From positions 124,001-188,000 of the forward strand of contig NZ_LVYV01000055.1 of the NCBI RefSeq assembly GCF_001618955.1: a DNA stretch of 64,000 nt. Direction: 5' to 3'. Below, piece after piece: positions 1-64,000 of this stretch. The position numbers and the translations under genes are program-made. This DNA is from Tardiphaga robiniae. GTDB taxonomy: Bacteria > Pseudomonadota > Alphaproteobacteria > Rhizobiales > Xanthobacteraceae. Numbering within the stretch: the stretch's first letter is position 1; every line of letters begins with the position of its first letter. A model generated the notes under the pieces. The model had not been told where the DNA came from. It saw nothing but the letters and a program-made list of their open reading frames with translations, and did not search any database.

Positions 1-1705
1 GCGTGCCGATCGAATTGCCCGGCGCCAGCACGCCGCCATTGATCAGCGTGTCGCCGACAAAGCCGTTGCCGCCGAGCGTACCGCCTGAATTCACCGTGGT
101 CAGCGACGACGATGCGATCGAACCGTTGACGCTGAGCGTGCCGGCATTGACCGTCGTCGTGCCGGTATAGGTGTTGATCCCGCTCAGCACGGTGTTGCCC
201 GCACCGGTCTTCACCAGTTTGCCCTGGTCGGCGCCGCTGTCGGAAATGACTCCGTCGAAGCTGTAGAAGTTCGAGCGATTGAAGATCAGCGTGCCGCCGT
301 TGGCGACATCGCCGACAATCGAACCGGTGGTGCCGCCATTGCCGATCTGCAGCGTCGAGCAGAAGCAGATCGCGGTGCCGCCGGTATAGGTGTTGGCGCC
401 GGTCAGTGTCGTGACGCCGGTGCCGTCGATCCACAGCGACATCTTCGCCGCCGCGCCATCTCTGATCACGCCGGCAAAGGTCGTGCTGCTGTTGTTGAGG
501 CCGACGACCAGAACCGCATCGGCGGCGTTGGCATTGGTCACGCTGCCGGCGCCGGCCAGCGAGCCGATGAACTGGAACGGGCTGTCGAGGGCCAGCGTGG
601 CGCCGGCCGCGATCGTATAGGCGCTGTCCGGGCTGAGCGAGCCGCTCGCGAGCAGCGTGCCGGCAAGAATATTGGTGGCGCCGGAATAAATGCTGTTGCC
701 GGTGAGCGACAGTGTGCCGGCGCCGGTCTTGTTCAATGCGCCAGGCGTCCCGCCGCTGTCCGCGATGTTGCCGGACAGTTCGAGAGTGCCGGTATCGACC
801 TGCAGGGTGCCGCCGCCAGTGCCCAAAGCAATGCTGCGCGCCGATGAAAAGCCGGCAGTCGTCTGCAGCGTGCCGCCGGTGAAGGTCAGCGCCCCCGCTG
901 CGCCGCCGAGATTGGCATCCTGCGCGACGCTAATCGTGCCGCCGGCAAAGGTCGTGCCGCCGGTGTAGGTGTTGATCCCGGACAGGATCATCGTGCCGGC
1001 GCCGGTCTTCACCAGCGAGCCGCCGGTGCCGCCGTCGGCGATGACGCCGGCGACGTTGGTGGAGAAGTTGTTGCCACCGACCGTCAACTCGTTTTGGCCC
1101 AGTCTGAAAGTGCCGCCGCCGTTGATCGAGCCGGCGCTGAGCTTGTTGTCGCCAAGGGGGCCGGTCGATCCGCCGAAATCCGTGGTACCCGCCGCGCCAT
1201 TGGTGATGGCCGCGTTGCCGGCCGTGCTGGTGTTAATGAATTGCAGTTGGAAGTTGTTGGCGATGGTGGCACTGCCGGCCGTGCTGGAGTTGGCGAAAGT
1301 CATGACGCTGTTGTTGGTGATGTCGACTGAGCCGCCGTTGACGACGATGCCGGCGCCGACGAAAAAGAGACTGCTGCCGACGGTGAAGCTGTAAGCCGAA
1401 GCACCGGCATTGAAGGTCCAGCCGCCGAGGGTCGTAGAGGCCGAAAATGACAGCGCGGCGACGCCGGACGTGCCGAAGAACGCGGTGCCGGTCGGCACCG
1501 CGGCCGGGCCCCAGTTCGCTGCCGTGTTGAAGTCGCCCGAGCCAGGCGCGCTCAGCCAGGTTGCGTCCTGCGCCGCCGCCGGCAGCGCCGCCCAAAAGGG
1601 CGCCAAGCCCAGCGCCGACGACGCCAGCAAAATGGCCCGCAACCGCCGCGCCGCGCCGAATCGATCGTTGAGACCCCGTATCGCCACCCGCTCACCCCGT
1701 TGCAT
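1..1705 (-). CDS. Autotransporter-type repeat protein, N-terminal part (cut by left edge)
   Basis: I read this frame directly from the minus strand. It opens with ATG at 1705-1703 and stays open to base 1, giving about 568 residues of an incomplete protein. The N-terminus is an Arg-rich stretch, then a hydrophobic core and an Ala-rich cleavage region ending LPAAAQ, so it is probably a Sec signal peptide. The mature part is Gly/Thr/Ser/Asn-rich with many copies of the autotransporter-associated beta-strand repeat (GTGTLTLSGxNTYxGGT type), for example LVKTGAGTMILSGINTYTGG. It should form a secreted or surface beta-helix passenger, with the barrel beyond the window. It is clearly paralogous to the next gene (same DATWL start to the mature protein and the same ELTVGGNN...GVIADGG module). 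The ATG choice rests on the signal peptide; no strong Shine-Dalgarno is seen. Confidence 0.85.
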   Translation of the reverse strand, partial: MQRGERVAIRGLNDRFGAARRLRAILLASSALGLAPFWAALPAAAQDATWLSAPGSGDFNTAANWGPAAVPTGTAFFGTSGVAALSFSASTTLGGWTFNAGASAYSFTVGSSLFFVGAGIVVNGGSVDITNNSVMTFANSSTAGSATIANNFQLQFINTSTAGNAAITNGAAGTTDFGGSTGPLGDNKLSAGSINGGGTFRLGQNELTVGGNNFSTNVAGVIADGGTGGSLVKTGAGTMILSGINTYTGGTTFAGGTISVAQDANLGGAAGALTFTGGTLQTTAGFSSARSIALGTGGGTLQVDTGTLELSGNIADSGGTPGALNKTGAGTLSLTGNSIYSGATNILAGTLLASGSLSPDSAYTIAAGATLALDSPFQFIGSLAGAGSVTNANAADAVLVVGLNNSSTTFAGVIRDGAAAKMSLWIDGTGVTTLTGANTYTGGTAICFCSTLQIGNGGTTGSIVGDVANGGTLIFNRSNFYSFDGVISDSGADQGKLVKTGAGNTVLSGINTYTGTTTVNAGTLSVNGSIASSSLTTVNSGGTLGGNGFVGDTLINGGVLAPGNSIGT

Positions 1706-1804
1706 TTCGACGCTCAAGGGCGCGGCGAAGCCGTGTATCGGAGCGGACCCTGCCACAATGGAACCGCGCCGTCCTCGCATTTTGCGCAAAGCGACGCGCG
1801 GCCC

Positions 1805-1816
1805 CCAAAAATGGTC
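1805..1816 (-). promoter_or_regulatory. Motif shared upstream of both autotransporter genes, copy 1
   Basis: The 12-mer CCAAAAATGGTC (plus-strand reading) occurs about 100 bp upstream of the first autotransporter start. It recurs at 6370-6381 upstream of the second, with partial similarity in the flanks (ACGCG before and GGTT after). It may be part of a shared promoter or operator, or a relic of the gene duplication. No function is demonstrated. Confidence 0.3.
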
Positions 1817-1918
1817 GGTTCGACAGGAGATTCCCCGGCAATGTCGCCGGAAAGTCACAACCCGTTGGCGCGTCCTTGCACGACGGCCAAGCCGACGCCA
1901 CCCATCAGGCAGACTCAA

Positions 1919-4900
1919 TCACCATGTGTAACGCACCACGCCCTTGCCGGCATAAGAGCGCGTGACATCCGAGAACTCGCCTTCAAAGGTCGCGGCGAGC
2001 GAGATGCCGCTGATGAAGGACATCTCGGCCGAGGCCGTGGTGAGCGCGGCGTCATGCGCCGCCGCTGCGCCATTGACGACGAAGCTGGCGCCGGGCAGCG
2101 ACATGAACGTCGCCGATGCGGCGCGGTCGGTGTTGAAATCATGCGCCCATGCTGCACGGCCGCGCAGCGTCAGCAGCGCATCGCCGACCGCGTAGGATTT
2201 GTCGGTGCGCAGGCCGAGTTCGCTGCGGGTGTCGTTCACGGTCTTGGATGTGTAGCTGAGCGCGAAGGCGTTGCTGCCGGCGACAGCGGTTTCCGCATAG
2301 GCCGGCAACATGACGGCGGTGAACTGCACGGCAGCATAAGGCGTGAGACCGAGGCCGCCCTGCCATGACGTGACGGTGCGATTGCCGACTTCAAAACGTC
2401 CCGAAAACGTATTGGGGCTGAAACGCGCCTGCAACTGATCCGTCATCACGCTGCGGTTGGTGGTGACGTCCTGCCAGCCGTAAGCCAAGGCGCCGGACAG
2501 ATAGGTCGAGCCGATGCTGTGGCGCGCGAAGCCGCCGATCTGGAACAGGTCGGAGCGACCGGAGCCGCCGCCGGTCACGCTGAAGCTGGTGCCGCCGCCG
2601 GCCATCGCGAAACCGGCGACGGTCGTCGGCGACAGCAGCACATCGGCGCCGACAGCGGTGCCGCCGATGCTGCTGTTCGATGTGTTCGATCCGGTCGCCG
2701 CATTGCCATCGGTGGTCTGCGACCCGCCGAAACCCGACGCCCACACGCTCCAGCGCGCCTCGAAGGACGGTGCCATTGGCGGTGCCTTGGTGAACATCGC
2801 GAAAGCGTCATGGGGCTTGCGCGCATCCGCGTATCCCATCGCGCCCGGCGCGTCGAAACCCCTGCCCGCACTGAACGGATCGGTCATCATGCCCATGAAC
2901 TGCGTCATGGCATTGAACGTCGTCTGCTGCGATCCCGTGGCGGTCTCGCCCGCGACCTGGGTCAGGCCCGCTGCTGTGAGCCCGCCATAGACCAACGGAA
3001 TGCCGCCATTGCGGTCAAAGTAATTGACCAACGCCTGGCCGGCGCCCGACTGGTTGCCACTCAGGCCGGTGTTCGGCGGGGCGATAAAAATCAGCTCGAG
3101 GTCGAGATACACGTTGCTGGTGTCATAGCGCAGGCTGGTCTTGACGCCCGACGGCAGGTCGCTGTTGACCAGCGTGTTGAAGGTCGAGCCGCCCAGACCG
3201 CCGGCGGCATGCAGGATCGTATATTGTTTGGCGACATACTTGCCGGACGCAAAGCTCGCGCTCACTTTGGCGCCGCCGAGATTGGCAGTGCCGGTGACAT
3301 TGGTGCGGTCGGAGCCAGTGGTGGAGACCTCAACCATATAGGTCGCGGCCGATGACAGCGCGAGATTGCCTTGCACCGTCAGCTGCCCGATCGAATTGCC
3401 GGGCGACAGCGTGCCGCCATTGAAGATGGTGTTGCCGACGGTGCCATTGCCGCCGAGCGTGCCTCCGGCATTGACGGTGACAGCGGAGTTGAGGATCGAG
3501 CCATTGATGCTGAGCGTGCCCCCGTTGACGGCCGTCGCGCCGCTATAGGTGTTGATCTCCGCGAGATCGACGCGGCCGCTGCCGCTCTTGGTCAGGCCGC
3601 CACTGCCGGCCAGCGCGGCGTTGAGCGTTCCGTTCTGCAGGTCGAAATCGGCCGACGACGCCAGCGTGCCGTTGACGATGGCACCGCTGTTCAGCACGAC
3701 GCCACCGTTCTGCGTCTGCGTGGTGCCACCGAGATCGAGCGTGCCGCCAGCCACCGCGGTTTTGCCACCGCTGGCGCCGAGCGAGCCGGCGCCGGCGATC
3801 TGCAGCGTGCCGGCATTGACGAAAGTGCCACCGGAATAGCTGTTGATTCCGTTTAGCGTCATGGTGCCGGTGCCGGTCTTGACCAGCGAGCCGGCCGTAC
3901 CGCCGCCGAGGCCGCCATCGGCAATGACCCCGCTGACCGTGGTCGAGAGATTGTTGCCGCCGACCGTCAGTTCGTTGTTGCCAAGCCTGAATGTGCCGCC
4001 ACCGGCGAGCGAGCCGGCGCTGAGCCGGTTGTTGCCCAACAGCCCGGTCGATTGGCTGAAATCCGTACTGCCCGCAGCGCCGTTGGCGATGGCGGCATTG
4101 CCGGCGGTGCTGTTGTCGATGAATGCCAGGGCAGCGTTGTTGGCGATGGTTGCGCTGCCGGCCGTAGCCGTCTGGTTGAAGGTCAACGTCGTGTTGTTGG
4201 TGATGAAGGCGCTGCCGGCCGTGGCGGAGTTATAGAACGCGATGCTGCCGAGGCCGCTGGATGTGATGGTCGCGGTGCCGGCCGAACTGCTGGCGTAGAA
4301 ACCGAGACGGCCAGCGTTGCTGCCGATGGTGGCGCCGCCGGCCGTGCTGGTGTCAAAGAAATTCAGGTTGCCGCTGCTGGTGATATGGGCGCTGCCTGCC
4401 GTGCTGGCTTCAGCGAAAGTCGTAGTTGTTGAGCTGCCCAGGGTAATGATGGCGCTCCCGGCCGCGCTCGTGCCACCGAAATAAAGGCTAGCGGTCCCGG
4501 TGTTGGTGATAGTGGCGCCGGCGGCCGTGCTGCTGTCGAGGAAACTCACGCCGCCGGCGCTGGCGTTGATGATGGCGTGACCGGCCGAACCGGTCTCGAA
4601 GAAGCTCACAATCCCACCGGTGCTGGTGATGGAAGCGCTTCCGGCCGTGGACGTGTCGCGGAAATTCATGAGGTTGCTATTGTCGATGTTGGCGCTGCCG
4701 GCCGTGCTGGTGCCGTAGAAGTCAAGGGTGCCGGTGTTGGTGACGGTCGCAGTGCCGGCGCTCGTGCTGTTCCGGAACCTTGCTAATCCATTGTTCGCAA
4801 TGCTGGTGATGCCGCTGGTGTCGGCCTTGACCACCTCGAACGTCGCGGAATTCACCACGGCGTTGACGATCTTGCCGGTGCCGCTGCCGTCGCCGAGTTG

Positions 4901-6166
4901 GAGCACGCCATTGTTGATGGTGGTGCCGCCGCTATAGGTGTTGGTGCCCGACAGTGTCAGCGTGCCGGTGCCGGTCTTGACTAGGGCGGCCCCGGTGCCG
5001 CCGCTAAAGCCGCCATCGGCAATGACCCCGCTGACCGTGGTCGAGAGGTCGTTGCCGCCGACGGTGAGTGTTTTCGAGCCGAGATTGAACCGGCCCCCGC
5101 CTTCAAACGAGCCGGCGGTGGTTCCGCCGGACGTCAGCGGCGAAAAGTCGACCACACCGCCCAACCCGGCGATCAGCCGCGCCGTGCCACCGCTGCTGGT
5201 ATCAACGAAGAATGTCCTGCCGGCGCTGTTGGTGGTGATCGACGCATTGCCGGCCGAGCTGTTGACCGAGAACGCCAGGGTGCCGCTGTTGGTGATCGTG
5301 GCACTGGCGGCCGTGGCTGTGTCCTTGAACTGCAGGTTGGACGTGTTGGTGATGGCAGCGTTTGCCGCGGTGCTGGTGTTAAGGAACTGCAGCAAGCTGC
5401 TGGTGGTGATCGACGCATTGCCGGCGCTGCCGCTACCGTAGAAGTTCAGGGTGGCGAGGTTGGTAATGACGGCATTGCCCGCCGTGCTGGTGTCGCCGAA
5501 ATACAGCCCACCGAGACCGCTGGTGGTGATCGCAGCGTTCGCGGCGGTGCTGCTGCCGGAGAAAATCACATTACCGATGTTGGTGATGACAGCGCTTGCA
5601 GCCGAACTGGAATTGTTGAATTGCAGGCTGCCGCTGTTGGTGATGGTGGCGCTGCCGGCCGTGCTAGTGTCGTTGAAATTCGTGTTGCTGTTGTTGGTGA
5701 AGCTGCCGCTGCCGGCTGTACTGGCATCCATGAAATACTGGTTCGCGTTATTGATGACGCTCGCCCCGCCGGCTGTGCTCGCGCCGTAGAAGTGCAGGTA
5801 GCCAGTGTTGGTGAGGACAGCACTGCCGCCATCGACAATGATCCCGGCGCCGTAGAACCGCAGAGCTAGATTGCCGGCGATTGTGAAGCTGTAGGCCGAC
5901 GCGCCTGCATTGAACGTCCAGCCGTTGACGTCGGTGAAGGTTGGCGAGAAGAACAGGCTGGTGGTGTCCGACGTTCCAAAGAAGGCGGTGCCGGTCGGTA
6001 CCAGGCCGCCGCTCCAGTTGGCGTTGGTGCTGTAGTCGCTGCTGCCGGGACTGCCGAGCCAGGTGGCGTCCTGCGCCGCCGCCGGCAGGACGGCGAAACC
6101 CAGCGCCGACGACGCAAGCCAGATCAGGCGGCGCGATCGCGGCGGCCGCATCCAATGTGTCTGCAT
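1919..6166 (-). CDS. Autotransporter with C-terminal beta-barrel, about 1415 aa
   Basis: This is a surface-exposed or secreted passenger anchored by its own outer-membrane barrel (type Va-like). From ATG 6166 the protein starts MQTHWMRPPRSRRLIW followed by a hydrophobic core and an AAAQ cleavage region. A longer frame to 6220 exists but puts 18 polar residues before the signal peptide. The passenger has two blocks of roughly 19-20-residue repeats of the form F-x-x-TSTAGSAxITNxGxLxF (encoded near 5190-5830 and 4060-4800). Each block is followed by a Gly-rich ELTVGGNNLSTTVSGVIADG module and PATR-type repeats. The last ~280 residues are an autotransporter barrel ending in YTW, the terminal-aromatic signature of outer-membrane proteins. 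It lies 213 bp upstream (5' side) of its paralogue, so the pair may have arisen by tandem duplication. The passenger's ligand is unknown. Confidence 0.9.
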   Translation of the reverse strand: MQTHWMRPPRSRRLIWLASSALGFAVLPAAAQDATWLGSPGSSDYSTNANWSGGLVPTGTAFFGTSDTTSLFFSPTFTDVNGWTFNAGASAYSFTIAGNLALRFYGAGIIVDGGSAVLTNTGYLHFYGASTAGGASVINNANQYFMDASTAGSGSFTNNSNTNFNDTSTAGSATITNSGSLQFNNSSSAASAVITNIGNVIFSGSSTAANAAITTSGLGGLYFGDTSTAGNAVITNLATLNFYGSGSAGNASITTSSLLQFLNTSTAANAAITNTSNLQFKDTATAASATITNSGTLAFSVNSSAGNASITTNSAGRTFFVDTSSGGTARLIAGLGGVVDFSPLTSGGTTAGSFEGGGRFNLGSKTLTVGGNDLSTTVSGVIADGGFSGGTGAALVKTGTGTLTLSGTNTYSGGTTINNGVLQLGDGSGTGKIVNAVVNSATFEVVKADTSGITSIANNGLARFRNSTSAGTATVTNTGTLDFYGTSTAGSANIDNSNLMNFRDTSTAGSASITSTGGIVSFFETGSAGHAIINASAGGVSFLDSSTAAGATITNTGTASLYFGGTSAAGSAIITLGSSTTTTFAEASTAGSAHITSSGNLNFFDTSTAGGATIGSNAGRLGFYASSSAGTATITSSGLGSIAFYNSATAGSAFITNNTTLTFNQTATAGSATIANNAALAFIDNSTAGNAAIANGAAGSTDFSQSTGLLGNNRLSAGSLAGGGTFRLGNNELTVGGNNLSTTVSGVIADGGLGGGTAGSLVKTGTGTMTLNGINSYSGGTFVNAGTLQIAGAGSLGASGGKTAVAGGTLDLGGTTQTQNGGVVLNSGAIVNGTLASSADFDLQNGTLNAALAGSGGLTKSGSGRVDLAEINTYSGATAVNGGTLSINGSILNSAVTVNAGGTLGGNGTVGNTIFNGGTLSPGNSIGQLTVQGNLALSSAATYMVEVSTTGSDRTNVTGTANLGGAKVSASFASGKYVAKQYTILHAAGGLGGSTFNTLVNSDLPSGVKTSLRYDTSNVYLDLELIFIAPPNTGLSGNQSGAGQALVNYFDRNGGIPLVYGGLTAAGLTQVAGETATGSQQTTFNAMTQFMGMMTDPFSAGRGFDAPGAMGYADARKPHDAFAMFTKAPPMAPSFEARWSVWASGFGGSQTTDGNAATGSNTSNSSIGGTAVGADVLLSPTTVAGFAMAGGGTSFSVTGGGSGRSDLFQIGGFARHSIGSTYLSGALAYGWQDVTTNRSVMTDQLQARFSPNTFSGRFEVGNRTVTSWQGGLGLTPYAAVQFTAVMLPAYAETAVAGSNAFALSYTSKTVNDTRSELGLRTDKSYAVGDALLTLRGRAAWAHDFNTDRAASATFMSLPGASFVVNGAAAAHDAALTTASAEMSFISGISLAATFEGEFSDVTRSYAGKGVVRYTW

Positions 6167-6475
6167 GACCCTATCCGACATCGCGAAGCGTCCCCTTGCC
6201 GTCATGGCTGCGCGTGACATCCGGGACCGCGCTGCTGGGCGAGGCCGTCATCCGCCGCGGCGACATGCGGTGTGCTGTCCCGGCGACGGAATCCCGTCGC
6301 CGGTGTGTCCGGTGATAGAGACCCGCTCGGCCGCGGGACAGGTCGAAAGCCGTATCGAACACGCGACCACCAAAAATGGTCAGGTTGCCGCACAGGCGGT
6401 CGCAAGCTGTCGAACGCGCAGCGGCGCGTGCGCAATGCGCAATCTCCATTTTGATCGGTGGTGCGGACAGCGCCG
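6167..6475. other. Intergenic region, no gene supported
   Basis: This is 309 bp between the autotransporter start and the stop of the upstream minus-strand gene. Open frames exist on both strands but have no recognisable domains, poor initiation sites and run into neighbouring genes. It should hold the promoter of the autotransporter. The only pattern noted is the CCAAAAATGGTC motif at 6370-6381. Confidence 0.5.
6370..6381 (-). promoter_or_regulatory. Motif shared upstream of both autotransporter genes, copy 2
   Basis: This is an exact 12-base match to the element at 1805-1816, about 200 bp upstream of the second autotransporter's start. The distance to the start differs from copy 1, which weakens a simple core-promoter reading and fits an operator or a duplication remnant better. 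Confidence 0.3.
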
Positions 6476-7474
6476 TCATGCCGGCGGCTCTGCGTGCATC
6501 GGCGATGGATCGTCTGCACAGGCAGCGGCAAAAGCGGCATCGACGATCGCCAGCTTCACCGCCTGCGCCGCGTGATAGTCGCGCCAGAACGCCTGCGAGA
6601 CCCACATCGCGGATTTGCCGCGCGTGCCGCTCCAGCCGAGACTGCCCATTGCCTCCGCGGCTGCGAATTTGCGGCCGAGCTGGGTGCGCGACAGGTTGAG
6701 CCCCTGCGCGAGCGCGGACACCGAGGTCACGTCAGTGCGGATGCGCGCATCATCCGCCGGCTCCGCGCAGCCGGCGATCAGGCGATCCATCACCACGCCG
6801 CCGTCATCAACCCAGGTGAACAGTGCGAAGGTCCCGTCCGGCTGGCGGATGGAGTGCGACGCCAGCAGGCCATCGGCGATCGCCGGGTGGATCACGCCGA
6901 GCAGTGACGGCCTGCGATCCAGCGCCACTGCGCGTGCGCCGCCGTCGAAACCGTCCAGCGTGACGAGATGCGCTGCCAGCCAGTACAGCAGCATCGACAG
7001 CGTCGCCGACGCGGGTTCGAACGGACGTTGCCGCCGGCCCGCGCTGTCGGCGACATAGCGGACCACGCCATATTTCAGCATTTCATTGACAAAGGCCGCC
7101 GCGGTGTTGCGGCTGGCGACACCGTGGCTCAGTACCGCCGCGATGAAGCGCTCCGCCAGCACGCCGCTGCCGGGTTGCGCCAAGTCGTTGCGAAAGTACT
7201 GCGCGAGCCCGGCCTGCGACATCAGCCAGCGCTGCTGGGTCGCAAAGGGCGCCGTCGCGCGAGGGCTGGCCTGGTGCAAAGCCAGCAGCGCCTGCGCCTG
7301 CCGGCGGATGCCCGCGCCCAGCGCCGGATGGGCCAGGATCCGGTCCGCTGTGAACGGCCCCGCACAGATCGTCCCGTCGCACGACGGCAGGGTCGGACGT
7401 GCCGACGCCACCACGCGCAGCGCGAAATCTGGATCCGTCTGGTTCAGTGCGATCTCGGAAGGCGGATTCATCAT
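6476..7474 (-). CDS. Hypothetical protein with putative helix-turn-helix, 332 aa
   Basis: I do not recognise the family. The protein is 332 residues, soluble-looking, without signal peptide or membrane segments. Near residues 290-310 the stretch VSALAQGLNLSRTQLGRKF has the spacing of a helix-turn-helix. A central SRNTAAAFVNEMLKYGVVRY resembles a winged-helix recognition helix plus wing. A DNA-binding regulator is therefore plausible but unproven. It is divergent from the CadC-like gene at 7584 with a ~110 bp shared promoter region, and lies upstream of the autotransporters on the same strand, so it could control either. The start is ATG 7474, followed at once by a second ATG. Confidence 0.6.
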   Translation of the reverse strand: MMNPPSEIALNQTDPDFALRVVASARPTLPSCDGTICAGPFTADRILAHPALGAGIRRQAQALLALHQASPRATAPFATQQRWLMSQAGLAQYFRNDLAQPGSGVLAERFIAAVLSHGVASRNTAAAFVNEMLKYGVVRYVADSAGRRQRPFEPASATLSMLLYWLAAHLVTLDGFDGGARAVALDRRPSLLGVIHPAIADGLLASHSIRQPDGTFALFTWVDDGGVVMDRLIAGCAEPADDARIRTDVTSVSALAQGLNLSRTQLGRKFAAAEAMGSLGWSGTRGKSAMWVSQAFWRDYHAAQAVKLAIVDAAFAAACADDPSPMHAEPPA

Positions 7475-7583
7475 GGCCGGACGCTACCGGGTCGCACCGG
7501 AAGCGTCCTGATGCCGGGCCGTTACATTCTGACGTTTCTCTGATATTTGGCTGATAGCGCCATTTTGCGCCGATTTGTCTGGT

Positions 7584-9299
7584 ATGGCCGCAGCATCGAA
7601 CGACCCAAAAACGTCTGAGGATCACGTGCTGCGTTTTTCCGGCTTTGAACTGGATCGGCAGCGCGCCGAACTGCGCGGCGCCGACGGCGTAGCCATCAAG
7701 CTCCGGCCCAAGACCATCACCATGCTGATTCTGTTCGCGACCCGTTCCGGGCGCGTGCTGAGCAAGCAGGAATTGATGGATGCGGTCTGGCCGAACGTGC
7801 ATGTCGGCGACGACAGCCTGTTTCAGTGCATCCGGGAGCTCCGGACCGCCCTCGGCGACGACCGCCGCCAGATCATCAAGCTGGTGCAAGGCCGCGGCTA
7901 TCTGTTCGACGCCGAGGTCACCCAGATGCCGGTCGCGCCGGCGTCCGCCACCGTCCAACACGACCCGGACCAGCCGTCCACTCCGGCGCTGCCCACGCCA
8001 CCAGTGCGCCGCATCGGCCGGCGCGCCGTTTGGGCGCTGGCCGCCGCGGCGGTTCTCGTCATGGGGCTGGCGTTAGTGACCGCCATGGTCGCCCCGGGAC
8101 TGGTCACCGGACGCGGACCGATCACCCTGGCGGTGATGCCGATCACCGCGGCCGAGAGCGACCTCGCCGCGATGGCGCGTGATGTCACGACGCGTCTCGG
8201 CGATGGGCTCGCGAAAATCGACAATGTCCACGTCGCCACGCCGCAGGTGGCAGCGCAGGATGCCCGCACGATCAAGGCGGACTTCGTCGTCTCCGGCGAA
8301 CTCCTGAAGCGTGACGGCGCATGGGAGCTGCGTGCGCGCATGACCCGGACGGCGACCGGCAATATCGTCTGGACCGTGCCGGTCTCACTCGCGATCGACG
8401 ACAGCGACGTTCTGTTGCAGCAGTCGCGATTGGCCGCAGGCGTCGGTCATCCGCTCGCCTTGCGCATCAATGCGTTGCTCCATGCGGAGCAGAAACCCGC
8501 CAGTGATCAATCCACATCCGGCAGCGCCGGAGTGGTGATCGAGCAGGCCATGGCGTCCATCACGCAGACGTCGCAAGAGCGCTTCGCCGCATCGCAGACC
8601 ATGCTCGACAAGGCGCTCACCGACGATCCCGGCAATGTCGATCTCGCCATCGCCCTCGCCGCGTTGCAGCTCCGCGGCGTGCAGATGGTCTGGTACAGTG
8701 CCGCGGACAGCGCGGCCGCAGAGCGCAAGGCGCGCGCCATCCTCGAGCGCGGCCTGAAACTGAAGCCGGATTATCTGCCGGTGCTCGAAGCCTATTGCCG
8801 CTTTCTCAACGCCACCAACGAATTCGTCGAGAGCCTGGTGGCCTGCGCCCGCACACTGAGCTTCGATCCCTGGAACGGCGTGGCGCTGTATCACATCGGC
8901 CTCACCCAGCTTCAGCTCGGACGCTTTGAAGAAGCCCTCGTGATGTTCAAGCAGGCGGATCGCTTCGACACCCCGCGGGTGTCGCGCTGGACATGGCAGC
9001 TCGGCGCGGGAATGAGCTATCTGTTCATGGGTCGCGCCGAGGACGCGTTGCCCTGGCTGCAAAGCTCGATCGCCATCACGCCGGCGTCGGGACGCCCGTA
9101 TATGCTACTGTCTGCCGCCTATCAGCAACTGGGTCGTCATGACGAAGCGAAGGCCGCCATGGACAAGGCCCTCGCACTGCGGCCCGGATCGAACCTCAAC
9201 AACATCGCTCCCCCGCCGAAGAATGCCAACACAGCCTTTCTGGCGGCGCTGGGAACGATCGGGCGGGCCAATGTGGCAGCCGGATTGCCGGAACGCTGA
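7584..9299 (+). CDS. CadC/ToxR-like membrane-anchored transcriptional regulator with TPRs
   Basis: The N-terminal ~100 residues are an OmpR/PhoB-type winged helix, recognisable from LRPKTITMLILFATRSGRVL, the MDAVWPNVHVGDDSL recognition helix and the VQGRGYLFDA wing. A Pro-rich linker leads to one hydrophobic segment (about residues 147-170). A periplasmic TolB-like segment follows, and from about residue 320 TPR-like helices including FEEALVMFKQADRF and ALPWLQSSIAITPASGRPYM. This is the layout of CadC-type regulators that sense a periplasmic signal and bind DNA from the membrane. I chose ATG 7584; an in-frame TTG at 7575 is the alternative. Neither target nor signal can be read from the sequence; the autotransporters and the divergent gene are the nearest candidates. 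Confidence 0.85.
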   Translation: MAAASNDPKTSEDHVLRFSGFELDRQRAELRGADGVAIKLRPKTITMLILFATRSGRVLSKQELMDAVWPNVHVGDDSLFQCIRELRTALGDDRRQIIKLVQGRGYLFDAEVTQMPVAPASATVQHDPDQPSTPALPTPPVRRIGRRAVWALAAAAVLVMGLALVTAMVAPGLVTGRGPITLAVMPITAAESDLAAMARDVTTRLGDGLAKIDNVHVATPQVAAQDARTIKADFVVSGELLKRDGAWELRARMTRTATGNIVWTVPVSLAIDDSDVLLQQSRLAAGVGHPLALRINALLHAEQKPASDQSTSGSAGVVIEQAMASITQTSQERFAASQTMLDKALTDDPGNVDLAIALAALQLRGVQMVWYSAADSAAAERKARAILERGLKLKPDYLPVLEAYCRFLNATNEFVESLVACARTLSFDPWNGVALYHIGLTQLQLGRFEEALVMFKQADRFDTPRVSRWTWQLGAGMSYLFMGRAEDALPWLQSSIAITPASGRPYMLLSAAYQQLGRHDEAKAAMDKALALRPGSNLNNIAPPPKNANTAFLAALGTIGRANVAAGLPER

Positions 9300-9304
9300 G
9301 GCCG

Positions 9305-9319
9305 CCCAGCCACGCTGGG
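9305..9319 (+). terminator. Possible weak terminator after the CadC-like gene
   Basis: A 6-bp stem CCCAGC/GCTGGG with a 3-base loop begins 6 bp after the stop codon and is followed by the T-rich TAATATTT. The stem is short and the T-run is broken, so this is tentative. Confidence 0.35.
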
Positions 9320-9411
9320 TAATATTTGACCATTGATTTGCCTTCAATTGTCGGCAAAACCCGTCGCAGATCTGCTATATTCCGCAGACCGCCTCAAATG
9401 ATGTTGCCGCC

Positions 9412-9681
9412 ATGCCAGTAGCCCGCCGCGTTCCCGCTTTTGTTTGTCTTGTGCTGTTGTCCTGCGGATTGAGCGGTTGCGGCTCGATCAGTTCATTCAT
9501 GGCCGGCGGCATGGCCGACCTGATCCCGGCATGGGCTGGTGGCCTGCCCGCTGATGCTCCGCCGCGTCCGGGCAGCCCGGAATACGATGCCTATATGAAG
9601 CAGCGCGAAAACGCGCAGCAGGGCGTTGGCCAGACCGGTCCCGATCCCACCACATCGCCTTCGGCAACCGCCGTTCACTGA
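9412..9681 (+). CDS. Small lipoprotein, 89 aa
   Basis: This is a short secreted lipoprotein of unknown role. After a few basic residues there is a hydrophobic core VCLVLLSCGLSGC ending in a lipobox LSGC, where the second Cys would be lipidated. The mature part is about 60 residues, Pro/Gly/Gln-rich, with PPRPGSPEYDAYMKQRENAQ, a composition typical of small envelope lipoproteins in this bacterial group. No paralogue or partner is evident nearby. It converges on purU across a hairpin that includes its stop codon. Confidence 0.75.
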   Translation: MPVARRVPAFVCLVLLSCGLSGCGSISSFMAGGMADLIPAWAGGLPADAPPRPGSPEYDAYMKQRENAQQGVGQTGPDPTTSPSATAVH

Positions 9682-9699
9682 CCCGCAGAGCGCGGGTCA
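9679..9699. terminator. Hairpin between convergent lipoprotein gene and purU
   Basis: The 8-bp inverted repeat TGACCCGC/GCGGGTCA with a 5-base loop AGAGC overlaps the stop codon of the lipoprotein gene and abuts the purU stop. Its position suggests a bidirectional terminator, but there is no T-tract. Confidence 0.5.
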
Positions 9700-10560
9700 T
9701 CAGTTCATGAAAACGACGGTCTTCTTGCCGTTGAGGATCACGCGGTCCTCGAGGTGATAGCGCATGGCGCGCGCCAGCACGCGACGCTCGATGTCGCGGC
9801 CCTTGGCCACCAGTTCTTCCGGCGTGTCGCGATGGCTAATGCGCTCGACGTCCTGATCGATGATCGGACCTTCGTCGAGATCGCTGGTCACGTAGTGCGC
9901 GGTGGCGCCGATCAGTTTGACGCCGCGCGCATGGGCCTGGTGATAGGGTCGCGCCCCCTTGAAGCCCGGCAGGAACGAGTGGTGGATGTTGATGCACTTG
10001 CCGGAGAGTTTAGCCGACATCTCGTCGGAGAGGATCTGCATGTAACGCGCCAGCACCACGAGTTCGGTCTCGGTCGTGCCAACCAGATCCCAGATCGCCT
10101 CTTCCTGCTCGCGCTTGGTCTCCTTGGTGATCGGCATGTGGTGGAACGGGATGTCGCCGAAATCGAGATCCTTGAAGGCTTCACGCGGATGGTTCGAGAC
10201 GATCGCGGTCGGGATCATATCGAGATCGCCGGTGCGCCAGCGATACAGGATATCGACGAGGCAGTGATCCGACTTCGACACCAGCAGCATGACGCGGCGA
10301 CGCGTCGCCCGGTCCCGCATCTGCCAGTCCATCTTGAAGCGCTCGGCGATGGCCCCGAAGCCGGTCTTCAGCGCCGCCAGCTCGACATTCACATCCGCGG
10401 CGTTGAATACGACGCGCATGAAGAAGTGGCCGGTCTCGACATCGTTGAACTGCTGGGCATCGAGAATGTTCTGGCCATTTTGGGCCAGGAAGGTCGATAC
10501 AGCGGACACGATGCCGGGCCGATCTGGACAGGACAGGGTCAGAACAAATTGATGAGACAT
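9700..10560 (-). CDS. purU: Formyltetrahydrofolate deformylase PurU
   Basis: PurU hydrolyses 10-formyl-THF to formate and THF, balancing one-carbon pools and supplying formate to purine synthesis. The N-terminal ~85 residues form an ACT domain ([20 protein letters not shown]). The C-terminal ~200 residues are a formyltransferase fold with the signature [20 protein letters not shown] followed by [20 protein letters not shown], which carry the expected Asn-His-Asp catalytic set. At 286 residues the length fits the family. I chose ATG 10560 (MSHQF), immediately before the ACT domain. ATG 10575 is also possible, and the longest frame to 10653 adds 31 residues not expected in PurU. It is divergent from the hemD-like gene. 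Confidence 0.93.
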
Positions 10561-10718
10561 GGCTTGAACGGACATGGGCGGGCTGATCTGCTTCAAGGGA
10601 ATTGAAAATCGAGGCCCTGCTCTATCATCCGAAGCAAGCTTGCGCCAATCCAATTGCGCGCTGCAATATGGACGTCATTGCCAGCGAATTAACGTGCGAA
10701 AACAGGCAGAAAACAGAG

Positions 10719-11555
10719 ATGGCTGACAAGCTCAACGGTTACCGCATCCTGATCCTGGAGACCCGCGAGGAAGCGCAATTCTCCCGCCTGCTGACCGAAC
10801 AGGGCGCCGATGTGCTGCAATGTCCGATGTTCACCATCGAAGACGCGCCGGATCCCGCCCCGGTCGAGGCCTGGATTCGCCGTTTCATTGCTAACCCATT
10901 CGACGACCTCGTTTTAATGACCGGCGAAGGGCTCCGCCGGATGATGAAAATCGTGCGTCACCGCGGCATCGAAAAAGAGTTCGTGGCGGCTGTCGGCAAA
11001 TCCCGCAAATTCGCACGCGGCCCGAAGCCCGGTCGCGCCTTGCGCGAGATCGGGCTTGAGGCCGATATCACCACCGAGAAGCCGACCTCCGAAGGCGTTG
11101 CCGAAATGCTGTCGCGGCTCGATCTCAAAGGTCACCGTCTCGGCCTGCAGCTCTATCCCGAGAAGGATCACAGCGTTCTGATATCAGCGATCACCTCCTG
11201 CGGCGCCGAGGTCGATACGGTGCTGCCTTACATCTACGACTCCAAGGCTGCTGAGACGAACATCCTCTCCGCCATCGATGAGATGGAAGCAGGCCGCGTC
11301 GATGCAATCGCGCTGACGAGTTCGGGTCAGGTGCGCCGTCTGGTCGATGCTGCGAAGGCGCATGACCGCGAGGATCAATTGCGCAATGCACTTGCGAAAA
11401 CACCGATCGCATCGGTTGGTCCCGTCGTGTCAGACGAGTTGAAATCGTACGGCCTCGAGGCCGACATCTATCCGGCCAATGATGCGTTCTTCATGAAGCC
11501 GCTGATCTCGGCGATGTCGATTGCGCTCGACAAGTCTGCAGCGCGCGCCGAATGA
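10719..11555 (+). CDS. Uroporphyrinogen-III synthase (HemD) family protein, 278 aa
   Basis: The family cyclises hydroxymethylbilane to uroporphyrinogen III. The pattern is that of the two-domain HemD fold: GYRILILETREEAQFSRLL at the start, a DDLVLMTGEGLRRM motif, then LYPEKDHSVLISAI, ADTVLPYIYDSK-like segments and DAIALTSSGQVRRLVDAA, ending in IASVGPVVSDELKSYGLEAD. These match the substrate-cleft loops of HemD proteins. ATG 10719 gives MADKLNGYRIL; the frame runs open upstream to 10602, overlapping the purU promoter. The gene is not beside hemC here, so whether it is the housekeeping hemD or a paralogue cannot be decided. Confidence 0.8.
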   Translation: MADKLNGYRILILETREEAQFSRLLTEQGADVLQCPMFTIEDAPDPAPVEAWIRRFIANPFDDLVLMTGEGLRRMMKIVRHRGIEKEFVAAVGKSRKFARGPKPGRALREIGLEADITTEKPTSEGVAEMLSRLDLKGHRLGLQLYPEKDHSVLISAITSCGAEVDTVLPYIYDSKAAETNILSAIDEMEAGRVDAIALTSSGQVRRLVDAAKAHDREDQLRNALAKTPIASVGPVVSDELKSYGLEADIYPANDAFFMKPLISAMSIALDKSAARAE

Positions 11556-11616
11556 CTTGACGCCCGCACACATCTCGACATGATGCCCCGACACATAAAA
11601 AAATGATCGGGCGGAA

Positions 11617-14061
11617 ATGCCAAACTTGCCATTATCGGATTTGCGTGTCGCGGAAATCGGTTCCGGCGATACGCTGGATTACTGCGGCAAACTGTTTTCC
11701 GATTTCGGCGCTGAGGTCATCAAGATCGAACCGCCGGGCGGCGATCCCGCGCGGCACTATCCGCCGCTGGTCGATGCCGGTAATGGCCGCCGCGAGAGCG
11801 GATATTTCGCCTGGCTGAATACCAACAAGCGCAGTGTCATTGCCGATCTCGACAAGTCCGACGATGTCGCGCGTGTCCGCGCATTGCTTGCGACATGCGA
11901 CCTGCTGATCGACGCGCGCGCGCCGTCGGAGATTCCGAACTCACTCCTGACGCATGATGATCTGCGCAAGGAGCAACCCGGCCTCGCGATCACCGCGATC
12001 TCGTGGTTCGGCGAACACGGCCTCTACAGCAATTATCAGACGACGGACTCCGTTTGTCGCAGTCTCTCGGGCAGCGTGAAGCTGGTCGGTGCGCAGGAAG
12101 GCCCGCCGGTGCTGCCGCGCGACGGCCAAATCGCCGTCATGGCCGGCCTCACCGCGTTCATTCCGACGCTGGCCAGCCTGTATGATCGCGCCAACGGCGC
12201 ACGACGCTTTGCCGTTAGCGCGCATGAGGCGATGCTGCAGATCAGCGAGTTCGACACAGGACTCGCGCTGGAAGTCGGCTTCACACGGCCCCGCATGGCC
12301 ATCAATCGCTTCGGCCGCGGCTATCCCGTCGGCAATTTCCCGACCAAAGACGGCTGGCTCGGCATTACTGTCGTGACACCGGCGCAATGGGCTGCGTTCT
12401 GCGTGTTGCTTGGCCTTCCCGAACTGGAGACAGAGCCGCAGTTCAACGACGGCCTCGCGCGCACCAACAATTCCAAGGCGCTGTTCGATATCTTCCAGCC
12501 CATCCTGATGCACAAGAGCGCACAGGAATGGTTCGAAATGGGCATCGAGCTACGCCTTCCGCTCGCGGTCGTGCCGGACATGGAGACGCTGCTGAAGCAG
12601 CAATACTATCGCGACCGCGGCGCCTTCGCGAAAGTCGAGATTGGAACGGCATCATTTGATGCACCGGTGCTGCCGCAAACACTTACGGGCTCTCGGCCGA
12701 AGCCGAACGGCCGCGCGCCATTTGCAGGCGATGACACAATCGACGCCCTGCCCGCGCATCAGCGCGTAGCGACGAGACAAGCAACGCCGGATGATCCGCA
12801 GCCGCTGAAGGGGCTACGCATTATCGATCTCACCATGGGCTGGGCCGGGCCATCGGCGACGCGGCAGATGGGCGATCTCGGCGCCGACATCATCAAGGTG
12901 GAGTCGTGCCAGTATCCCGACTGGTTTCGCGGCACCGATCCACGCGGCCCGTATTTTCCGGAACGCACCTACGAGAAGATCTACTGGTTTCAGCAGATGA
13001 ACCGCAACAAGCGCGGCATTACGCTGGATCTCACCAATCCGCGCGGCAAGGAGCTGCTGAAACAGTTGATCGCCGGCGCGGATGCTGTGATCGACAACTA
13101 TGCCGCCGACGTGCTGCCGCGCATGGGCCTTGATGCTGCAGCCATGCACAAGATCAATCCGCGTCTCGTGGTGGTGACGATGCCCGCCTTCGGCATGACC
13201 GGTCCATGGAGCGGCGTGCGCGCCTATGGCTCGACGCTGGAGCAGGCGTCAGGCCTGCCATCTGTCACCGGCCGCGAAGGCGATCCACCGACCATGCTGC
13301 ATGCCGCGCTCGGCGATCCCTTCGGCGGCGTCAGTGCTGCGGCGGCATTGATGCTCGGCTTCATGCATCAGAAGAATACCGGCCTCGGCCAGCACATCGA
13401 TCTCAGTGCGACGGAAGCCCTGCTGCCTCTTGTCGCACCCTCTGTCATCGAGCAATCCGCCACCGGAAAATCCGGCCCGCGCATTGGCAACCGGCATCCG
13501 CGCTTCGTGCCGAACGGTTGCTTTCCCTGTCTTGGCGAAGATCAGTGGATCACCATTGCCGTGCGCAGCGACGACGAATGGCGGGCGCTGTGCAAGGTCA
13601 TGCATCGTGCGGACCTGGCCGATGACGCCGCACTCGCCACAGCCGAAGGCCGCCGCGCCGAGGAAGACCGCATCGAAGTTGCGATCCGGCACTGGACGAC
13701 GACCGTGCGGCCGGATCTTGCCATGGTGACGCTGCAGGACGCCGGCGTGCCCGCCGGTACTGCGCGACTGCCGCTGGATCTGGCCGGCGATCCGCATCTG
13801 CTCGCAGTCGGCCACTGGCAGCCTGTGACGAAGGTCTTCATGGGCCCTCACCTGCTGCCCTCCGTTGCCTATCGCGAAGGCAGTGCCAAACTGCCCTACC
13901 CGATCACCCGGCTGGCGCCGACGCTCGGCCAGCACAATGACGAAGTCCTGCGCGATATCCTAGGTTTGGGCGCAGCGGACATCGACCAATTGCGTGCCAC
14001 GGAAATCATTGGCGACACTGCGATATCCAAGAAAGCGAAGGCCGCGCCTACGACCAAGTGA
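11617..14061 (+). CDS. Fused two-domain family III (CaiB/BaiF) CoA-transferase, 814 aa
   Basis: Family III CoA-transferases move CoA between acyl groups through an Asp-bound intermediate. Here two CaiB/BaiF domains of ~400 residues are fused. Domain 1 starts LRVAEIGSGDTLDYCGKLFS and domain 2 starts LKGLRIIDLTMGWAGPSATR. Domain 2 keeps the expected catalytic Asp (D567 in LHAALGDPFGGVSAAAAL). In domain 1 the equivalent position in DGQIAVMAGLTAF is Ala173, so only the C-terminal half seems catalytic. ATG 11617 follows a GGGCGGAA ribosome site. It ends 128 bp before the substrate-binding protein gene of the first ABC operon and probably belongs to the same catabolic unit, activating the imported acid. 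The acyl substrate is unknown. Confidence 0.88.
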   Translation: MPNLPLSDLRVAEIGSGDTLDYCGKLFSDFGAEVIKIEPPGGDPARHYPPLVDAGNGRRESGYFAWLNTNKRSVIADLDKSDDVARVRALLATCDLLIDARAPSEIPNSLLTHDDLRKEQPGLAITAISWFGEHGLYSNYQTTDSVCRSLSGSVKLVGAQEGPPVLPRDGQIAVMAGLTAFIPTLASLYDRANGARRFAVSAHEAMLQISEFDTGLALEVGFTRPRMAINRFGRGYPVGNFPTKDGWLGITVVTPAQWAAFCVLLGLPELETEPQFNDGLARTNNSKALFDIFQPILMHKSAQEWFEMGIELRLPLAVVPDMETLLKQQYYRDRGAFAKVEIGTASFDAPVLPQTLTGSRPKPNGRAPFAGDDTIDALPAHQRVATRQATPDDPQPLKGLRIIDLTMGWAGPSATRQMGDLGADIIKVESCQYPDWFRGTDPRGPYFPERTYEKIYWFQQMNRNKRGITLDLTNPRGKELLKQLIAGADAVIDNYAADVLPRMGLDAAAMHKINPRLVVVTMPAFGMTGPWSGVRAYGSTLEQASGLPSVTGREGDPPTMLHAALGDPFGGVSAAAALMLGFMHQKNTGLGQHIDLSATEALLPLVAPSVIEQSATGKSGPRIGNRHPRFVPNGCFPCLGEDQWITIAVRSDDEWRALCKVMHRADLADDAALATAEGRRAEEDRIEVAIRHWTTTVRPDLAMVTLQDAGVPAGTARLPLDLAGDPHLLAVGHWQPVTKVFMGPHLLPSVAYREGSAKLPYPITRLAPTLGQHNDEVLRDILGLGAADIDQLRATEIIGDTAISKKAKAAPTTK

Positions 14062-14189
14062 GGCTGCAAGTGAGGCTTGCAGCTTCAGCGGCCATGGCTC
14101 ACACTCCCGGGATAAGGCCAGCGACGGATGGATCAAAAGATTCGGCGTCGCGACAACGGCCAGCACAAATGCTTCCAGGGAGAAACACC

Positions 14190-15431
14190 ATGCGCAAACT
14201 AGCCCTCATTGCGTCCATTGCGTCCATTGCGCTGCCGATGCTCGGCGGCGCAGCGATGGCGCAGGAGACCGTGAAGATCGGTTATATCGATCCACTGTCC
14301 GGCGGCGGCGCCAGCGTCGGCGAAGTCGGCCTCAAGACCTTCCAGTTTCTCGCAGACGAGCTGAACGCCAAGGGCGGCATTCTCGGCAAGAAGGTCGAGA
14401 TCGTCCCCCTCGACAACAAGACCAATCCGCAAGAGAGCCTGATCCAGGCGCAGAAGGCGATCGATGGCGGCATTCGCTACATCACCCAGGGCAACGGCTC
14501 GTCGGTCGCCGGTGCGCTGTCGGATTTCGTCACCAAGTTCAACGACCGCAATCCCGGCAAGGAAGTCCTGTACTTCAACTATGCCGCCGTCGATCCGGTT
14601 CTGACCAACGAGAAATGCAGCTTCTGGCATTTCCGCTGGGATGCCAATTCAGACATCAAGATGGAAGCGCTCACCAACTACATCAAGACCGTGCCTGCGG
14701 TGAAGAACGTCTACCTGATCAATCAGGACTACTCGTTCGGTCAGTCGGTGCGCACCCAGGCGCGCGCCATGCTCGGCACCAAGCGGCCGGACGTCAAGAT
14801 CGTCGGCGACGAGCTGCATCCGCTGCTCAAGATCACCGACTTCGCGCCCTACATTGCGAAGATCAAGGCCTCCGGCGCCGACAGCGTCATCACAGGCAAC
14901 TGGGGTCAGGATTTCGCGCTGCTGCTGAAGGCTGCAGCTGACGCGGGCCTCAAGGTGAGCTGGTTCACCTATTATGCCGGCGGCACCGGTGGCCCGACCG
15001 CGATCAAGCAGGCCGGCCTGAACCATCAGGTGTTCCAGATCGCCGAAGGCATTCCGAATCTCGGCCATGCCTCGGCCGACGTATTCGAAAAGGCACTGCG
15101 CGCGAAATATGACTTCAGCCTGTTCTATCCGCGCGCCGTGAACGAGATGCGCATGTTCGCCGCGGCCGCCGAAAAGGCCAAGTCGCTGGATCCGGTGAAG
15201 GTCGCCGCAGCCCTCGAAGGCATGGAGTTCGAGGTGTTCGACGGCGGCAAGGGCAACATGCGCAAGGACGACCATCAGTTCTTCCAGCCGATGTATATCG
15301 CCTCGTTCGGCGAACGCACCGACAAGGAGCCGTTCGACGAGGAAAAGACCGGCTGGGGCTGGAAGCTCGCCGCCAAGATCGACACGCCGCAGACGGTGCT
15401 GCCGACCACTTGCAAGATGGAACGGCCGTAA
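14190..15431 (+). CDS. Branched-chain-type ABC importer substrate-binding protein, 413 aa
   Basis: This is a periplasmic type I binding protein of the LivK/UrtA class. Signal peptide: MRKLALIASIASIALPMLGG with cleavage after AMA, then QETVKIGYIDPLSGGGASVG, the typical first strand and loop of the fold. The mature protein has the usual two-lobe pattern with SFGQSVRTQARAMLG in the hinge region. ATG 14190 follows a good AGGGAG site; the frame extends upstream to 14058 but that extension precedes the signal peptide and is rejected. It heads a LivKHMGF-order operon (14190-19315). The ligand cannot be read from sequence. The neighbouring CoA-transferase suggests an organic acid rather than an amino acid. 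Confidence 0.92.
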   Translation: MRKLALIASIASIALPMLGGAAMAQETVKIGYIDPLSGGGASVGEVGLKTFQFLADELNAKGGILGKKVEIVPLDNKTNPQESLIQAQKAIDGGIRYITQGNGSSVAGALSDFVTKFNDRNPGKEVLYFNYAAVDPVLTNEKCSFWHFRWDANSDIKMEALTNYIKTVPAVKNVYLINQDYSFGQSVRTQARAMLGTKRPDVKIVGDELHPLLKITDFAPYIAKIKASGADSVITGNWGQDFALLLKAAADAGLKVSWFTYYAGGTGGPTAIKQAGLNHQVFQIAEGIPNLGHASADVFEKALRAKYDFSLFYPRAVNEMRMFAAAAEKAKSLDPVKVAAALEGMEFEVFDGGKGNMRKDDHQFFQPMYIASFGERTDKEPFDEEKTGWGWKLAAKIDTPQTVLPTTCKMERP

Positions 15432-15480
15432 ACGTCGAAGGGCGCTGCGACAGCCGTGCGACGGAGCCAACCACAAACTC

Positions 15481-15570
15481 CGTCATGCCCGGGCTTGACC
15501 CGAGCATCCACGCCTTGCGCCAGCCAAGAAAAGACGTGGATGGCCGGGACAGGCCCGGCCATAACGGCGT
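15481..15570. repeat. Palindromic intergenic element inside the first liv operon
   Basis: The left arm CGTCATGCCCGGGCTTGACC and the right arm GGACAGGCCCGGCCATAACG form a long imperfect inverted repeat, with an inner pair AGCATCCACG/CGTGGATGG. Elements with these arms are frequent between genes in Bradyrhizobium and Rhodopseudomonas (general knowledge). Here it separates the binding-protein gene from livH and may stabilise the upstream mRNA so that more binding protein than permease is made. A T8 run follows at about 15571, so partial termination is also possible. Confidence 0.75.
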
Positions 15571-15616
15571 TTTTTTTCTATTCCCATTCGCGACCAGTTA
15601 GACACCGAGGTCATTC

Positions 15617-16564
15617 GTGCTTGAACTGATCGTCATCTCCACGCTCAACGGCGTTCTGTACGGCATGCTGCTGTTCCTGATGGCCTCAGGCCTGACGGTG
15701 ATCTTCAGCATGCTTGGCGTGCTGAACTTCGCCCATGCCAGTTTCTATATGCTCGGCGCATTCTTCGGCTTCCAGATCAGCCGCTGGTTCGGCTTCTGGC
15801 CGGCGCTGATCCTCGCGCCGCTGCTGGCCGGCGCGCTCGGCGCCGCTGTCGAACGCTACGGCCTGCGTCATGTTCACAAGAACGGCCACGTCGCCGAGCT
15901 GCTGTTCACCTTCGGGCTTGCTTTCGCCATCGAGGAGATCGTGCAGATTATCTGGGGCAAGAGCCCGGTCGATTTCCGCGTACCGCCGCTGCTCGACTTC
16001 CCGGCCTTCACGCTGTTCTCCACCAACTACCCGGCCTTCAAGATCTTCATGCTGGTCGTCTCCATCGTGATCTTCATCGGATTATTGGTGGTGCTGAAGC
16101 GCACGCGCATCGGCCTGATCGTACAGGCCGCGCTGACCCATCCGCATATGGTCGGCCATCTCGGACACAATGTCGGGCGCATCTTCATGCTGGTGTTCGG
16201 CGTCGGTACCGCGCTGGCCGCCGTGGCCGGCGTGATCGCAGGCCCGGCGCTGGTCACGCAATCCAACATGGCCGGCCTGCTTGGCCCGATCCTGTTCGTC
16301 GTCGTGGTCGTCGGCGGCCTCGGCTCGCTGCCCGGTGCCTTCATTGCCTCATTGCTGATCGGCCTCGTGCAGACCTTCGCCGTATCGATGAACGGCTCGC
16401 TGGCCGGCGCCTTCGGCCCGCTCAGCCCCGACTATGCCGCCACCTGGCTGTCCGACATCTGGAACGTCACCGTCGCCCAGATCGCGCCGATCATGCCCTA
16501 TCTGCTGCTGGTGCTGATCCTGATCTTCCGCCCGATGGGCCTGCTGGGAACACGCGACACATGA
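15617..16564 (+). CDS. livH: ABC importer inner-membrane permease, LivH type
   Basis: This is one of the two membrane subunits of the first Liv-type importer. The 315-residue protein is almost entirely hydrophobic segments. It opens LNGVLYGMLLFLMASGLTVI and has NFAHASFYMLGAFFGFQI, the conserved LivH signature, with a permease-type GGLGSLPGAFIASLLIGLVQ near the C-terminus. Translation starts at GTG 15617; no ATG lies closer to the conserved N-terminus. It overlaps livM by 4 bp (ATGA), showing translational coupling. The symbol is used at family level only. Confidence 0.92.
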   Translation: MLELIVISTLNGVLYGMLLFLMASGLTVIFSMLGVLNFAHASFYMLGAFFGFQISRWFGFWPALILAPLLAGALGAAVERYGLRHVHKNGHVAELLFTFGLAFAIEEIVQIIWGKSPVDFRVPPLLDFPAFTLFSTNYPAFKIFMLVVSIVIFIGLLVVLKRTRIGLIVQAALTHPHMVGHLGHNVGRIFMLVFGVGTALAAVAGVIAGPALVTQSNMAGLLGPILFVVVVVGGLGSLPGAFIASLLIGLVQTFAVSMNGSLAGAFGPLSPDYAATWLSDIWNVTVAQIAPIMPYLLLVLILIFRPMGLLGTRDT

Positions 16565-17874
16565 GCGACGCCACCGCCAAAATTCCGGCAACCATCGCCC
16601 CGCCCCGCCCCGCCGCGTCCGACCGGCTGAAATTCTACGGCATCTGGATCGGCGCCGCGCTGGCGCTGCTGGTGCTGCCGAAACTGTTTTCATCGGGCGG
16701 ATCGCTGACCACTTTCAGCCTGATCGGCATTTCGATCATCTTCTCGCTGTCCTACAATATCCTGCTCGGCCAGACCGGCATGCTGTCCTTCGGCCATGCC
16801 GTCTATTACGGCCTCGGCGGCTTCCTCGCGATCCACGCCATCAACATCATCGCCAAAAACAAGTTTGCGATCCCGCTACCACTCGTTCCGCTGGTCGGCG
16901 GCGCGGCTGGCCTCGTCTTCGCCATGCTGCTCGGCTGGGTGTCGACGCGGCGCTCCGGTACGGCCTTTGCGATGATCTCGCTCGGTGTCGCAGAACTCGT
17001 CGCATCCTCGGCGCTGATCTTGCGCACCTTCTTCGGCGGTGAAGCCGGCGTCTCCGCCAACCGCACCAAGGTGCTGCGTCTGTTCGACTGGAGTTTCGGC
17101 CCGCAGATCCAGATCTACTATCTCGTGGCGGCCTGGACGCTGATTGCCGTCATCGCGATGTACGCGCTCACCCGCACGCCGCTCGGGCGCATGTGCAACG
17201 CAGTCCGCGACAATCCCGAGCGCGTGCAGTTCGTCGGCTACGATCCGCACATCATCCGTTATATCGCCTTCTGTTTCTCCGGCCTGTTCGCCGGCATCGC
17301 AGGTGCATTGGCCGCCATCAATTTCGAGATCGCCAATTCGGCCTATCTCGGCGCCGTGCAATCGGGCACCGTGTTGTTCGCCACCTATATCGGCGGCGTC
17401 GGCTTCTTTATCGGCCCGATCGTCGGCGCGATCTTCGTCACGCTGCTGTCGCTCGGCCTGTCCGATCTCACGCAGGTCTGGCAGCTCTATTTCGGCCTGA
17501 TCTTCATCGCCGTGGTGATGTTCGCGCCCGGCGGCATCACCGGACTGCTGATGATGCACCGACCGCTGCTGAAAGGCGGCACGCTCAGCCGCGTGCTGCC
17601 GAGCTATCTCGTCGCCTTCGTACCAACGCTGGCGATGATCACCGGCCTGATGCTGGCGATCGAGACCACCGTCCACTTCACCGTCAATCCCGGCGAGGAT
17701 TCACACATCAAGGCCTTCGGCATTCCGTTCGATGCGGCAAACCCTGCGATCTGGGCCGTTGCCGCCGTGCTACTGATCGGCGGCTTTCTGATTGCGCGCA
17801 AGACATGGGCGCGCGTCGCCGGCAGTTGGGACGATGCCCTGACCGCCGCACGCGAGAAGGGAGTGGCCGCATGA
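16561..17874 (+). CDS. livM: ABC importer inner-membrane permease, LivM type, with C-terminal extension
   Basis: This is the second membrane subunit. Typical LivM features are YNILLGQTGMLSFGHAVYYG, GFLAIHAINI and GGVGFFIGPIVGAIFVTLLS. At 437 residues it is ~80-100 longer than ordinary LivM. The extra C-terminal part after LLMMHRPLLKGG contains two further hydrophobic segments (SYLVAFVPTLAMITGLMLAI and AIWAVAAVLLIGGFLIA). The extension is unusual against the second LivM in this window (357 residues) and its role is unknown. It overlaps both neighbours by 4 bp. Confidence 0.92.
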   Translation: MSDATAKIPATIAPPRPAASDRLKFYGIWIGAALALLVLPKLFSSGGSLTTFSLIGISIIFSLSYNILLGQTGMLSFGHAVYYGLGGFLAIHAINIIAKNKFAIPLPLVPLVGGAAGLVFAMLLGWVSTRRSGTAFAMISLGVAELVASSALILRTFFGGEAGVSANRTKVLRLFDWSFGPQIQIYYLVAAWTLIAVIAMYALTRTPLGRMCNAVRDNPERVQFVGYDPHIIRYIAFCFSGLFAGIAGALAAINFEIANSAYLGAVQSGTVLFATYIGGVGFFIGPIVGAIFVTLLSLGLSDLTQVWQLYFGLIFIAVVMFAPGGITGLLMMHRPLLKGGTLSRVLPSYLVAFVPTLAMITGLMLAIETTVHFTVNPGEDSHIKAFGIPFDAANPAIWAVAAVLLIGGFLIARKTWARVAGSWDDALTAAREKGVAA

Positions 17875-18620
17875 GCACCGCCATTGAACTGCGCGGCGTC
17901 GAAAAGACCTTCGGCATCACCTCCGTGATCCGCAACGTCAACCTGACGGTCGCGCAAGGCGAACGCCATGCGCTGATCGGTCCCAACGGCGCCGGCAAGT
18001 CGACGCTGTTCAATCTCATCAGCGGCTACATGAAGCCGTCAGTCGGCAGCATCCTGCTGCGCGATCAGGTGATCTCCGGCCTGCCGCCGTTCCAGATCAA
18101 TCGCCGCGGATTGTCGCGCTCGTTCCAGGTCACCAACGTGTTCGCCAAGATGAGCGTATGGGAGAACCTGCGCTGCGCTGTGCTGTGGGCCACCGGCCAT
18201 CGTTACGCGTTCTGGAAGAATATCGACAACCTGCCCGAGGTGCGCGACCGCACTGCGCAGATTCTGCAGGATATCAACCTCGTATCGCGCCGCGACGTGC
18301 CCGCGGGTCTTTTGACCTATGCCGAACAGCGCGCGCTCGAAATCGGCATTACCATTGCGGGCGGCGCCGATGTCATCCTGCTGGACGAGCCCACGGCCGG
18401 CATGAGTCACGCCGAAACCGAGCGTGCCGTGGCACTGATCCGGCGGCTGACCGAGGGGCGCACGCTGCTGATCGTCGAGCACGACATGAGCGTGGTGTTC
18501 GGCCTCGCCGACCGCATCTCGGTTCTGGTCTACGGCCAGATCATCGCCTCGGGCACGCCGGAGGAAATCCGCGGCAATCCCAAGGTCAAGGAAGCCTATC
18601 TCGGCGAGGAAGTGGCGTGA
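17871..18620 (+). CDS. livG: ABC importer ATPase, LivG type
   Basis: This is a 249-residue nucleotide-binding subunit. Walker A GPNGAGKST, Walker B VILLDEPTAGM and the H-loop IVEHDMSVVFGLADRISVL are intact. The signature motif is the relaxed LivG form (LLTYAEQRALEIG). A much longer open frame runs upstream from 17193 in this phase, but the true start is ATG 17871, overlapping the livM stop and beginning MSTAIELRGVEKTFG just before the first beta-strand. It shares one base (18620) with livF. With LivF it should form the ATPase pair of the importer. Confidence 0.93.
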   Translation: MSTAIELRGVEKTFGITSVIRNVNLTVAQGERHALIGPNGAGKSTLFNLISGYMKPSVGSILLRDQVISGLPPFQINRRGLSRSFQVTNVFAKMSVWENLRCAVLWATGHRYAFWKNIDNLPEVRDRTAQILQDINLVSRRDVPAGLLTYAEQRALEIGITIAGGADVILLDEPTAGMSHAETERAVALIRRLTEGRTLLIVEHDMSVVFGLADRISVLVYGQIIASGTPEEIRGNPKVKEAYLGEEVA

Positions 18621-19315
18621 TGCTCCAAGTTCAGGACCTGCACGCCTATTACGGCAAGAGCCACATTCTGCAGGGCGTCGACCTGCATATCGACGCCGGC
18701 GAAGTCGTCAGCCTGCTCGGCCGCAACGGCGTCGGGCGCTCCACCACCGTGAAAGCCATCATGGGCGAGGTGCCGCCGCACGGCACGATCACCTTCAAGG
18801 GCACCAATATCGCCGGCCTGCCGAGCTTCAGGATCGCGCATCTCGGCCTCGGCTACGTGCCGGAGCATCGCGACATCTTTCCGGGCCTCACGGTACGGCA
18901 GAACCTGATGCTGGGGATCAAGGATCCGCATCATCCCGGCAAGTGGAAGCTCGATGACATGCTCGGCATGTTCCCTAACCTCGCGGCCCGCGCGGACACC
19001 GCCGCCGGCGTGCTGTCCGGCGGCGAGAAGCAGATGTTGACGATCTGCCGCACGCTGATGGGCGATCCTGAACTCGTGATGATCGACGAGCCCACCGAGG
19101 GCCTCGCGCCGATCATCGTCCAGCAGGTCGGCGATCTCATCGCCGAGATCGCGCGGCGCGGCGTCGCGATCCTGCTGGTCGAGCAAAAACTGTCGATCGC
19201 GCTGCGCATCTCGCACCGGGTCTATGTGATGGGCCACGGCCGTATCGTATTCGAAGGCACGCCCGCCGAACTCAAGGCCAATGACGCCGTGCGCAGGGAA
19301 TGGCTGGAAGTCTGA
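18620..19315 (+). CDS. livF: ABC importer ATPase, LivF type, Walker A Lys replaced by Arg
   Basis: This is a 231-residue nucleotide-binding subunit starting MLQVQDLHAYYGKSHIL, with ATG 18620 overlapping the livG stop TGA by one base. The LivF-type signature LSGGEKQMLTICRTLM, Walker B VMIDEPTEGLAP and the LLVEQK switch region are present. The P-loop reads GRNGVGRSTT: residue 40, the invariant Walker A Lys, is Arg (codon CGC at 18737-18739). In characterised ABC ATPases this change strongly impairs hydrolysis, so this subunit may be degenerate or work asymmetrically with an intact LivG. It is the last gene of the operon, 7 bp before the stop of a convergent regulator. Confidence 0.92.
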   Translation: MLQVQDLHAYYGKSHILQGVDLHIDAGEVVSLLGRNGVGRSTTVKAIMGEVPPHGTITFKGTNIAGLPSFRIAHLGLGYVPEHRDIFPGLTVRQNLMLGIKDPHHPGKWKLDDMLGMFPNLAARADTAAGVLSGGEKQMLTICRTLMGDPELVMIDEPTEGLAPIIVQQVGDLIAEIARRGVAILLVEQKLSIALRISHRVYVMGHGRIVFEGTPAELKANDAVRREWLEV

Positions 19316-19322
19316 GCATCGC

Positions 19323-19997
19323 CTAATCGCCGTAGCTGCCCAGCTTTTCAAGATCGACTACTGTCACGCCGCCATATTCAAGCCGCAGCAAGCCCTCCTT
19401 CTCCAGCGTCTGCAGGCATTGGTTGGCCTTTTGGCGCGAAATGCCGGTGATGGCGCCGAGCTCTTCCTGCGTGATCTCCAGATGGCGGCTCGCGTCGCGG
19501 TAGAGGATCGGGTTGAACAGCGAGGCAATGCAGCGCGCGAGACGCCCGGTGGCATCGAGCCTGCGGCCATATTCAGTCAGTGCGATGAACTGACCGAGCC
19601 GTTCGTTCAACAGCGAGACCAGGAAGCGGTTGAAGCCGACACTGTTCTCGAACAACCACATAAATGCCGGGCGCTCCATGAATGCGAGCTTGGAGTCTCG
19701 TAGCGGGACAATGTCGTAACGTCGCGGTTCGTTCTTCAGCACGCTGCCCTCGCCAAACCATGCGCCGGCCGTGAGGCCAGTGATGCTGACTTCCTTGCCG
19801 CTGCGTGAGATGGTGCCAATCTTCGCGAGACCACTCACCACGCCGGTCCAGTATTCGAACTGGTCACCGCGCATGCAGACGAATTCATTTGCCTTGAACG
19901 ACTTCTCGACGATGCCCGCGCGCGCGACCTCAATCTCCTTCTCGTTCAGGTCCCGCGCCCACGCCGCGATGCGCTTGAGATGATCTGCAGCAATCAT
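19323..19997 (-). CDS. Crp/Fnr family transcriptional regulator
   Basis: The 224-residue protein has an N-terminal cyclic-nucleotide-binding-like beta-roll (FVCMRGDQFEYWTGVVSGLA, GAWFGEGSVLKNEPRRYDI). A long dimer helix and a winged helix follow, with ITQEELGAITGISRQKANQC as the HTH. The Fnr N-terminal Cys cluster is absent (only one Cys near the beginning), so this is not an Fe-S oxygen sensor. The frame opens at 20114, but ATG 19997 (MIAADHLKRIAAW) is the sensible start. It converges with the first liv operon and is divergent from the second operon at 20226, the likeliest target. Its effector is unknown. Confidence 0.88.
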   Translation of the reverse strand: MIAADHLKRIAAWARDLNEKEIEVARAGIVEKSFKANEFVCMRGDQFEYWTGVVSGLAKIGTISRSGKEVSITGLTAGAWFGEGSVLKNEPRRYDIVPLRDSKLAFMERPAFMWLFENSVGFNRFLVSLLNERLGQFIALTEYGRRLDATGRLARCIASLFNPILYRDASRHLEITQEELGAITGISRQKANQCLQTLEKEGLLRLEYGGVTVVDLEKLGSYGD

Positions 19998-20045
19998 GGG
20001 GCCCGGCTTCACTTCGCATGTTGCAACGCAAAAGAACGCTCGCGC

Positions 20046-20080
20046 GACAAATTGGCAGGCAGATTGTCCGCCGCGAGACA
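20046..20080. promoter_or_regulatory. Candidate operator(s) in the regulator/liv-2 divergent region
   Basis: Two overlapping inverted repeats lie in the 228 bp between the Crp/Fnr gene and the second liv operon: GACAA-N13-TTGTC (20046-20050 with 20064-20068) and TGTC-N8-GACA (20065-20080). The second has the 16-bp two-fold geometry of Crp-family sites but a different half-site from Crp (TGTGA) or Fnr (TTGAT). Assignment is tentative. Confidence 0.3.
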
Positions 20081-20225
20081 TTTCAGGATACCGATTTGAC
20101 GTAGGGAAGACCACCGCGAAAGGTCATTAGTAGAATGGCTTAGCGTGACCGGGCGATATAGGCTCGGGACCATCCGAGGAACGTGGATAAAGAGCGCGAC
20201 AAGCGCCGTATCTGGGAGGATCTGA

Positions 20226-21047
20226 GTGGCGGTTGCTCTGGACGTGCGCGGGGTGTCACTGCGCTTTGGTGGCGTTCGCGCGCTCACCGATGTGAGCTTC
20301 GCTGTCAATGACGGCGAGCTGTTCTCGATCATCGGGCCGAACGGCGCCGGCAAGACCTCCATCGTCAACTGCATCTCCGGTCGCTATCGCCCGACCGAAG
20401 GCCAGCTGTTCTATCACGGCACGGACATCACCGGGCTCAACCCCAACGCCCGACCCGGCCTCGGCATCGGCCGCACCTTTCAGAACCTCGCGCTGTTTCA
20501 TCATATGAGCGTGCTCGACAACATCATGGTCGGCCGCCATCACCTCCTGAAGAACAACTTCCTCACCGGCTCGCTGTACTGGCTGACCGGCGCGCGCAAG
20601 GAAGAGCTCGAGCATCGCCGCAAGGTCGAGGAGATCATCGACTTCCTCGATCTGCAGAGCGTGCGCAAGGCCACCGCTGGCACCCTTCCCTATGGTCTGC
20701 GCAAACGCGTCGAACTCGCCCGCGCGATGGCGTTGGAGCCCAACCTCATCCTCCTCGACGAGCCGATGGCCGGCATGAACTTCGAGGAGAAGGAGGACAT
20801 GGCGCGTTACATCGTCGATCTCAACGAAGAATACGGGATGACGGTAATGATGATCGAGCACGACATGGACGTCGTGATGGACATCTCGCATCGCGTGATG
20901 GTGCTGGATTTCGGCCGCAAGATCGCCGAGGGCGATCCTGCTGCCGTGCTAGCCGATCCACACGTCAAGCGCGCCTATCTCGGTGAAGAGGACGAAGCCC
21001 TCGTCGATCCCGACCATGCGCCCATCGTTGCGGAGAGTGCCGCATGA
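20226..21047 (+). CDS. livG: ABC importer ATPase, LivG type (second importer)
   Basis: This is a 273-residue nucleotide-binding subunit with intact Walker A GPNGAGKTSI, LivG-type signature (GTLPYGLRKRVELARAMA), Walker B LILLDEPMAGM and MMIEHDMDVVMDISHRV. Translation starts at GTG 20226 after GGGAGGATCTGA, so the Shine-Dalgarno spacing supports GTG. It is the first gene of the second transport operon, divergent from the Crp/Fnr regulator. It overlaps the acyl-CoA ligase-like gene by 4 bp, which ties transport to CoA activation. Confidence 0.92.
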   Translation: MAVALDVRGVSLRFGGVRALTDVSFAVNDGELFSIIGPNGAGKTSIVNCISGRYRPTEGQLFYHGTDITGLNPNARPGLGIGRTFQNLALFHHMSVLDNIMVGRHHLLKNNFLTGSLYWLTGARKEELEHRRKVEEIIDFLDLQSVRKATAGTLPYGLRKRVELARAMALEPNLILLDEPMAGMNFEEKEDMARYIVDLNEEYGMTVMMIEHDMDVVMDISHRVMVLDFGRKIAEGDPAAVLADPHVKRAYLGEEDEALVDPDHAPIVAESAA

Positions 21048-22975
21048 TGGACTATGCCGGCCGCGTCAAACAGGCAGATACCTATCCGAAGCTGCTGCGC
21101 CTCAACGCCAAAGAACATGGCGGCGAGATCGCGCTGCGCGAGAAGGATTTCGGCCTGTGGCGGGAGTTCACCTGGAACGATTACCATACCCGGGTGAAGG
21201 ATTTCACGCTCGGCATGGTCGAGCTCGGCATAGCCCGTGGCGACGTTATCGGCATTATCGGCGACAACCGGCCGGATTGGGTGTCCGCGGAAATCGCAGC
21301 ACACGCCATCGGCGGCATGAGCCTCGGTCTCTATCGCGACGTGCTGGATGAGGAAGCCGCCTATCTCCTGAACTACGGCGAAGCGAAGATCGTGTTCGCC
21401 GAGGATGAAGAACAGGTCGACAAGCTGCTCACCCTCGCCGACCGTGTCCCGGCGCTGAAGCACATCGTCTACAGCGATCCGCGCGGCATGCGGAAATATG
21501 ACGACCCGCGGCTGTTAGAGGCCGACAGGCTCGCCCAGATGGGCCGCGACCGCGCGGCGCGCGAGCCGGGCCTCTACGATCAACTGGTCGATGCGACCAA
21601 GGGCGAGGACGTCGCGATCCTCTGCACCACGTCGGGCACCACGTCACATCCCAAGCTGGCGATGCTCGCCGCAGGCCGTGTGCTCGGCCACTGCGCGGTG
21701 TATCTCTCCTTCGATCCCAAGGGACCGGATGACGAATATGTCTCGGTGCTGCCGCTGCCCTGGATCATGGAACAGGTCTATGCGCTCGGCAAAGGTTTGC
21801 TCTCACGGATGAAGGTCAACTTCGTCGAGCAGGCCGACACCATGATGAACGATTTTCGTGAGATCGCGCCCACCTTCGTACTGTTCGCGCCGCGGGTCTG
21901 GGAAGGCATCGCCGCCGATGTTCGCGCGCGGGTAATGGACGCCTCGCCGCTGAAGCAGAGCCTGTATGAGCTCGGCATGAAGTCGGGCCTGTCCGCGCTC
22001 GCCAACGGCAAGCGCTCTGCCGTTGCCGATACGCTGCTGTTCCGTGCGCTGCGTGATCGTCTCGGTTTTACCCGGTTGCGCTCGGCCGCCACCGGCGGCG
22101 CGGCACTGGGCCCCGATACATTCAAATTCTTCCGCGCCATGGGTGTGCCGCTGCGCACGCTCTATGGCCAGACCGAAACGCTGGGCGCCTTCACGCTGCA
22201 TGCGCCGGACGCTGTCGATCCCGACACCACCGGCATCGCCATGGGCAGCGGCATCGAGATCGAAGTTCGCGATCCCGACGTGCAGGGCGTTGGCGAGATC
22301 GTGGTCAGGCACCCCAATATGTTCCTCGGCTATTACAAATCGCCCGAGGCCTCCGCTGCCGATCTGCGCGACGGCTGGATGCATTCCGGCGACGCCGGCT
22401 ACTTCAACGACAACAAGCAACTCGTCGTCATCGACCGCATCAAGGATCTGGCACAGACCGCGCGCGGCGAGCGCTTCTCACCGCAATATATCGAGAACAA
22501 GCTGAAATTCTCGCCCTATATCGCCGAGACGGTGGTGCTCGGCGACAACCGCGATGCGCTCGCAGCGATGATCTGCATCCGCTTCTCGATCATCTCGAAA
22601 TGGGCCGAGAAGAACCGCATCTCGTTCACGACCTATACGGACCTGTCGTCGCGCCCGGAGGTCTATGAGATGATCCGCAAGGAAGTCGAGACGGTGAATG
22701 CCACGCTGCCGCCGGCGCAGCGCATCGCCAAATTCCTGCTGCTGTACAAGGAGCTCGACGCCGACGACGGCGAGCTGACCCGCACCCGAAAAGTCCGCCG
22801 CAGCGTCATCAACGAGAAATACGCGGATATCATCGACGGCATCTATGGCGGCGCCCGGGACATCCCCGTCGACACCACCATCCGCTTCCAGGACGGCACC
22901 TCCCAGCGCATCCGCACGAGATTGGTCGTGGTGGACATGGCGCTGGATGGCGCGCGGATGGAGGCGGCGGAATGA
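21044..22975 (+). CDS. AMP-dependent acyl-CoA ligase-like protein, 643 aa
   Basis: This is an ANL-superfamily adenylating enzyme of the long-chain acyl-CoA synthetase branch, expected to convert an imported carboxylate to its acyl-CoA using ATP. The P-loop is CTTSGTTSHPKLAML, a variant of TSGTTGxPKG that keeps the Ser/Thr and Lys positions. The adenine-binding region is LYGQTETLGAF, the GDAGYF and IDRIKDLAQTARGERF hinge is present, and the C-terminal domain retains RTRKVRRSVINEKY. The start ATG 21044 overlaps the upstream ATPase. Position between importer genes points to the same substrate as the transporter. Chain length or aromaticity of the acid cannot be told. Confidence 0.9.
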   Translation: MMDYAGRVKQADTYPKLLRLNAKEHGGEIALREKDFGLWREFTWNDYHTRVKDFTLGMVELGIARGDVIGIIGDNRPDWVSAEIAAHAIGGMSLGLYRDVLDEEAAYLLNYGEAKIVFAEDEEQVDKLLTLADRVPALKHIVYSDPRGMRKYDDPRLLEADRLAQMGRDRAAREPGLYDQLVDATKGEDVAILCTTSGTTSHPKLAMLAAGRVLGHCAVYLSFDPKGPDDEYVSVLPLPWIMEQVYALGKGLLSRMKVNFVEQADTMMNDFREIAPTFVLFAPRVWEGIAADVRARVMDASPLKQSLYELGMKSGLSALANGKRSAVADTLLFRALRDRLGFTRLRSAATGGAALGPDTFKFFRAMGVPLRTLYGQTETLGAFTLHAPDAVDPDTTGIAMGSGIEIEVRDPDVQGVGEIVVRHPNMFLGYYKSPEASAADLRDGWMHSGDAGYFNDNKQLVVIDRIKDLAQTARGERFSPQYIENKLKFSPYIAETVVLGDNRDALAAMICIRFSIISKWAEKNRISFTTYTDLSSRPEVYEMIRKEVETVNATLPPAQRIAKFLLLYKELDADDGELTRTRKVRRSVINEKYADIIDGIYGGARDIPVDTTIRFQDGTSQRIRTRLVVVDMALDGARMEAAE

Positions 22976-23007
22976 ACGTCTCTTCGCAGCATAGCGCGAT
23001 GCGCATA

Positions 23008-23205
23008 ATTATCCCCTCTCCCCTTGCGGGAGAGGGGAGCGCCGAAGGTCGACCCGAACTCACCCGGGAGAGGGGGAGCCACACACGCCGACGTCATCTG
23101 TGGCGCCCCCTCTCCCGTCTCGAACGCTGCGCGTTCGATCCACCCTCTCCTACCCAGCGCGGCGTTGCCGCGCCCGGGGGAGAGGGGACGATCGCATCTT
23201 CTGTT
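23008..23205. repeat. GC-rich palindromic intergenic repeat in the second liv operon
   Basis: Between the ligase and livH are nested inverted repeats built on CCTCTCCC/GGGAGAGG, for example CCCCTCTCCC...GGGAGAGGGG, with a second set CGCGGCGTTGCCGCG inside. Similar CTCTCC-rich palindromes are common intergenic repeats in Rhizobiales (general knowledge). Frames through it show Pro/Arg/Ser-biased translation without domains, so it is not a gene. It may modulate expression between the ligase and permease. Confidence 0.65.
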
Positions 23206-23219
23206 GCGGAAGCTCTCGC

Positions 23220-24113
23220 ATGAACACGCAGTTCCTCCTCCAGCTTCTCGTCAATGGCCTCGTGGTGGGCACGCTGTATGGCGTAGTCGCGATGTCATTC
23301 GTGCTGATCTACAAAGCCACCCAGGTCGTCAACTTCGCGCAGGGCGAGTTGCTACTGATCGGCGCCTGGGTGTGCTGGACGCTGCTGACCAAATATCAGG
23401 TCCCGTTCTGGCTCGGCATGCCGATGACGCTGGTGTTCATGTTCGCCTTCGGCATCCTCATCCAGGTGGTGATCCTGCGGCCGATGGTTGGCGAGCCGGT
23501 CATCTCGGTGATCATGGTGACCATCGCGCTGTCCACGGTGTTCCAGGCGGCACTGAAATGGATCTATGGCGTCAACCCGCAGCCATTCCCGCGTGTCTTC
23601 ACCAGCCAGTCGGTGACGATCGGTAGCCTACAGATCCAGACCGTCTATGTGATGAGCCTGGTTGTCTCCGTCGCGATGATGATAGGCATGGCGTGGTTCT
23701 TCAAGGTCTCGAAATGGGGCCTCGCGATGCGCGCCACCGCGTTCAATCAGCAGGTGGCGCAATCGCTCGGCATTTCCGTGAAGACCGTCTTCGCCATGGC
23801 CTGGGCGATCTCGGCGATGGTTTCTGCTGTCGCCGGCGTTGTGGTTGCCGTCGTCAACGGCGTCTCATCCGGCCTGTCGATCTACGGCATCAAGGTGTTT
23901 CCGGCGGTTATTCTTGGCGGCCTCGACTCCATCGGCGGCGCCGTTGTCGGCGGCATCATCATCGGGCTGCTCGAGAACTTCGCGCAATTCGTCGACAGCG
24001 AATATCTCCACTGGGGCAATCTCTACGAAGTCGCCCCGTTCTACGTGCTCATCATCATCCTGATGATCAAGCCTTACGGCCTGTTCGGCACCAAAGACAT
24101 CGAGCGGGTGTAA
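23220..24113 (+). CDS. livH: ABC importer permease, LivH type (second importer)
   Basis: This is a 297-residue polytopic membrane protein starting MNTQFLLQLLVNGLVVGTLY at ATG 23220. An open frame from 23100 continues upstream through the repeat but is rejected because the extension is repeat-encoded. Conserved LivH features are VVNFAQGELLLIGAWVCW and FPAVILGGLDSIGGAVVGGI. It ends 6 bp before livM. It forms the translocation pore of the second importer with the LivM that follows. Confidence 0.92.
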   Translation: MNTQFLLQLLVNGLVVGTLYGVVAMSFVLIYKATQVVNFAQGELLLIGAWVCWTLLTKYQVPFWLGMPMTLVFMFAFGILIQVVILRPMVGEPVISVIMVTIALSTVFQAALKWIYGVNPQPFPRVFTSQSVTIGSLQIQTVYVMSLVVSVAMMIGMAWFFKVSKWGLAMRATAFNQQVAQSLGISVKTVFAMAWAISAMVSAVAGVVVAVVNGVSSGLSIYGIKVFPAVILGGLDSIGGAVVGGIIIGLLENFAQFVDSEYLHWGNLYEVAPFYVLIIILMIKPYGLFGTKDIERV

Positions 24114-24119
24114 GACATC

Positions 24120-25193
24120 ATGGCCAGCCCCTCCCTCATCCCATCCGGCGACTTCCGCACCAGCTACGCGGTCGACACCACGATCTTCCCGACCACCACC
24201 AGCCGCAATTTCGCGATCCTCGGCATCATCCTCACCTGCTTTGCGCCACTGGTGTTCAGCGAATACTGGCTGGCGATCCTGATCCAGATCGGCATCTTCG
24301 GCATTGCCGCGCTCGGCCTGAATATCCTGGTCGGCTTCACGGGCCAGATCTCCATCGGCCACGCGGCGTTCTTCCTGCTCGGCGCATTCACCTCGGCCTA
24401 TATTTCCAACAAGACGCCGATCCCGGTGTTCTTTGCGATCCCGCTGGCCGGCCTCGTTACCGCCATGGTCGGTCTCATCTTCGGCCTGCCTGCAGCGCGA
24501 CTGAAGGGCCTCTACCTGGTCATCGCGACATTGGCCGCGCAATACATCCTGCTCGACTTCTTCTCGCGCGCCGAGTGGTTCTCCGGCGGCTCGGTGCCGG
24601 CCATGGCCAACCCGTTTTCGATCTTCGGCTATGTGCTGCGCGGCGACCGGCAATATTTCTACGTCGTGCTCGCTTATGTGGTGGTGAGCTACCTGCTGGT
24701 GACTAACCTGATGCGCTCGCGCGACGGCCGTGCGCTCGTGGCGGTACGCGACCACTATCTCTCCGCCGAGATCATGGGCATCAATCTCACCAAATACCGC
24801 ACGCTGTCCTTCGGTCTCGCCGCGTTCTTCGCCGGGATCGCGGGCGCGCTCTATGCACATTACCAGCTTGTCGTCTCTAACGAGGGCTTTGGCATAGAGC
24901 GTTCGATTCTGTTTCTGGCGATGGTCATCATCGGCGGCACCGGTTCGATCATGGGCACGCTGATGGGCACCGCCTTCGTGGTGTTGCTACCGGAATCCAT
25001 GGAGTGGATATCAGCCGAACTCAAAGGCAGCGCCATCGACCGCGCATTGCAGCTCAACAACAATCTCACCTTCCTGCGCGAGATTGCCATCGGCCTCATC
25101 ATCATCGCGTTTCTGGTGTTCGAGCCCGACGGGCTCGCGCATCGCTGGCGGCAGATCAAGACCTACTGGAAACTCTACCCATTCTCGCATTGA
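24120..25193 (+). CDS. livM: ABC importer permease, LivM type (second importer)
   Basis: The 357-residue membrane protein has the LivM hallmark NILVGFTGQISIGHAAFFLL and the loop MRSRDGRALVAVRDHYLSAE that contacts the ATPase. A C-terminal GGTGSIMGTLMGTAFVVLLP follows. The first ~30 residues are polar (SGDFRTSYAVDTTIFPTTTS) before the first membrane segment. It is of normal family length, unlike the extended LivM of the first importer. The substrate-binding protein gene begins 60 bp downstream. Confidence 0.92.
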   Translation: MASPSLIPSGDFRTSYAVDTTIFPTTTSRNFAILGIILTCFAPLVFSEYWLAILIQIGIFGIAALGLNILVGFTGQISIGHAAFFLLGAFTSAYISNKTPIPVFFAIPLAGLVTAMVGLIFGLPAARLKGLYLVIATLAAQYILLDFFSRAEWFSGGSVPAMANPFSIFGYVLRGDRQYFYVVLAYVVVSYLLVTNLMRSRDGRALVAVRDHYLSAEIMGINLTKYRTLSFGLAAFFAGIAGALYAHYQLVVSNEGFGIERSILFLAMVIIGGTGSIMGTLMGTAFVVLLPESMEWISAELKGSAIDRALQLNNNLTFLREIAIGLIIIAFLVFEPDGLAHRWRQIKTYWKLYPFSH

Positions 25194-25253
25194 CGCTTGA
25201 ACGGGACGGACTAGACGAAACGATAAAATATAAAATCCAACGGGAGAATGCTC

Positions 25254-26534
25254 ATGACGATGAAATCACTTCTAACGTCCGCATCCATTGCCCTTCTGAT
25301 CGCGGGCGCGTCCGCCAGTGCACAGGCGCAGATCGCCGTCGGCCATCTCGCCGATTATTCCGGCGGAACGTCCGACGTCGGCACGCCCTATGGCCAGGGC
25401 GTTGTCGATACCTATGCCTGGATCAACAAGAACGGCGGCATCGGTGGCAAGCAGGTCAATCTCGATAGCAACGACTACGGCTATCAGGTGCCGCGCGCGA
25501 TCGCGCTGTACAAGAAGTGGTCCGGCGCCGACAAGGTCGCGGCGATCATGGGCTGGGGCACGGCGGATACCGAAGCGCTCACCGGCTTCCTCGCGCAGGA
25601 CAAGATCCCGGACATCTCGGGCTCCTACTCGGCGGCACTGACCGACCCGACCGGTGCCGGCGGCAAGGCAAAACCTGCGCCGTATAATTTCTTCTACGGC
25701 CCGTCCTATTCGGACGCGCTGCGCGCCGAACTGACCTGGGCCGCGGAAGACTGGAAGTCGAAGGGCAAGTCGGGCAAGCCGAAATATGTCCATATGGGCG
25801 CCAACCACCCCTACCCCAACGCGCCTAAGGCCGCGGGTGAAGCGCTTGCTGCCGAACTCGGCTTTGAAGTCCTGCCGCCATTGGTCTTCGCACTCGCGCC
25901 CGGTGACTACAGCGCGCAGTGCCTCAGCCTGAAGAGCGCTGGCGCCAACTACGCTTATCTCGGCAACACCGCCGCTTCGAACATCTCGGTGATGAAGGCC
26001 TGCAAGGCGGCCGGTGTCGACGTGCAGTTCATGAGCAATGTATGGGGCATGGATGAGAATGCCGCGAAGGCCGCGGGCGATGCTGCCGACGGCGTAATCT
26101 TCCCGCTGCGCACGGCGGTGAGCTGGGGCGGCAACGCGCCCGGCATGAAGACGGTGCAGGAGATTTCCAAGATCTCCGACCCGTCGGGCAAGATCTATCG
26201 TCCGGTGCATTACATCGCGGCAGTCTGCACCTCGCTCTACATGAAGGAAGCGCTCGACTGGGCCGCGAAGAATGGCGGCGCCACCGGCGAGAACGTCGCC
26301 AAGGGCTTCTACCAGAAGAAGGACTGGGTACCGGCCGGCATGGAGGGCGTCTGCAATCCCTCGACCTGGACCGACAAGGATCACCGCCCGACCACCAAGG
26401 TCGATCTGTATCGCTCGAAAGTCACCGGCGCGACCGATGGCGATCTCAACGACCTGATGGCCAAGGGCACGATCAAGCTCGAAAAGGTGAAGACCGTGGA
26501 ACTGCCGCGCAAGCCGGAATGGCACGGGTGGTAG
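25254..26534 (+). CDS. ABC importer substrate-binding protein (second importer)
   Basis: This is a periplasmic binding protein of the branched-chain type, 426 residues from ATG 25254. The signal peptide MTMKSLLTSASIALLIAGAS is followed by a cleavage region ASAQA and the mature start QIAVGHLADYSGG. The ribosome site CGGGAG lies 7 bases before ATG 25254 and only one base before the ATG at 25248, so I prefer the former. Sequence such as KIYRPVHYIAAVCTSLYMKE near the C-terminus is typical of binding proteins found beside CoA ligases in this group. Ligand unknown. Confidence 0.9.
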   Translation: MTMKSLLTSASIALLIAGASASAQAQIAVGHLADYSGGTSDVGTPYGQGVVDTYAWINKNGGIGGKQVNLDSNDYGYQVPRAIALYKKWSGADKVAAIMGWGTADTEALTGFLAQDKIPDISGSYSAALTDPTGAGGKAKPAPYNFFYGPSYSDALRAELTWAAEDWKSKGKSGKPKYVHMGANHPYPNAPKAAGEALAAELGFEVLPPLVFALAPGDYSAQCLSLKSAGANYAYLGNTAASNISVMKACKAAGVDVQFMSNVWGMDENAAKAAGDAADGVIFPLRTAVSWGGNAPGMKTVQEISKISDPSGKIYRPVHYIAAVCTSLYMKEALDWAAKNGGATGENVAKGFYQKKDWVPAGMEGVCNPSTWTDKDHRPTTKVDLYRSKVTGATDGDLNDLMAKGTIKLEKVKTVELPRKPEWHGW

Positions 26535-26554
26535 TTTGAACTAAGACGCCAATG

Positions 26555-26732
26555 GTCTCCCTCCCCCAAGCAGCGTAGCTGCGCAGTGGGGAGGGTCGGC
26601 CGTAGGCCGGGGTGGGGTGTCTCCGCAAGCGCCGTCGGAGTTTGCGACTCCCCACCCGTCACGCTGTTCGCTTCGCTCTCAACGCGCCACCCTCCCCACT
26701 GCGCGGCTTCGCCGCTTGAGGGAGGGACAAGA
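26555..26732. repeat. Palindromic intergenic repeat before livF-2
   Basis: The arms CTCCCTCCCCCAAGCAGCG and GCCGCTTGAGGGAGGG are complementary over about 14 positions. Internal complementary pairs (GCAGTGGGGAGGGT with ACCCTCCCCACTGC) make a long double hairpin. It fills most of the 215 bp between the binding-protein gene and the last ATPase. It is of a different family from the elements at 15481 and 23008. Confidence 0.7.
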
Positions 26733-26749
26733 AAGACGGAGTTCATCCT

Positions 26750-27585
<836 letters not shown>

Positions 27586-27589
<4 letters not shown>

Positions 27590-28212
27590 CTGCTCACGGC
27601 CCCGCAGGTCGCGATGCCGGTCCTGCGCGCAAGGATAGCGCGAATGCGACGCGACACCAGCAACAGGATGACGAACACAATGACCAAGGCCATGGCAATC
27701 AGCACACGGTTGAGCGGCATTGGTCCATCATCGAGCAACAACGCCCGTCCGGACGCACCGAGATACACGTAAAGCACGATCTGCGGCAGCGTGAACACGA
27801 AAGTGACCAGGGCGAACGGGAGCAGTCCGATATTTGTCAAACCGAACAGATAATTTTGCACCGAATTGGGCAATGGTCCGCCGAACCGCATCAGTGCGAC
27901 GATGCGCCAGCCCTCGTCATCGACGGCCTGGGCAATGAGGCGCCAAGCCGCGCGTTTTTCGGTCTGCCGTTCCACCCAACCGCGCAGAACGGAGCGCGCC
28001 AGCATGAAGGCCAGAGCGGATGCAGCCGCGGCGACTGGAACAATGACGACGAGAGAGCGCAAACCAAATGCAGCACCGGCACCGAACACGATGAATGTTC
28101 GTGGGACCGGCAAAAACGAAGAGGCAACCACCAATGCGGCCAGCACGACGGCAGCAGGAAAATCAAGCTGGCCGAAGCTGTCGAGCCATTGGACGATACG
28201 TTCTGACAACAT
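27586..28212 (-). CDS. TVP38/TMEM64 (VTT/DedA-like) membrane protein, 208 aa
   Basis: This is an integral membrane protein of the VTT superfamily (TVP38, DedA), implicated in lipid scrambling or membrane homeostasis. It has about five hydrophobic segments. The family loop between segments is visible as VALMRFGGPLPNSVQNYLFG followed by LTNIGLLPFALVTFVFTLP, matching the RxxPxxPxxxxNYxxGLT pattern of the family. It is on the opposite strand inside the second transport and ligase cluster, so it is probably independently expressed from the ~70 bp region shared with the PaaK-like gene. Confidence 0.8.
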
Positions 28213-28285
28213 GATTTCCCACTAGCACGGCGCCACAGGCTACCGGAATAACCGCGACGACGCCAAACCACCAGGACACACCCAG

Positions 28286-29515
28286 ATGCGCCACTTCGAC
28301 ACACTCGAAAATTGCGATCCGTCGCAGCGCCAGGCCAATCTGTTTTCGCGCCTGCCGGATGTGCTGCGCCACGCGATGCAGGCGCCCGCCTATGCAGAGC
28401 ATCTCAAGGGCATCAATCCCGCTGCGATCGTCAGCCGCGCCGCGCTGGCGCAACTGCCGGTGCTGCGCAAATCCGACCTGCCGGCCCTGCACAAGGCCAG
28501 CCCCCCGTTCGGCGGCTTCGTGTCAGGCGCAACCGGCTCATTCGGCCGGTTGTTCACCTCGCCGGGGCCTATTTTCGAGCCGGAGTCGAAGCAGGCCGAT
28601 CCCTGGCGCGGCGCGCGTGCGCTCTATGCCGCAGGTTTCCGCGCGGGCGACGTGGTGTTGAATACTTTCAGCTATCACCTGACCCCCGGCGGCTTCATCT
28701 TCGACGGCGCCGCGCGGGCGCTAGGCTGCGCGGTGATTCCCGCCGGCCCGGGTAATACCGAACAACAACTCGAACTGATCGAAGCCTATCGTCCATCGGC
28801 CTATAGCGGCACGCCGGATTTTCTGAAGATCCTGCTGGATGCCGCGAAAGCCGCCAAGCGCGACATTTCCTCGATCAAGCGCGCCATGGTGTCCGGCGCG
28901 GCCTTCCCACCCTCGCTGCAGGCCGAGATCGCATCGCGCGGTGTCGAGGCCTATCAGGCCTTCGCCACGGCTGATCTTGGTTTCATCGCCTATGAGAGCA
29001 CCGCCCGCGATGGCCTGATCGTCAATGAGGACCTGATCCTGGAAATCGTAACCCCCGGGACCGGCGAGCCCGTGGCCGAGGGCGATGTCGGCGAGATCGT
29101 GGTGACGTCGCTGGATCCGCACCACCCGTGGATCCGGCTGGCGCTGGGCGACCTGACGGCCGCCCTGCCCGGCCCCAGCGCCTGCGGCCGGAGCAATATG
29201 CGCATCCGGGGCTGGATGGGCCGCGCCGACCAGGCCACCAAGGTCAAGGGCATGTTCGTGCGGCCCGAACAGGTCGCCGAAATCGGCAAGCGGCACCCGG
29301 AACTCGGCCGGCTACGGCTGGTGGTGTCCAGGGACGGCGAGAATGACGCCATGGTGCTGAAAGCCGAAGCGGCAGCCCAGGACAAGCCCGGCCTGCAGGA
29401 GGCCGTCACGGCCACGCTCAGGGCCGTCAGCAAGCTCGGTGGGGCCGTGGAGCTGGTGGCGCCGGCCTCGCTGCCTAATGACGGCAAGATCATCGCGGAC
29501 GAGCGCGGGAACTGA
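28286..29515 (+). CDS. Phenylacetate-CoA ligase (PaaK)-like AMP-binding protein, 409 aa
   Basis: This is an ANL-family CoA ligase of the PaaK branch, smaller than the FadD-like enzyme. Visible elements are FVSGATGSFGRLFTSPGPIF (nucleotide-binding loop region), LNTFSYHLTPGGFIFDGAAR, YSGTPDFLKILLDAA and the C-terminal WMGRADQATKVKGMFVRPEQ hinge with the gating motif. PaaK proteins activate aryl-acetates or related aromatic acids. Its presence near a Liv-type importer supports uptake and activation of an aromatic acid, but the real substrate is unknown. Start ATG 28286. Confidence 0.87.
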   Translation: MRHFDTLENCDPSQRQANLFSRLPDVLRHAMQAPAYAEHLKGINPAAIVSRAALAQLPVLRKSDLPALHKASPPFGGFVSGATGSFGRLFTSPGPIFEPESKQADPWRGARALYAAGFRAGDVVLNTFSYHLTPGGFIFDGAARALGCAVIPAGPGNTEQQLELIEAYRPSAYSGTPDFLKILLDAAKAAKRDISSIKRAMVSGAAFPPSLQAEIASRGVEAYQAFATADLGFIAYESTARDGLIVNEDLILEIVTPGTGEPVAEGDVGEIVVTSLDPHHPWIRLALGDLTAALPGPSACGRSNMRIRGWMGRADQATKVKGMFVRPEQVAEIGKRHPELGRLRLVVSRDGENDAMVLKAEAAAQDKPGLQEAVTATLRAVSKLGGAVELVAPASLPNDGKIIADERGN

Positions 29516-29613
29516 CGCCACGGGCGGTTTCGACTGTGGCCGGCGGTACTATGGTTCCACGCTGAAATTCAGGTATAGGGAGCAACGATTGCCCCGAATA
29601 CCGAAAGCCGCCG

Positions 29614-30522
29614 ATGTCAGATTTCAAGCTCCCGCCCGTTCTGCTCGACAACGCCACGCGCGCAGACATGACGGTCAGCTGCCGCGACTGTGACGTCATC
29701 CCGAAAGTGCCGGATGCGGGCAAGGTCGTGTCGCTGGACGGCAATCAGGTGCAGATCATGCACAACGGCGTGCGGGTGGTCGCGGGCGGCTATTACGGCG
29801 ACTGGATGACCGGCATCATCGAACGACTGCAGGGTCATCACGAACCGCAGGAGGAAGTGACCTTCCACGAAATTCTCAAACATGTACCACCGCACGCAAC
29901 GATGCTCGAGCTCGGCGGTTTCTGGTCATACTACTCGTTGTGGTTCAAGTCGCAGCACGGCGACCTCCGGCAGGCCTATGTGGTCGAACCCGATCCCAAC
30001 CACATCGCCATTGGCCGAGCCAATGCCACGCTTAATCAACGCGACATTACCTTCGTGCAGGCCTGCGTCGGCGGCGAGCCGATCAAGGCCCTGACGTTCA
30101 AGACCGAGTCCGCGGGCGACATCCGCATTCCGCAGATTTCGGTTCCCGGCTTCTTGCGCGATCATCGGATCTCGCAGCTTCAGGTCCTGCATTGCGATAC
30201 CCAGGGAATGGAAACCGAGATTATCCGTTCGTGCGAAGCGCTGTTCCGCAACAGGACCATCCGGTTTGGAATTTTCTCGACCCATCATCATGAGATCAGC
30301 GGCGATCCGCTCACCCATCAGCGCTGTCTTGCGATGCTGCAGGATTTCGGGGGGCGCATTCTGGTCGAGCACGATGTTCACGAAAGCTTCAGCGGCGATG
30401 GGTTGATCGCGGCCTATTTCGGCACCGAACCGCTCCACTGGACCGCGCCGCCGATCAGCCGTAACCGCTATTCAAGCAGCCTGTTCCGCAACCCTCTCTA
30501 CGATCTCGCCGCCCGTCCGTGA
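29614..30522 (+). CDS. FkbM family methyltransferase, 302 aa
   Basis: This is a SAM-dependent O-methyltransferase of the FkbM type, often acting on sugars in polysaccharide loci. Motif I is the degenerate ATMLELGGFWSYYSLWF (usual ExGxxxGxxS/T), followed by AYVVEPDPNHIAIGRAN as motif II and VLHCDTQGMETEII as the post-IV acidic motif (DxxGxE). A ~90-residue N-terminal extension precedes the catalytic domain. It marks the left end of the polysaccharide locus and lies 94 bp upstream of a GtrA gene on the same strand. Confidence 0.85.
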   Translation: MSDFKLPPVLLDNATRADMTVSCRDCDVIPKVPDAGKVVSLDGNQVQIMHNGVRVVAGGYYGDWMTGIIERLQGHHEPQEEVTFHEILKHVPPHATMLELGGFWSYYSLWFKSQHGDLRQAYVVEPDPNHIAIGRANATLNQRDITFVQACVGGEPIKALTFKTESAGDIRIPQISVPGFLRDHRISQLQVLHCDTQGMETEIIRSCEALFRNRTIRFGIFSTHHHEISGDPLTHQRCLAMLQDFGGRILVEHDVHESFSGDGLIAAYFGTEPLHWTAPPISRNRYSSSLFRNPLYDLAARP

Positions 30523-30616
30523 CGTTGACGGCCGGCCGGCTGCGGAAAAAGCGGACACCGGCGGACGTTGCTGCTATGGACATGCCGATGTCATATCGCA
30601 AGCACTGCCACCTCTG

Positions 30617-31063
30617 ATGAAACTGTTTCTGCAACGGCACTTCGGCGCATGGGCCACGGGCCCCACCGCTGTCAAGATCATGGCTTTCGGCGTGATCGGC
30701 CTCGGCAATACCGTCATCGACCTGGCGGTCTTCACCTTCGGCTATCAGGTGCTCGGACTGCCGCTCGTCCCGGCCAATGTGCTAGCATGGCTCATCGCGG
30801 TGTCCGGTTCTTACGTGATGAACACCATGGTCACGTTCCGCGCCGAATCCGGCCGCGTGCTCAGGCGCAAGGACTACTTCAGATTCGTCGCGTCGGGCAT
30901 TCTCGGCGTGATAGCGACCACGACGACGCTGGTGGTGCTGTCGAACTTCATCCCCGTCTATGCCGCCAAGCTGGCATCGATCCTCGCCGGCTTCATCGTC
31001 AATTTCACGATGTCGCATTTCGTGGTGTTCCGGCCAAAGCCACCCACGGGCATCATGGACTGA
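30617..31063 (+). CDS. GtrA family membrane protein, 148 aa
   Basis: This is a small four-helix membrane protein of the GtrA family, thought to flip undecaprenyl-phosphate-linked sugars to the periplasm. Features: KIMAFGVIGLGNTVIDLAVF, LAWLIAVSGSYVMNTMVTFR and the C-terminal LAGFIVNFTMSHFVVFRP. These match the FxxxGxxxxxxxxxxF and NFxxxxxxVF patterns of the family. It converges with the AGE-type gene (2 bp gap between stops). It is the first of two GtrA genes here; no GtrB partner adjoins it. Confidence 0.88.
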   Translation: MKLFLQRHFGAWATGPTAVKIMAFGVIGLGNTVIDLAVFTFGYQVLGLPLVPANVLAWLIAVSGSYVMNTMVTFRAESGRVLRRKDYFRFVASGILGVIATTTTLVVLSNFIPVYAAKLASILAGFIVNFTMSHFVVFRPKPPTGIMD

Positions 31064-31065
31064 CT

Positions 31066-32223
31066 TCATGCGCCGAGCACGCGATCGGCCTCCGCGATAG
31101 CGCACAGCACGTGATAAAACGTCGACGCCGGGATCGCATCGACAAGAGAGCGCCCCCCGGCGTCGAAGCGATCGTACCATCCACCGGCCACCGGATGCTG
31201 CAGATAGTGATGATCCAGCCGCACCAGCGCGGCGCGCGCCTCGTCGGCAGCGCCAGCCTGCCCTGCTTCCGCCTGTGCAATCCAGGCCTTGGCGATCTCG
31301 GTCTGCGGCCAGCATCGTCGCGTCGACTTGACGATGTTTCCTTCGGCATCGCCTTCATCAACGAGGCAGCCGGTCCCATCGCGATAGCGTAACGCCGACT
31401 CCAGCAGCAAAGCGCGGTGCTTCGACGTCGGGCAGCCTGTAATGCGCTCGAAACCCTTCAGCAGCCAGACCCATTCCGCCTGATGGCCCGGCTCGACGCT
31501 GACCGGCTCGATCCGTGACCAGTCCTGCTCGAAATACTCGCCGAGCACCCGCTTCTGCCCGTCATAAAGACTGCTGACGAATAGTCCGAACAGGTCGCCG
31601 GCACGGGCCTGAAACGCCTGATCATGCGTCGCGTCGAACGTCGCGATCAGCGCCTCGAAGACATGCATCTGCGGGTTCTGCCGGCGCGGTGTACTAGTCG
31701 GCACGCCTTCCGAATAGCCACCGTCGGGCGAACGCAGATGGATATCAAAAAAACCAATGAGCGAATCGATTTCGGAACGCACCTGCGCGTCATGATCGAG
31801 CTGATAGAGGGCCGCCAAGGCGAGCAAGACGAAGGCATGGTCATAGGTGTCGCGAAGCGGGTTCAGCACGGCCCCGTCAGACGCGAGGATATGTACGAAG
31901 CCCGGCCTGCCATCTGGCGCCTTGGCCTTCGACAACATGTAGTCAAGCCCCTTGAGCGCGATTTCGCCGCCTTGCGGGTACCAGCCGAGCTGCGCAGCTT
32001 TGGCGAAACAATAAATCTGCCGCGCTTGCACGCGAACGCGACGGGGGGCAGCAAGATCGGCATTCCCCTGCGCATCGAGCTTCTCAACAAACCCGCCTAC
32101 CCGCGAGTCCCAGCCCTCACTGGACCACAGCGGCAACGCATCCGCTATCATCCTGGATTTCAATATACCGACGATGTCGTCTGTGCCCGTCTTCGGCTCC
32201 GCCACATTGTCACGCTCGACCAT
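31066..32223 (-). CDS. AGE-family sugar epimerase/isomerase (mannose-6-P isomerase-like)
   Basis: This is an (alpha/alpha)6-barrel enzyme of the N-acylglucosamine 2-epimerase family, 385 residues. Family motifs are all present: PRRVRVQARQIYCFAKA, RDTYDHAFVLLALAALY, RRQNPQMHVFEALIA, VEPGHQAEWVWLLKG, RRCWPQTEIAKAWI and PASTFYHVLCAI, with the catalytic His residues in GHQAEW and STFYH. Members of this subgroup interconvert fructose, mannose and glucose or their 6-phosphates, so a role supplying mannose-6-P for the GDP-mannose-derived sugars of the locus is reasonable. It is monocistronic and divergent from the gmd-like gene. Confidence 0.87.
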   Translation of the reverse strand: MVERDNVAEPKTGTDDIVGILKSRMIADALPLWSSEGWDSRVGGFVEKLDAQGNADLAAPRRVRVQARQIYCFAKAAQLGWYPQGGEIALKGLDYMLSKAKAPDGRPGFVHILASDGAVLNPLRDTYDHAFVLLALAALYQLDHDAQVRSEIDSLIGFFDIHLRSPDGGYSEGVPTSTPRRQNPQMHVFEALIATFDATHDQAFQARAGDLFGLFVSSLYDGQKRVLGEYFEQDWSRIEPVSVEPGHQAEWVWLLKGFERITGCPTSKHRALLLESALRYRDGTGCLVDEGDAEGNIVKSTRRCWPQTEIAKAWIAQAEAGQAGAADEARAALVRLDHHYLQHPVAGGWYDRFDAGGRSLVDAIPASTFYHVLCAIAEADRVLGA

Positions 32224-32480
32224 TGCAAACCTTGAATCTGTCCATCGCCCCTAGCGCCACGATCATACCAACATAAACGAAGGCTTGCTCCCAATACGAC
32301 GCATTGACGGCTGAAGCGATGGCCGACCTGCAATTCGCTTGCCGCATAACCTGATTACACGGCGCCGGCGCCGAAAAAAATCAACAATTTCAGCGCTGTT
32401 CTCGATGTCTGCCGGGAAGAACCTTGAAAATCACCATGACGTACCTTAAGACTAGCCAACGAATGATGGTTGAGGATCAC

Positions 32481-33503
32481 GTGAGAAAGCGCGCATTGGT
32501 CACAGGGGGCGCGGGCCAAGACGGGTGGTATCTCATCAACCTCCTGCTCGCGCACGGATATGACGTTTTTGCCCAATCCAGGCATGCCGTCGATTCAGAA
32601 ATACACGGTGACCGCGTTCACTGGCACATCGGCAACCTGACCGACGAGGCCTTTTTGAGGAACCTGCTCGTCACAGCGGCGCCGGATGAAATCTACAATC
32701 TGGCAGCAGTGTCGAGGCCCTCGATCTCCTGGGACATTCCGATCGAGACGGCCTTGTTGAATTCCCTGGTGCCGCACCGCATCTGCGAATTCATTCGCCG
32801 CGAGGCGCCAACCTGCCGCCTGTTTCAGGCATCGTCATCGGAAATTTATGGCGACACGCGGGCCGAAGTTCAGGACGAGGACACGCGTGCCAATCCGGGA
32901 TCGCCATACGGCATCTCGAAGGCCTATGCACATCAGATCGTCGGTGCCTATCGCCGGCAATATGGTTTGCACCTGTCGTGCGGCATCCTCTTCAACCATG
33001 AAAGCCCGCGACGACCGCTCAATTTTGTGTCCCAGAAGATCGCACACGCCGCAGCCGCGGCATCGCTAGGCCTGACCGAAACGCGCGAGCTCGACGAGCG
33101 TGGCAAGCCGATCCTGTTCAATGGCAAGCTCTATCTGGGCGACATCACGGTGCGCCGGGATTTCGGCTTCGCGGGTGACTTCGTCGAGGCGATGCGCCTG
33201 ATCGTGCAGAATGATGCCCCGGCGGATTATGCGGTTGGCAGCGGACAGGCGCATTCCATCGCGGAATTCTGCGAGGTCGCTTTCAAGGTCTGCGGCCTCG
33301 ACTGGAAGAAATACGTTTCAGTCGATGAGACGCTGCTCCGCAAGGTCGACAGCCATTTCACGCAGGCCGACCCGTCCAAATTGAAGGCGAAACTCGGCTG
33401 GCAGCCCAAGGTCGATTTCCTCGGGCTGGTGGAAACGATGGTTCAGGAGCGCGTGCGCATCTTGAAGCTGTCGCAGGCTTCCACAGATGCGACGGGCACC
33501 TGA
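32481..33503 (+). CDS. GDP-mannose 4,6-dehydratase-like SDR (divergent paralogue)
   Basis: This is an extended SDR of the Gmd group. It has the nucleotide site RALVTGGAGQDGWYL, the catalytic triad S/S-E in QASSSEIYG (Ser119-Ser120-Glu121) and Tyr143-xxx-Lys147 in SPYGISKAYA, plus the Gmd segment [16 protein letters not shown]. Canonical Gmd has T-S-E in the first motif (as in the copy at 55315), so the substrate may differ; GDP-mannose or a GDP-heptose are both possible. Start: GTG 32481 is five bases after GAGG and gives MRKRALVTGG, matching the family N-terminus. Upstream in-frame starts are ATG 32466, ATG 32436 and TTG 32424. It leads a four-gene plus-strand operon ending at 36489. Confidence 0.85.
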   Translation: MRKRALVTGGAGQDGWYLINLLLAHGYDVFAQSRHAVDSEIHGDRVHWHIGNLTDEAFLRNLLVTAAPDEIYNLAAVSRPSISWDIPIETALLNSLVPHRICEFIRREAPTCRLFQASSSEIYGDTRAEVQDEDTRANPGSPYGISKAYAHQIVGAYRRQYGLHLSCGILFNHESPRRPLNFVSQKIAHAAAAASLGLTETRELDERGKPILFNGKLYLGDITVRRDFGFAGDFVEAMRLIVQNDAPADYAVGSGQAHSIAEFCEVAFKVCGLDWKKYVSVDETLLRKVDSHFTQADPSKLKAKLGWQPKVDFLGLVETMVQERVRILKLSQASTDATGT

Positions 33504-33563
33504 GCGAGATTGCGTTCAACGGAGCAACCGCGACTTCAACCGGCGAAAAGATCAAATTTCCAG

Positions 33564-34769
33564 ATGCATATCGGTTTCGATATTTCCCAAACAGGATCCG
33601 GCAAGGCGGGCTGCGGATATTTCACGCATGCCATGATTACGGCCATGCTCGCCAGGGCGCCCCAGCATCGCTACGCATTGTATCCAAGCTTCGGAGATTT
33701 CTTCCTCGACGCGAAGATGCCGGCGACAAGCCCCTATCAGGGACCGAACGTGCATTATGGGCAGCGTCACGTCACGATGGACGGTACCCGCGGCTACTGG
33801 AGCCAAAGCAACCTCGAAGCCGTGCTGGGAAATCCCGACATCATCCACTCCAATAATTTCTGGACCCCGCTCCAGATCTCATCCAGCCGGCTGATCTATA
33901 CCCTCTACGATGCAGGCTTTGTCGTTGATCCCACGTGGACGACCGAAGGCAACCGGATCGGCTGCTTCGATGGTATCTTTCGGGCGGCGGTGGCCGCGGA
34001 CTGGGTCGTCGCGATCTCTGAATACACGCGGTCTCACTATCTGAAGACGTTCCCGCACTTCCCGAGCGAGCGGGTGCGGGTCGTATACCCCTGCTCACGC
34101 TTCACCGATTGTGAACAGCAAGGTACGGCACCCAAGTCCCTGAAAGATCTTGATGCGAAGGCATTCTGGCTCAGCGTCGGCACCATCGAGCCGCGTAAGA
34201 ACCAGCGCATGCTGATGCTCGCCTACAAGCGATATCTCGACGCCGGCGGTCGGCCGATGCCGCTCGTGCTTGCCGGCGGCAAGGGCTGGCTGATGGAAGA
34301 CTTCAAGGATTATGTGGCCGAACTGGGTCTCTCGGATCAGGTCATCCTCACCGGCTACGTCTCCGACGAGGAACTGATCTGGCTATATCGCAATTGCTAC
34401 GCCAGCCTTTACCCTTCGGTATTTGAAGGGTTCGGACTGCCTGTGCTGGAGGGCATGCAGTTCGGCGCGGCCACGATGTGCTCGAATACGACATCGATGC
34501 CGGAAGTGGCCGGCGATGCCGCAATTCTGCTATCACCCGATGCCCCCGACGCATGGACGCGGAACATGCTTGAACTGGCGTTGGACGAAGCCAAACGACA
34601 GCAGCTCAGCATGGCCGGCCAGCAACGCGCCAGGCAATTCGACTGGAAGCGCAGTGCCGAAGCCATGCTGGAGATTTATGACCTTGCGCTGCGATCGCCA
34701 AAGCGCAGCAATATGGCAAACACGACGTCCCCCAAGAGCGGTCACGCTCAACTTGAGAACCACGACTGA
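33564..34769 (+). CDS. GT4-type glycosyltransferase, 401 aa
   Basis: This is a retaining GT-B glycosyltransferase. Its C-terminal half has [38 protein letters not shown] and the donor-binding ExFGxPxxE motif [16 protein letters not shown], followed by [15 protein letters not shown]. These are typical of mannosyl- or fucosyl-transferases in GDP-sugar loci, in line with the fcl gene that follows with a one-base overlap. ATG 33564 ([16 protein letters not shown]) is chosen over a TTG at 33510. Acceptor and donor are not known. Confidence 0.9.
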
Positions 34770-35728
34770 TGTCCAGAAACGACAGGATTTTTGTTGCCGG
34801 CCACCGCGGAATGGTCGGCTCGGCAATCGTCCGTAAACTCAAAGAGCACGACTATACCAACATCGTGACGCGCGAGCGGCATGAACTGGATCTTGTTCAG
34901 CAGGCCGAGGTCAGAGCGTTCTTTGCGGACGAACAGATTGATCAGGTTTATATGGCGGCGGCGAAGGTCGGCGGCATCATGGCTAACAACACCTATCCGG
35001 CCGAGTTCATCTATCAAAACCTGATGGTCGAAGCCAACATGATCCACGAGGCCTGGAATGCGGGCGTGAAGCGCCTGCTGTTTCTCGGCTCGAGCTGCAT
35101 CTATCCGCGCCTGGCGCCGCAACCGATGGCTGAGGATAGCCTGCTCACCGGCGTGCTAGAGCCGACCAACGAGCCTTATGCGATCGCCAAGATCGCCGGC
35201 ATCAAGCTCAGCGAATCCTACAACCGCCAATACGGCACCGACTATCGTAGCGTGATGCCCACTAATCTGTATGGGCAAGGCGACAACTACGATGCCGAGA
35301 AGAGCCACGTCATTCCCGGTCTGCTCCGCCGCTTTCACGAGGCCAAGGAGAGCAACGCCCCGGAGGTCGTGATCTGGGGCACAGGCACGCCGAAGCGTGA
35401 GTTCCTCTATGTCGATGACATGGCCGAAGCCTGCGTCCATGTCATGGAGCTGGATTCCGAAATTTATGACCACAACACCGAGCCGATGCTCTCGCATATC
35501 AATGTCGGGACTGGCGAAGACCTCTCGATCCGCGACCTGGCCGTGACCATTGGAGAGGTCGTGGGCTACAGCGGACGTATCGTCTTCGACACGACGAAGC
35601 CCGACGGCACGCCGCGCAAGCTGATGGACGTGAAACGGCTGCACGGCCTCGGTTGGCGCGCGCGGATCGGACTGCGTGAGGGTCTGGCGCTGGCCTATGC
35701 GGACTTCTTGAGAAGCACGCGACGCTGA
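34769..35728 (+). CDS. fcl: GDP-L-fucose synthase
   Basis: Fcl epimerises and reduces GDP-4-keto-6-deoxy-D-mannose to GDP-L-fucose with NADPH. The sequence has [19 protein letters not shown], the [18 protein letters not shown] motif, catalytic Ser in LGSSCIYP and Tyr-xxx-Lys in [18 protein letters not shown]. All are diagnostic of this enzyme rather than a generic epimerase. 319 residues is normal. Together with gmd at 55315 it makes a complete route from GDP-mannose to GDP-L-fucose. It is translationally coupled on both sides (one-base overlaps). Confidence 0.95.
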
Positions 35729-36489
35729 TGGCCGCATTGCCTGTCGTCACCATCGCGGTCCCCTCCTACAATCAAGGCCGTTTCCTCGACGCCGCGCTGA
35801 CCTCGATCTTCGAACAAGACGTGCCGGTCGAGGTGTATGTCGCCGACGGCGGCTCGACCGACGACTCCGTCGATGTCATCCGCCGATACGAAGGCAGGCT
35901 CGCTGGCTGGCGCAGTCACCCCGACCAAGGACAGGCAGCAGCCATCAATGAAGGCATCGCCAAGGGCAGCGCGCCCTATGTCGCCTGGTTGAACAGCGAC
36001 GACCAGCTGGAGCCGGGTGGCCTGAAACGGCTGCTGCAGGCATTGGAGCAAGCTCCAAAGGCCCCGGTCGCCTACGGCAAGGTCTGGAACTACATCGAGA
36101 GCAACGGCAGTAAGAAGCCGATCTGGGTCGAGCCGTTCAGCGAGCGCCGCCTCGCCCTGCGCTGTATCGTGTCGCAGCCGGGAACCCTGATGCGGCGCGC
36201 GGCCTGGGACGCGGTCAGCGGCCTTGATGGCAGCCTGCGGATGGCGATGGACTATGACCTGTGGTGGCGACTGTACAGGGAGTTCGCACCGTTCGCCTTC
36301 GTCGACGAATTCGTCGCCGTCAATCGCGATCACTTGGAAACCAAGACCAATACCCAGCGCGTACTGCACTACCGGGAGGCTATGGCCATCGTGCGCAAGT
36401 ATCACGGCCGCGTGCCGCTGAAATGGTGGCTCGCCCAGCCTTATGCCGTGTGGCTGAAGGCGCTGGCCAACCGCGTCAAGCAGACCTGA
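35728..36489 (+). CDS. Family 2 glycosyltransferase, 253 aa
   Basis: This is an inverting GT-A glycosyltransferase: VTIAVPSYNQGRFLDAALTS at the start, VADGGSTDDSVDVI and the metal-binding region APYVAWLNSDDQLEPGGL (SDD), then FSERRLALRCIVSQPGTLMR and LRMAMDYDLWWRL. It is the closest relative in this window of the GT2 at 54308 (same PSYNQG...DGGSTDD and LNSDD blocks). It is the last gene of the 32481-36489 operon, 21 bp before a strong terminator. Confidence 0.9.
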   Translation: MAALPVVTIAVPSYNQGRFLDAALTSIFEQDVPVEVYVADGGSTDDSVDVIRRYEGRLAGWRSHPDQGQAAAINEGIAKGSAPYVAWLNSDDQLEPGGLKRLLQALEQAPKAPVAYGKVWNYIESNGSKKPIWVEPFSERRLALRCIVSQPGTLMRRAAWDAVSGLDGSLRMAMDYDLWWRLYREFAPFAFVDEFVAVNRDHLETKTNTQRVLHYREAMAIVRKYHGRVPLKWWLAQPYAVWLKALANRVKQT

Positions 36490-36510
36490 ACTCGACGATC
36501 ACACCGGCAG

Positions 36511-36550
36511 AAAAAGCCCCGGCTCTGCTGAGCAGAGCCGGGGCTTTTTT
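36511..36550. terminator. Strong bidirectional rho-independent terminator
   Basis: AAAAAGCCCCGGCTCTGCT and AGCAGAGCCGGGGCTTTTTT form a near-perfect stem of about 14 GC-rich base pairs with a short loop, flanked by A5 on the left and T6 on the right. It therefore terminates in both directions. It serves the plus-strand glycosyltransferase operon and the convergent minus-strand heptose operon. Confidence 0.93.
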
Positions 36551-36568
36551 ATCGTGCGCGATAAATAA

Positions 36569-37285
36569 TTAGAGCTTGAAGCCCGCCGCGATCGCGTCAT
36601 CGGCGAACATCTTGACAGTCTCGAGCGAGTAATCATCGAGGTTCTTGCCGACCAGCGACAGCTTCTTGAGGATGTCATTGGTCACGGTGATGACGTGGCA
36701 GCCAATCGAATCTGCGTGGAAGATGTTCAGCAATTCGCGCGGGCTCGCCCAGATTAGCTCCGATGCCGGCGCCACCTTCAACAGCTCGACAGCCGCAGCC
36801 ATCATGGCCAACGGGTCCTGACCGGTGTCCGCGACACGGCCAGCAAAGACCGACACATAGCTCGGCACGTTCGGATCCAGTGCGGCAACGACATCACGCA
36901 CTTGGGTCAGGGTCATCAGCGCGGTGACGTTTAGCTTCACCTTCTTCGCCGCAAGCTTCTCGATCAGCTTGTAGCTTGTCTCGCGCTTGGTGTTCATCAC
37001 CGGAATCTTGACGTAGACGTTTTCGCCCCAGCTGGCGATTTCCAATGCCTGACGCTCCATGTCGGCGAATTCATCCGAAAACACTTCGAGCGAGATCGGT
37101 CGATCCGGAATGGCCTTCAGGATGTCGAGCGAGAACGCCTTGTAATCCGTGATCCCTTCCTTGCGCATCAGGGTGGGGTTGGTGGTCAGGCCCTTCACGA
37201 AAGGCTTGGCGTACATTTCCAGCATGCCGGCCTTGTTGGCACCGTCAGCGAAAATTTTGACGGTCAGATCCTCAACTTTTTTCAT
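36569..37285 (-). CDS. Transaldolase-family protein, 238 aa
   Basis: This is a TIM-barrel class I aldolase of the small transaldolase/fructose-6-phosphate aldolase type. The Schiff-base Lys is K93 in ENVYVKIPV; other motifs are VKGLTTNPTLM, KVKLNVTALMTLTQV and PSYVSVFAGRVADTGQDP. Such enzymes transfer or release dihydroxyacetone units and can make or consume sedoheptulose-7-phosphate, the GmhA substrate. It is the last gene of the heptose operon and overlaps gmhB by 14 bp, so a dedicated role in this pathway is likelier than central metabolism. Whether it supplies S7P or extends a sugar by three carbons is open. Confidence 0.88.
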   Translation of the reverse strand: MKKVEDLTVKIFADGANKAGMLEMYAKPFVKGLTTNPTLMRKEGITDYKAFSLDILKAIPDRPISLEVFSDEFADMERQALEIASWGENVYVKIPVMNTKRETSYKLIEKLAAKKVKLNVTALMTLTQVRDVVAALDPNVPSYVSVFAGRVADTGQDPLAMMAAAVELLKVAPASELIWASPRELLNIFHADSIGCHVITVTNDILKKLSLVGKNLDDYSLETVKMFADDAIAAGFKL

Positions 37286-37820
37286 GTTCGTTCTCGCTCT
37301 CTATGATTTCTAGCGCTTCGTGTGTCGTTAAAACCTTGTGGTCGTAATTGGTGGGCGCGGCTTCGCGGTAACCGCGATCAACAAAGATGGTGCGGCTTCC
37401 CGCTGCGATACCTGCTTCGACATCGCCGCGCCGGTCGCCAATCATGTAACTGCGTGCCAAATCGACATTGAACTCCGCAGCGCCTGCCAGAAGCATTCCG
37501 GGCCGCGGCTTTCGGCAATCACAGCCATCGCCGTTGTCGTGGAAGCAGACGAAGAACTTGTCGATCGCGGGAATTTCCCGCGCAATCGCCGCGTTAATCC
37601 CCTCAACGGTGGATTTCGGCGTCGTACCGCGCGCAACGTCCGGCTGGTTCGTCACCACGATCAGGGCGAACCCGCGATCCTTCAGGCGCTGCAGAGGCTC
37701 TCGAAGTCCGCCATAGATCTTGAGATCCTCAACCCGTGCCGGAGGGTAGGATTTTCCCTCGCGAACCACCGGATGATTCAGCACGCCGTCACGATCGAGG
37801 AAGATCGCCCGTGACTTCAT
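37272..37820 (-). CDS. gmhB: D,D-heptose 1,7-bisphosphate phosphatase (GmhB type)
   Basis: GmhB removes the 7-phosphate from D-glycero-D-manno-heptose 1,7-bisphosphate. This is a 182-residue HAD phosphatase with the nucleophile motif AIFLDRDGVLN (Asp9, Asp11), VVTNQPDVARG as motif II, the GmhB zinc site C92-x-H94 ... C100-x-C102 (CFHDNGDGCDCRKPRPG) and MIGDRRGDVEAG as motif IV. The frame extends to 37904, but ATG 37820 overlaps the upstream gmhA stop by 4 bp and begins right before motif I. Confidence 0.92.
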   Translation of the reverse strand: MKSRAIFLDRDGVLNHPVVREGKSYPPARVEDLKIYGGLREPLQRLKDRGFALIVVTNQPDVARGTTPKSTVEGINAAIAREIPAIDKFFVCFHDNGDGCDCRKPRPGMLLAGAAEFNVDLARSYMIGDRRGDVEAGIAAGSRTIFVDRGYREAAPTNYDHKVLTTHEALEIIESENEHEKS

Positions 37821-38434
37821 TTGGTGGGGCTCGCGGTCCCTACCGCCGATTCCCACTTGGTCTGGTTGGCCTTGAGCTTCGGGTGCGACACCAGCAGATG
37901 CCACACCACCGCCTGGAAGGCCTCGGAATGCGGTGTGACGTTGTCCGGATTAACCGTCGGCACGATCACGCAGGCATCGGCGACCTGCGCCGTGTAGCCG
38001 CCGTCGCGACCGACCACGCCCATGATCTTGGCGCCCACCGACTTGGCATACTGCAGCGCCATCACAAGGTTGGGGCTGATGTTCTTTTCGAGATTGCCGC
38101 CGCCGACCGAGAAAATGAAGATCGCGTCCTTGGCGAGTAGCTTGCTGACCTTGAGCCACTCTACGAAAATCGTGGCCCAGCCTTCGTCGTTGGTGCGCGC
38201 CGTCAGTTCGGACACGTTGTCGGTCGGCGCATAGCTCTCGATACCGACGATCTTGCGGAAATCGTTCACCGCATGGCCGCAATTGCCCGCGCTGCCGCCG
38301 ACGCCCAGAAAGAAGATGCGGCCGCCATCGGCTTTCACCGTCGCGAGCAGATCCGCCATTTTCTCAATTGGGGCCACATCCATCTTGGCGATGATATCGG
38401 CTGATTCACGCATGTGCTGTACTGCGTAGCTCAT
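37817..38434 (-). CDS. gmhA: SIS-domain phosphoheptose isomerase (GmhA-like)
   Basis: GmhA isomerises sedoheptulose-7-phosphate to D-glycero-D-manno-heptose-7-phosphate, the first committed step. The SIS fold shows in GRIFFLGVGGSAGNCGHAVN and AIFIFSVGGGNLEKN. The segment TPHSEAFQAVVWHLLVSHP supplies Gln and His ligands of the usual metal site. The metal-site Glu of enterobacterial GmhA appears as Asp in AVNDF, a feature I associate with the divergent isomerases found with HddA. The assignment relies partly on its neighbours kinase, phosphatase and guanylyltransferase. 205 residues, start ATG 38434. Confidence 0.87.
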   Translation of the reverse strand: MSYAVQHMRESADIIAKMDVAPIEKMADLLATVKADGGRIFFLGVGGSAGNCGHAVNDFRKIVGIESYAPTDNVSELTARTNDEGWATIFVEWLKVSKLLAKDAIFIFSVGGGNLEKNISPNLVMALQYAKSVGAKIMGVVGRDGGYTAQVADACVIVPTVNPDNVTPHSEAFQAVVWHLLVSHPKLKANQTKWESAVGTASPTK

Positions 38435-38436
38435 GA

Positions 38437-39141
38437 TTACTTTCCCCTACCCCTGAAATAGTCCGCCGCTTCGGCGAGACCTTTGTGAGAGCCGATTTCG
38501 TAAAATCGCTCCTGGACTTCGAAACCTGCAAGTTGCCCGGCCAGCGACAGTCGATGATAGACGTCTGCCAGGTCGAATGCCTCATCGCCTTGCTCGGCGG
38601 CCAGAATATCCGCCGATATCGCACCCAAGCCGTAATCGATGTGCTTCATCTCGGGCGTCGGCAAGCGCTTGTTGTACTCCACAATCACATCGTCCGAGAA
38701 CAGGACGTTGCTCTTGTCCCACTGATCCGCGTTGCGCTGCACTGTCATCAACGCAGGCTTGCCGCTGTTCAGGAAACGGTCCTCTACAGCATTGAAATCG
38801 ATCGGCAGATACGAGTCTCCATACAGGACCAAAAACTGCGAGTCCAGAAGCGGCAAGGCCTGCTTCAGTGCGCCCCCGGTTCCCAGCAATTTAGGCCAGT
38901 CCTGCGAGTAGGATACCGACAATCCGCTGGCAGAGCCGTCACCGACAACATCCCGGATCTGCTCCCCAAGAAACCCGATGCACATCACCACCCGGGTGAC
39001 GCCCTGTCCGCGCAGGTAAGCCAGTTGACGCAGAATAAATGGCTCACCCGCTACATCGACCAGCGCTTTGGGAATCCTTTCCGTGATTGGCTTCAGCCGC
39101 GTCGCCAAGCCCCCGGCGAGGATCGCAACTGGCAGCTTCAC
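38437..39141 (-). CDS. hddC: Heptose-1-phosphate guanylyltransferase (HddC-like nucleotidyltransferase)
   Basis: This sugar-phosphate nucleotidyltransferase would condense GTP with D-glycero-alpha-D-manno-heptose-1-P to GDP-heptose. The N-terminal signature is VAILAGGLATRLKPITERIP followed by KALVDVAGEPFI. The middle has LLGTGGALKQALPLL and VLYGDSYLPIDF (metal-binding Asp). A C-terminal FYEIGSHKGLAEAADYF is the usual end of this family. 234 residues. GTP/heptose specificity is inferred from linkage to hddA and gmhAB; mannose-1-P or another sugar cannot be excluded. It overlaps hddA by 4 bp. Confidence 0.87.
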   Translation of the reverse strand: MKLPVAILAGGLATRLKPITERIPKALVDVAGEPFILRQLAYLRGQGVTRVVMCIGFLGEQIRDVVGDGSASGLSVSYSQDWPKLLGTGGALKQALPLLDSQFLVLYGDSYLPIDFNAVEDRFLNSGKPALMTVQRNADQWDKSNVLFSDDVIVEYNKRLPTPEMKHIDYGLGAISADILAAEQGDEAFDLADVYHRLSLAGQLAGFEVQERFYEIGSHKGLAEAADYFRGRGK

Positions 39142-40118
39142 GAGAACAATACTTTCGTGCCTTCAAAATCGAACGCGAAACGCACTTCTTCCAAGCCGGC
39201 TTTCGCCATGGAGTGTCGCAGCTTGTTGCGATCGCTGGCGTAGAACAACAGAAAGCCACCGCCGCCTGCGCCGACCAGCTTGCCGCCCGCGGCGCCGTTC
39301 TTCATGCCAATGTCATACCACTCGTCAATGTGGGAATTGCTCATACCGCCGGAGCGTCGCTTCTTGTGCTCCCAGTGCTCATGCATCAGAGCACCGAAAT
39401 CCTCCGTCTTGCCGGTCTCGAGCATAACCTGGCTCTTCAGGCCTAGCTCTTTGACGAAGTGCAGGTTGGCGATCATGTCCTTGTCGCTGCTCTTTGTCCT
39501 GGTGTTCTGGTCCTTCAGGATCGAGCCGGCGCTACGTGAAAAGCCGGTGAAGAACAGCAGCAGATTGTCCTCCAGATCGAACTTCGTATCCATCGAGATA
39601 TTCAGCGGGACGACATCGACGCTGTTGTCCGGATTGAACGTGAAGCAGGTCAAGCCGCCACAGGCCGCGATGTACTGATCTTGCTTGCCGATTGGCTCGC
39701 CCAGGCGGTCGATCTCAATCTCGCAGGCGAGCTCGGCGAGATCCTTCGGCTCAATCTGACGCATCCGATGGACGTAGAGCGCTTTCAAAAGTGCCGTGGT
39801 GAAGCTGCCCGACGATCCCAGCCCGGTGCCCGAGGGAATGTCCGCCAGCGTGGTAATCTCGACCTGCGGGGTTTTGAAGCCGAGCATCTTGATCGCTTCG
39901 CGGATGATCGGATGCTGAACTTCGTCCGTCGCCTGCACGTGTTCAAGCTGCGAGTACTTGAGATAGATTCCTTCGGTGAACGGCCGCATCACATTGATGT
40001 AGACGTATTTGTTGATCGCTCCTGCGATCAGGAAACCGCCATGCTCGCGATAATACGATGGCAGATCCGTGCCGCCGCCGCCGAGGCTGATTCTCAGTGG
40101 GCTACGCGTTGTGATCAT
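39138..40118 (-). CDS. hddA: D-glycero-alpha-D-manno-heptose-7-phosphate kinase (HddA)
   Basis: HddA is a GHMP kinase that phosphorylates the anomeric carbon of heptose-7-P in the GDP-heptose branch. MITTRSPLRISLGGGGTDLP is the characteristic HddA start. The ATP-binding GHMP motif is PSGTGLGSSGSFTTAL (about residues 95-110) and the C-terminal motif is KLVGAGGGGFLLFY. The segment LGEPIGKQDQYIAACGG is the family catalytic region. 326 residues from ATG 40118; the frame opens 9 codons further upstream at 40145. It overlaps the oxidoreductase gene by 17 bp, so the two are co-translated. Confidence 0.93.
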   Translation of the reverse strand: MITTRSPLRISLGGGGTDLPSYYREHGGFLIAGAINKYVYINVMRPFTEGIYLKYSQLEHVQATDEVQHPIIREAIKMLGFKTPQVEITTLADIPSGTGLGSSGSFTTALLKALYVHRMRQIEPKDLAELACEIEIDRLGEPIGKQDQYIAACGGLTCFTFNPDNSVDVVPLNISMDTKFDLEDNLLLFFTGFSRSAGSILKDQNTRTKSSDKDMIANLHFVKELGLKSQVMLETGKTEDFGALMHEHWEHKKRRSGGMSNSHIDEWYDIGMKNGAAGGKLVGAGGGGFLLFYASDRNKLRHSMAKAGLEEVRFAFDFEGTKVLFS

Positions 40119-41124
40119 AACCAGACATCCTGTAAATCTTTTCAATGATGTGAAGTGCTTCGACGGCGTCGCGGATGCCGGCCGCCGGCTGACGCTTCAG
40201 CCGGATATCTTCCAGAAACTCGGCGAATTCAACGTCCCAGGAGTTATCCGCCATCGGATATTCCCAGCTCGTCGTTTCCGGCGGGCCCATTTCCGGCAGC
40301 ATCTTGTAGAACGTCAGACGTTCGGCGCCATAGCTGCCGCCGAGGCCGTTGATATCGATCTTGCCGTCGCGCCCGTAAATCTCGAACGAAAACGTATTCT
40401 TCCATTCAGTGCAGCTGGCATGCAGGAAGGCCACCTTCCGCTCCACCGTCTTGAGGAGCAGGAAGCCGTTGTCGTCGACCGGCATGTCCCAGTAATAGGT
40501 CGCTGCAAAACCGTCCACTTCGGCGAAATCGCCGAGAAACCAGCGTGCCAGATCGACCAGATGCGGCCCCTGATCGATCAGCTCGCCGCCGCCGGACTTC
40601 TTCGGATCGGAGCGCCATTCGCGATCGTAACCGACACGGCCGCCATGGCCGTAGCGCGCACGCAGGAACATCAGCGGACCAAGCTCGCCCGAGGTGACGA
40701 GCTGATACGCCTTCTGCAGCGCGCGGTGATAACGGTGATTGAAGCCGACGCGAACCAGACAGCCCTTGGCGGCCGCTGCCTCGGCGAGCCCTGCGAGCTC
40801 TGCGGCATTGCGCGCTGCCGGCTTCTCGATCAGCACATTCTTGCCTGCGGCCACGGCGCCGTGGGCGATCTCCGCCAGCGTGTCGTGCAGGGTCGCGATC
40901 ATGACGATGGAGACCTCCGGGTTGGCCACCGCCTGCTGCCAGTCGGTCACTGCGCGGCAGCCCGGCGCAGTCGCCGCCAGCCGATCGGCGCGGTCCTGTG
41001 CGATGTCGGCGCAGACCACCAGACGCGCATTGCCGAGCGCCTTGGCGCGCTTGTGGCCGATCAGCCCGCAGCCGATGATGGCAACGCCCGGTGCACTCGC
41101 AGTTCCGCTCACTTGTCGCCCCAT
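40102..41124 (-). CDS. Gfo/Idh/MocA family oxidoreductase
   Basis: This is an NAD(P)-dependent dehydrogenase of the glucose-fructose oxidoreductase/inositol dehydrogenase family. Rossmann motif GVAIIGCGLIGHKRAKAL, the EKPAARNAAE loop with catalytic Lys, and SGGGELIDQGPHLVDLARWF containing the conserved Asp/His pair. 340 residues, normal length. In sugar loci such enzymes oxidise a nucleotide-sugar or inositol hydroxyl, or reduce a keto group. It lies between the SDR and the heptose kinase with overlaps of 16 and 17 bp, so it probably acts on an intermediate of this pathway. Substrate unknown. Confidence 0.88.
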   Translation of the reverse strand: MGRQVSGTASAPGVAIIGCGLIGHKRAKALGNARLVVCADIAQDRADRLAATAPGCRAVTDWQQAVANPEVSIVMIATLHDTLAEIAHGAVAAGKNVLIEKPAARNAAELAGLAEAAAAKGCLVRVGFNHRYHRALQKAYQLVTSGELGPLMFLRARYGHGGRVGYDREWRSDPKKSGGGELIDQGPHLVDLARWFLGDFAEVDGFAATYYWDMPVDDNGFLLLKTVERKVAFLHASCTEWKNTFSFEIYGRDGKIDINGLGGSYGAERLTFYKMLPEMGPPETTSWEYPMADNSWDVEFAEFLEDIRLKRQPAAGIRDAVEALHIIEKIYRMSGYDHNA

Positions 41125-41978
41125 TCCATCTTGCGGTCACGCCCGGTGATCCGCCGCAGCGTATATGCATCGCTGCTGTTGAGTTCGTCGAGATGCTTCG
41201 GCCAGTCTTCCCAACGGTCCCACTGCGCGGCGATCAATTTGCCGGTAATGCCATCGCTGTCAGCCGAACCGAGGAACACACACAGCGCTGCACCCACATC
41301 AAGCGGCGTGCCGCCCTCGCCCGCGATCTTCTTCATCCTATCGTAGAACTGGTGGCCGACCTTTTCCGGGCCAGCCTCGAGTAGTTGCTCCATCATCCGC
41401 GTGACCAGCGCACCCGGCGCGATCGCGTTGACGTCAATGTGGTCATCCTTGCATTCCAGCGCCAACGACTCCGTAAACCGCACGACACCGGCTTTCGATG
41501 CCGCATAGGCCGTGATTGCCGGCATCGGGTTTGCCGCCCCGCCCCCGGAGATGTTGACGATCTTGCCGTAACGCTGCGCGCGAAACATCGGCATCGCGGC
41601 ACGCGAGACGTAAACGAGTCCGAGCAGATTGATGCGAATGGCATCGACCCATTCATCCAGGTCGATATCCTCGATATTGCCCATCGGGCCATAGATGCCG
41701 GCATTGTTGACGAGGATATCGAGCCGCGGAAATTCGGAACGCACCGTTGCGAACAACGCATCGACGTCCGCGCGTTCGCCGACATCACCAACGACGGCGA
41801 CGATGCGCGCGCCCGTCGCAAGCAGCGGTTCAAGCGCCTGCTGTTGCGCAGCGAGCTTATCTGCACTGCGCGCGCACAGCACGACACTGGCGCCGTTGAC
41901 AACATACTGACGAGCGATTTCGGCGCCGAGCCCCTGGCTGGCGCCGGTGATGACGGCAGTGCGCCCCTGAAGCTTCAT
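41109..41978 (-). CDS. Short-chain dehydrogenase/reductase (classical SDR), 289 aa
   Basis: This is a classical SDR with TAVITGASQGLGAEIARQY (cofactor loop), ILVNNAGIYGPMG, active-site Ser in VNISGGGA and Tyr-xxx-Lys in TAYAASKAGVVRFTESLALE. A C-terminal extension of ~35 residues (ending RKMEWGDK) exceeds the usual 250-residue length and is rich in Trp and Asp. It overlaps the dehydrogenase-like gene upstream by 4 bp. Expected chemistry is a carbonyl/alcohol redox step on a sugar or cyclitol. A keto-sugar reductase is the most likely reading, without proof. Confidence 0.87.
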   Translation of the reverse strand: MKLQGRTAVITGASQGLGAEIARQYVVNGASVVLCARSADKLAAQQQALEPLLATGARIVAVVGDVGERADVDALFATVRSEFPRLDILVNNAGIYGPMGNIEDIDLDEWVDAIRINLLGLVYVSRAAMPMFRAQRYGKIVNISGGGAANPMPAITAYAASKAGVVRFTESLALECKDDHIDVNAIAPGALVTRMMEQLLEAGPEKVGHQFYDRMKKIAGEGGTPLDVGAALCVFLGSADSDGITGKLIAAQWDRWEDWPKHLDELNSSDAYTLRRITGRDRKMEWGDK

Positions 41979-43270
41979 TGCACCTTACCTGCAATAATAT
42001 AATCGAGCCCCGCGAGACCCGACAGCTGCTTCGATGCAAATGCGTTTTGATCAATCAGCAACGAACGTTGCATGGATGGAACAAGCCTTGCGAAATCGAG
42101 TTCGCGAAACTCGGGCCACTCGGTGAGCAGCACCACAGCCTCGCTATCGGCGAACACAGCATCCACCGATGGCGCGATGGTAACGGCCGAACCCAACGGC
42201 TCGGGCAAGCTCGCCACCTTCGGATCGAACACGGTCACTTGGGCGCCGTCGGCTATCAATTCTTGGATCACCTCGATCGCCACGGAGCGCCTGATCGCGT
42301 CGGTCCCGGCTTTGTAGGCGAGCCCGAGAACGCCAATTCTCTTGCCCTGGAGCCTTCCGAGTCGGCCGCGCACATGCCTGACAACCCACCCCTTGTGATG
42401 ATCGTTGCTTTCCAGCACTGCGGTCAACACGGAAACCCGCACGTCGACATCCTTCGCAATGGCCTTCAGAAACTGAACGTCGCGCGCCAGTGTACCGCCG
42501 CCGAAAGCAGATCCTGCCCGCACATAGGCCTTCTTGCCGATCCGGGGGTCAAGCCGCAGTGCGCCTTCTACTTCACTCATATCGGCGCCGACGCCCTCGC
42601 AGACCGAGGCAATCTCGTTTGTAAAAGTCACGCAGGTCGCGAGAAACGCATTGAGCGCGTGCTTGACCATTTCGGCGGACTCGACACGCGTCCATAGCAG
42701 CGTATCGCAGAACGGCGTCAGTATCGGTTCGATGACCCGGCGCGCAGCATCGCCGCGAATGCCGATGACGATACGTTCCGACTGCGTGAAAACCCGGATC
42801 GCGTCGCCGAGGCGAAGGTTCTCCGGCGAATAGGCGAACGAAACCTGGCGGCCGTTCGCGACCTCCGCGAAATCCTTCTCCAGCACCGCCGTACTGCCGA
42901 CAGGCACTTGCGACGAGATCAGAACGACGGCGCCGTCCTTCAGATGCGCGAACGTGCTGCGAATACGGTCGAGCACATAATCGACATCGGCAACGTCGTC
43001 GTCATCAACGGGCGTGTCGAAATTCACCCACAGCAGATCGGCAGACGCGACTGCCGACCCGACATCGCTGGTGAAGCTCAGCTTGCCGTCCTGCAATCCC
43101 TGCGACAGCATTGCATTGAGGCCGGGCTCGAACAGAGGCGCTTTGCCGATGCTCAGCTCTGCCGCTGCTTCCTGTGTCTCTGCCAGGCCGATAGTAACGA
43201 TCCCGCGCGATGCGAGACAGGCGGCCGTCACCGAGCCAAGATGCCAAAGACCATAGACACAGACCGTCAT
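41975..43270 (-). CDS. UDP-glucose/GDP-mannose dehydrogenase homologue lacking the catalytic Cys
   Basis: This 431-residue three-domain protein has the nucleotide-sugar dehydrogenase layout: N-terminal Rossmann CVYGLWHLGSVTAACLA, FAYSPENLRLGDAI, central helix with Lys203 and Asn207 (EMVKHALNAFL), and a C-terminal domain with GVLGLAYKAGTDAIRRS. The active-site loop, normally GGSCxxKD, reads AFGGGTLARDVQFL. The nucleophilic Cys is Thr260 (ACA, plus-strand 42491-42493) while the Asp264 base remains. Without Cys the second oxidation through a thioester should fail, so this enzyme may stop at the aldehyde, catalyse a different two-electron oxidation, or be inactive. It overlaps both neighbours by 4 bp. 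Confidence 0.88.
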   Translation of the reverse strand: MTVCVYGLWHLGSVTAACLASRGIVTIGLAETQEAAAELSIGKAPLFEPGLNAMLSQGLQDGKLSFTSDVGSAVASADLLWVNFDTPVDDDDVADVDYVLDRIRSTFAHLKDGAVVLISSQVPVGSTAVLEKDFAEVANGRQVSFAYSPENLRLGDAIRVFTQSERIVIGIRGDAARRVIEPILTPFCDTLLWTRVESAEMVKHALNAFLATCVTFTNEIASVCEGVGADMSEVEGALRLDPRIGKKAYVRAGSAFGGGTLARDVQFLKAIAKDVDVRVSVLTAVLESNDHHKGWVVRHVRGRLGRLQGKRIGVLGLAYKAGTDAIRRSVAIEVIQELIADGAQVTVFDPKVASLPEPLGSAVTIAPSVDAVFADSEAVVLLTEWPEFRELDFARLVPSMQRSLLIDQNAFASKQLSGLAGLDYIIAGKVQ

Positions 43271-44223
43271 GGCCGCGCCTCGACCACCCAGGGATTAGCA
43301 ATCAGATATTCCAACGTCGTTACGACACCCTGCTGGATCGACATCTTGGGAGTCCAGCCCAGCGCACGGATACGGCTGCAATCGAGGAAGATGAACGGAT
43401 TGTCACCGATCCAGCCGCGCTCGCCGCCGGTGTATTCCAGCGTCGGCTTCAACTGCAGGCGCTCACAGATCCAGCCGATCGACTGATTGACCTCGCAATA
43501 CTCGTCCTGGCCGAGATTGAAGATATTAACGCGATCCGTCGCTCGCTCGACGGCGATCATGATCGCGTCGATGCAGTCCTGCACATAAAGATAGGATTTG
43601 CGTTGCTTGCCGTTGCCCAGAACTTCAAGCTTCGACGGATCGGCCAGAAGCTTCTGATAGAAATCGAAGACGTGGCCGTGCGTGTAGCGTTCGCCGAGGA
43701 TCGACACGAAACGGAAGATGAAGCCCTGGAAGCCGAAGCCTTCGCAATAGGATGATATCAACCCCTCTGCCGCGATCTTGGAGTTGCCATAGAGCGATGT
43801 TTGCACCGGAAATGGCGCATCTTCCGGCGTCGGGAACACCTTGGCTTCGCCGTAGACCGAGCCTGTCGATGAGAACGCGATCTTCTTGATGCCGTTGGCG
43901 CGCATCGCCTCCAGCACGTTGTAGGTCGCGATCAGGTTCTGCTCGATATCCTTGAAAGGGTGATGCGTACCAAAACGAACGTCTGCATTCGCAGCCAGGT
44001 GGAACACCATATCACAGCCGGCTATCGCCGATCGCAATGCATCGGTATTCAACAGATCCGCCTCAACCAATTTGAAGTTGGCAGACTTCAACGCACCCTC
44101 GATAAAGCGACGCTGACCGGTGACGAAATTGTCGTAGCCGACCACGCTATGCCCGGCTGCAAGCAGCCGGTCCACCAGGTTGCTGGCAATGAAGCCCGCG
44201 GCTCCGGTTACGAAAGCTTTCAT
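43267..44223 (-). CDS. NAD-dependent epimerase/dehydratase, 318 aa
   Basis: This is an extended SDR related to GalE/WbpP-type nucleotide-sugar 4-epimerases. Cofactor motif AFVTGAAGFIASNLVDRLL, FSSTGSVYGEA with active-site Ser/Thr, and Tyr-xxx-Lys in TSLYGNSKIAAEGL. The middle Gly of the usual GFIGS is Ala (GFIAS). It would epimerise or oxidise C4 of a nucleotide-linked sugar in this operon, perhaps the GDP-heptose. It lies 16 bp after gtrA and overlaps the Cys-less dehydrogenase by 4 bp. Confidence 0.88.
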   Translation of the reverse strand: MKAFVTGAAGFIASNLVDRLLAAGHSVVGYDNFVTGQRRFIEGALKSANFKLVEADLLNTDALRSAIAGCDMVFHLAANADVRFGTHHPFKDIEQNLIATYNVLEAMRANGIKKIAFSSTGSVYGEAKVFPTPEDAPFPVQTSLYGNSKIAAEGLISSYCEGFGFQGFIFRFVSILGERYTHGHVFDFYQKLLADPSKLEVLGNGKQRKSYLYVQDCIDAIMIAVERATDRVNIFNLGQDEYCEVNQSIGWICERLQLKPTLEYTGGERGWIGDNPFIFLDCSRIRALGWTPKMSIQQGVVTTLEYLIANPWVVEARP

Positions 44224-44239
44224 CAGAGGGATCCTGTTC

Positions 44240-44674
44240 TCAAATCGTCTTCAATGGCCGATCGGACGACGCCGGCTCGGCAGGATGCAGAAAGACCCAG
44301 AAGCGATTGACCAGGTAACTGCAGATTGGGATGATGACCGCAATGACGATCAACGCGATCCGGTAATCTATCTGGAGAAGTTTGGTCGCAAGCCACATCG
44401 CCAGCGTGCTCACCAGAAAAGAAGCCACCGAACTCACAGCAAACTTCAATATGTAATCGCGATAGCGGCCCGGCACGACGAATGTGAAATGGAAATGGCC
44501 GATATACGATACCGCAAACGACGCGCAGAAGCCGAGAGTTGCGCCCATGATTGGACCTGCACCGGCCAGCTCGACTGCAATCAGCGCAGCTAGCACGTAG
44601 ACGGCGGTCGCAATGCCCCCGACCAGTGAAAAGCGGGCCAATCGCCAGAACTCGGTGATCAGTCCGACTCGCAT
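44240..44674 (-). CDS. GtrA family membrane protein, 144 aa
   Basis: This is a second GtrA-type putative lipid-linked sugar flippase with four hydrophobic helices. FSLVGGIATAVYVLAALIAV and LGFCASFAVSYIGHFHFTFV match the family, and the C-terminal IPICSYLVNRFWVFLHP is the NFxxxxxWVF element. It lies two genes downstream of a GtrB/DPM1-like glycosyltransferase in the same operon, as expected for a GtrA-GtrB pair that adds a side-group to a polysaccharide in the periplasm. Confidence 0.88.
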   Translation of the reverse strand: MRVGLITEFWRLARFSLVGGIATAVYVLAALIAVELAGAGPIMGATLGFCASFAVSYIGHFHFTFVVPGRYRDYILKFAVSSVASFLVSTLAMWLATKLLQIDYRIALIVIAVIIPICSYLVNRFWVFLHPAEPASSDRPLKTI

Positions 44675-45561
44675 CAGGCAATTTTCCGGGCCGTCACTAC
44701 GCAGCGGATGCCGCGTGGAAACTCTATGGCGCGCGACATCATCTCTTCCAGGGCCATGACAGCATGTCCGATCGGATTCAATCTGGACGTCGCACCAATT
44801 GCTTTTGCGACGTGCTCCTCGCGCTCAGCCGCGGGCTTCGGGCTGTTTTGCGAGCGCTTCTTCGCCAGATAGAATGCGGGATAGATCAACGCGCCCAAAT
44901 AGTTTCGGCGCTCGATCCGAAGTCCCGCGTTCTCGATCACCTTGCACAGTCCCGGCAGCGTATAGCGACGGAAATGCTTGAGTTCGCGATCGTAGTCGTC
45001 GAACAATTCAGGCCCTGCGGGAACCTCGATCACGGCAACGCCATCGGGCTTCAGCATGCGCGCGATATGCTGCACGGCCGCAACATCGTCCTCGATATGC
45101 TCGAGAACGTTGAGCAACACCATTGCGTCGTACGTATTCGATGGCAGCGGGCTATCGGCGAGATTGAAACGCACCAGCGGAATGTCCGGCATCTTGGCGC
45201 CGAGCTTCACGAGCGTGCCCAGCGTGTAATCGCCACCGGTCAGCCTGGCATTTGGCAATGCCAGGCGCATATCGGCCAGCAGATGGCCCGCCGAACAACC
45301 GACTTCCATGATCGACGCCGGCTGTGAACCAAGTGCACGCTTCAGCTCGTTGACGGCATGCCGTCGCGACGCCATGTCGATGAAATGGGTGCCGGATTCG
45401 GTAGCACTTTCATGAAGCTCGGTGAGTTCGTCGGACCAGCCGGAATCGCCGACCTCGTAGGCAAGGACGCGCGTTGTCTGACCACCGCGCTCGAAGCCGC
45501 TTCCGCTCCAAACAGGAGATTCTTCGCCGGCGGAAACAGGCGGAAACGTGACTTGGTTCAT
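44674..45561 (-). CDS. Class I SAM-dependent methyltransferase, 295 aa
   Basis: This is a Rossmann-fold methyltransferase of the Methyltransf_11/23 type: motif I SIMEVGCSAGHLLADM, motif II LTGGDYTLG, and YDAMVLLNVLEHIEDDVAAV as motif IV. MLKPDGVAVIEVPAGPELFD follows. A ~75-residue N-terminal part precedes the SAM-binding domain. ATG 45561 (MNQVTFPPV) is preferred; a TTG lies two codons upstream. It is positioned between the GtrB-like and GtrA genes. It may methylate a sugar hydroxyl or a lipid-linked intermediate. Confidence 0.87.
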   Translation of the reverse strand: MNQVTFPPVSAGEESPVWSGSGFERGGQTTRVLAYEVGDSGWSDELTELHESATESGTHFIDMASRRHAVNELKRALGSQPASIMEVGCSAGHLLADMRLALPNARLTGGDYTLGTLVKLGAKMPDIPLVRFNLADSPLPSNTYDAMVLLNVLEHIEDDVAAVQHIARMLKPDGVAVIEVPAGPELFDDYDRELKHFRRYTLPGLCKVIENAGLRIERRNYLGALIYPAFYLAKKRSQNSPKPAAEREEHVAKAIGATSRLNPIGHAVMALEEMMSRAIEFPRGIRCVVTARKIA

Positions 45562-45563
45562 CG

Positions 45564-46595
45564 TCAATACAGCTGCTCTGTGTGAACATGAAGGCTGGAA
45601 GCCGCCGGATCGGCGAATGGCCCGGAGCCCGAAAAATTGATCTTCTTGTCAAGGATATACATCGGCCGGCGCTTGGTTTCATCATAAATGCGGCCGATAT
45701 ACTCGCCGACAAGGCCCAGCGCCAACAATTGCACGCCTGAGAAAAACGACACGACCAGCACGGTCGTCGGCAAACCCGGGGTCAAGTCCACTCCCACTAT
45801 TTTCTGCAGCAGATACCAGAATCCAATCAGGAAGCTGATCGCGGCAACGACAAAGCCGGCCATCGACATTATCTGCAGCGGCCGGCTGCTGAAACCAACC
45901 AGGCCGTTGATTCCGATTTTGAGCGAACCGACCAAACGATTGTAATTTCCGGTTCCCGTGAGACGAGCATCCCGGCTGTAAAGCACAGCAGCCTGCTTGA
46001 ACCCGACAAAGGCCACCATGCCGCGCAGGAAGCCATGGGTTTCCGATAGCTGGCGAAGCTCCTCGATCACCCGGCGCGACATGATGCGAAAATCGCCGGT
46101 ATTGCGCGGAATCTGAACGTCGCTCAACCGATTGATGACGGAATAGCCGAAATACGAGACAGCCTTCTTGATCAGCGTCTCTCCCTCACGCGAGGAACGC
46201 ATGGCATAGACGACTTCGAAGCCTTCAGCCATCTTGGCGTGAAGCTTTTCGATCATCTCAGGCTGGTCCTGCAGATCGACATCAATCACGACGCACTTGT
46301 CGCCAGTGCAATTCAGAATGCCCGCCATGGTCGCCGCCGGCTGGCCGAAACGACGCGAAAACAGAAGCAGCTTGACGGCAGGATTGCGCTCGATCTCGCG
46401 CAGGATCACCAACTCAGTGTCGTCTGGCGACGGGTCGAGCGAGAATATGATCTCATAGCTGACACCCATGCGGGCCATCACCGCTTCGGTGCGCTCCAGG
46501 AACGGTTTGATGTTGCCAGCTTCCTTATAGACCGGAACCACGATCGATAGGTCGACGGGAGAAGGTATGTCGGGCTTCAGCGACGGCATCGTCAT
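45564..46595 (-). CDS. GtrB/DPM1-like membrane glycosyltransferase family 2
   Basis: This is a polyprenyl-phosphate sugar transferase of the GtrB/ArnC type. The catalytic GT-A part has LSIVVPVYKEAGNIKPFLER, VVIDVDLQDQPEMIEKL (DxD) and RNTGDFRIMSRRVIEELRQL. Two C-terminal membrane segments follow (IMSMAGFVVAAISFLIGFWY and LVVSFFSGVQLLALGLVGEY, ending YIGRIYDETKRRP). ATG 46595 has AGAGGA six bases upstream; the frame continues to 46655 without support. It is the first gene of the 12-gene heptose operon and is expected to load a nucleotide sugar onto undecaprenyl phosphate. Confidence 0.92.
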   Translation of the reverse strand: MTMPSLKPDIPSPVDLSIVVPVYKEAGNIKPFLERTEAVMARMGVSYEIIFSLDPSPDDTELVILREIERNPAVKLLLFSRRFGQPAATMAGILNCTGDKCVVIDVDLQDQPEMIEKLHAKMAEGFEVVYAMRSSREGETLIKKAVSYFGYSVINRLSDVQIPRNTGDFRIMSRRVIEELRQLSETHGFLRGMVAFVGFKQAAVLYSRDARLTGTGNYNRLVGSLKIGINGLVGFSSRPLQIMSMAGFVVAAISFLIGFWYLLQKIVGVDLTPGLPTTVLVVSFFSGVQLLALGLVGEYIGRIYDETKRRPMYILDKKINFSGSGPFADPAASSLHVHTEQLY

Positions 46596-46775
46596 TAAGC
46601 ATCCTCTGATTGCGCAACACGCACCGTCAACCGGGCTGTCCGCTGCAATCCTCAAAAAACGGATTTTCGCGCCGCACCCTATCCAGTCACGCCACGTGGG
46701 TGAACCCTATAGTGAACAAGGAGACCGCATTAAACGCAAAAATGGACCGGACCAGCGGCCTCCCCAGACTAAGTG

Positions 46776-49112
46776 TCAATTCGGCGACACATCCCGGATT
46801 ACGCCCGGAAAGCTCTCGGCCAGCGGGTATTTGCCCTCAAGAGACGAAATGCCGGCATTCCAGCCCAAGCGTCCACCTTCCGAATTTCTCAAGCGGGACG
46901 AAGGCAACGGTATATCGACCTCCACCACATTGCCGTTGCACGTCAGCCGCAACCGCTTGTCATGCAGCATCAGTTCAAATTTTAGGTTTATCGTCTTGCC
47001 CCGGCAGTTACCCTCCGGCTTCAGACGTACCGCCGGGTAGCCCCAGTGGTCATATCGGAATTCATTGAACTCGCCAAACTTCATGGTCAGCAGCGACGCA
47101 TTGCCGGGCTCGCCTGCCACCCAGAGCGGGTACCAGTTGGCGAGATCAATTTCCTTGTCCACCGAGAGTACGAAAGTGCGCGATACGGTGATCCGAGCTT
47201 GATCGAGAATATGCTTCATATCCTCTTGTGAGTTCGTCTCATAAATAAATGCCAGTGAGTTGGCGAAGATCAACCGCTTTTCCATGCCATCGATCTTTTT
47301 CCAGCTGACGATGGCAGCCGACGAGATCGGCACGAGATCAGCGTCTGTCAGCTGCTCCTTGTGGCGCGTGCTACCCACTATGGGGACTAGGGACCGAACG
47401 CGATTATCACGCGCAAAGTAATTGAACCAAGACGTCCGGAACTCCCCTCCGCCGACGTCGTCATCGGACCACAGCACCAGCACGTCGCGTCCGTGAAGCG
47501 CTTCCAGGTATCGCCTGACGCTCTGAAAATCCGGATCCATCAGGAGATGAGCGCCGCCACGATGCGTAGACGCAACGGTCGATGCTTTGGCGGACGCATT
47601 GGTGAGACCGATGACCAGGTACCCGCAGAGCACGACCATCGTCGCACCAAGCGCAGAAGCATTATGCCTCAAACTGGCATGGTACTCGTTGAACAACTTC
47701 GTTCCCATCACAAGCCAAAACACGTGCAGAGGCCACACGATGAGCAACAGCTTGTAGAACTGGTATGGATATCCCGAACCTTTTCCGAGAATGAAAGGGC
47801 CAAGCGGCACGCACATCAACATCGCCAAAGCCAATGTCAGTGCCGAAAACGATCTGAAGCTGTAACTGATGAGCCCGATCGCGTTGCAGGCGATCATCAA
47901 AAACATCGCCCACATGATTGTCTGGACAATCCACTTGGATGGCAATGCGACCTGATTGCCGAGCCAAAGCCGGACAAGCCCCTCAGGTTTGTATGCCCAT
48001 GGATAGATCTCACCGAAGACAGATCCAGATGCAATACGGGTAAAAATGCCCGGCCGAATCAAAAGCTCGAAGTTGACAGTGAAGGCAATGAGAACAGCGG
48101 CGGCAATCCACATGAACAGTATCGCGCGAGACGAGCCGGTTGGGGCCGAGATGAAGTTGGCTGGCAGCCAAGCGCGGATAAATGTGAGGCTGAGAACGCC
48201 CTTCACCACGGCGCAGATAATCGCAATCGCAATCGCGATCGACATCAACTCCGTATAAACGGCCGCAATCACCGACAGCAGCGCGCCGGCGATCAGCGCC
48301 GATCGCCAGTCCGGCCGCTCGATCAATCGATCGACCGCGACAGGCCATAGCAATATGAACGGCACGCTCAGCGCCTGCGAGAGGAAGCCTTCAAGATGGA
48401 TGGTTGCGATGGCGGGGCTGAGCGCACCGGCCAAAGCAGCAAGACAGGACACCGGAGAGAACGCGGCAAACCGGCTGGCCAGCGCGAGAAAGCTGAAGAA
48501 CATCAGAAAAGGCGCCAGTAGAATCGTCGGCCCGAAGCTCTGCTGGGCGTCGACACCAGAGGATACCATCAGGAACGCGTGCAGAACCGATTGGCCGATC
48601 CTGTCGTTCTTGAAATACTGCGCCACTTGGAGGAAACCCTGGTCGGCGGCGGTGGAATGGAATGGAAAATCGCCGAAAAACTGTGCCAGAGACGTGTAGT
48701 TGAACTGGTCGACCCAGCCGTAACCGAAATAGCTGCTTGCTCCGAGCTGGACCAACCCGACGCCGTGAGTGAAATAGACAATCAGGCCCAGGCCAAGAGT
48801 GGCGTGTGGCAACGGAAACAGCATAACCCGCACTGTTTTCCGTGACAGCACGTAAATCCAAGCCGCCGCCGCCGCCAGCCAGATCAGGACGGCGGAAATG
48901 GCAATCGTGACGTCGAGGTACACGAGATTTTGGCTGATTAGAACGATGAGCCCCGCACCAGCCAGTGGCGCGTAAATCCAAACATCCCGAGCACCAGCCT
49001 TCAGCCGGAAATACGAAGTTGCCAGGATGACGAATGGAACGCCAACCGCAAAGCAACTGACCAGGGCAACGAACACGACACGGCCGGTCAGGGCAAATTG
49101 CACGATCGACAT
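46776..49112 (-). CDS. Large polytopic membrane protein, possible GT-C glycosyltransferase
   Basis: I do not recognise a named family. From ATG 49112 (MSIVQFALTGRVVFVALVSC) the 778-residue protein has about a dozen hydrophobic segments over the first ~540 residues. A soluble region follows that includes LEALHGRDVLVLWSDDDVGG, then an all-beta C-terminus (LRLTCNGNVVEVDIPLP). This layout is seen in GT-C type transferases and O-antigen-modifying GtrC proteins. A frame to 49259 exists, but ATG 49112 with GCGGAAC upstream fits a membrane-protein N-terminus. It lies 180 bp upstream of the GtrB-like gene on the same strand and could be the third Gtr component. Confidence 0.7.
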   Translation of the reverse strand: MSIVQFALTGRVVFVALVSCFAVGVPFVILATSYFRLKAGARDVWIYAPLAGAGLIVLISQNLVYLDVTIAISAVLIWLAAAAAWIYVLSRKTVRVMLFPLPHATLGLGLIVYFTHGVGLVQLGASSYFGYGWVDQFNYTSLAQFFGDFPFHSTAADQGFLQVAQYFKNDRIGQSVLHAFLMVSSGVDAQQSFGPTILLAPFLMFFSFLALASRFAAFSPVSCLAALAGALSPAIATIHLEGFLSQALSVPFILLWPVAVDRLIERPDWRSALIAGALLSVIAAVYTELMSIAIAIAIICAVVKGVLSLTFIRAWLPANFISAPTGSSRAILFMWIAAAVLIAFTVNFELLIRPGIFTRIASGSVFGEIYPWAYKPEGLVRLWLGNQVALPSKWIVQTIMWAMFLMIACNAIGLISYSFRSFSALTLALAMLMCVPLGPFILGKGSGYPYQFYKLLLIVWPLHVFWLVMGTKLFNEYHASLRHNASALGATMVVLCGYLVIGLTNASAKASTVASTHRGGAHLLMDPDFQSVRRYLEALHGRDVLVLWSDDDVGGGEFRTSWFNYFARDNRVRSLVPIVGSTRHKEQLTDADLVPISSAAIVSWKKIDGMEKRLIFANSLAFIYETNSQEDMKHILDQARITVSRTFVLSVDKEIDLANWYPLWVAGEPGNASLLTMKFGEFNEFRYDHWGYPAVRLKPEGNCRGKTINLKFELMLHDKRLRLTCNGNVVEVDIPLPSSRLRNSEGGRLGWNAGISSLEGKYPLAESFPGVIRDVSPN

Positions 49113-49376
49113 GCTAGTTCCGCTTAGTTCGATCACCTCAAAACCCGTTTTGGATGGGCGGCGCAGGCGACTTCGTGTTGAAATTGCCTTGATGCACTGC
49201 CTGTCCACTATTCCGGGTCGTTTGTCCAACGCAACTGCCTGAAGCAAAAGGCTATACACAGGCTTCTAATCAGTCGAAAAATAGGCTTGGAAGCATGCAG
49301 CGAGACGTCCCGGCCCTTACCAACCGCGGCGATGTGATCTAAGACCGCCTACCCCGTAGCCGGACCCCGATACTTC

Positions 49377-51614
49377 ATGCTCAGCGCCAGCCTGTCCCAT
49401 CCCCTGCCCTCTGCGCTCATCGTACTGGCGACCTTTCTGCTGATGCCCTGGCCCGGCTACGCGCTTCTGCATCTGCTGGGATTCGGCCGGCACCGCTGGT
49501 CCGCTGCAGTCTTCGCCGGACCGGCCGTCACGCTCGCACTGTGGATCACCGTGCTATCGGGCGCCGCATGGGCCTCAATTTCGCTGCGGACTATCTTCGG
49601 TCCGATCTGGATTGGAACTCTGGTTCTGGCTGCGCTGGGTGTGGCGCTGCGATGGTCCATCCATAGTCACGTGGCCGCCGCAGGCGAAACAAAGCACGAC
49701 GTGGTTCTGCTTTGGATCACTGCAGGTGTCCTGCCCTTCGTTATCATGCCAGCGACTCTGCGCTTCGGCATCGCCGACTTCGTCAATTCGACCTATGCGG
49801 ATCCCTGGTCCTACGCCATGGTCTCCGACTATCTGTCCACCGTTGCCAGAGGAACCGAGGGCGGACTGTCGGCGCTGCATCAGTATGCTTCCCATTTGAT
49901 GAATACCCGCAACGCATCATCCGCCATTCTGGCGCACTTTGCTTATGGCTTCGGAGGCATCAAGGCAGATCAGACAATGACTCTGTTCTGTCTGTTGTTG
50001 CTGTTCACCAACGCGACTGCCTTGATCGCCTTTGCCCGCAGCGTTTTCGAACGGACGGAAGCTGCACTGTGCCTCGCCCTGTTGGCAGGCCTGGGTTGGC
50101 CAGCCAACATCGTCTTTGCCGGAAACTTCGATCAACTCCTGCTGCTGCCGCTGTTGCCAATGATTGCAACCTTCGCGCTGCGTGCGAGTGACAAAATTAA
50201 CCTGGTCACAGCAGGCGTCATGATCGGGCTGTTCAGTGCCGCGGCCCTGTTTGCGTATGTGGAGCTGGCATTCATCGGCGTCGTGATCGCGATGACGTTC
50301 GTCATCTCGCCCCGGCTGCGCCTCGGGCCGGCGATCGGCCGGGCGCTTCTGGTGACCTGCATCGCGGTGCCCATTCTGATTGTTCTGGCCTGGCCCGGAC
50401 TGGGCGCTTTGATGACAATGCTTAAGGGTCAGTATGCCCTGACTACAGCCGCGACAGCGCGACCGGGGGACGGCTATTTTATCGGTCTGCTGACCGCCTC
50501 GCGACTTCCAGACACCCTATGGGCAATGGGCGGCGAATTTCCACAGACCCGCTTGATCGCTCTTCCGTGGCTGCTGGGAACCCTGCTCAGCGCCCTTGCG
50601 CTGCTCGGCGCCTGGTTGGAACGGCGGCGCTGGGCGGTCATTATCGGGCTCCTGGCCGTGGCTGCAGCGCTGTTTCATTTCAATTTTCGCGAGCATTACA
50701 GCTATGCGACGTATAAAATTGTCAGCATCAATTCCTGGATGCTCGGTTTTCTCGCCGTCTCCGGCGGTATCGGGCTCACGCGCTGGTTGAAACCCCGCTT
50801 ACCCCGGCGACTATCGTTAACCACTGTTGTCACGACCCTGACACTAGCCATTGCGATCGATCGTACCGTCGTTCAGGCTAATGTCATCCGATTCAAGCAC
50901 AACGCGTTGCAGCAGCAAGCCTATCGTGAGGCTCAGCAGATCAATGCCATCGTTCAGCATGCGCCGACCCTGCTCGCATCCCGCGACGATCTCGCCAATG
51001 AATGGGCCGTATTTTATCTGTCTGACCCGCCGGTGCTGATTGCGCCCTATCGCCTCTATATGGCGCAGGCCCACGTTATTCCGTTCATGGAGCGTGCCAA
51101 GCCAATCGATATCGCCTCAATCCGCTACATCGTAACGGACCGCAATGACGCGATCCGTGCATCAGTCTGGGGTGCCAGGCGGATCTGGGACGGCAACGCT
51201 TACAGCCTTTGGGAGATCAATGACGCCAACTGGGTCGTCCTAGCCGACGTCATCAATCCCAATGGCTTTGAACCCGGTGGAATTTGGCTCGGCGGCAAAA
51301 CAACAGAGTTGCTGGTCGTGACGGCACAGCCGGGCCTAGCAACTCTCGACGCCAGCTTGCAGCCTGGGTCACGGGCTCCCATAGGCGCGGAACTGTTTCA
51401 TGCTACCATCAAAGACCACGCAGGTTCCCGCGCCATCGAGGTGACGGCAGGCGAGAATCGGCTTCCGATCAACGTGACCGCCGGCAGGAGCTTCATCAGC
51501 ATCGGCATCGACGACGCCCCCACTACGCCGCCGCCGGGTACCGCGGATTCTCGTCCGATGATCCTGCGGATGGTGAATTACGGAATCCAGCGAACCTCCC
51601 AGCCTTTACGCTGA
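49377..51614 (+). CDS. Large polytopic membrane protein, unknown family, 745 aa
   Basis: The protein starts MLSASLSHPLPSALIVLATF and carries about 12-13 hydrophobic segments to residue ~480. A periplasmic part follows with NEWAVFYLSDPPVLIAPYRL and a beta-rich C-terminus (FEPGGIWLGGKTTELLVV). An Asp/Glu-containing first loop (FGIADFVNSTYADPWSYAMV) resembles the catalytic loop of GT-C enzymes, but this is only suggestive. It is divergent from the polytopic protein at 46776 with ~264 bp between them, and upstream of an FkbM methyltransferase on the same strand. Confidence 0.65.
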   Translation: MLSASLSHPLPSALIVLATFLLMPWPGYALLHLLGFGRHRWSAAVFAGPAVTLALWITVLSGAAWASISLRTIFGPIWIGTLVLAALGVALRWSIHSHVAAAGETKHDVVLLWITAGVLPFVIMPATLRFGIADFVNSTYADPWSYAMVSDYLSTVARGTEGGLSALHQYASHLMNTRNASSAILAHFAYGFGGIKADQTMTLFCLLLLFTNATALIAFARSVFERTEAALCLALLAGLGWPANIVFAGNFDQLLLLPLLPMIATFALRASDKINLVTAGVMIGLFSAAALFAYVELAFIGVVIAMTFVISPRLRLGPAIGRALLVTCIAVPILIVLAWPGLGALMTMLKGQYALTTAATARPGDGYFIGLLTASRLPDTLWAMGGEFPQTRLIALPWLLGTLLSALALLGAWLERRRWAVIIGLLAVAAALFHFNFREHYSYATYKIVSINSWMLGFLAVSGGIGLTRWLKPRLPRRLSLTTVVTTLTLAIAIDRTVVQANVIRFKHNALQQQAYREAQQINAIVQHAPTLLASRDDLANEWAVFYLSDPPVLIAPYRLYMAQAHVIPFMERAKPIDIASIRYIVTDRNDAIRASVWGARRIWDGNAYSLWEINDANWVVLADVINPNGFEPGGIWLGGKTTELLVVTAQPGLATLDASLQPGSRAPIGAELFHATIKDHAGSRAIEVTAGENRLPINVTAGRSFISIGIDDAPTTPPPGTADSRPMILRMVNYGIQRTSQPLR

Positions 51615-51771
51615 CGTCGCAATCGCTCCAGAACTGCCCGCAAGGACCCCTCGCAGCATCCACAACGACCCATCATCGGTTTCGTGGAGGCTCTATGCTT
51701 TTAGAATGGATTTAGGCTAAGACCCACGAATGTGGACGGTCTCAATCTCACTTTCCACCCGAGGAACGCGC

Positions 51772-52614
51772 TTGATCTCCTATGCCCAGAATTTTGAAGA
51801 CGTGATGCTCGCGCGCCTCTTTGCTGGCCGCAAAACCGGCTTCTATGTCGATGTCGGCGCTGCCGATCCGATCAATCTCAGCGTCACCAAGTGGTTCTAC
51901 GATCTCGGCTGGAGCGGCCTGAATATCGAGCCCAACAAACAGCTGTTCGATCGCTTGGTGGCTGATCGGCCGCGTGATATCAATCTGGATTGCGGCGTCG
52001 GCGCAATGGCCTCGGAAGCTGAGTTCCTCGAACTCGATGTTGGCGAGCTGTCCTCGTTCGACCCTCGTGTCCATGAGAACGCGAACAAGCAAGGTACGAC
52101 CGTTGCATCGCGCGTCGTCAAGGTTGTGCCATTAACCGATCTGCTGGCGGAGCATTGCGACGGGCGGACGATCGATTTTCTCAAGATCGATGTGGAAGGC
52201 TGGGAACTTGAAGTCCTCAAGGGCCTCGATCTTCGGCGATTTCGGCCTACTGTTATTCTGGCCGAGGCGACGGTGCCGCAAACCCGCGTGGAATCCCACG
52301 CCGAATGGGAGCCGCTGCTTCTTTCGGCCGGATATGTGTTTGTGTATTTCGACGGCGTCAACCGCTTCTACCTGGCAAACGAACATGTTGGTTTAAGGCA
52401 TCATTTTTCGATTCCGCCCAATACGTTTGATGATTTTGAAGTGTTCCCGCTTGTTCGTGCCCAGACTGATGCCGAAGCGCGGCTCAATGCCATGCATGAG
52501 TTGGAACGCAATTTAATTGCATGCAAGCGCGACAGCGCCGCCCGGCTGGCAATAATCCAAAAAATGCAACGTCATTGGACTTGGCGTTTGACCCATCCTT
52601 CATGGCTTAAGTGA
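51772..52614 (+). CDS. FkbM family methyltransferase, 280 aa
   Basis: This is a canonical FkbM methyltransferase beginning (M)ISYAQNFEDVMLARLFAG, with motif I GFYVDVGAADPINLSVTKWF, INLDCGVGAM and DFLKIDVEGWELEVLKGLDL (post-II acidic motif). The start is TTG 51772: GAGGA lies seven bases upstream and relatives begin MISYAQNFEDVMLWRAL. The upstream ATG 51730 would add 14 unrelated residues. It overlaps the following glycosyltransferase by 4 bp (GTGA). Its likely substrate is a sugar hydroxyl on the polysaccharide. Confidence 0.9.
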   Translation: MISYAQNFEDVMLARLFAGRKTGFYVDVGAADPINLSVTKWFYDLGWSGLNIEPNKQLFDRLVADRPRDINLDCGVGAMASEAEFLELDVGELSSFDPRVHENANKQGTTVASRVVKVVPLTDLLAEHCDGRTIDFLKIDVEGWELEVLKGLDLRRFRPTVILAEATVPQTRVESHAEWEPLLLSAGYVFVYFDGVNRFYLANEHVGLRHHFSIPPNTFDDFEVFPLVRAQTDAEARLNAMHELERNLIACKRDSAARLAIIQKMQRHWTWRLTHPSWLK

Positions 52615-54311
52615 CTTGTACGGTGAAGCAGATTTCAAGAACTCAACAGGTAGCTTTGCAGGCTGACGATACCAAAGAGCTCCGCACGATCGTGGTCGAT
52701 CTGACACCGGTTCTTCCCGGCGGCGAGAACGGCGGCGCAAAGGTATTCGTGCTGGAACTCCTGCGCCGGCTGGCGGAGCGCGCGCCGCAGACGCAGTTTG
52801 TCTTGCTGACGCAAGCTGCGGCGCATGAGGAACTCGCCGCGCTTGACCGCGAGAACGTCCGGCGCCTGATGGTTCTCGACCTCAGCAATCCACCCGCCCT
52901 GCGTTCACTCGCAAACCGCATATCCTCCCGCCTTCTTCGTTACTTGCCGGAACGGCCGAGGCGAATTGCGCAAAGATCTCTCAATCGTCTGAAGCCCATG
53001 TTGCGGCGAAACGCACAGTCCGCGATCGTTCGCGAGCTGAGCGCTGATCTGCTGTTCTGTCCCTTCACCGCGCCGACTTACTTCGAAATGACCATTCCGA
53101 CAGTCAGCGTCATCTACGATCTGCAGTACAAGACGTACCCGGAGTTCTTTCCCGCAGCCGACGTTGCGCAGCGCGACCGCACCTTCATCGATGCTGCGCG
53201 ACGTTCCACCATGCTTGTTTCAATCTCGGAATATTCACGGCAGGTAGCGATCAAATATGGAAAGCTGGATCCCGCCCAAATCCGAACAGTACATCTCCAT
53301 ATTTCGCAACATAGTCTGCGAAATGCGGCACGAGACGAGGCAGTCCTCGATCGGCTCCAGCTTACGCCCGGACAGTATCTAATCTACCCCGCGAATTTCT
53401 GGAAGCACAAGAATCACGAGATGCTGCTGACGGCATTCGGCATCGCGCGCAGCAACGGACTTGATAACAACATCCGCCTGGTGTGTACGGGCGCACCGGG
53501 CGCGCGGCAGCAGTGGCTGAAGGAAGCCGCGGAAGGCTTCGGACTGGGCAACTATGTCCTCTTCCCCGGTTATCTCGCCAATGCTGAACTCCTCACGCTG
53601 ATCACTAACAGCGTCGGTGTGATTTTCCCCTCCCTGTATGAGGGCTTTGGCCTGCCCGTTATCGAGGCAATGGCCACCGGCGTTCCTGTCGCCTGCAGCA
53701 ACGTGACGTCACTGCCGGAAGTCGCCGGTGACGCCGCCATTCTATTCGACCCGCGGGTGCCCGACGACATCGCCCGCGCGCTGACTGCGCTCGCCCATGA
53801 CAAGGAGCTCACCTCACGATTGGTGCGTGCTGGCGAGCTGCGCGCGACGCAATTCTCGGATTCTAAACTGATGGCTGAACAGTACTGGGAAGCGTTCCAG
53901 CATGCAGCGGGGCTCGAATTCAAACCGAACCTGCTGGTCGGTGTTTATCCGGATGGCTGGGTCGGCCCGAATCCGAAAGTTCAGGTGTCCAGCTCAACTC
54001 AGAACAGAACGTTGAATCTTGAAATTCTAGTTCCAGATTGGGCGCCGGTATCAAAAGTAAGGATGAGAATTTGTCAGGACGGCAACATCAAATCCGAAAT
54101 CACAGTCCCGCGCGGTAAGGATGGAAGGCTATCAGTACCGATGTCGGTGACAGGCGGCTCTTTTGACATCGAACTTGCACCCGCCTTCATTCCGGCGCTT
54201 ACGGGAGCTGGCGACGATCAGCGCGAACTGGCCGCCATTCTAAAGAAGTGCGAGATCGTTGGCAGCGATGGTTCATTCATTTCGCTGTTTCCGGAAAGCA
54301 CTTCCACATGA
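52611..54311 (+). CDS. GT4-type glycosyltransferase with C-terminal beta module, 566 aa
   Basis: Residues ~25-430 are a GT-B retaining glycosyltransferase: VVDLTPVLPGGENGGAKVFV, PTVSVIYDLQYKTYPEFFP, LIYPANFWKHKNHEMLLTAF and the donor motif PSLYEGFGLPVIEAM with [16 protein letters not shown]. The last ~130 residues (GVYPDGWVGPNPKVQVSSST onward) form an extra beta-rich domain not usual for GT4. Comparable C-terminal regions occur on the three large membrane proteins here. Start GTG 52611, overlapping the FkbM stop, with the next gene overlapping by 4 bp, so 51772-55177 is one transcription unit. Confidence 0.9.
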   Translation: MTCTVKQISRTQQVALQADDTKELRTIVVDLTPVLPGGENGGAKVFVLELLRRLAERAPQTQFVLLTQAAAHEELAALDRENVRRLMVLDLSNPPALRSLANRISSRLLRYLPERPRRIAQRSLNRLKPMLRRNAQSAIVRELSADLLFCPFTAPTYFEMTIPTVSVIYDLQYKTYPEFFPAADVAQRDRTFIDAARRSTMLVSISEYSRQVAIKYGKLDPAQIRTVHLHISQHSLRNAARDEAVLDRLQLTPGQYLIYPANFWKHKNHEMLLTAFGIARSNGLDNNIRLVCTGAPGARQQWLKEAAEGFGLGNYVLFPGYLANAELLTLITNSVGVIFPSLYEGFGLPVIEAMATGVPVACSNVTSLPEVAGDAAILFDPRVPDDIARALTALAHDKELTSRLVRAGELRATQFSDSKLMAEQYWEAFQHAAGLEFKPNLLVGVYPDGWVGPNPKVQVSSSTQNRTLNLEILVPDWAPVSKVRMRICQDGNIKSEITVPRGKDGRLSVPMSVTGGSFDIELAPAFIPALTGAGDDQRELAAILKKCEIVGSDGSFISLFPESTST

Positions 54312-55177
54312 GAGTTAGCGTTGTTACGCCGTCGTACAATCAGGGGCAATTCATCCAGCGTACGCTGGAGAGTGTCGCATCGCAGGACGGAGCGGATATC
54401 GACCATGTGATCTTCGACGGCGGCAGCACTGACGATACCGTCAAGGTGCTGAAGCGCTTCGGCAACGGCATCAAGTGGATCTCGGAAAAGGACAAGGGGC
54501 AGACCGACGCCGTCAACAAGGGCATTCGCGCGACCGATGGTGAAATCATCGGCTGGCTCAATTCCGATGATATCTACTATCCGAATGCCATCGCCCGCGT
54601 CACCGCCTATTTCGAGGCTCATCCCGAAGTCGACGTGATCTACGGCATGGCCGATCATATCGATCTCGTGGACTATGCTTTTGAGCCGTATCCAACCGAA
54701 CCGTGGAATTTCGAACGGCTGCGAGATACGTGTTTCATATGCCAGCCAGCGGCGTTCTTTCGCCGACGCGTTGTTGAAAAACATGGCCTGCTCGACGAGC
54801 AACTCAACTATTGCATGGACTATGAATTCTGGCTGCGCCTCGGCAAGGCCGGCGTGCGCTTCGCCTATCTGGAAGAGAAACTCGCAGGCTCCCGGCTCTA
54901 TGCCGAGAACAAGACACTGGGCGCACGGCTCAAGGTGCATGGCGAGATCAATGATATGCAGAAGACGCTGTTCGGCACGGTTCCTGATCGCTGGTTATGG
55001 AACTATGCACATGCCGTGATCGATGAGCGCATCGATCGTCACAAGTCCCCTCGCTGGTTCGCCCTACGGATGATTATCGTCATGCTCAAGGCCGCCAGGC
55101 GCTGGAACGGACATATCTCGCCAGAAATGAGAATTGGTCTGCGGGACCTGTGGCGCCGGTTCCGAAATCGAAGCTAG
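54308..55177 (+). CDS. Family 2 glycosyltransferase, 289 aa
   Basis: This is a GT-A inverting glycosyltransferase: VSVVTPSYNQGQFIQRTLES, VIFDGGSTDDTVKVLKRF, catalytic-region EIIGWLNSDDIYYPNAIA, and a C-terminal LNYCMDYEFWLRLGKAGVRF. It starts at ATG 54308, overlapping the upstream gene by 4 bp (the frame itself runs back to 54248). It is a paralogue of the GT2 at 35728. A 137-bp gap separates it from gmd. Confidence 0.9.
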   Translation: MRVSVVTPSYNQGQFIQRTLESVASQDGADIDHVIFDGGSTDDTVKVLKRFGNGIKWISEKDKGQTDAVNKGIRATDGEIIGWLNSDDIYYPNAIARVTAYFEAHPEVDVIYGMADHIDLVDYAFEPYPTEPWNFERLRDTCFICQPAAFFRRRVVEKHGLLDEQLNYCMDYEFWLRLGKAGVRFAYLEEKLAGSRLYAENKTLGARLKVHGEINDMQKTLFGTVPDRWLWNYAHAVIDERIDRHKSPRWFALRMIIVMLKAARRWNGHISPEMRIGLRDLWRRFRNRS

Positions 55178-55199
55178 ACGCATTGATTCCGCATATAAT

Positions 55200-55215
55200 C
55201 TGCCTTAAAAGGCAG
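55200..55215. other. Small perfect hairpin downstream of the GT2 gene
   Basis: CTGCCTTAAAAGGCAG is a 16-base perfect palindrome, 22 bp after the glycosyltransferase stop. No T-run follows, so a terminator function is doubtful; it could be an operator or processing site upstream of gmd. Confidence 0.3.
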
Positions 55216-55314
55216 GAAATCCGGCCTTATCGCTCCGTCCATTCGAGCGAAAATCGACAGTTTCCGCTTGTTGAGAGATAAAGTCTGGCCGATGCATCAC
55301 GAGATCATCTCTTC

Positions 55315-56406
55315 ATGACCAAAAAGACCGCATTGATCACGGGCGTTACCGGCCAAGACGGCGCCTATCTCGCCGAGCTACTGTTGACCAAGGGCTATTC
55401 CGTCCACGGCATCAAGCGACGGACGTCGTTGATCAATACCGATCGTATCGATCATCTCTATCACGATCCCCACGAACAGGGTCTCGACTTCACCCTGCAT
55501 CACGGCGACCTGACCGATTCCTCAAGCCTGATCCGGATCGTCGAGGAAGTTCAGCCGGACGAGATCTACAATCTAGCGGCGCAGAGCCACGTTGCTGTCT
55601 CGTTCGAAGAGCCGGAATACACCGCGAATTCCGACGCGCTCGGCCCGCTGCGCATACTCGAAGCCCTGCGCATCCTGGGACTTGAGAAGAAGTCCCGCTT
55701 CTATCAGGCCTCGACGTCAGAGCTGTACGGCCTCGTCCAGGAAACTCCGCAGAAGGAAAGCACGCCGTTCTACCCGCGGTCGCCTTATGCGGTCGCCAAA
55801 CTCTACGCATACTGGATCACAGTTAATTATCGTGAGTCCTACGGGATCTATGCCTGCAACGGCATCCTGTTCAATCACGAGTCGCCGCTGCGTGGCGAAA
55901 CCTTCGTGACGCGCAAGATCACCCGCGCGCTGGCGCGTATCAAGCTTGGACTTCAGGATCGTGTGCACTTGGGCAATCTCGACGCCAAGCGCGACTGGGG
56001 TCACGCCCGCGATTACGTCGAAATGCAGTGGCTGATGCTGCAGCAAGAGAAACCGGAAGACTATGTCATCGCCACCGGCGAACAACATTCGGTGCGCGAC
56101 TTCGTCAGGTATGCTGCCGAGGAAGTCGGTATCAGCGTTCGCTGGGAAGGCGAAGGCGTCGACGAGAAGGGTTATAATGTCGAGACCGGTAAGTGCATCG
56201 TCGCCATCGATCCGCGCTATTTCCGCCCGGCAGAAGTCGAGACTCTGCTCGGTGACGCCTCCAAGGCGAAGCGTCAGCTTGGCTGGTCGCCGCGAACGTC
56301 ATTCCGCGATCTGGTCAGCGAGATGATGCGCGAAGATCTCAAGCTCGCCGAACGCGACGAGCTGGTGAAGAAGCACGGCTTCCGGTTTTTCAATCATCAC
56401 GAGTGA
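55315..56406 (+). CDS. gmd: GDP-mannose 4,6-dehydratase
   Basis: Gmd converts GDP-D-mannose to GDP-4-keto-6-deoxy-D-mannose, the precursor of GDP-L-fucose, GDP-D-rhamnose and others. Diagnostic features: [38 protein letters not shown] (NADP-binding RR), catalytic Thr134-Ser135-Glu136 in QASTSELYG and Tyr158-xxx-Lys162 in [12 protein letters not shown], then [20 protein letters not shown]. 363 residues is the normal length. With fcl at 34769 it makes the GDP-L-fucose route. This is the canonical copy, as opposed to the divergent one at 32481. Confidence 0.96.
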
Positions 56407-56514
56407 AGCGGTCTGGCCGCCCCACCAGCGCCGCGATCGCTCATTGCCAACGGCATCACGGGGCCAATAGCATCTATTGGCGCCGGGGCTACGAGGAAGA
56501 TTCGGGGCGACGAC

Positions 56515-57648
56515 TTGCGTATCCTCCATGCGTATAAAATTTACCGACCTGACATCGAGGGCGGCATTCCCGCCGTCATGTCGAGCCTCGCCGAAGCACC
56601 AGATCCCGCGATTAGCCAGTCGATCCTCTGCGCGCGACGCAAAGGCGTGGCACGTCAGAGCACCATCGACGGCGTCCCCGTCGAAGCGGTCGGATCGCTC
56701 GGCACGCTGTTCTCCACGCCCTTGGCACCCGGTTACATCCCGGCTTTCTTGCGACGCGCACGCAGCGCCGATGTGGTCATTCATCACGCGCCGCTACCGC
56801 TGACCGACGCCGCAATCCTGTTGGGCCTGCCCGACCACGTCGGCCTGATTGTGTACTGGCATGCTGACATCATCGGCTACGCCCTGCTGAAGCGACTGAT
56901 CTCGCCGCTGATCCGCCATGTACTGGCTCGCGCCGACCGTATCGTCGTGTCCGGGCAATCAATGATCGAGGAATCGGAGTTTCTTCGGCGCCATGCTGCC
57001 AAATGTGTCGTCATGCCCTATGGCATGAATCTGGATTATTGGTCGACACTTGGCGACAGCGATCGCAATCAGGTCGCGGACATCAAACGCACAACACCGC
57101 GCCACATTGTTTCGCTGGGCCGTCTCGTCGGCTACAAGGGCTACGACGTACTGATCCGCGCGATGCGTGATATCGATGCAGAGGCCACGATCATTGGCGA
57201 AGGGCCACTGCTGACGGAGCTGCGGCAGCTCGCCGGCGAATTCGGCGTCGCCGATCGCGTCCGTTTCGCGGGTCGCCTGGAGCGCAGCGAGATCCGGCGG
57301 CTTTTCCACGCCGCCAACGTCTTCGCATTTCCTTCGGTCACCGAAGCTGAAGCATTCGGAATCGCGCAGGTGGAGGCGATGACCGCGGGCCTGCCTATCG
57401 TCAATACGAGCCTGGCCACCACGGTGCCGCTGGTGGCCCGGCATAACCTGGAAGGACTGACAGTCCCTCCCGGCGACGCGGCTGCACTGGCAACCGCGGT
57501 GAATCGAATCCTCGATGATCCGGCATTGGCCACACGGCTGGGCGCCGCTGGCCGGGCCCGCGCGCTAGGCGAATTCGATCAATCTGTGTTCAGGAGGCGG
57601 ATGGCTGCAGTCTATGCCGAGGCACTGCAGGCACGGCCGCAACGATAG
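56515..57648 (+). CDS. GT4-type glycosyltransferase, 377 aa
   Basis: This is a GT-B retaining glycosyltransferase: RILHAYKIYRPDIEGGIPAV at the N-terminus (the typical GG[IV] acceptor loop), HIVSLGRLVGYKGYDVLIRA, RVRFAGRLERSEIRRLFHAA and the donor ExFGxxxxE motif SVTEAEAFGIAQVEAM. The start is TTG 56515; the first in-frame ATG (56578) would remove the conserved first strand and glycine loop, so TTG is preferred. 108 bp after gmd. Confidence 0.9.
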   Translation: MRILHAYKIYRPDIEGGIPAVMSSLAEAPDPAISQSILCARRKGVARQSTIDGVPVEAVGSLGTLFSTPLAPGYIPAFLRRARSADVVIHHAPLPLTDAAILLGLPDHVGLIVYWHADIIGYALLKRLISPLIRHVLARADRIVVSGQSMIEESEFLRRHAAKCVVMPYGMNLDYWSTLGDSDRNQVADIKRTTPRHIVSLGRLVGYKGYDVLIRAMRDIDAEATIIGEGPLLTELRQLAGEFGVADRVRFAGRLERSEIRRLFHAANVFAFPSVTEAEAFGIAQVEAMTAGLPIVNTSLATTVPLVARHNLEGLTVPPGDAAALATAVNRILDDPALATRLGAAGRARALGEFDQSVFRRRMAAVYAEALQARPQR

Positions 57649-57689
57649 CCGTCGCAGCGCGACGGAGATCCAATCGGGGCAAAGGCGTC

Positions 57690-58391
57690 ATGAGCGACAA
57701 ACTGGGATCAAGTGCAGCTAGCCTCGCACATTATCGCCTGTTGCAAAAGCAGCGCCCCGACTGTTTTCGCGATCCCGACGACAGCCCGGTTGCGATCCTC
57801 ACCAATGATGATGATATCGCCGCAGCGCAGCACCAGGAAGACGCTCGCCGCAAGCAACATAACCTGTCATTCCCGGATCTTCGCGTCGGTGTGCTCGCCG
57901 CCGATCCCTATCTGGGCATGTTGACGCGCGATGCCGTCCGTTTCGCCGACGGCTCACTGGGTGTTTACAACCGCCACATTGGCGAGGCCGGCTGCGTGAT
58001 TATGCCAATGATTGCCGGCTCTGTCGTATTGATCCGGATATTCCGTCATGCCACCCGCGAATGGGCGTGGGAGTTTCCGGGCGGGCGTATCTCGCCGGGT
58101 GAAGATCCAACGACCACCGCCCTCCACGAGATGGAGGAGGAAATCGGAGCAATTGATCCGGTTATTCAAACGCTCGGAAACGTATATCCCTACCCGGCTT
58201 TCTCCAGCGCCAGCATCCATTTGTTCGCAGCGACAATTGCACAGGTCGGCACACCGCAAATTGCCGAAGGCATTGCCGCGATCGAAACGGTATCGCCAGT
58301 CAGGCTGATCGAGATGGCGGACAACGGCGATATCAAAGATGCGGCCGCCCTCGCCTGCATCCTCAAAGCCCGCCTACGGGGCATCATCTAG
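57690..58391 (+). CDS. Nudix hydrolase (sugar-nucleotide pyrophosphatase-like), altered Nudix box
   Basis: Nudix hydrolases split nucleoside diphosphate-X substrates. This 233-residue protein has the ADP-ribose/GDP-mannose pyrophosphatase-type WEFPGGRISPGEDPTTTALH segment. The Nudix box GX5EX7REUXEEXGU is complete except that the Arg is His146 (GRISPGEDPTTTALHEMEEE, residues 132-151, then IGA). The metal-binding Glu residues are retained. An ~85-residue N-terminal domain precedes it. In this locus a role in turning over a GDP-sugar, or proofreading an abnormal one, is conceivable. It converges with the polytopic protein gene with a 4-bp stop overlap. Confidence 0.85.
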   Translation: MSDKLGSSAASLAHYRLLQKQRPDCFRDPDDSPVAILTNDDDIAAAQHQEDARRKQHNLSFPDLRVGVLAADPYLGMLTRDAVRFADGSLGVYNRHIGEAGCVIMPMIAGSVVLIRIFRHATREWAWEFPGGRISPGEDPTTTALHEMEEEIGAIDPVIQTLGNVYPYPAFSSASIHLFAATIAQVGTPQIAEGIAAIETVSPVRLIEMADNGDIKDAAALACILKARLRGII

Positions 58392-61243
58392 TTCGTCGCG
58401 ATCGGCTCAAGCACCAGGCTGCGTACGGAAAAACCGACCGGTCGCCAATCCCTGTTCAATCCGAGGGCATATTGCGAGACGCTGTCGCTGATATCGAAGG
58501 TTAGGACAACGCCACGCGGATCGAGCCCAATGCCCGGCGGAAGATCGATGGACCGCTCATGATAGTCCTCGCCGAGCTTGAAGTTCCATGTCGCCACGTC
58601 AACCCCGTTGGCCTTCACACGGACCGTACGTGTAGGCAGCTGCGGTATCTGGAACGGCATCAGATCCATGGTCAGGCGCATCGGCCCCGCTTCCGGCCTG
58701 GCCAGAGGTAACGTCAGCACAGCGTAGGGACCGATTGACCACGTCCCGTGCGGTTCGGCCGCATACCAACCATGATCGGCATAGAGCGCAGACCACCCTT
58801 TGGCGCTGAAATCGAGCTGCGTGCCGAATTGATACTTCGGCCGGTCAGCGCGGAGATTTGCCATGATGCGCCATTGACCGATAAACTCGTTTTGCAACAT
58901 GAAACCGGCCTGCTGGATGGCGAAGCGTCGCAGCTCGGAGATCGCTGTGACAGCCTCCCCGGGCATGGGCTTGCCGCCTCCACGCCAAGTCAGAACATAG
59001 AAGGATGGAGTCTCTGCGAGCAAATCAAACCGACGCTCAAACTCTCCGGGACGGAAGGGCGCGGAAAGGCCTGATGCCCAGAACTCGAAATCGTGCTTGA
59101 GGAACAAAAAGTAGTTGATGTTCAAGCGGCGCAGGCTGCGTTCGACGGTATCCGCATCTGCGAATGACGAGGTCGCGAGCTCACGCGCAAAATCGGATTC
59201 GTGCGGCGTCACCACCATGGCGCGCGGCAGCAGCACTGCGTTGTTACAATAGGCCATCGCCGTGTAGGCATTGAGGAACAGAACCCGGGCGCTGGCGGGA
59301 ACACTCCGCGCAATCTCATCGCACCGCCCGAATTGTGCCATCGGATGAGTGAGTCCATGCGCGCGTCCCTGCAGGCCGAGTGTGCTTGCCAGCAGATGAC
59401 GCGGCGGGTCCACAGCGGCGGTCGGGACGGCAGCACGCAACGAAAAGGCGATGCCAATAGCCAGCAGGACGGGCACGCCAGCGCTCGCATTCACCGAGGC
59501 CGACGGCAGGAAAAGGCCAGGCCTCGCCAGCCGGCCCATCACACAAACCATCGCCAGCAGCACCAACGAGACGCCGATCGCGTCCACATGACGCATCAGC
59601 CGCTCCATGCTGCCGGAATGGAATGCTAGAATGAACACTGTGCAAACCAACCAATAGCCGAGCAGGCCCAGCAAATAGCTGCTGGATGCCGGACGCCCCA
59701 GAGCACGGATGGCCAACAGATAGATCACGGTCGCGACACCATAAAGCGCTGCACGATTGGCCGTGGGCGAGAGAGCAAGATCGCTCAGCGTGATATATAA
59801 CGACCCGCGATAGAGCCCATAGCCAAGGATCGCGCCCAACAGCAGAAAGAGACCATGCCGAAGCGATCGCCACCCGATCGGTACGCTAGCGATCATGACT
59901 GCAGCAACCACTCCTGCAAAGCCAAGCGAGATCGGAAGCCAATTGTTTCGAAGCTCGTTTATCAGTGTCCGCAGCTCGCGCAGCGTACTCACACCATCGT
60001 CGCTATTCAGCGTCAGTACGCCACCATTGACGTAGTTGATGTAGTGTTGCTGCAATCGACTGGTCCAGAGATCGAAGCGCGAGCCGTTGATAAATCGTTC
60101 GAACAGCGGAAACGGATTGAGATCGGGAATCCCTAGGAAGAGCCAGTTGCCAAACAGGGAGATGCCCGCTCCGACGCAACCGGCCAGCAAAATCGGCAAC
60201 AACCGGCGCGCGGACAGCCAGGGATGCGGCGCAACCGCCACCGCAACGACGACGAGCAGCGCGATGAAAGCCTCGAATTGTGCAAGTCCGATTGGAATTG
60301 CAAAAGCCAGCGGCAACACCAGGAGACGCTCTCTGCGCGCAGCGTTGTCATCCCTGCTGGAGATGTGAAGGCAGACCAGCAGGAAGCCCAGCGCCCACGC
60401 CGCAAACTGCAAGTGATACTTGCCGAAAGCCACTGCCCCCGGCAGCATCCAGAGGGTCGCAAGACTGGCCACCTCGGCTACAAGGATCGACAGCCGCCGG
60501 AATGGCTCGGGCACATCCGCTGCGATTTGCAGGATGAAGGCACGAAGCAGCATCGCAAACATGATGCAATATGCAGCCGACACCACATGACTCACCAATC
60601 CAGGCGCAACGCCTGCGGCCAACAGGTAAGTGCCGTTGCCACGCCCGGCGGTAAAATCCTGGATCAGCGGAAAGTCAGGCGAAAGCTTCACACCACCCAA
60701 ATGTCGCACTTCATTGAGCCAGCCCCAGTAGAACTGGACGACGTCGGTATCGTTGAGCTCACCTGTCGCTGCCCGCATGCCGATGAAGACAAGCGCGAGG
60801 ACGATACCGAGACGAATCGCAGCAAATGCAGATCTGTCGGCGCTGACATCCGCCAGCCTGGCCCAGCGTAACAGGCGCTGGGCCGCATCGGTGACAGCGC
60901 CGGAGACAGCGGCATAGCCGGCGCCGAGAACCAGAATAGCACCACCGACCCAAGGATTAATGAGTCCGGCGACAGCAAGAACAACCCCGATCAGACTGAG
61001 CCAGGCGCTTCCGCACAGCCACAAGAACCAGAGCTCGGAGGACTTCGCATCGTATCCGAAACGACGCGCCCAAGCGGTGCCGATTCCAATCTGGACGGTC
61101 AGGATGAGTGGCACCAGCGCGACCATGGCTAGTCCGAACACACCGTTGCGCCAACCGGCATCGAACAGCAGAGCACCGGCGTCTGGCGGGTTCGCCAAAA
61201 CGAGAGTCACGGTCAGCGCGAATACAGCTGCCGCGCCAGCCAT
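58388..61243 (-). CDS. Very large polytopic membrane protein with beta-sandwich C-terminus, ~951 aa
   Basis: I do not recognise a named family. From ATG 61243 (MAGAAAVFALTVTLVLANPP) it has about 15 hydrophobic segments. A periplasmic part is recognisable by SVPASARVLFLNAYTAMAYC and a ~120-residue C-terminal beta-rich module (HGTWSIGPYAVLTLPLARPE ... VRVKANGVDVATWNFKLGED) that looks like a carbohydrate-binding-type fold. An early loop TGELNDTDVVQFYWGWLNEV with acidic residues resembles GT-C catalytic loops. The frame extends upstream to 61558 inside the E1 beta gene and is rejected; TTG or GTG starts a few codons before 61243 are possible. It lies 77 bp after E1 beta on the same strand. Confidence 0.7.
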   Translation of the reverse strand: MAGAAAVFALTVTLVLANPPDAGALLFDAGWRNGVFGLAMVALVPLILTVQIGIGTAWARRFGYDAKSSELWFLWLCGSAWLSLIGVVLAVAGLINPWVGGAILVLGAGYAAVSGAVTDAAQRLLRWARLADVSADRSAFAAIRLGIVLALVFIGMRAATGELNDTDVVQFYWGWLNEVRHLGGVKLSPDFPLIQDFTAGRGNGTYLLAAGVAPGLVSHVVSAAYCIMFAMLLRAFILQIAADVPEPFRRLSILVAEVASLATLWMLPGAVAFGKYHLQFAAWALGFLLVCLHISSRDDNAARRERLLVLPLAFAIPIGLAQFEAFIALLVVVAVAVAPHPWLSARRLLPILLAGCVGAGISLFGNWLFLGIPDLNPFPLFERFINGSRFDLWTSRLQQHYINYVNGGVLTLNSDDGVSTLRELRTLINELRNNWLPISLGFAGVVAAVMIASVPIGWRSLRHGLFLLLGAILGYGLYRGSLYITLSDLALSPTANRAALYGVATVIYLLAIRALGRPASSSYLLGLLGYWLVCTVFILAFHSGSMERLMRHVDAIGVSLVLLAMVCVMGRLARPGLFLPSASVNASAGVPVLLAIGIAFSLRAAVPTAAVDPPRHLLASTLGLQGRAHGLTHPMAQFGRCDEIARSVPASARVLFLNAYTAMAYCNNAVLLPRAMVVTPHESDFARELATSSFADADTVERSLRRLNINYFLFLKHDFEFWASGLSAPFRPGEFERRFDLLAETPSFYVLTWRGGGKPMPGEAVTAISELRRFAIQQAGFMLQNEFIGQWRIMANLRADRPKYQFGTQLDFSAKGWSALYADHGWYAAEPHGTWSIGPYAVLTLPLARPEAGPMRLTMDLMPFQIPQLPTRTVRVKANGVDVATWNFKLGEDYHERSIDLPPGIGLDPRGVVLTFDISDSVSQYALGLNRDWRPVGFSVRSLVLEPIATN

Positions 61244-61320
61244 GATCGCGGATTGCCTCACCAACCGTTGCTCCAACCTGAATTTAATCTCAATCCGGTT
61301 CCGCAGCAGCGAACCTCTGC

Positions 61321-62355
61321 TCAGTAAGGTCCCTTGAAATCGTCCACCAAGTCGATCTCGCCCAGGCTGGACGAGGTCCGCCCCAACATCACCAACGCGG
61401 CTTTCGCGATGGTCGAGGCCTTGGGGTAGAACACGTCTTCCAAAGCCTGCGAAACCGGGGCCGGACAATTCGGCAGCGCTATACGGCGAACCGGGGCCTT
61501 CAGATCGTGAAAGCCCTTTTCTGCTGCCAACGCTGCAATCTCGCTGACGACACCACACATCTCCCAGCTGGTGTCGGTCACAATGAGGCGTCCGGTCTTC
61601 TTGAGCGACGCAAGGATAGTCTCTTCGTCGAGCGGACGAATTGAGCGCAGATCTATCACCTCGAGAGAGATATCATCTTTTGCCAGTTCGTCAGCCGCGC
61701 GAAGTGCTTCGACCGTCATGAACGAGGTCGCCACCACCGTGAGGTCGGTGCCGGGGCGTACCACCTCGGCGCTCCCGATAGGCACCACATAGGGCTCTTC
61801 CGGCACTTCGCCCTTCAGGCCGAACAGCGAGCGATGTTCGAGAATGACCACCGGGCCGTCGTGCTGCAGCGCCGCCATCATCAACCCTTTGGCGTCGTGC
61901 GGCGAGGTCGGCATCAACACCGTCAATCCGGGAAAATGCGCCAGCGGCGCCTGCAGGCTCTGCGAATGGGTAGCGCCCTGCCCCCAACCACGACCGACCA
62001 CGGCACGGACCACGATCGGAACGGTCCCGGCACGGCCGCCATACATGTACTTCCACTTCGCGGCGAGATTGATCAGTTGGTCGAACGCGAGAAACATGAA
62101 GTCGTTGCGCGGATGCACGATGACTGGGCGCTTGCCGACCGCCGCTGCTCCGATCGCGATGCCGGTTAGGGCATTTTCCATCGCCGGCGTATCAAACACA
62201 CGGGCCTTGCCGAAGCGCTTATAGGCTTCCGTGGTCGTGCCGAAGATGCCCGACGGATAATCCACGGCGATGCCAGCGACGAAAATGGATGGATCGCATT
62301 CCATCGCTTGGACGGTGGCTTCGGAAATCGCCTCGGCGTAGCTAAGTGTGCGCAT
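61321..62355 (-). CDS. Thiamine-diphosphate dehydrogenase E1 beta subunit-like protein
   Basis: This is a transketolase-type E1 beta chain (pyruvate/branched-chain oxoacid dehydrogenase family), 344 residues from ATG 62355 (MRTLSYAEAISEATVQAM). The ThDP-activating Glu is E60 in FDTPAMENALTGIAIGAA. FMFLAFDQLINLAAKWKYMY and GRGWGQGATHSQSLQAPLAH carry the usual interface and His residues, and the C-terminal domain has VIDLRSIRPLDEETILASLK. It lies 28 bp downstream of the E1 alpha gene. No E2 (lipoyl) or E3 gene is adjacent, so a role outside an oxoacid dehydrogenase complex is probable. A carboligase adding a C2 unit to a sugar is the working idea. Confidence 0.92.
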   Translation of the reverse strand: MRTLSYAEAISEATVQAMECDPSIFVAGIAVDYPSGIFGTTTEAYKRFGKARVFDTPAMENALTGIAIGAAAVGKRPVIVHPRNDFMFLAFDQLINLAAKWKYMYGGRAGTVPIVVRAVVGRGWGQGATHSQSLQAPLAHFPGLTVLMPTSPHDAKGLMMAALQHDGPVVILEHRSLFGLKGEVPEEPYVVPIGSAEVVRPGTDLTVVATSFMTVEALRAADELAKDDISLEVIDLRSIRPLDEETILASLKKTGRLIVTDTSWEMCGVVSEIAALAAEKGFHDLKAPVRRIALPNCPAPVSQALEDVFYPKASTIAKAALVMLGRTSSSLGEIDLVDDFKGPY

Positions 62356-62383
62356 GAATTCGCTCAGGGTTGAATCAAAATTA

Positions 62384-63406
62384 TCAGGCGTTTTCGAACA
62401 AGGTGTCGACTGCCGGCCACGGCGCCTGGCGGGCACGCTCTACGGTAGCCTCGATTTCAGCTTTGGTCTCCGCAGCCCAGACTTCGACCTCGGCAGCCGT
62501 TGCAACGCCCTGCTCGATCAGCCGGGTGGCCGAGCGCCGAACGGGGTCCCTGGCAACCCAAGCGTCGAATTCGGCCTTGTCGCGATAGCTGCGCTTTGCG
62601 TCGTGGTCGAACATCGGCCCGACGTGTTCGCGCCAACGATAGGTCATGCACTCCAGGAACACTGGACCGCCACCGGACCGTGCCTGCTGAACGGCGCGGA
62701 CGGCTGCATCGTAGACCGCGGCTACGTCATTGCCGTCAACGCGCTCGCTGGTCACCTTGAACGCACGCAGACGGTCGCACAGGTCCGACCCCGGCGCCTG
62801 ACGAACTGACAGCGGACTCTCAGTCGCATAGAGGTTATTCTCACACGCGAAGACGACAGGCAGCTTGCGGATCGACGCAAAGTTGATCGCCTCGTAGAAT
62901 GCGCCTTCATCGAGCGTGCCCTCGCCGAAAAAGCACACCGCGACCTTTGCCTCGCCATCCATAGCATAGGCCAGCGCAGTGCCGACGGCAGTCGCCACTG
63001 TTTCAGCGAGAATCGCCGATGAGACCATGAAACCTTTGTCGCGATCCGTCAGATGAACCGAACCGCCGCGGCCGAGCGAACAGCCATCGATGCGGCCATA
63101 GAGTTCAGCAGCCAGCTCATAGACGCTACCGCCGCGGGCGATGAAATGATTGTGCGAGCGATGATGGGTATAGACCATGTCTCCGGCATCGAGTGCCGAA
63201 CAGACGCCCACGGCTACGGCTTCCTGTCCGGTGCCGAAATGCGTCGGAGTGCGCATTTCCTGCTCGGTGTAACGGGTCGCCAGAGTCTCCTCGGTCATTC
63301 GTACGCGGAGCAGCGAACGATGCATCTCAATGGACTTTTCGGCGCTGGGAAGCACCAGAGAATTGCTGCGGGACACGATCTCGGTGCCAGAATGACTTTG
63401 GCTCAA
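62384..63406 (-). CDS. Thiamine-diphosphate dehydrogenase E1 alpha subunit-like protein
   Basis: This is an E1 alpha chain, 340 residues. The His-rich loop MVYTHHRSHNHFIARGG and the phosphorylation-loop region GRGGSVHLTDRDKGFM are clear. The ThDP/Mg motif is CFFGEGTLDEGAFYEAINFA ... CENNLYAT: the normal GDG is GEG (residues 161-163), with the distal NN intact. The start is TTG 63406, preceded by a GGGGGG Shine-Dalgarno-like run; ATG 63325 is a possible shorter start. It pairs with E1 beta downstream to form an alpha2beta2 enzyme. The same subfamily is known from lipopolysaccharide loci of other bacteria (general knowledge). Confidence 0.9.
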   Translation of the reverse strand: MSQSHSGTEIVSRSNSLVLPSAEKSIEMHRSLLRVRMTEETLATRYTEQEMRTPTHFGTGQEAVAVGVCSALDAGDMVYTHHRSHNHFIARGGSVYELAAELYGRIDGCSLGRGGSVHLTDRDKGFMVSSAILAETVATAVGTALAYAMDGEAKVAVCFFGEGTLDEGAFYEAINFASIRKLPVVFACENNLYATESPLSVRQAPGSDLCDRLRAFKVTSERVDGNDVAAVYDAAVRAVQQARSGGGPVFLECMTYRWREHVGPMFDHDAKRSYRDKAEFDAWVARDPVRRSATRLIEQGVATAAEVEVWAAETKAEIEATVERARQAPWPAVDTLFENA

Positions 63407-63731
63407 AATTCCCCCCTTGGCGGACGATACGACCGGGCCCCATCGGGATTATCTGCGTCGACGACCCACTACCGACCAGCTAAAGTAGGTGGTTATGGTG
63501 CCCCCGATGGGGTGTCAATAGCGCGGACGAAATGCAACCGCACTCCTCAATGCTCTTTTTGGAACCATCAGCGGCGCCGAAGCATGCAGTCACATAACGG
63601 CAAATATTCTCATCTCTGAATTGAGTATTTCGGTACTCGAATCCTCGAAATCAATTGCGCTGTGAAGCAATTGCTGATTGTTCCCTAGTCGCAGTGATAG
63701 CGGCCGACACGCTCCCAAACCATGAGGAAAA
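63407..63731. other. Divergent intergenic region, no gene supported
   Basis: This is 325 bp between the E1 alpha start and the start of the next plus-strand gene. Composition is more AT-rich than the surroundings, as expected for promoters. One inverted repeat, CAATTGC-N8-GCAATTG (63652-63673), lies about 60 bp before the plus-strand start. Short open frames here have no supporting features. Confidence 0.5.
63652..63673. promoter_or_regulatory. Inverted repeat upstream of the YbhN-like gene
   Basis: Seven-base perfect arms CAATTGC and GCAATTG are separated by 8 bases. Position 59 bp before ATG 63732 fits an operator or transcription-leader hairpin. No regulator can be assigned. Confidence 0.3.
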
Positions 63732-64000
63732 ATGAAGACGGTAGTTCTCGCGATCGTCAAGCTTGGTTTGACTCTAGGCCTGTTTGCCCTCGTTCTGCGC
63801 TCGATCGATATTGTTGACGTCATCCTTCACATCAAGCGCCTGCCCGCCTTGACCGTGCTGGTGGTCGCGCTGCTGTTCGTGGGTCAGTTGATCGTCTCGG
63901 GCATCCGGCTGTCAGCAATCACGGGCATCATCGCGCATCCCGTTCCGCTCGCGATGACGGTGAGAATCAACTGGATCGGCGCGTTCTTCTCCCAGGCACT
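63732..64000 (+). CDS. YbhN/lysylphosphatidylglycerol-synthase-TM family membrane protein, N-terminal part
   Basis: The frame starts at ATG 63732 after GAGGA and is open to the window end (89 residues). It has two to three hydrophobic segments: VVLAIVKLGLTLGLFALVLR at the start, then ALTVLVVALLFVGQLIVSGI, followed by RLSAITG and a basic/aromatic segment. This N-terminal arrangement (K-x-GL...L...IDxxxVxxxL...GxxISxxRxxxI) is typical of the LPG_synthase_TM (UPF0104/YbhN) family, often found in polysaccharide loci. The remainder lies outside the window. Confidence 0.7.
   Translation, partial: MKTVVLAIVKLGLTLGLFALVLRSIDIVDVILHIKRLPALTVLVVALLFVGQLIVSGIRLSAITGIIAHPVPLAMTVRINWIGAFFSQA

What the first reader, a model, noticed from the sequence alone, without database searches (positions are those of the whole stretch)
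41975..43270. Nucleotide-sugar dehydrogenase homologue with the catalytic cysteine replaced by threonine
UDP-glucose/GDP-mannose dehydrogenases oxidise twice through a Cys thiohemiacetal/thioester. In this otherwise complete 431-residue homologue the active-site loop is GGGT-LARD instead of GGSC-xxKD. Cys is Thr260 (codon ACA), and the Lys before the retained Asp264 is Arg. Lys203 and Asn207 are kept, so the protein does not look like a decaying pseudogene, and it is translationally coupled on both sides. A Cys-less enzyme could release the 6- or 7-aldehyde instead of the uronate. That would be an ideal acceptor for an aldol step by the transaldolase in the same operon.
Basis: partly seen in the sequence, partly recalled or inferred. 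Interest (0 to 1): 0.75.

Follow-up and report, generated by a model that had tools for sequence, protein, structure and literature searches.

The report
Cysteine-less sugar dehydrogenase in octose operon
A bacterial sugar-oxidising enzyme has lost its key catalytic cysteine in a consistent, old way and sits in a nine-gene operon that resembles the lincomycin antibiotic's eight-carbon-sugar pathway, so it most likely makes a ketone (or deoxy) form of a rare long-chain sugar rather than the usual acid.

Summary
The 431-residue gene at 41975-43270 (-) is a full UDP-glucose/GDP-mannose dehydrogenase homologue with GGGT-LARD in place of GGSC-xxKD. It is no isolated mutation: 40 of 40 readable close relatives (the window's own included, chosen by similarity; about ten phyla by record title, mostly metagenome bins) have Thr there; 25 of 25 ordinary homologues have Cys. 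Thr118 (water site) is Gln and Tyr10 (thioester hydrolysis) is His in 40 of 40; Lys204, Asn208 and Asp264 stay. dN/dS is about 0.1. The gene belongs to a nine-gene cassette whose families match eight of the nine genes for GDP-lincosamide (LmbR/N/P/K/O/M/L/Z); an SDR stands where the LmbS aminotransferase would be expected. A second Cys-less subfamily (Asn, 21 of 21) lies 10 kb past the window and elsewhere also sits with a transaldolase. Of 265 Bradyrhizobium genomes 13 have this transaldolase; 4 carry the Thr type, 9 the Asn type. Best reading: the substrate is a nucleotide-activated C8 sugar whose C6 is a secondary alcohol, so a ketone forms, probably with 6,8-dehydration as recalled for LmbL. 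Aldehyde release to the transaldolase is not supported. LmbL's sequence could not be fetched.

The parts
41975..43270 (-). UGDH-T: Cys-less nucleotide-sugar dehydrogenase homologue, 431 aa (Thr260, Arg263, His10, Trp9, Gln121, Leu154)
42479..42502 (-). active-site loop GGGTLARD (codons GGC GGC GGT ACA CTG GCG CGC GAC); most ordinary members have GGSC-xxKD
43235..43252 (-). Rossmann loop GLWHLG in place of GxGYxG
43267..44223 (-). EPI: extended SDR (epimerase/dehydratase family), LmbM-like role; found in the same locus in 35 of 35 loci
41109..41978 (-). SDR: classical short-chain dehydrogenase; proposed 6-ketone reductase in the place of LmbS
40102..41124 (-). GFO: Gfo/Idh/MocA oxidoreductase, LmbZ/CcbZ-like role
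39138..40118 (-). KIN: GHMP kinase, HddA/LmbP-like, 326 aa (ATG at 40118; the longer TTG ORF starts at 40145)
38437..39141 (-). NTase: sugar-1-phosphate nucleotidyltransferase (best NCBIfam models MurU and HddC types, below cut-off), LmbO-like role
37817..38434 (-). SIS: GmhA-type ketose/aldose phosphate isomerase, LmbN-like role; only match found in the genome (E <= 0.001)
37272..37820 (-). HAD: GmhB-type phosphatase, LmbK-like role
36569..37285 (-). TAL: transaldolase (TIGR02134, above cut-off), LmbR-like role; only TIGR02134 match found in the genome

Best explanation
UGDH-T is a Cys-less member of the nucleotide-sugar dehydrogenase family that acts on a nucleotide-activated eight-carbon sugar (probably GDP-octose). 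Inferred steps: TAL joins a C3 unit to ribose 5-phosphate; SIS turns octulose 8-phosphate into octose 8-phosphate; KIN, HAD and NTase make NDP-octose; EPI adjusts a stereocentre; UGDH-T uses NAD+ to oxidise the secondary C6 alcohol to a ketone. A ketone cannot go on to an acid, so Cys260 and the hydrolysis machinery are no longer needed. Most likely the ketone then drives loss of the C8 hydroxyl with the hydride handed back to C8 (6,8-dehydration, the reaction recalled for LmbL). GFO epimerises the product and SDR reduces the C6 ketone where lincosamide producers aminate it. The product goes into a surface polysaccharide. Shown here: the residue pattern, its fixation, the cassette, the predicted fold. 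Inferred: substrate length, nucleotide, reaction, polymer.
For: Thr260, Gln121 (Thr118 site) and Leu154 (Glu145 site) in 40 of 40, while Lys203, Asn207, Glu150 and Asp264 are kept in 40 of 40; 25 of 25 ordinary homologues have Cys and Thr118. Roles of Cys260, Thr118, Tyr10, Lys204, Asn208 and Asp264 from PMC4794789 (passages). Predicted fold as in UGDH (TMq 0.88-0.93 in the 50 listed rows; mean pLDDT 92.4). The cassette holds the families of eight of the nine genes that lead to GDP-lincosamide (table in PMC4351081, passages); all nine cassette genes lie in 21 of 35 loci, and in two more the other seven genes sit together on another contig. LmbR joins F6P or S7P with R5P to an octulose (PMC5854111, passages); LmbM, LmbL, CcbZ and CcbS turn GDP-octose into GDP-lincosamide (PMC12945683, passages). 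A second Cys-less subfamily (Asn260 in 21 of 21) is also tied to TAL. Of 265 Bradyrhizobium genomes 13 have TAL (E <= 1e-40): 4 with the Thr type, 9 with the Asn type. Precedent for a ketone from this fold: human UGDH with UDP-4-keto-xylose, PDB 9dh0 (title only).
Against: LmbL/CcbL sequences could not be obtained, so homology to LmbL and its residue at the Cys site are untested. The split of reactions among LmbM/L/Z/S is recalled from a paper that is not held. TAL might serve something else; its hits in four loci (L026, L030, L033, L037) and in the two split ones are weak (25-32% identity). One uncut locus lacks SIS, HAD and TAL within 21 kb (L041) and one lacks GFO (L027). KIN and NTase score far below the HddA/HddC equivalog cut-offs and NTase scores best with MurU, a uridylyltransferase model, so the nucleotide is unproven. 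Leu at the Glu145 site and Arg263 also occur together in one Cys enzyme (C_L083), so these two alone mean little. The Trp/Thr in place of the second Rossmann glycine has no explanation yet.
Confidence: 0.6

Rival explanations
1. UGDH-T is a plain two-electron dehydrogenase: it releases the C6 ketone of an NDP-octose or NDP-heptose and NADH, and the SDR next door reduces the ketone from the other face, so that the pair is a 6-epimerase without any dehydration.
For: SDR was found in 30 of 35 loci and in all 30 is the next of the nine genes after UGDH-T. The first-oxidation residues are kept. Needs no elimination chemistry.
Against: EPI could already epimerise. In the lincosamide pathway the corresponding enzyme is recalled as a dehydratase. 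No test here tells the two apart.
Confidence: 0.22
2. One reading: a Cys-less hexose-type dehydrogenase that releases a 6- or 7-aldehyde, which the operon's transaldolase uses as aldol acceptor.
For: Loss of Cys could stop the enzyme at the aldehyde; a transaldolase is in the operon.
Against: Enzymes for isomerising, phosphorylating and activating a sugar phosphate accompany it (SIS in 27, KIN and NTase in 29 each, HAD in 23 of 35 loci); the analogous LmbR works on ribose 5-phosphate. An aldehyde formed on a nucleotide hexose would need a transaldolase that acts on nucleotide sugars; I know of none (recalled).
Confidence: 0.06
3. UGDH-T has no catalytic role and is kept as a scaffold or regulator.
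For: Loss of the catalytic Cys and of the second Rossmann glycine.
Against: Lys204, Asn208, Glu141 and Asp264 fixed in 40 of 40; dN/dS about 0.1; a second Cys-less subfamily keeps the same four.
Confidence: 0.04
4. The cassette is the bradyrhizose (C10 sugar) operon of photosynthetic Bradyrhizobium.
For: That 11-gene sugar cluster holds a dTDP-glucose-dehydratase-like gene and lies about 40 kb from rfaL (PMC4743980, sections 15, 16 and 19); EPI is of that superfamily.
Against: UGDH-T is in 4 of 265 Bradyrhizobium genomes and in 0 of the 27 with photosynthetic reaction-centre genes; TAL is in 2 of the 27, both with the Asn type.
Confidence: 0.03

Closest known systems
LmbL/CcbL and the octose part of the lincomycin and celesticetin clusters (lmbR,N,P,K,O,M,L,Z,S)
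   Same: Same set of enzyme families by role: transaldolase, isomerase, kinase, phosphatase, nucleotidyltransferase, epimerase, C8 dehydrogenase, oxidoreductase (PMC4351081 table, passages).
   Different: No aminotransferase (LmbS) in the cassette; a classical SDR instead. Polysaccharide-type surroundings. Sequence relation to LmbL not tested.
UDP-glucose 6-dehydrogenase / GDP-mannose 6-dehydrogenase (TIGR03026 family)
   Same: Three domains, predicted fold, and Lys204, Asn208, Glu141, Asp264 and Arg244 kept.
   Different: Cys260, Thr118, Tyr10, Glu145 and Gly9 replaced; four-electron oxidation through a thioester is not expected.
GDP-heptose (GmhA-HddA-GmhB-HddC) pathway
   Same: Isomerase, kinase, phosphatase and nucleotidyltransferase of the same families.
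   Different: Scores far below the HddA/HddC equivalog cut-offs and a transaldolase is added, which points to a longer chain.
Bradyrhizose operon of photosynthetic Bradyrhizobium (PMC4743980)
   Same: Sugar-modifying operon in related bacteria.
   Different: UGDH-T absent from the 27 phototroph Bradyrhizobium genomes searched.

Membership tests
Nucleotide-sugar dehydrogenases (UGDH/GMD, TIGR03026) | three Pfam domains PF03721, PF00984, PF03720 and family score | tested here: met
   (299.9 bits, cut-off 189.8)
Nucleotide-sugar dehydrogenases (UGDH/GMD, TIGR03026) | overall fold of UGDH | tested here: met
   on a predicted model: (the 50 listed rows are all UGDH chains, TMq 0.88-0.93)
Nucleotide-sugar dehydrogenases (UGDH/GMD, TIGR03026) | catalytic Cys260 (invariant in 229 sequences, PMC4794789) | tested here: not met
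   Thr in 40 of 40
Nucleotide-sugar dehydrogenases (UGDH/GMD, TIGR03026) | Thr118 (water site, invariant) and Tyr10 (thioester hydrolysis, 98%) | tested here: not met
   Gln and His, 40 of 40 each
Nucleotide-sugar dehydrogenases (UGDH/GMD, TIGR03026) | GxGxxG dinucleotide motif | tested here: not met
   second Gly is Trp in 39 of 40, Tyr in 1; GLWHLG was part of a scan pattern, but 8 of the 9 sequences not found by that scan (window included) also have Trp
Nucleotide-sugar dehydrogenases (UGDH/GMD, TIGR03026) | Lys204, Asn208 (first oxidation), Asp264 (general base), Glu141 | tested here: met
   40 of 40 each
Nucleotide-sugar dehydrogenases (UGDH/GMD, TIGR03026) | four-electron oxidation to a uronate | not testable with these tools
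   needs an assay
Lincosamide-type octose pathway | TIGR02134-type transaldolase together with a GmhA-type isomerase | tested here: met
   TAL in 23 and SIS in 27 of 35 loci
Lincosamide-type octose pathway | HddA-type kinase, GmhB-type phosphatase, nucleotidyltransferase, SDR epimerase, oxidoreductase, C8 dehydrogenase homologue | tested here: met
   (by family and role, not by sequence match to Lmb proteins)
Lincosamide-type octose pathway | C6 aminotransferase (LmbS) | tested here: not met
   none among the nine cassette genes; a classical SDR is there instead
Lincosamide-type octose pathway | sequence orthology of UGDH-T to LmbL, and a Cys-less site in LmbL | not tested
Bradyrhizose operon | present in photosynthetic Bradyrhizobium | tested here: not met
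   UGDH-T in 0 of 27 unnamed phototroph genomes
GDP-D-glycero-D-manno-heptose pathway (Hdd) | HddA and HddC equivalog scores | tested here: not met
   152.9 of 600 bits and 81.2 of 300 bits

The most novel reading that the evidence does not exclude
A lincosamide-like octose pathway is a widespread, horizontally moved polysaccharide module of bacteria outside the actinomycetes. In it the dehydrogenase fold has been turned, in two subfamilies (Thr and Asn types), into a nucleotide-sugar 6,8-dehydratase that needs neither the catalytic cysteine nor the usual Rossmann glycine. The antibiotic pathway would then be one branch of an older cell-surface sugar pathway.
Probability: 0.4. Interest if true: 0.75.

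Novelty: new variant of a known kind. Interest (0 to 1): 0.62.

Why it matters
Annotation names such a protein a nucleotide sugar dehydrogenase (for example in the Lawsonia record), which suggests a uronic acid that it most likely cannot make. If the reading is right, a simple residue signature (His10, Gln at the Thr118 site, Thr or Asn at the Cys260 site) flags nucleotide-sugar enzymes that stop at the ketone or dehydrate. It would also predict a C8 sugar in surface polysaccharides of many bacteria, and give lincosamide sugar biosynthesis a cell-surface counterpart. It makes the role of the UGDH cysteine testable in natural enzymes that do without it.

Tried and rejected
Isolated mutation or decay: rejected. 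Bradyrhizose operon: rejected on the 27 phototroph genomes. Aldehyde donor for the transaldolase: not supported, see rivals. Gemmata loci L038 and L039 seemed to lack seven of nine genes; the seven are together on another contig of each genome (TAL there only 30% identical). LmbL: sought through plasmids (one Streptomyces transaldolase hit, no octose cluster in its annotation); not found. Literature: among the rows listed by searches (lists capped; one listed 15 of 807, 45 listed 20 of 253, 102 listed 15 of 870) I saw no title that describes this cassette in polysaccharide loci or a Cys-less UGDH clade; the library holds only open-licence papers. One search was wrong for six controls (reverse-strand frames) and was redone. 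One search likewise translated minus-strand loci on the wrong strand; only L002-L005 of it are meaningful.

Rows: 27 controls were fetched; two (L077, L080) turned out to be the Asn type and are counted apart, leaving 25. L044 (broken frame) and L045 (96 residues, cut by the contig end) were left out of the 40; L012, L047, L048, L050 and L070 were left out as the same places as L018, L013, L015, L020 and L014. W9 and H10 counts are biased for loci (patterns YGLWHLG and LWVNFDTP); T260, Q121 and L154 are not in those patterns. Of the eight Asn-type loci fetched, four (G232, G239, G406, G550) were chosen because they have TAL.
Full report
WHAT IS THERE. The gene at 41975-43270 on the minus strand encodes 431 residues, starts with ATG and overlaps both neighbours by 4 nt. 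It hits the three Pfam domains of the UDP-glucose/GDP-mannose dehydrogenase family and passes the TIGR03026 cut-off (299.9 against 189.8 bits). AlphaFold gives a confident model (mean pLDDT 92.4, 28 sequences), and the 50 listed Foldseek matches are all UGDH chains with TMq 0.88-0.93.

THE SUBSTITUTION IS OLD AND COMES WITH OTHERS. Of 61 genomes (own included) from the same genus, family and order, orthologues were found in two others (85% and 50% identical); the other matches are at 41% identity or less and are ordinary UGDHs or the Asn type described below. Both orthologues keep GGT-LARD. In the family 10 of 391 genomes have it. A scan of genome contigs gave 33 loci (L018 is one of the two orthologues again), from Bradyrhizobium to records titled Chloroflexi, Planctomycetota, Acidobacteria, Nitrospirales, Lentisphaerae, Bacteroidetes, Verrucomicrobia or Opitutaceae, Kiritimatiellae, Elusimicrobia and Simkania, mostly metagenome bins. 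Five plasmid records carry it too (two Rhizobium, three Lawsonia intracellularis). I compared 40 close relatives (window included; chosen by similarity, not by the residue) with 25 ordinary homologues from the same or related genomes. In S. pyogenes numbering: Cys260 is Thr in 40 of 40 (Cys in 25 of 25 controls); Thr118 is Gln in 40 of 40 (Thr in 25 of 25); Tyr10 is His in 40 of 40 (Tyr in 24 of 25); Glu145 is Leu in 40 of 40 (controls: Glu 21, Pro 3, Leu 1); Gly9 is Trp in 39 and Tyr in 1 (Gly in 25 of 25). Lys204, Asn208, Glu141, Asp264, Arg244, Glu201, Asn219 and Asn287 are kept in 40 of 40; Lys320 in 38. The scan patterns contained W9 and H10, so these two are partly selected; Cys260, Thr118 and Glu145 sites were not in the patterns, and the nine sequences not found by that scan show the same Thr260, Gln121 and His10 (one with Tyr9). 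The positions come from an analysis of 229 family members (PMC4794789, passages). It lists Cys260 and Thr118 as invariant and gives Cys260 as covalent catalyst of the second oxidation, Tyr10 as catalysing the final thioester hydrolysis, Thr118 as holding the water that Asp264 activates, and Lys204/Asn208 as serving the first oxidation. A role of Glu145 in hydrolysis is only recalled; the passages place it near the diphosphate. So the residues tied to the second half-reaction are gone and those tied to the first stay. The gene is under purifying selection (dN/dS 0.079-0.143 against five relatives, dS 0.97-1.61).

THE CASSETTE. The nine genes from 36569 to 44223 are tightly packed in one direction: SDR epimerase (EPI), UGDH-T, classical SDR, Gfo/Idh/MocA enzyme, HddA-type kinase, nucleotidyltransferase, GmhA-type isomerase, GmhB-type phosphatase, transaldolase. 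In 35 loci (33 plus two plasmids) EPI is present in 35, SDR in 30, kinase and nucleotidyltransferase in 29 each, GFO in 28, SIS in 27, HAD and TAL in 23 each; all nine in 21. Many misses are in short contigs or contigs that end near the match. In two Gemmata genomes the other seven genes lie together on another contig. Uncut misses remain in L027 (GFO) and L041 (SIS, HAD, TAL), and TAL hits of 25-32% identity in L026, L030, L033, L037 and the two Gemmata genomes may be other aldolases. The order varies: SIS, HAD and TAL run on the opposite strand in L018 and L020 and come before EPI in L022 and L027, so the cassette has been shuffled without being lost.

WHAT IT RESEMBLES. The published table of lincosamide genes lists LmbK phosphatase, LmbL C8 dehydrogenase, LmbM epimerase, LmbN isomerase, LmbZ oxidoreductase, LmbP kinase, LmbO guanylyltransferase, LmbS aminotransferase and LmbR transaldolase as amino-sugar genes (PMC4351081, passages); LmbT, also so labelled, works after GDP-lincosamide (PMC12945683, passages). 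Eight of the nine have a counterpart here by family and role; LmbS has none and an SDR is extra. LmbR makes an octulose from ribose 5-phosphate with fructose 6-phosphate or sedoheptulose 7-phosphate (PMC5854111, passages). LmbM, LmbL, CcbZ and CcbS convert GDP-octose to GDP-lincosamide (PMC12945683, passages). I recall, from a paper that is not held, that these steps are 6-epimerisation, 6,8-dehydration, 4-epimerisation and 6-transamination; this is recall, not a result. I could not obtain LmbL itself.

WHY A KETONE. In UGDH the C6 of a hexose is a primary alcohol and goes to aldehyde and acid. On a C7 or C8 chain C6 is a secondary alcohol and ends as a ketone; nothing is left for Cys260 to do. 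This explains the pattern of losses and keeps. A ketone from this fold has a precedent in the PDB title of human UGDH with UDP-4-keto-xylose (9dh0). A 6-ketone also makes C7-H acidic, so loss of the C8 hydroxyl with hydride return (the 4,6-dehydratase trick moved two carbons on) is a natural next step; I rate this the most likely reaction but it is inferred.

A SECOND CASE. About 10 kb beyond the window end the same genome has another Cys-less homologue (L094:11426-12691), with Asn at the site. In 21 of 21 such proteins the residue is Asn, with Gln at the Thr118 site and His10 again, and Lys204, Asn208, Asp264 and Glu141 kept; unlike the Thr type they also differ at Thr83, Pro140, Asn287 and Arg327. 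The subfamily is in 19 of 248 family genomes. Its cluster has an HldE-like kinase/nucleotidyltransferase fusion, a Gfo/Idh/MocA-like enzyme and several SDRs. Of eight further loci fetched, seven show TAL, five SIS and six HAD; four of the eight had been chosen because they have TAL, and of the other four three have it (the fourth, L113, starts at the first base of its contig). In the window genome and in G011 the Asn cluster has no TAL, SIS or HAD within the 20 kb fetched, and only one TAL and one SIS were found in the whole window genome, so the window's TAL and SIS may feed both pathways. Among 265 Bradyrhizobium genomes 13 have TAL (E <= 1e-40); 4 of these have the Thr type and the other 9 the Asn type. 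The Asn type was not sought in the 252 genomes without TAL, apart from those in the family sample. A tree puts Thr and Asn types together on one side of a branch (100/98) and all 25 Cys enzymes on the other; the Thr group itself has weaker support (88/72), and long branches meet, so one or two losses of Cys cannot be told apart.

BRADYRHIZOSE. Because the relatives include Bradyrhizobium I tested whether this is the unsolved bradyrhizose operon, an 11-gene cluster conserved in photosynthetic strains (PMC4743980, sections 15, 16, 19). Rejected on that ground.

CONTEXT. The window genome belongs to the same family as a Bradyrhizobium record but to another genus. The cassette lies among glycosyltransferases, methyltransferases, GDP_Man_Dehyd-family genes and a GtrA-type membrane protein, which suits a surface polysaccharide; the polymer is not known.

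VERDICT. Real, conserved and informative; a new variant of a known enzyme family inside a lincosamide-like octose cassette.

Noticed in passing
L094:9848-17264 (window genome contig C55, about 196.8-204.3 kb; 9-16 kb past the window end): Second Cys-less UGDH subfamily (GGN-[LI]ERD) in its own cluster with an HldE-like fusion, Gfo/Idh/MocA-like enzyme and SDRs; found in 19 of 248 genomes of the family.
   Followed up: partly
L071:4808-9270: A viral contig (IMG/VR) carries EPI, KIN, SIS and TAL homologues followed by a short UGDH-like protein without the C-terminal domain, with His at the Cys site (GWGHIDRD), then a nucleotidyltransferase; no SDR, GFO or HAD match in the 16.6 kb fetched.
   Followed up: partly
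L073 (Lawsonia intracellularis plasmid 3), L072 (Rhizobium jaguaris plasmid): Both plasmid stretches carry all nine genes; in Lawsonia EPI is about 10 kb from UGDH-T.
   Followed up: partly
window 43235-43252 (GLWHLG): The second glycine of the Rossmann motif is Trp in the Thr type (39 of 40) and Thr in the Asn type (21 of 21); how NAD binds there is unexplained.
   Followed up: partly
window 32424-33503 and 55315-56406: Two GDP_Man_Dehyd-family (PF16363) genes and several glycosyltransferases flank the cassette, which may point to deoxyhexoses in the same polymer.
   Followed up: no
window 46776-49259, 49377-51614, 58388-61558: Three large proteins without a Pfam hit at E <= 1e-5.
   Followed up: no
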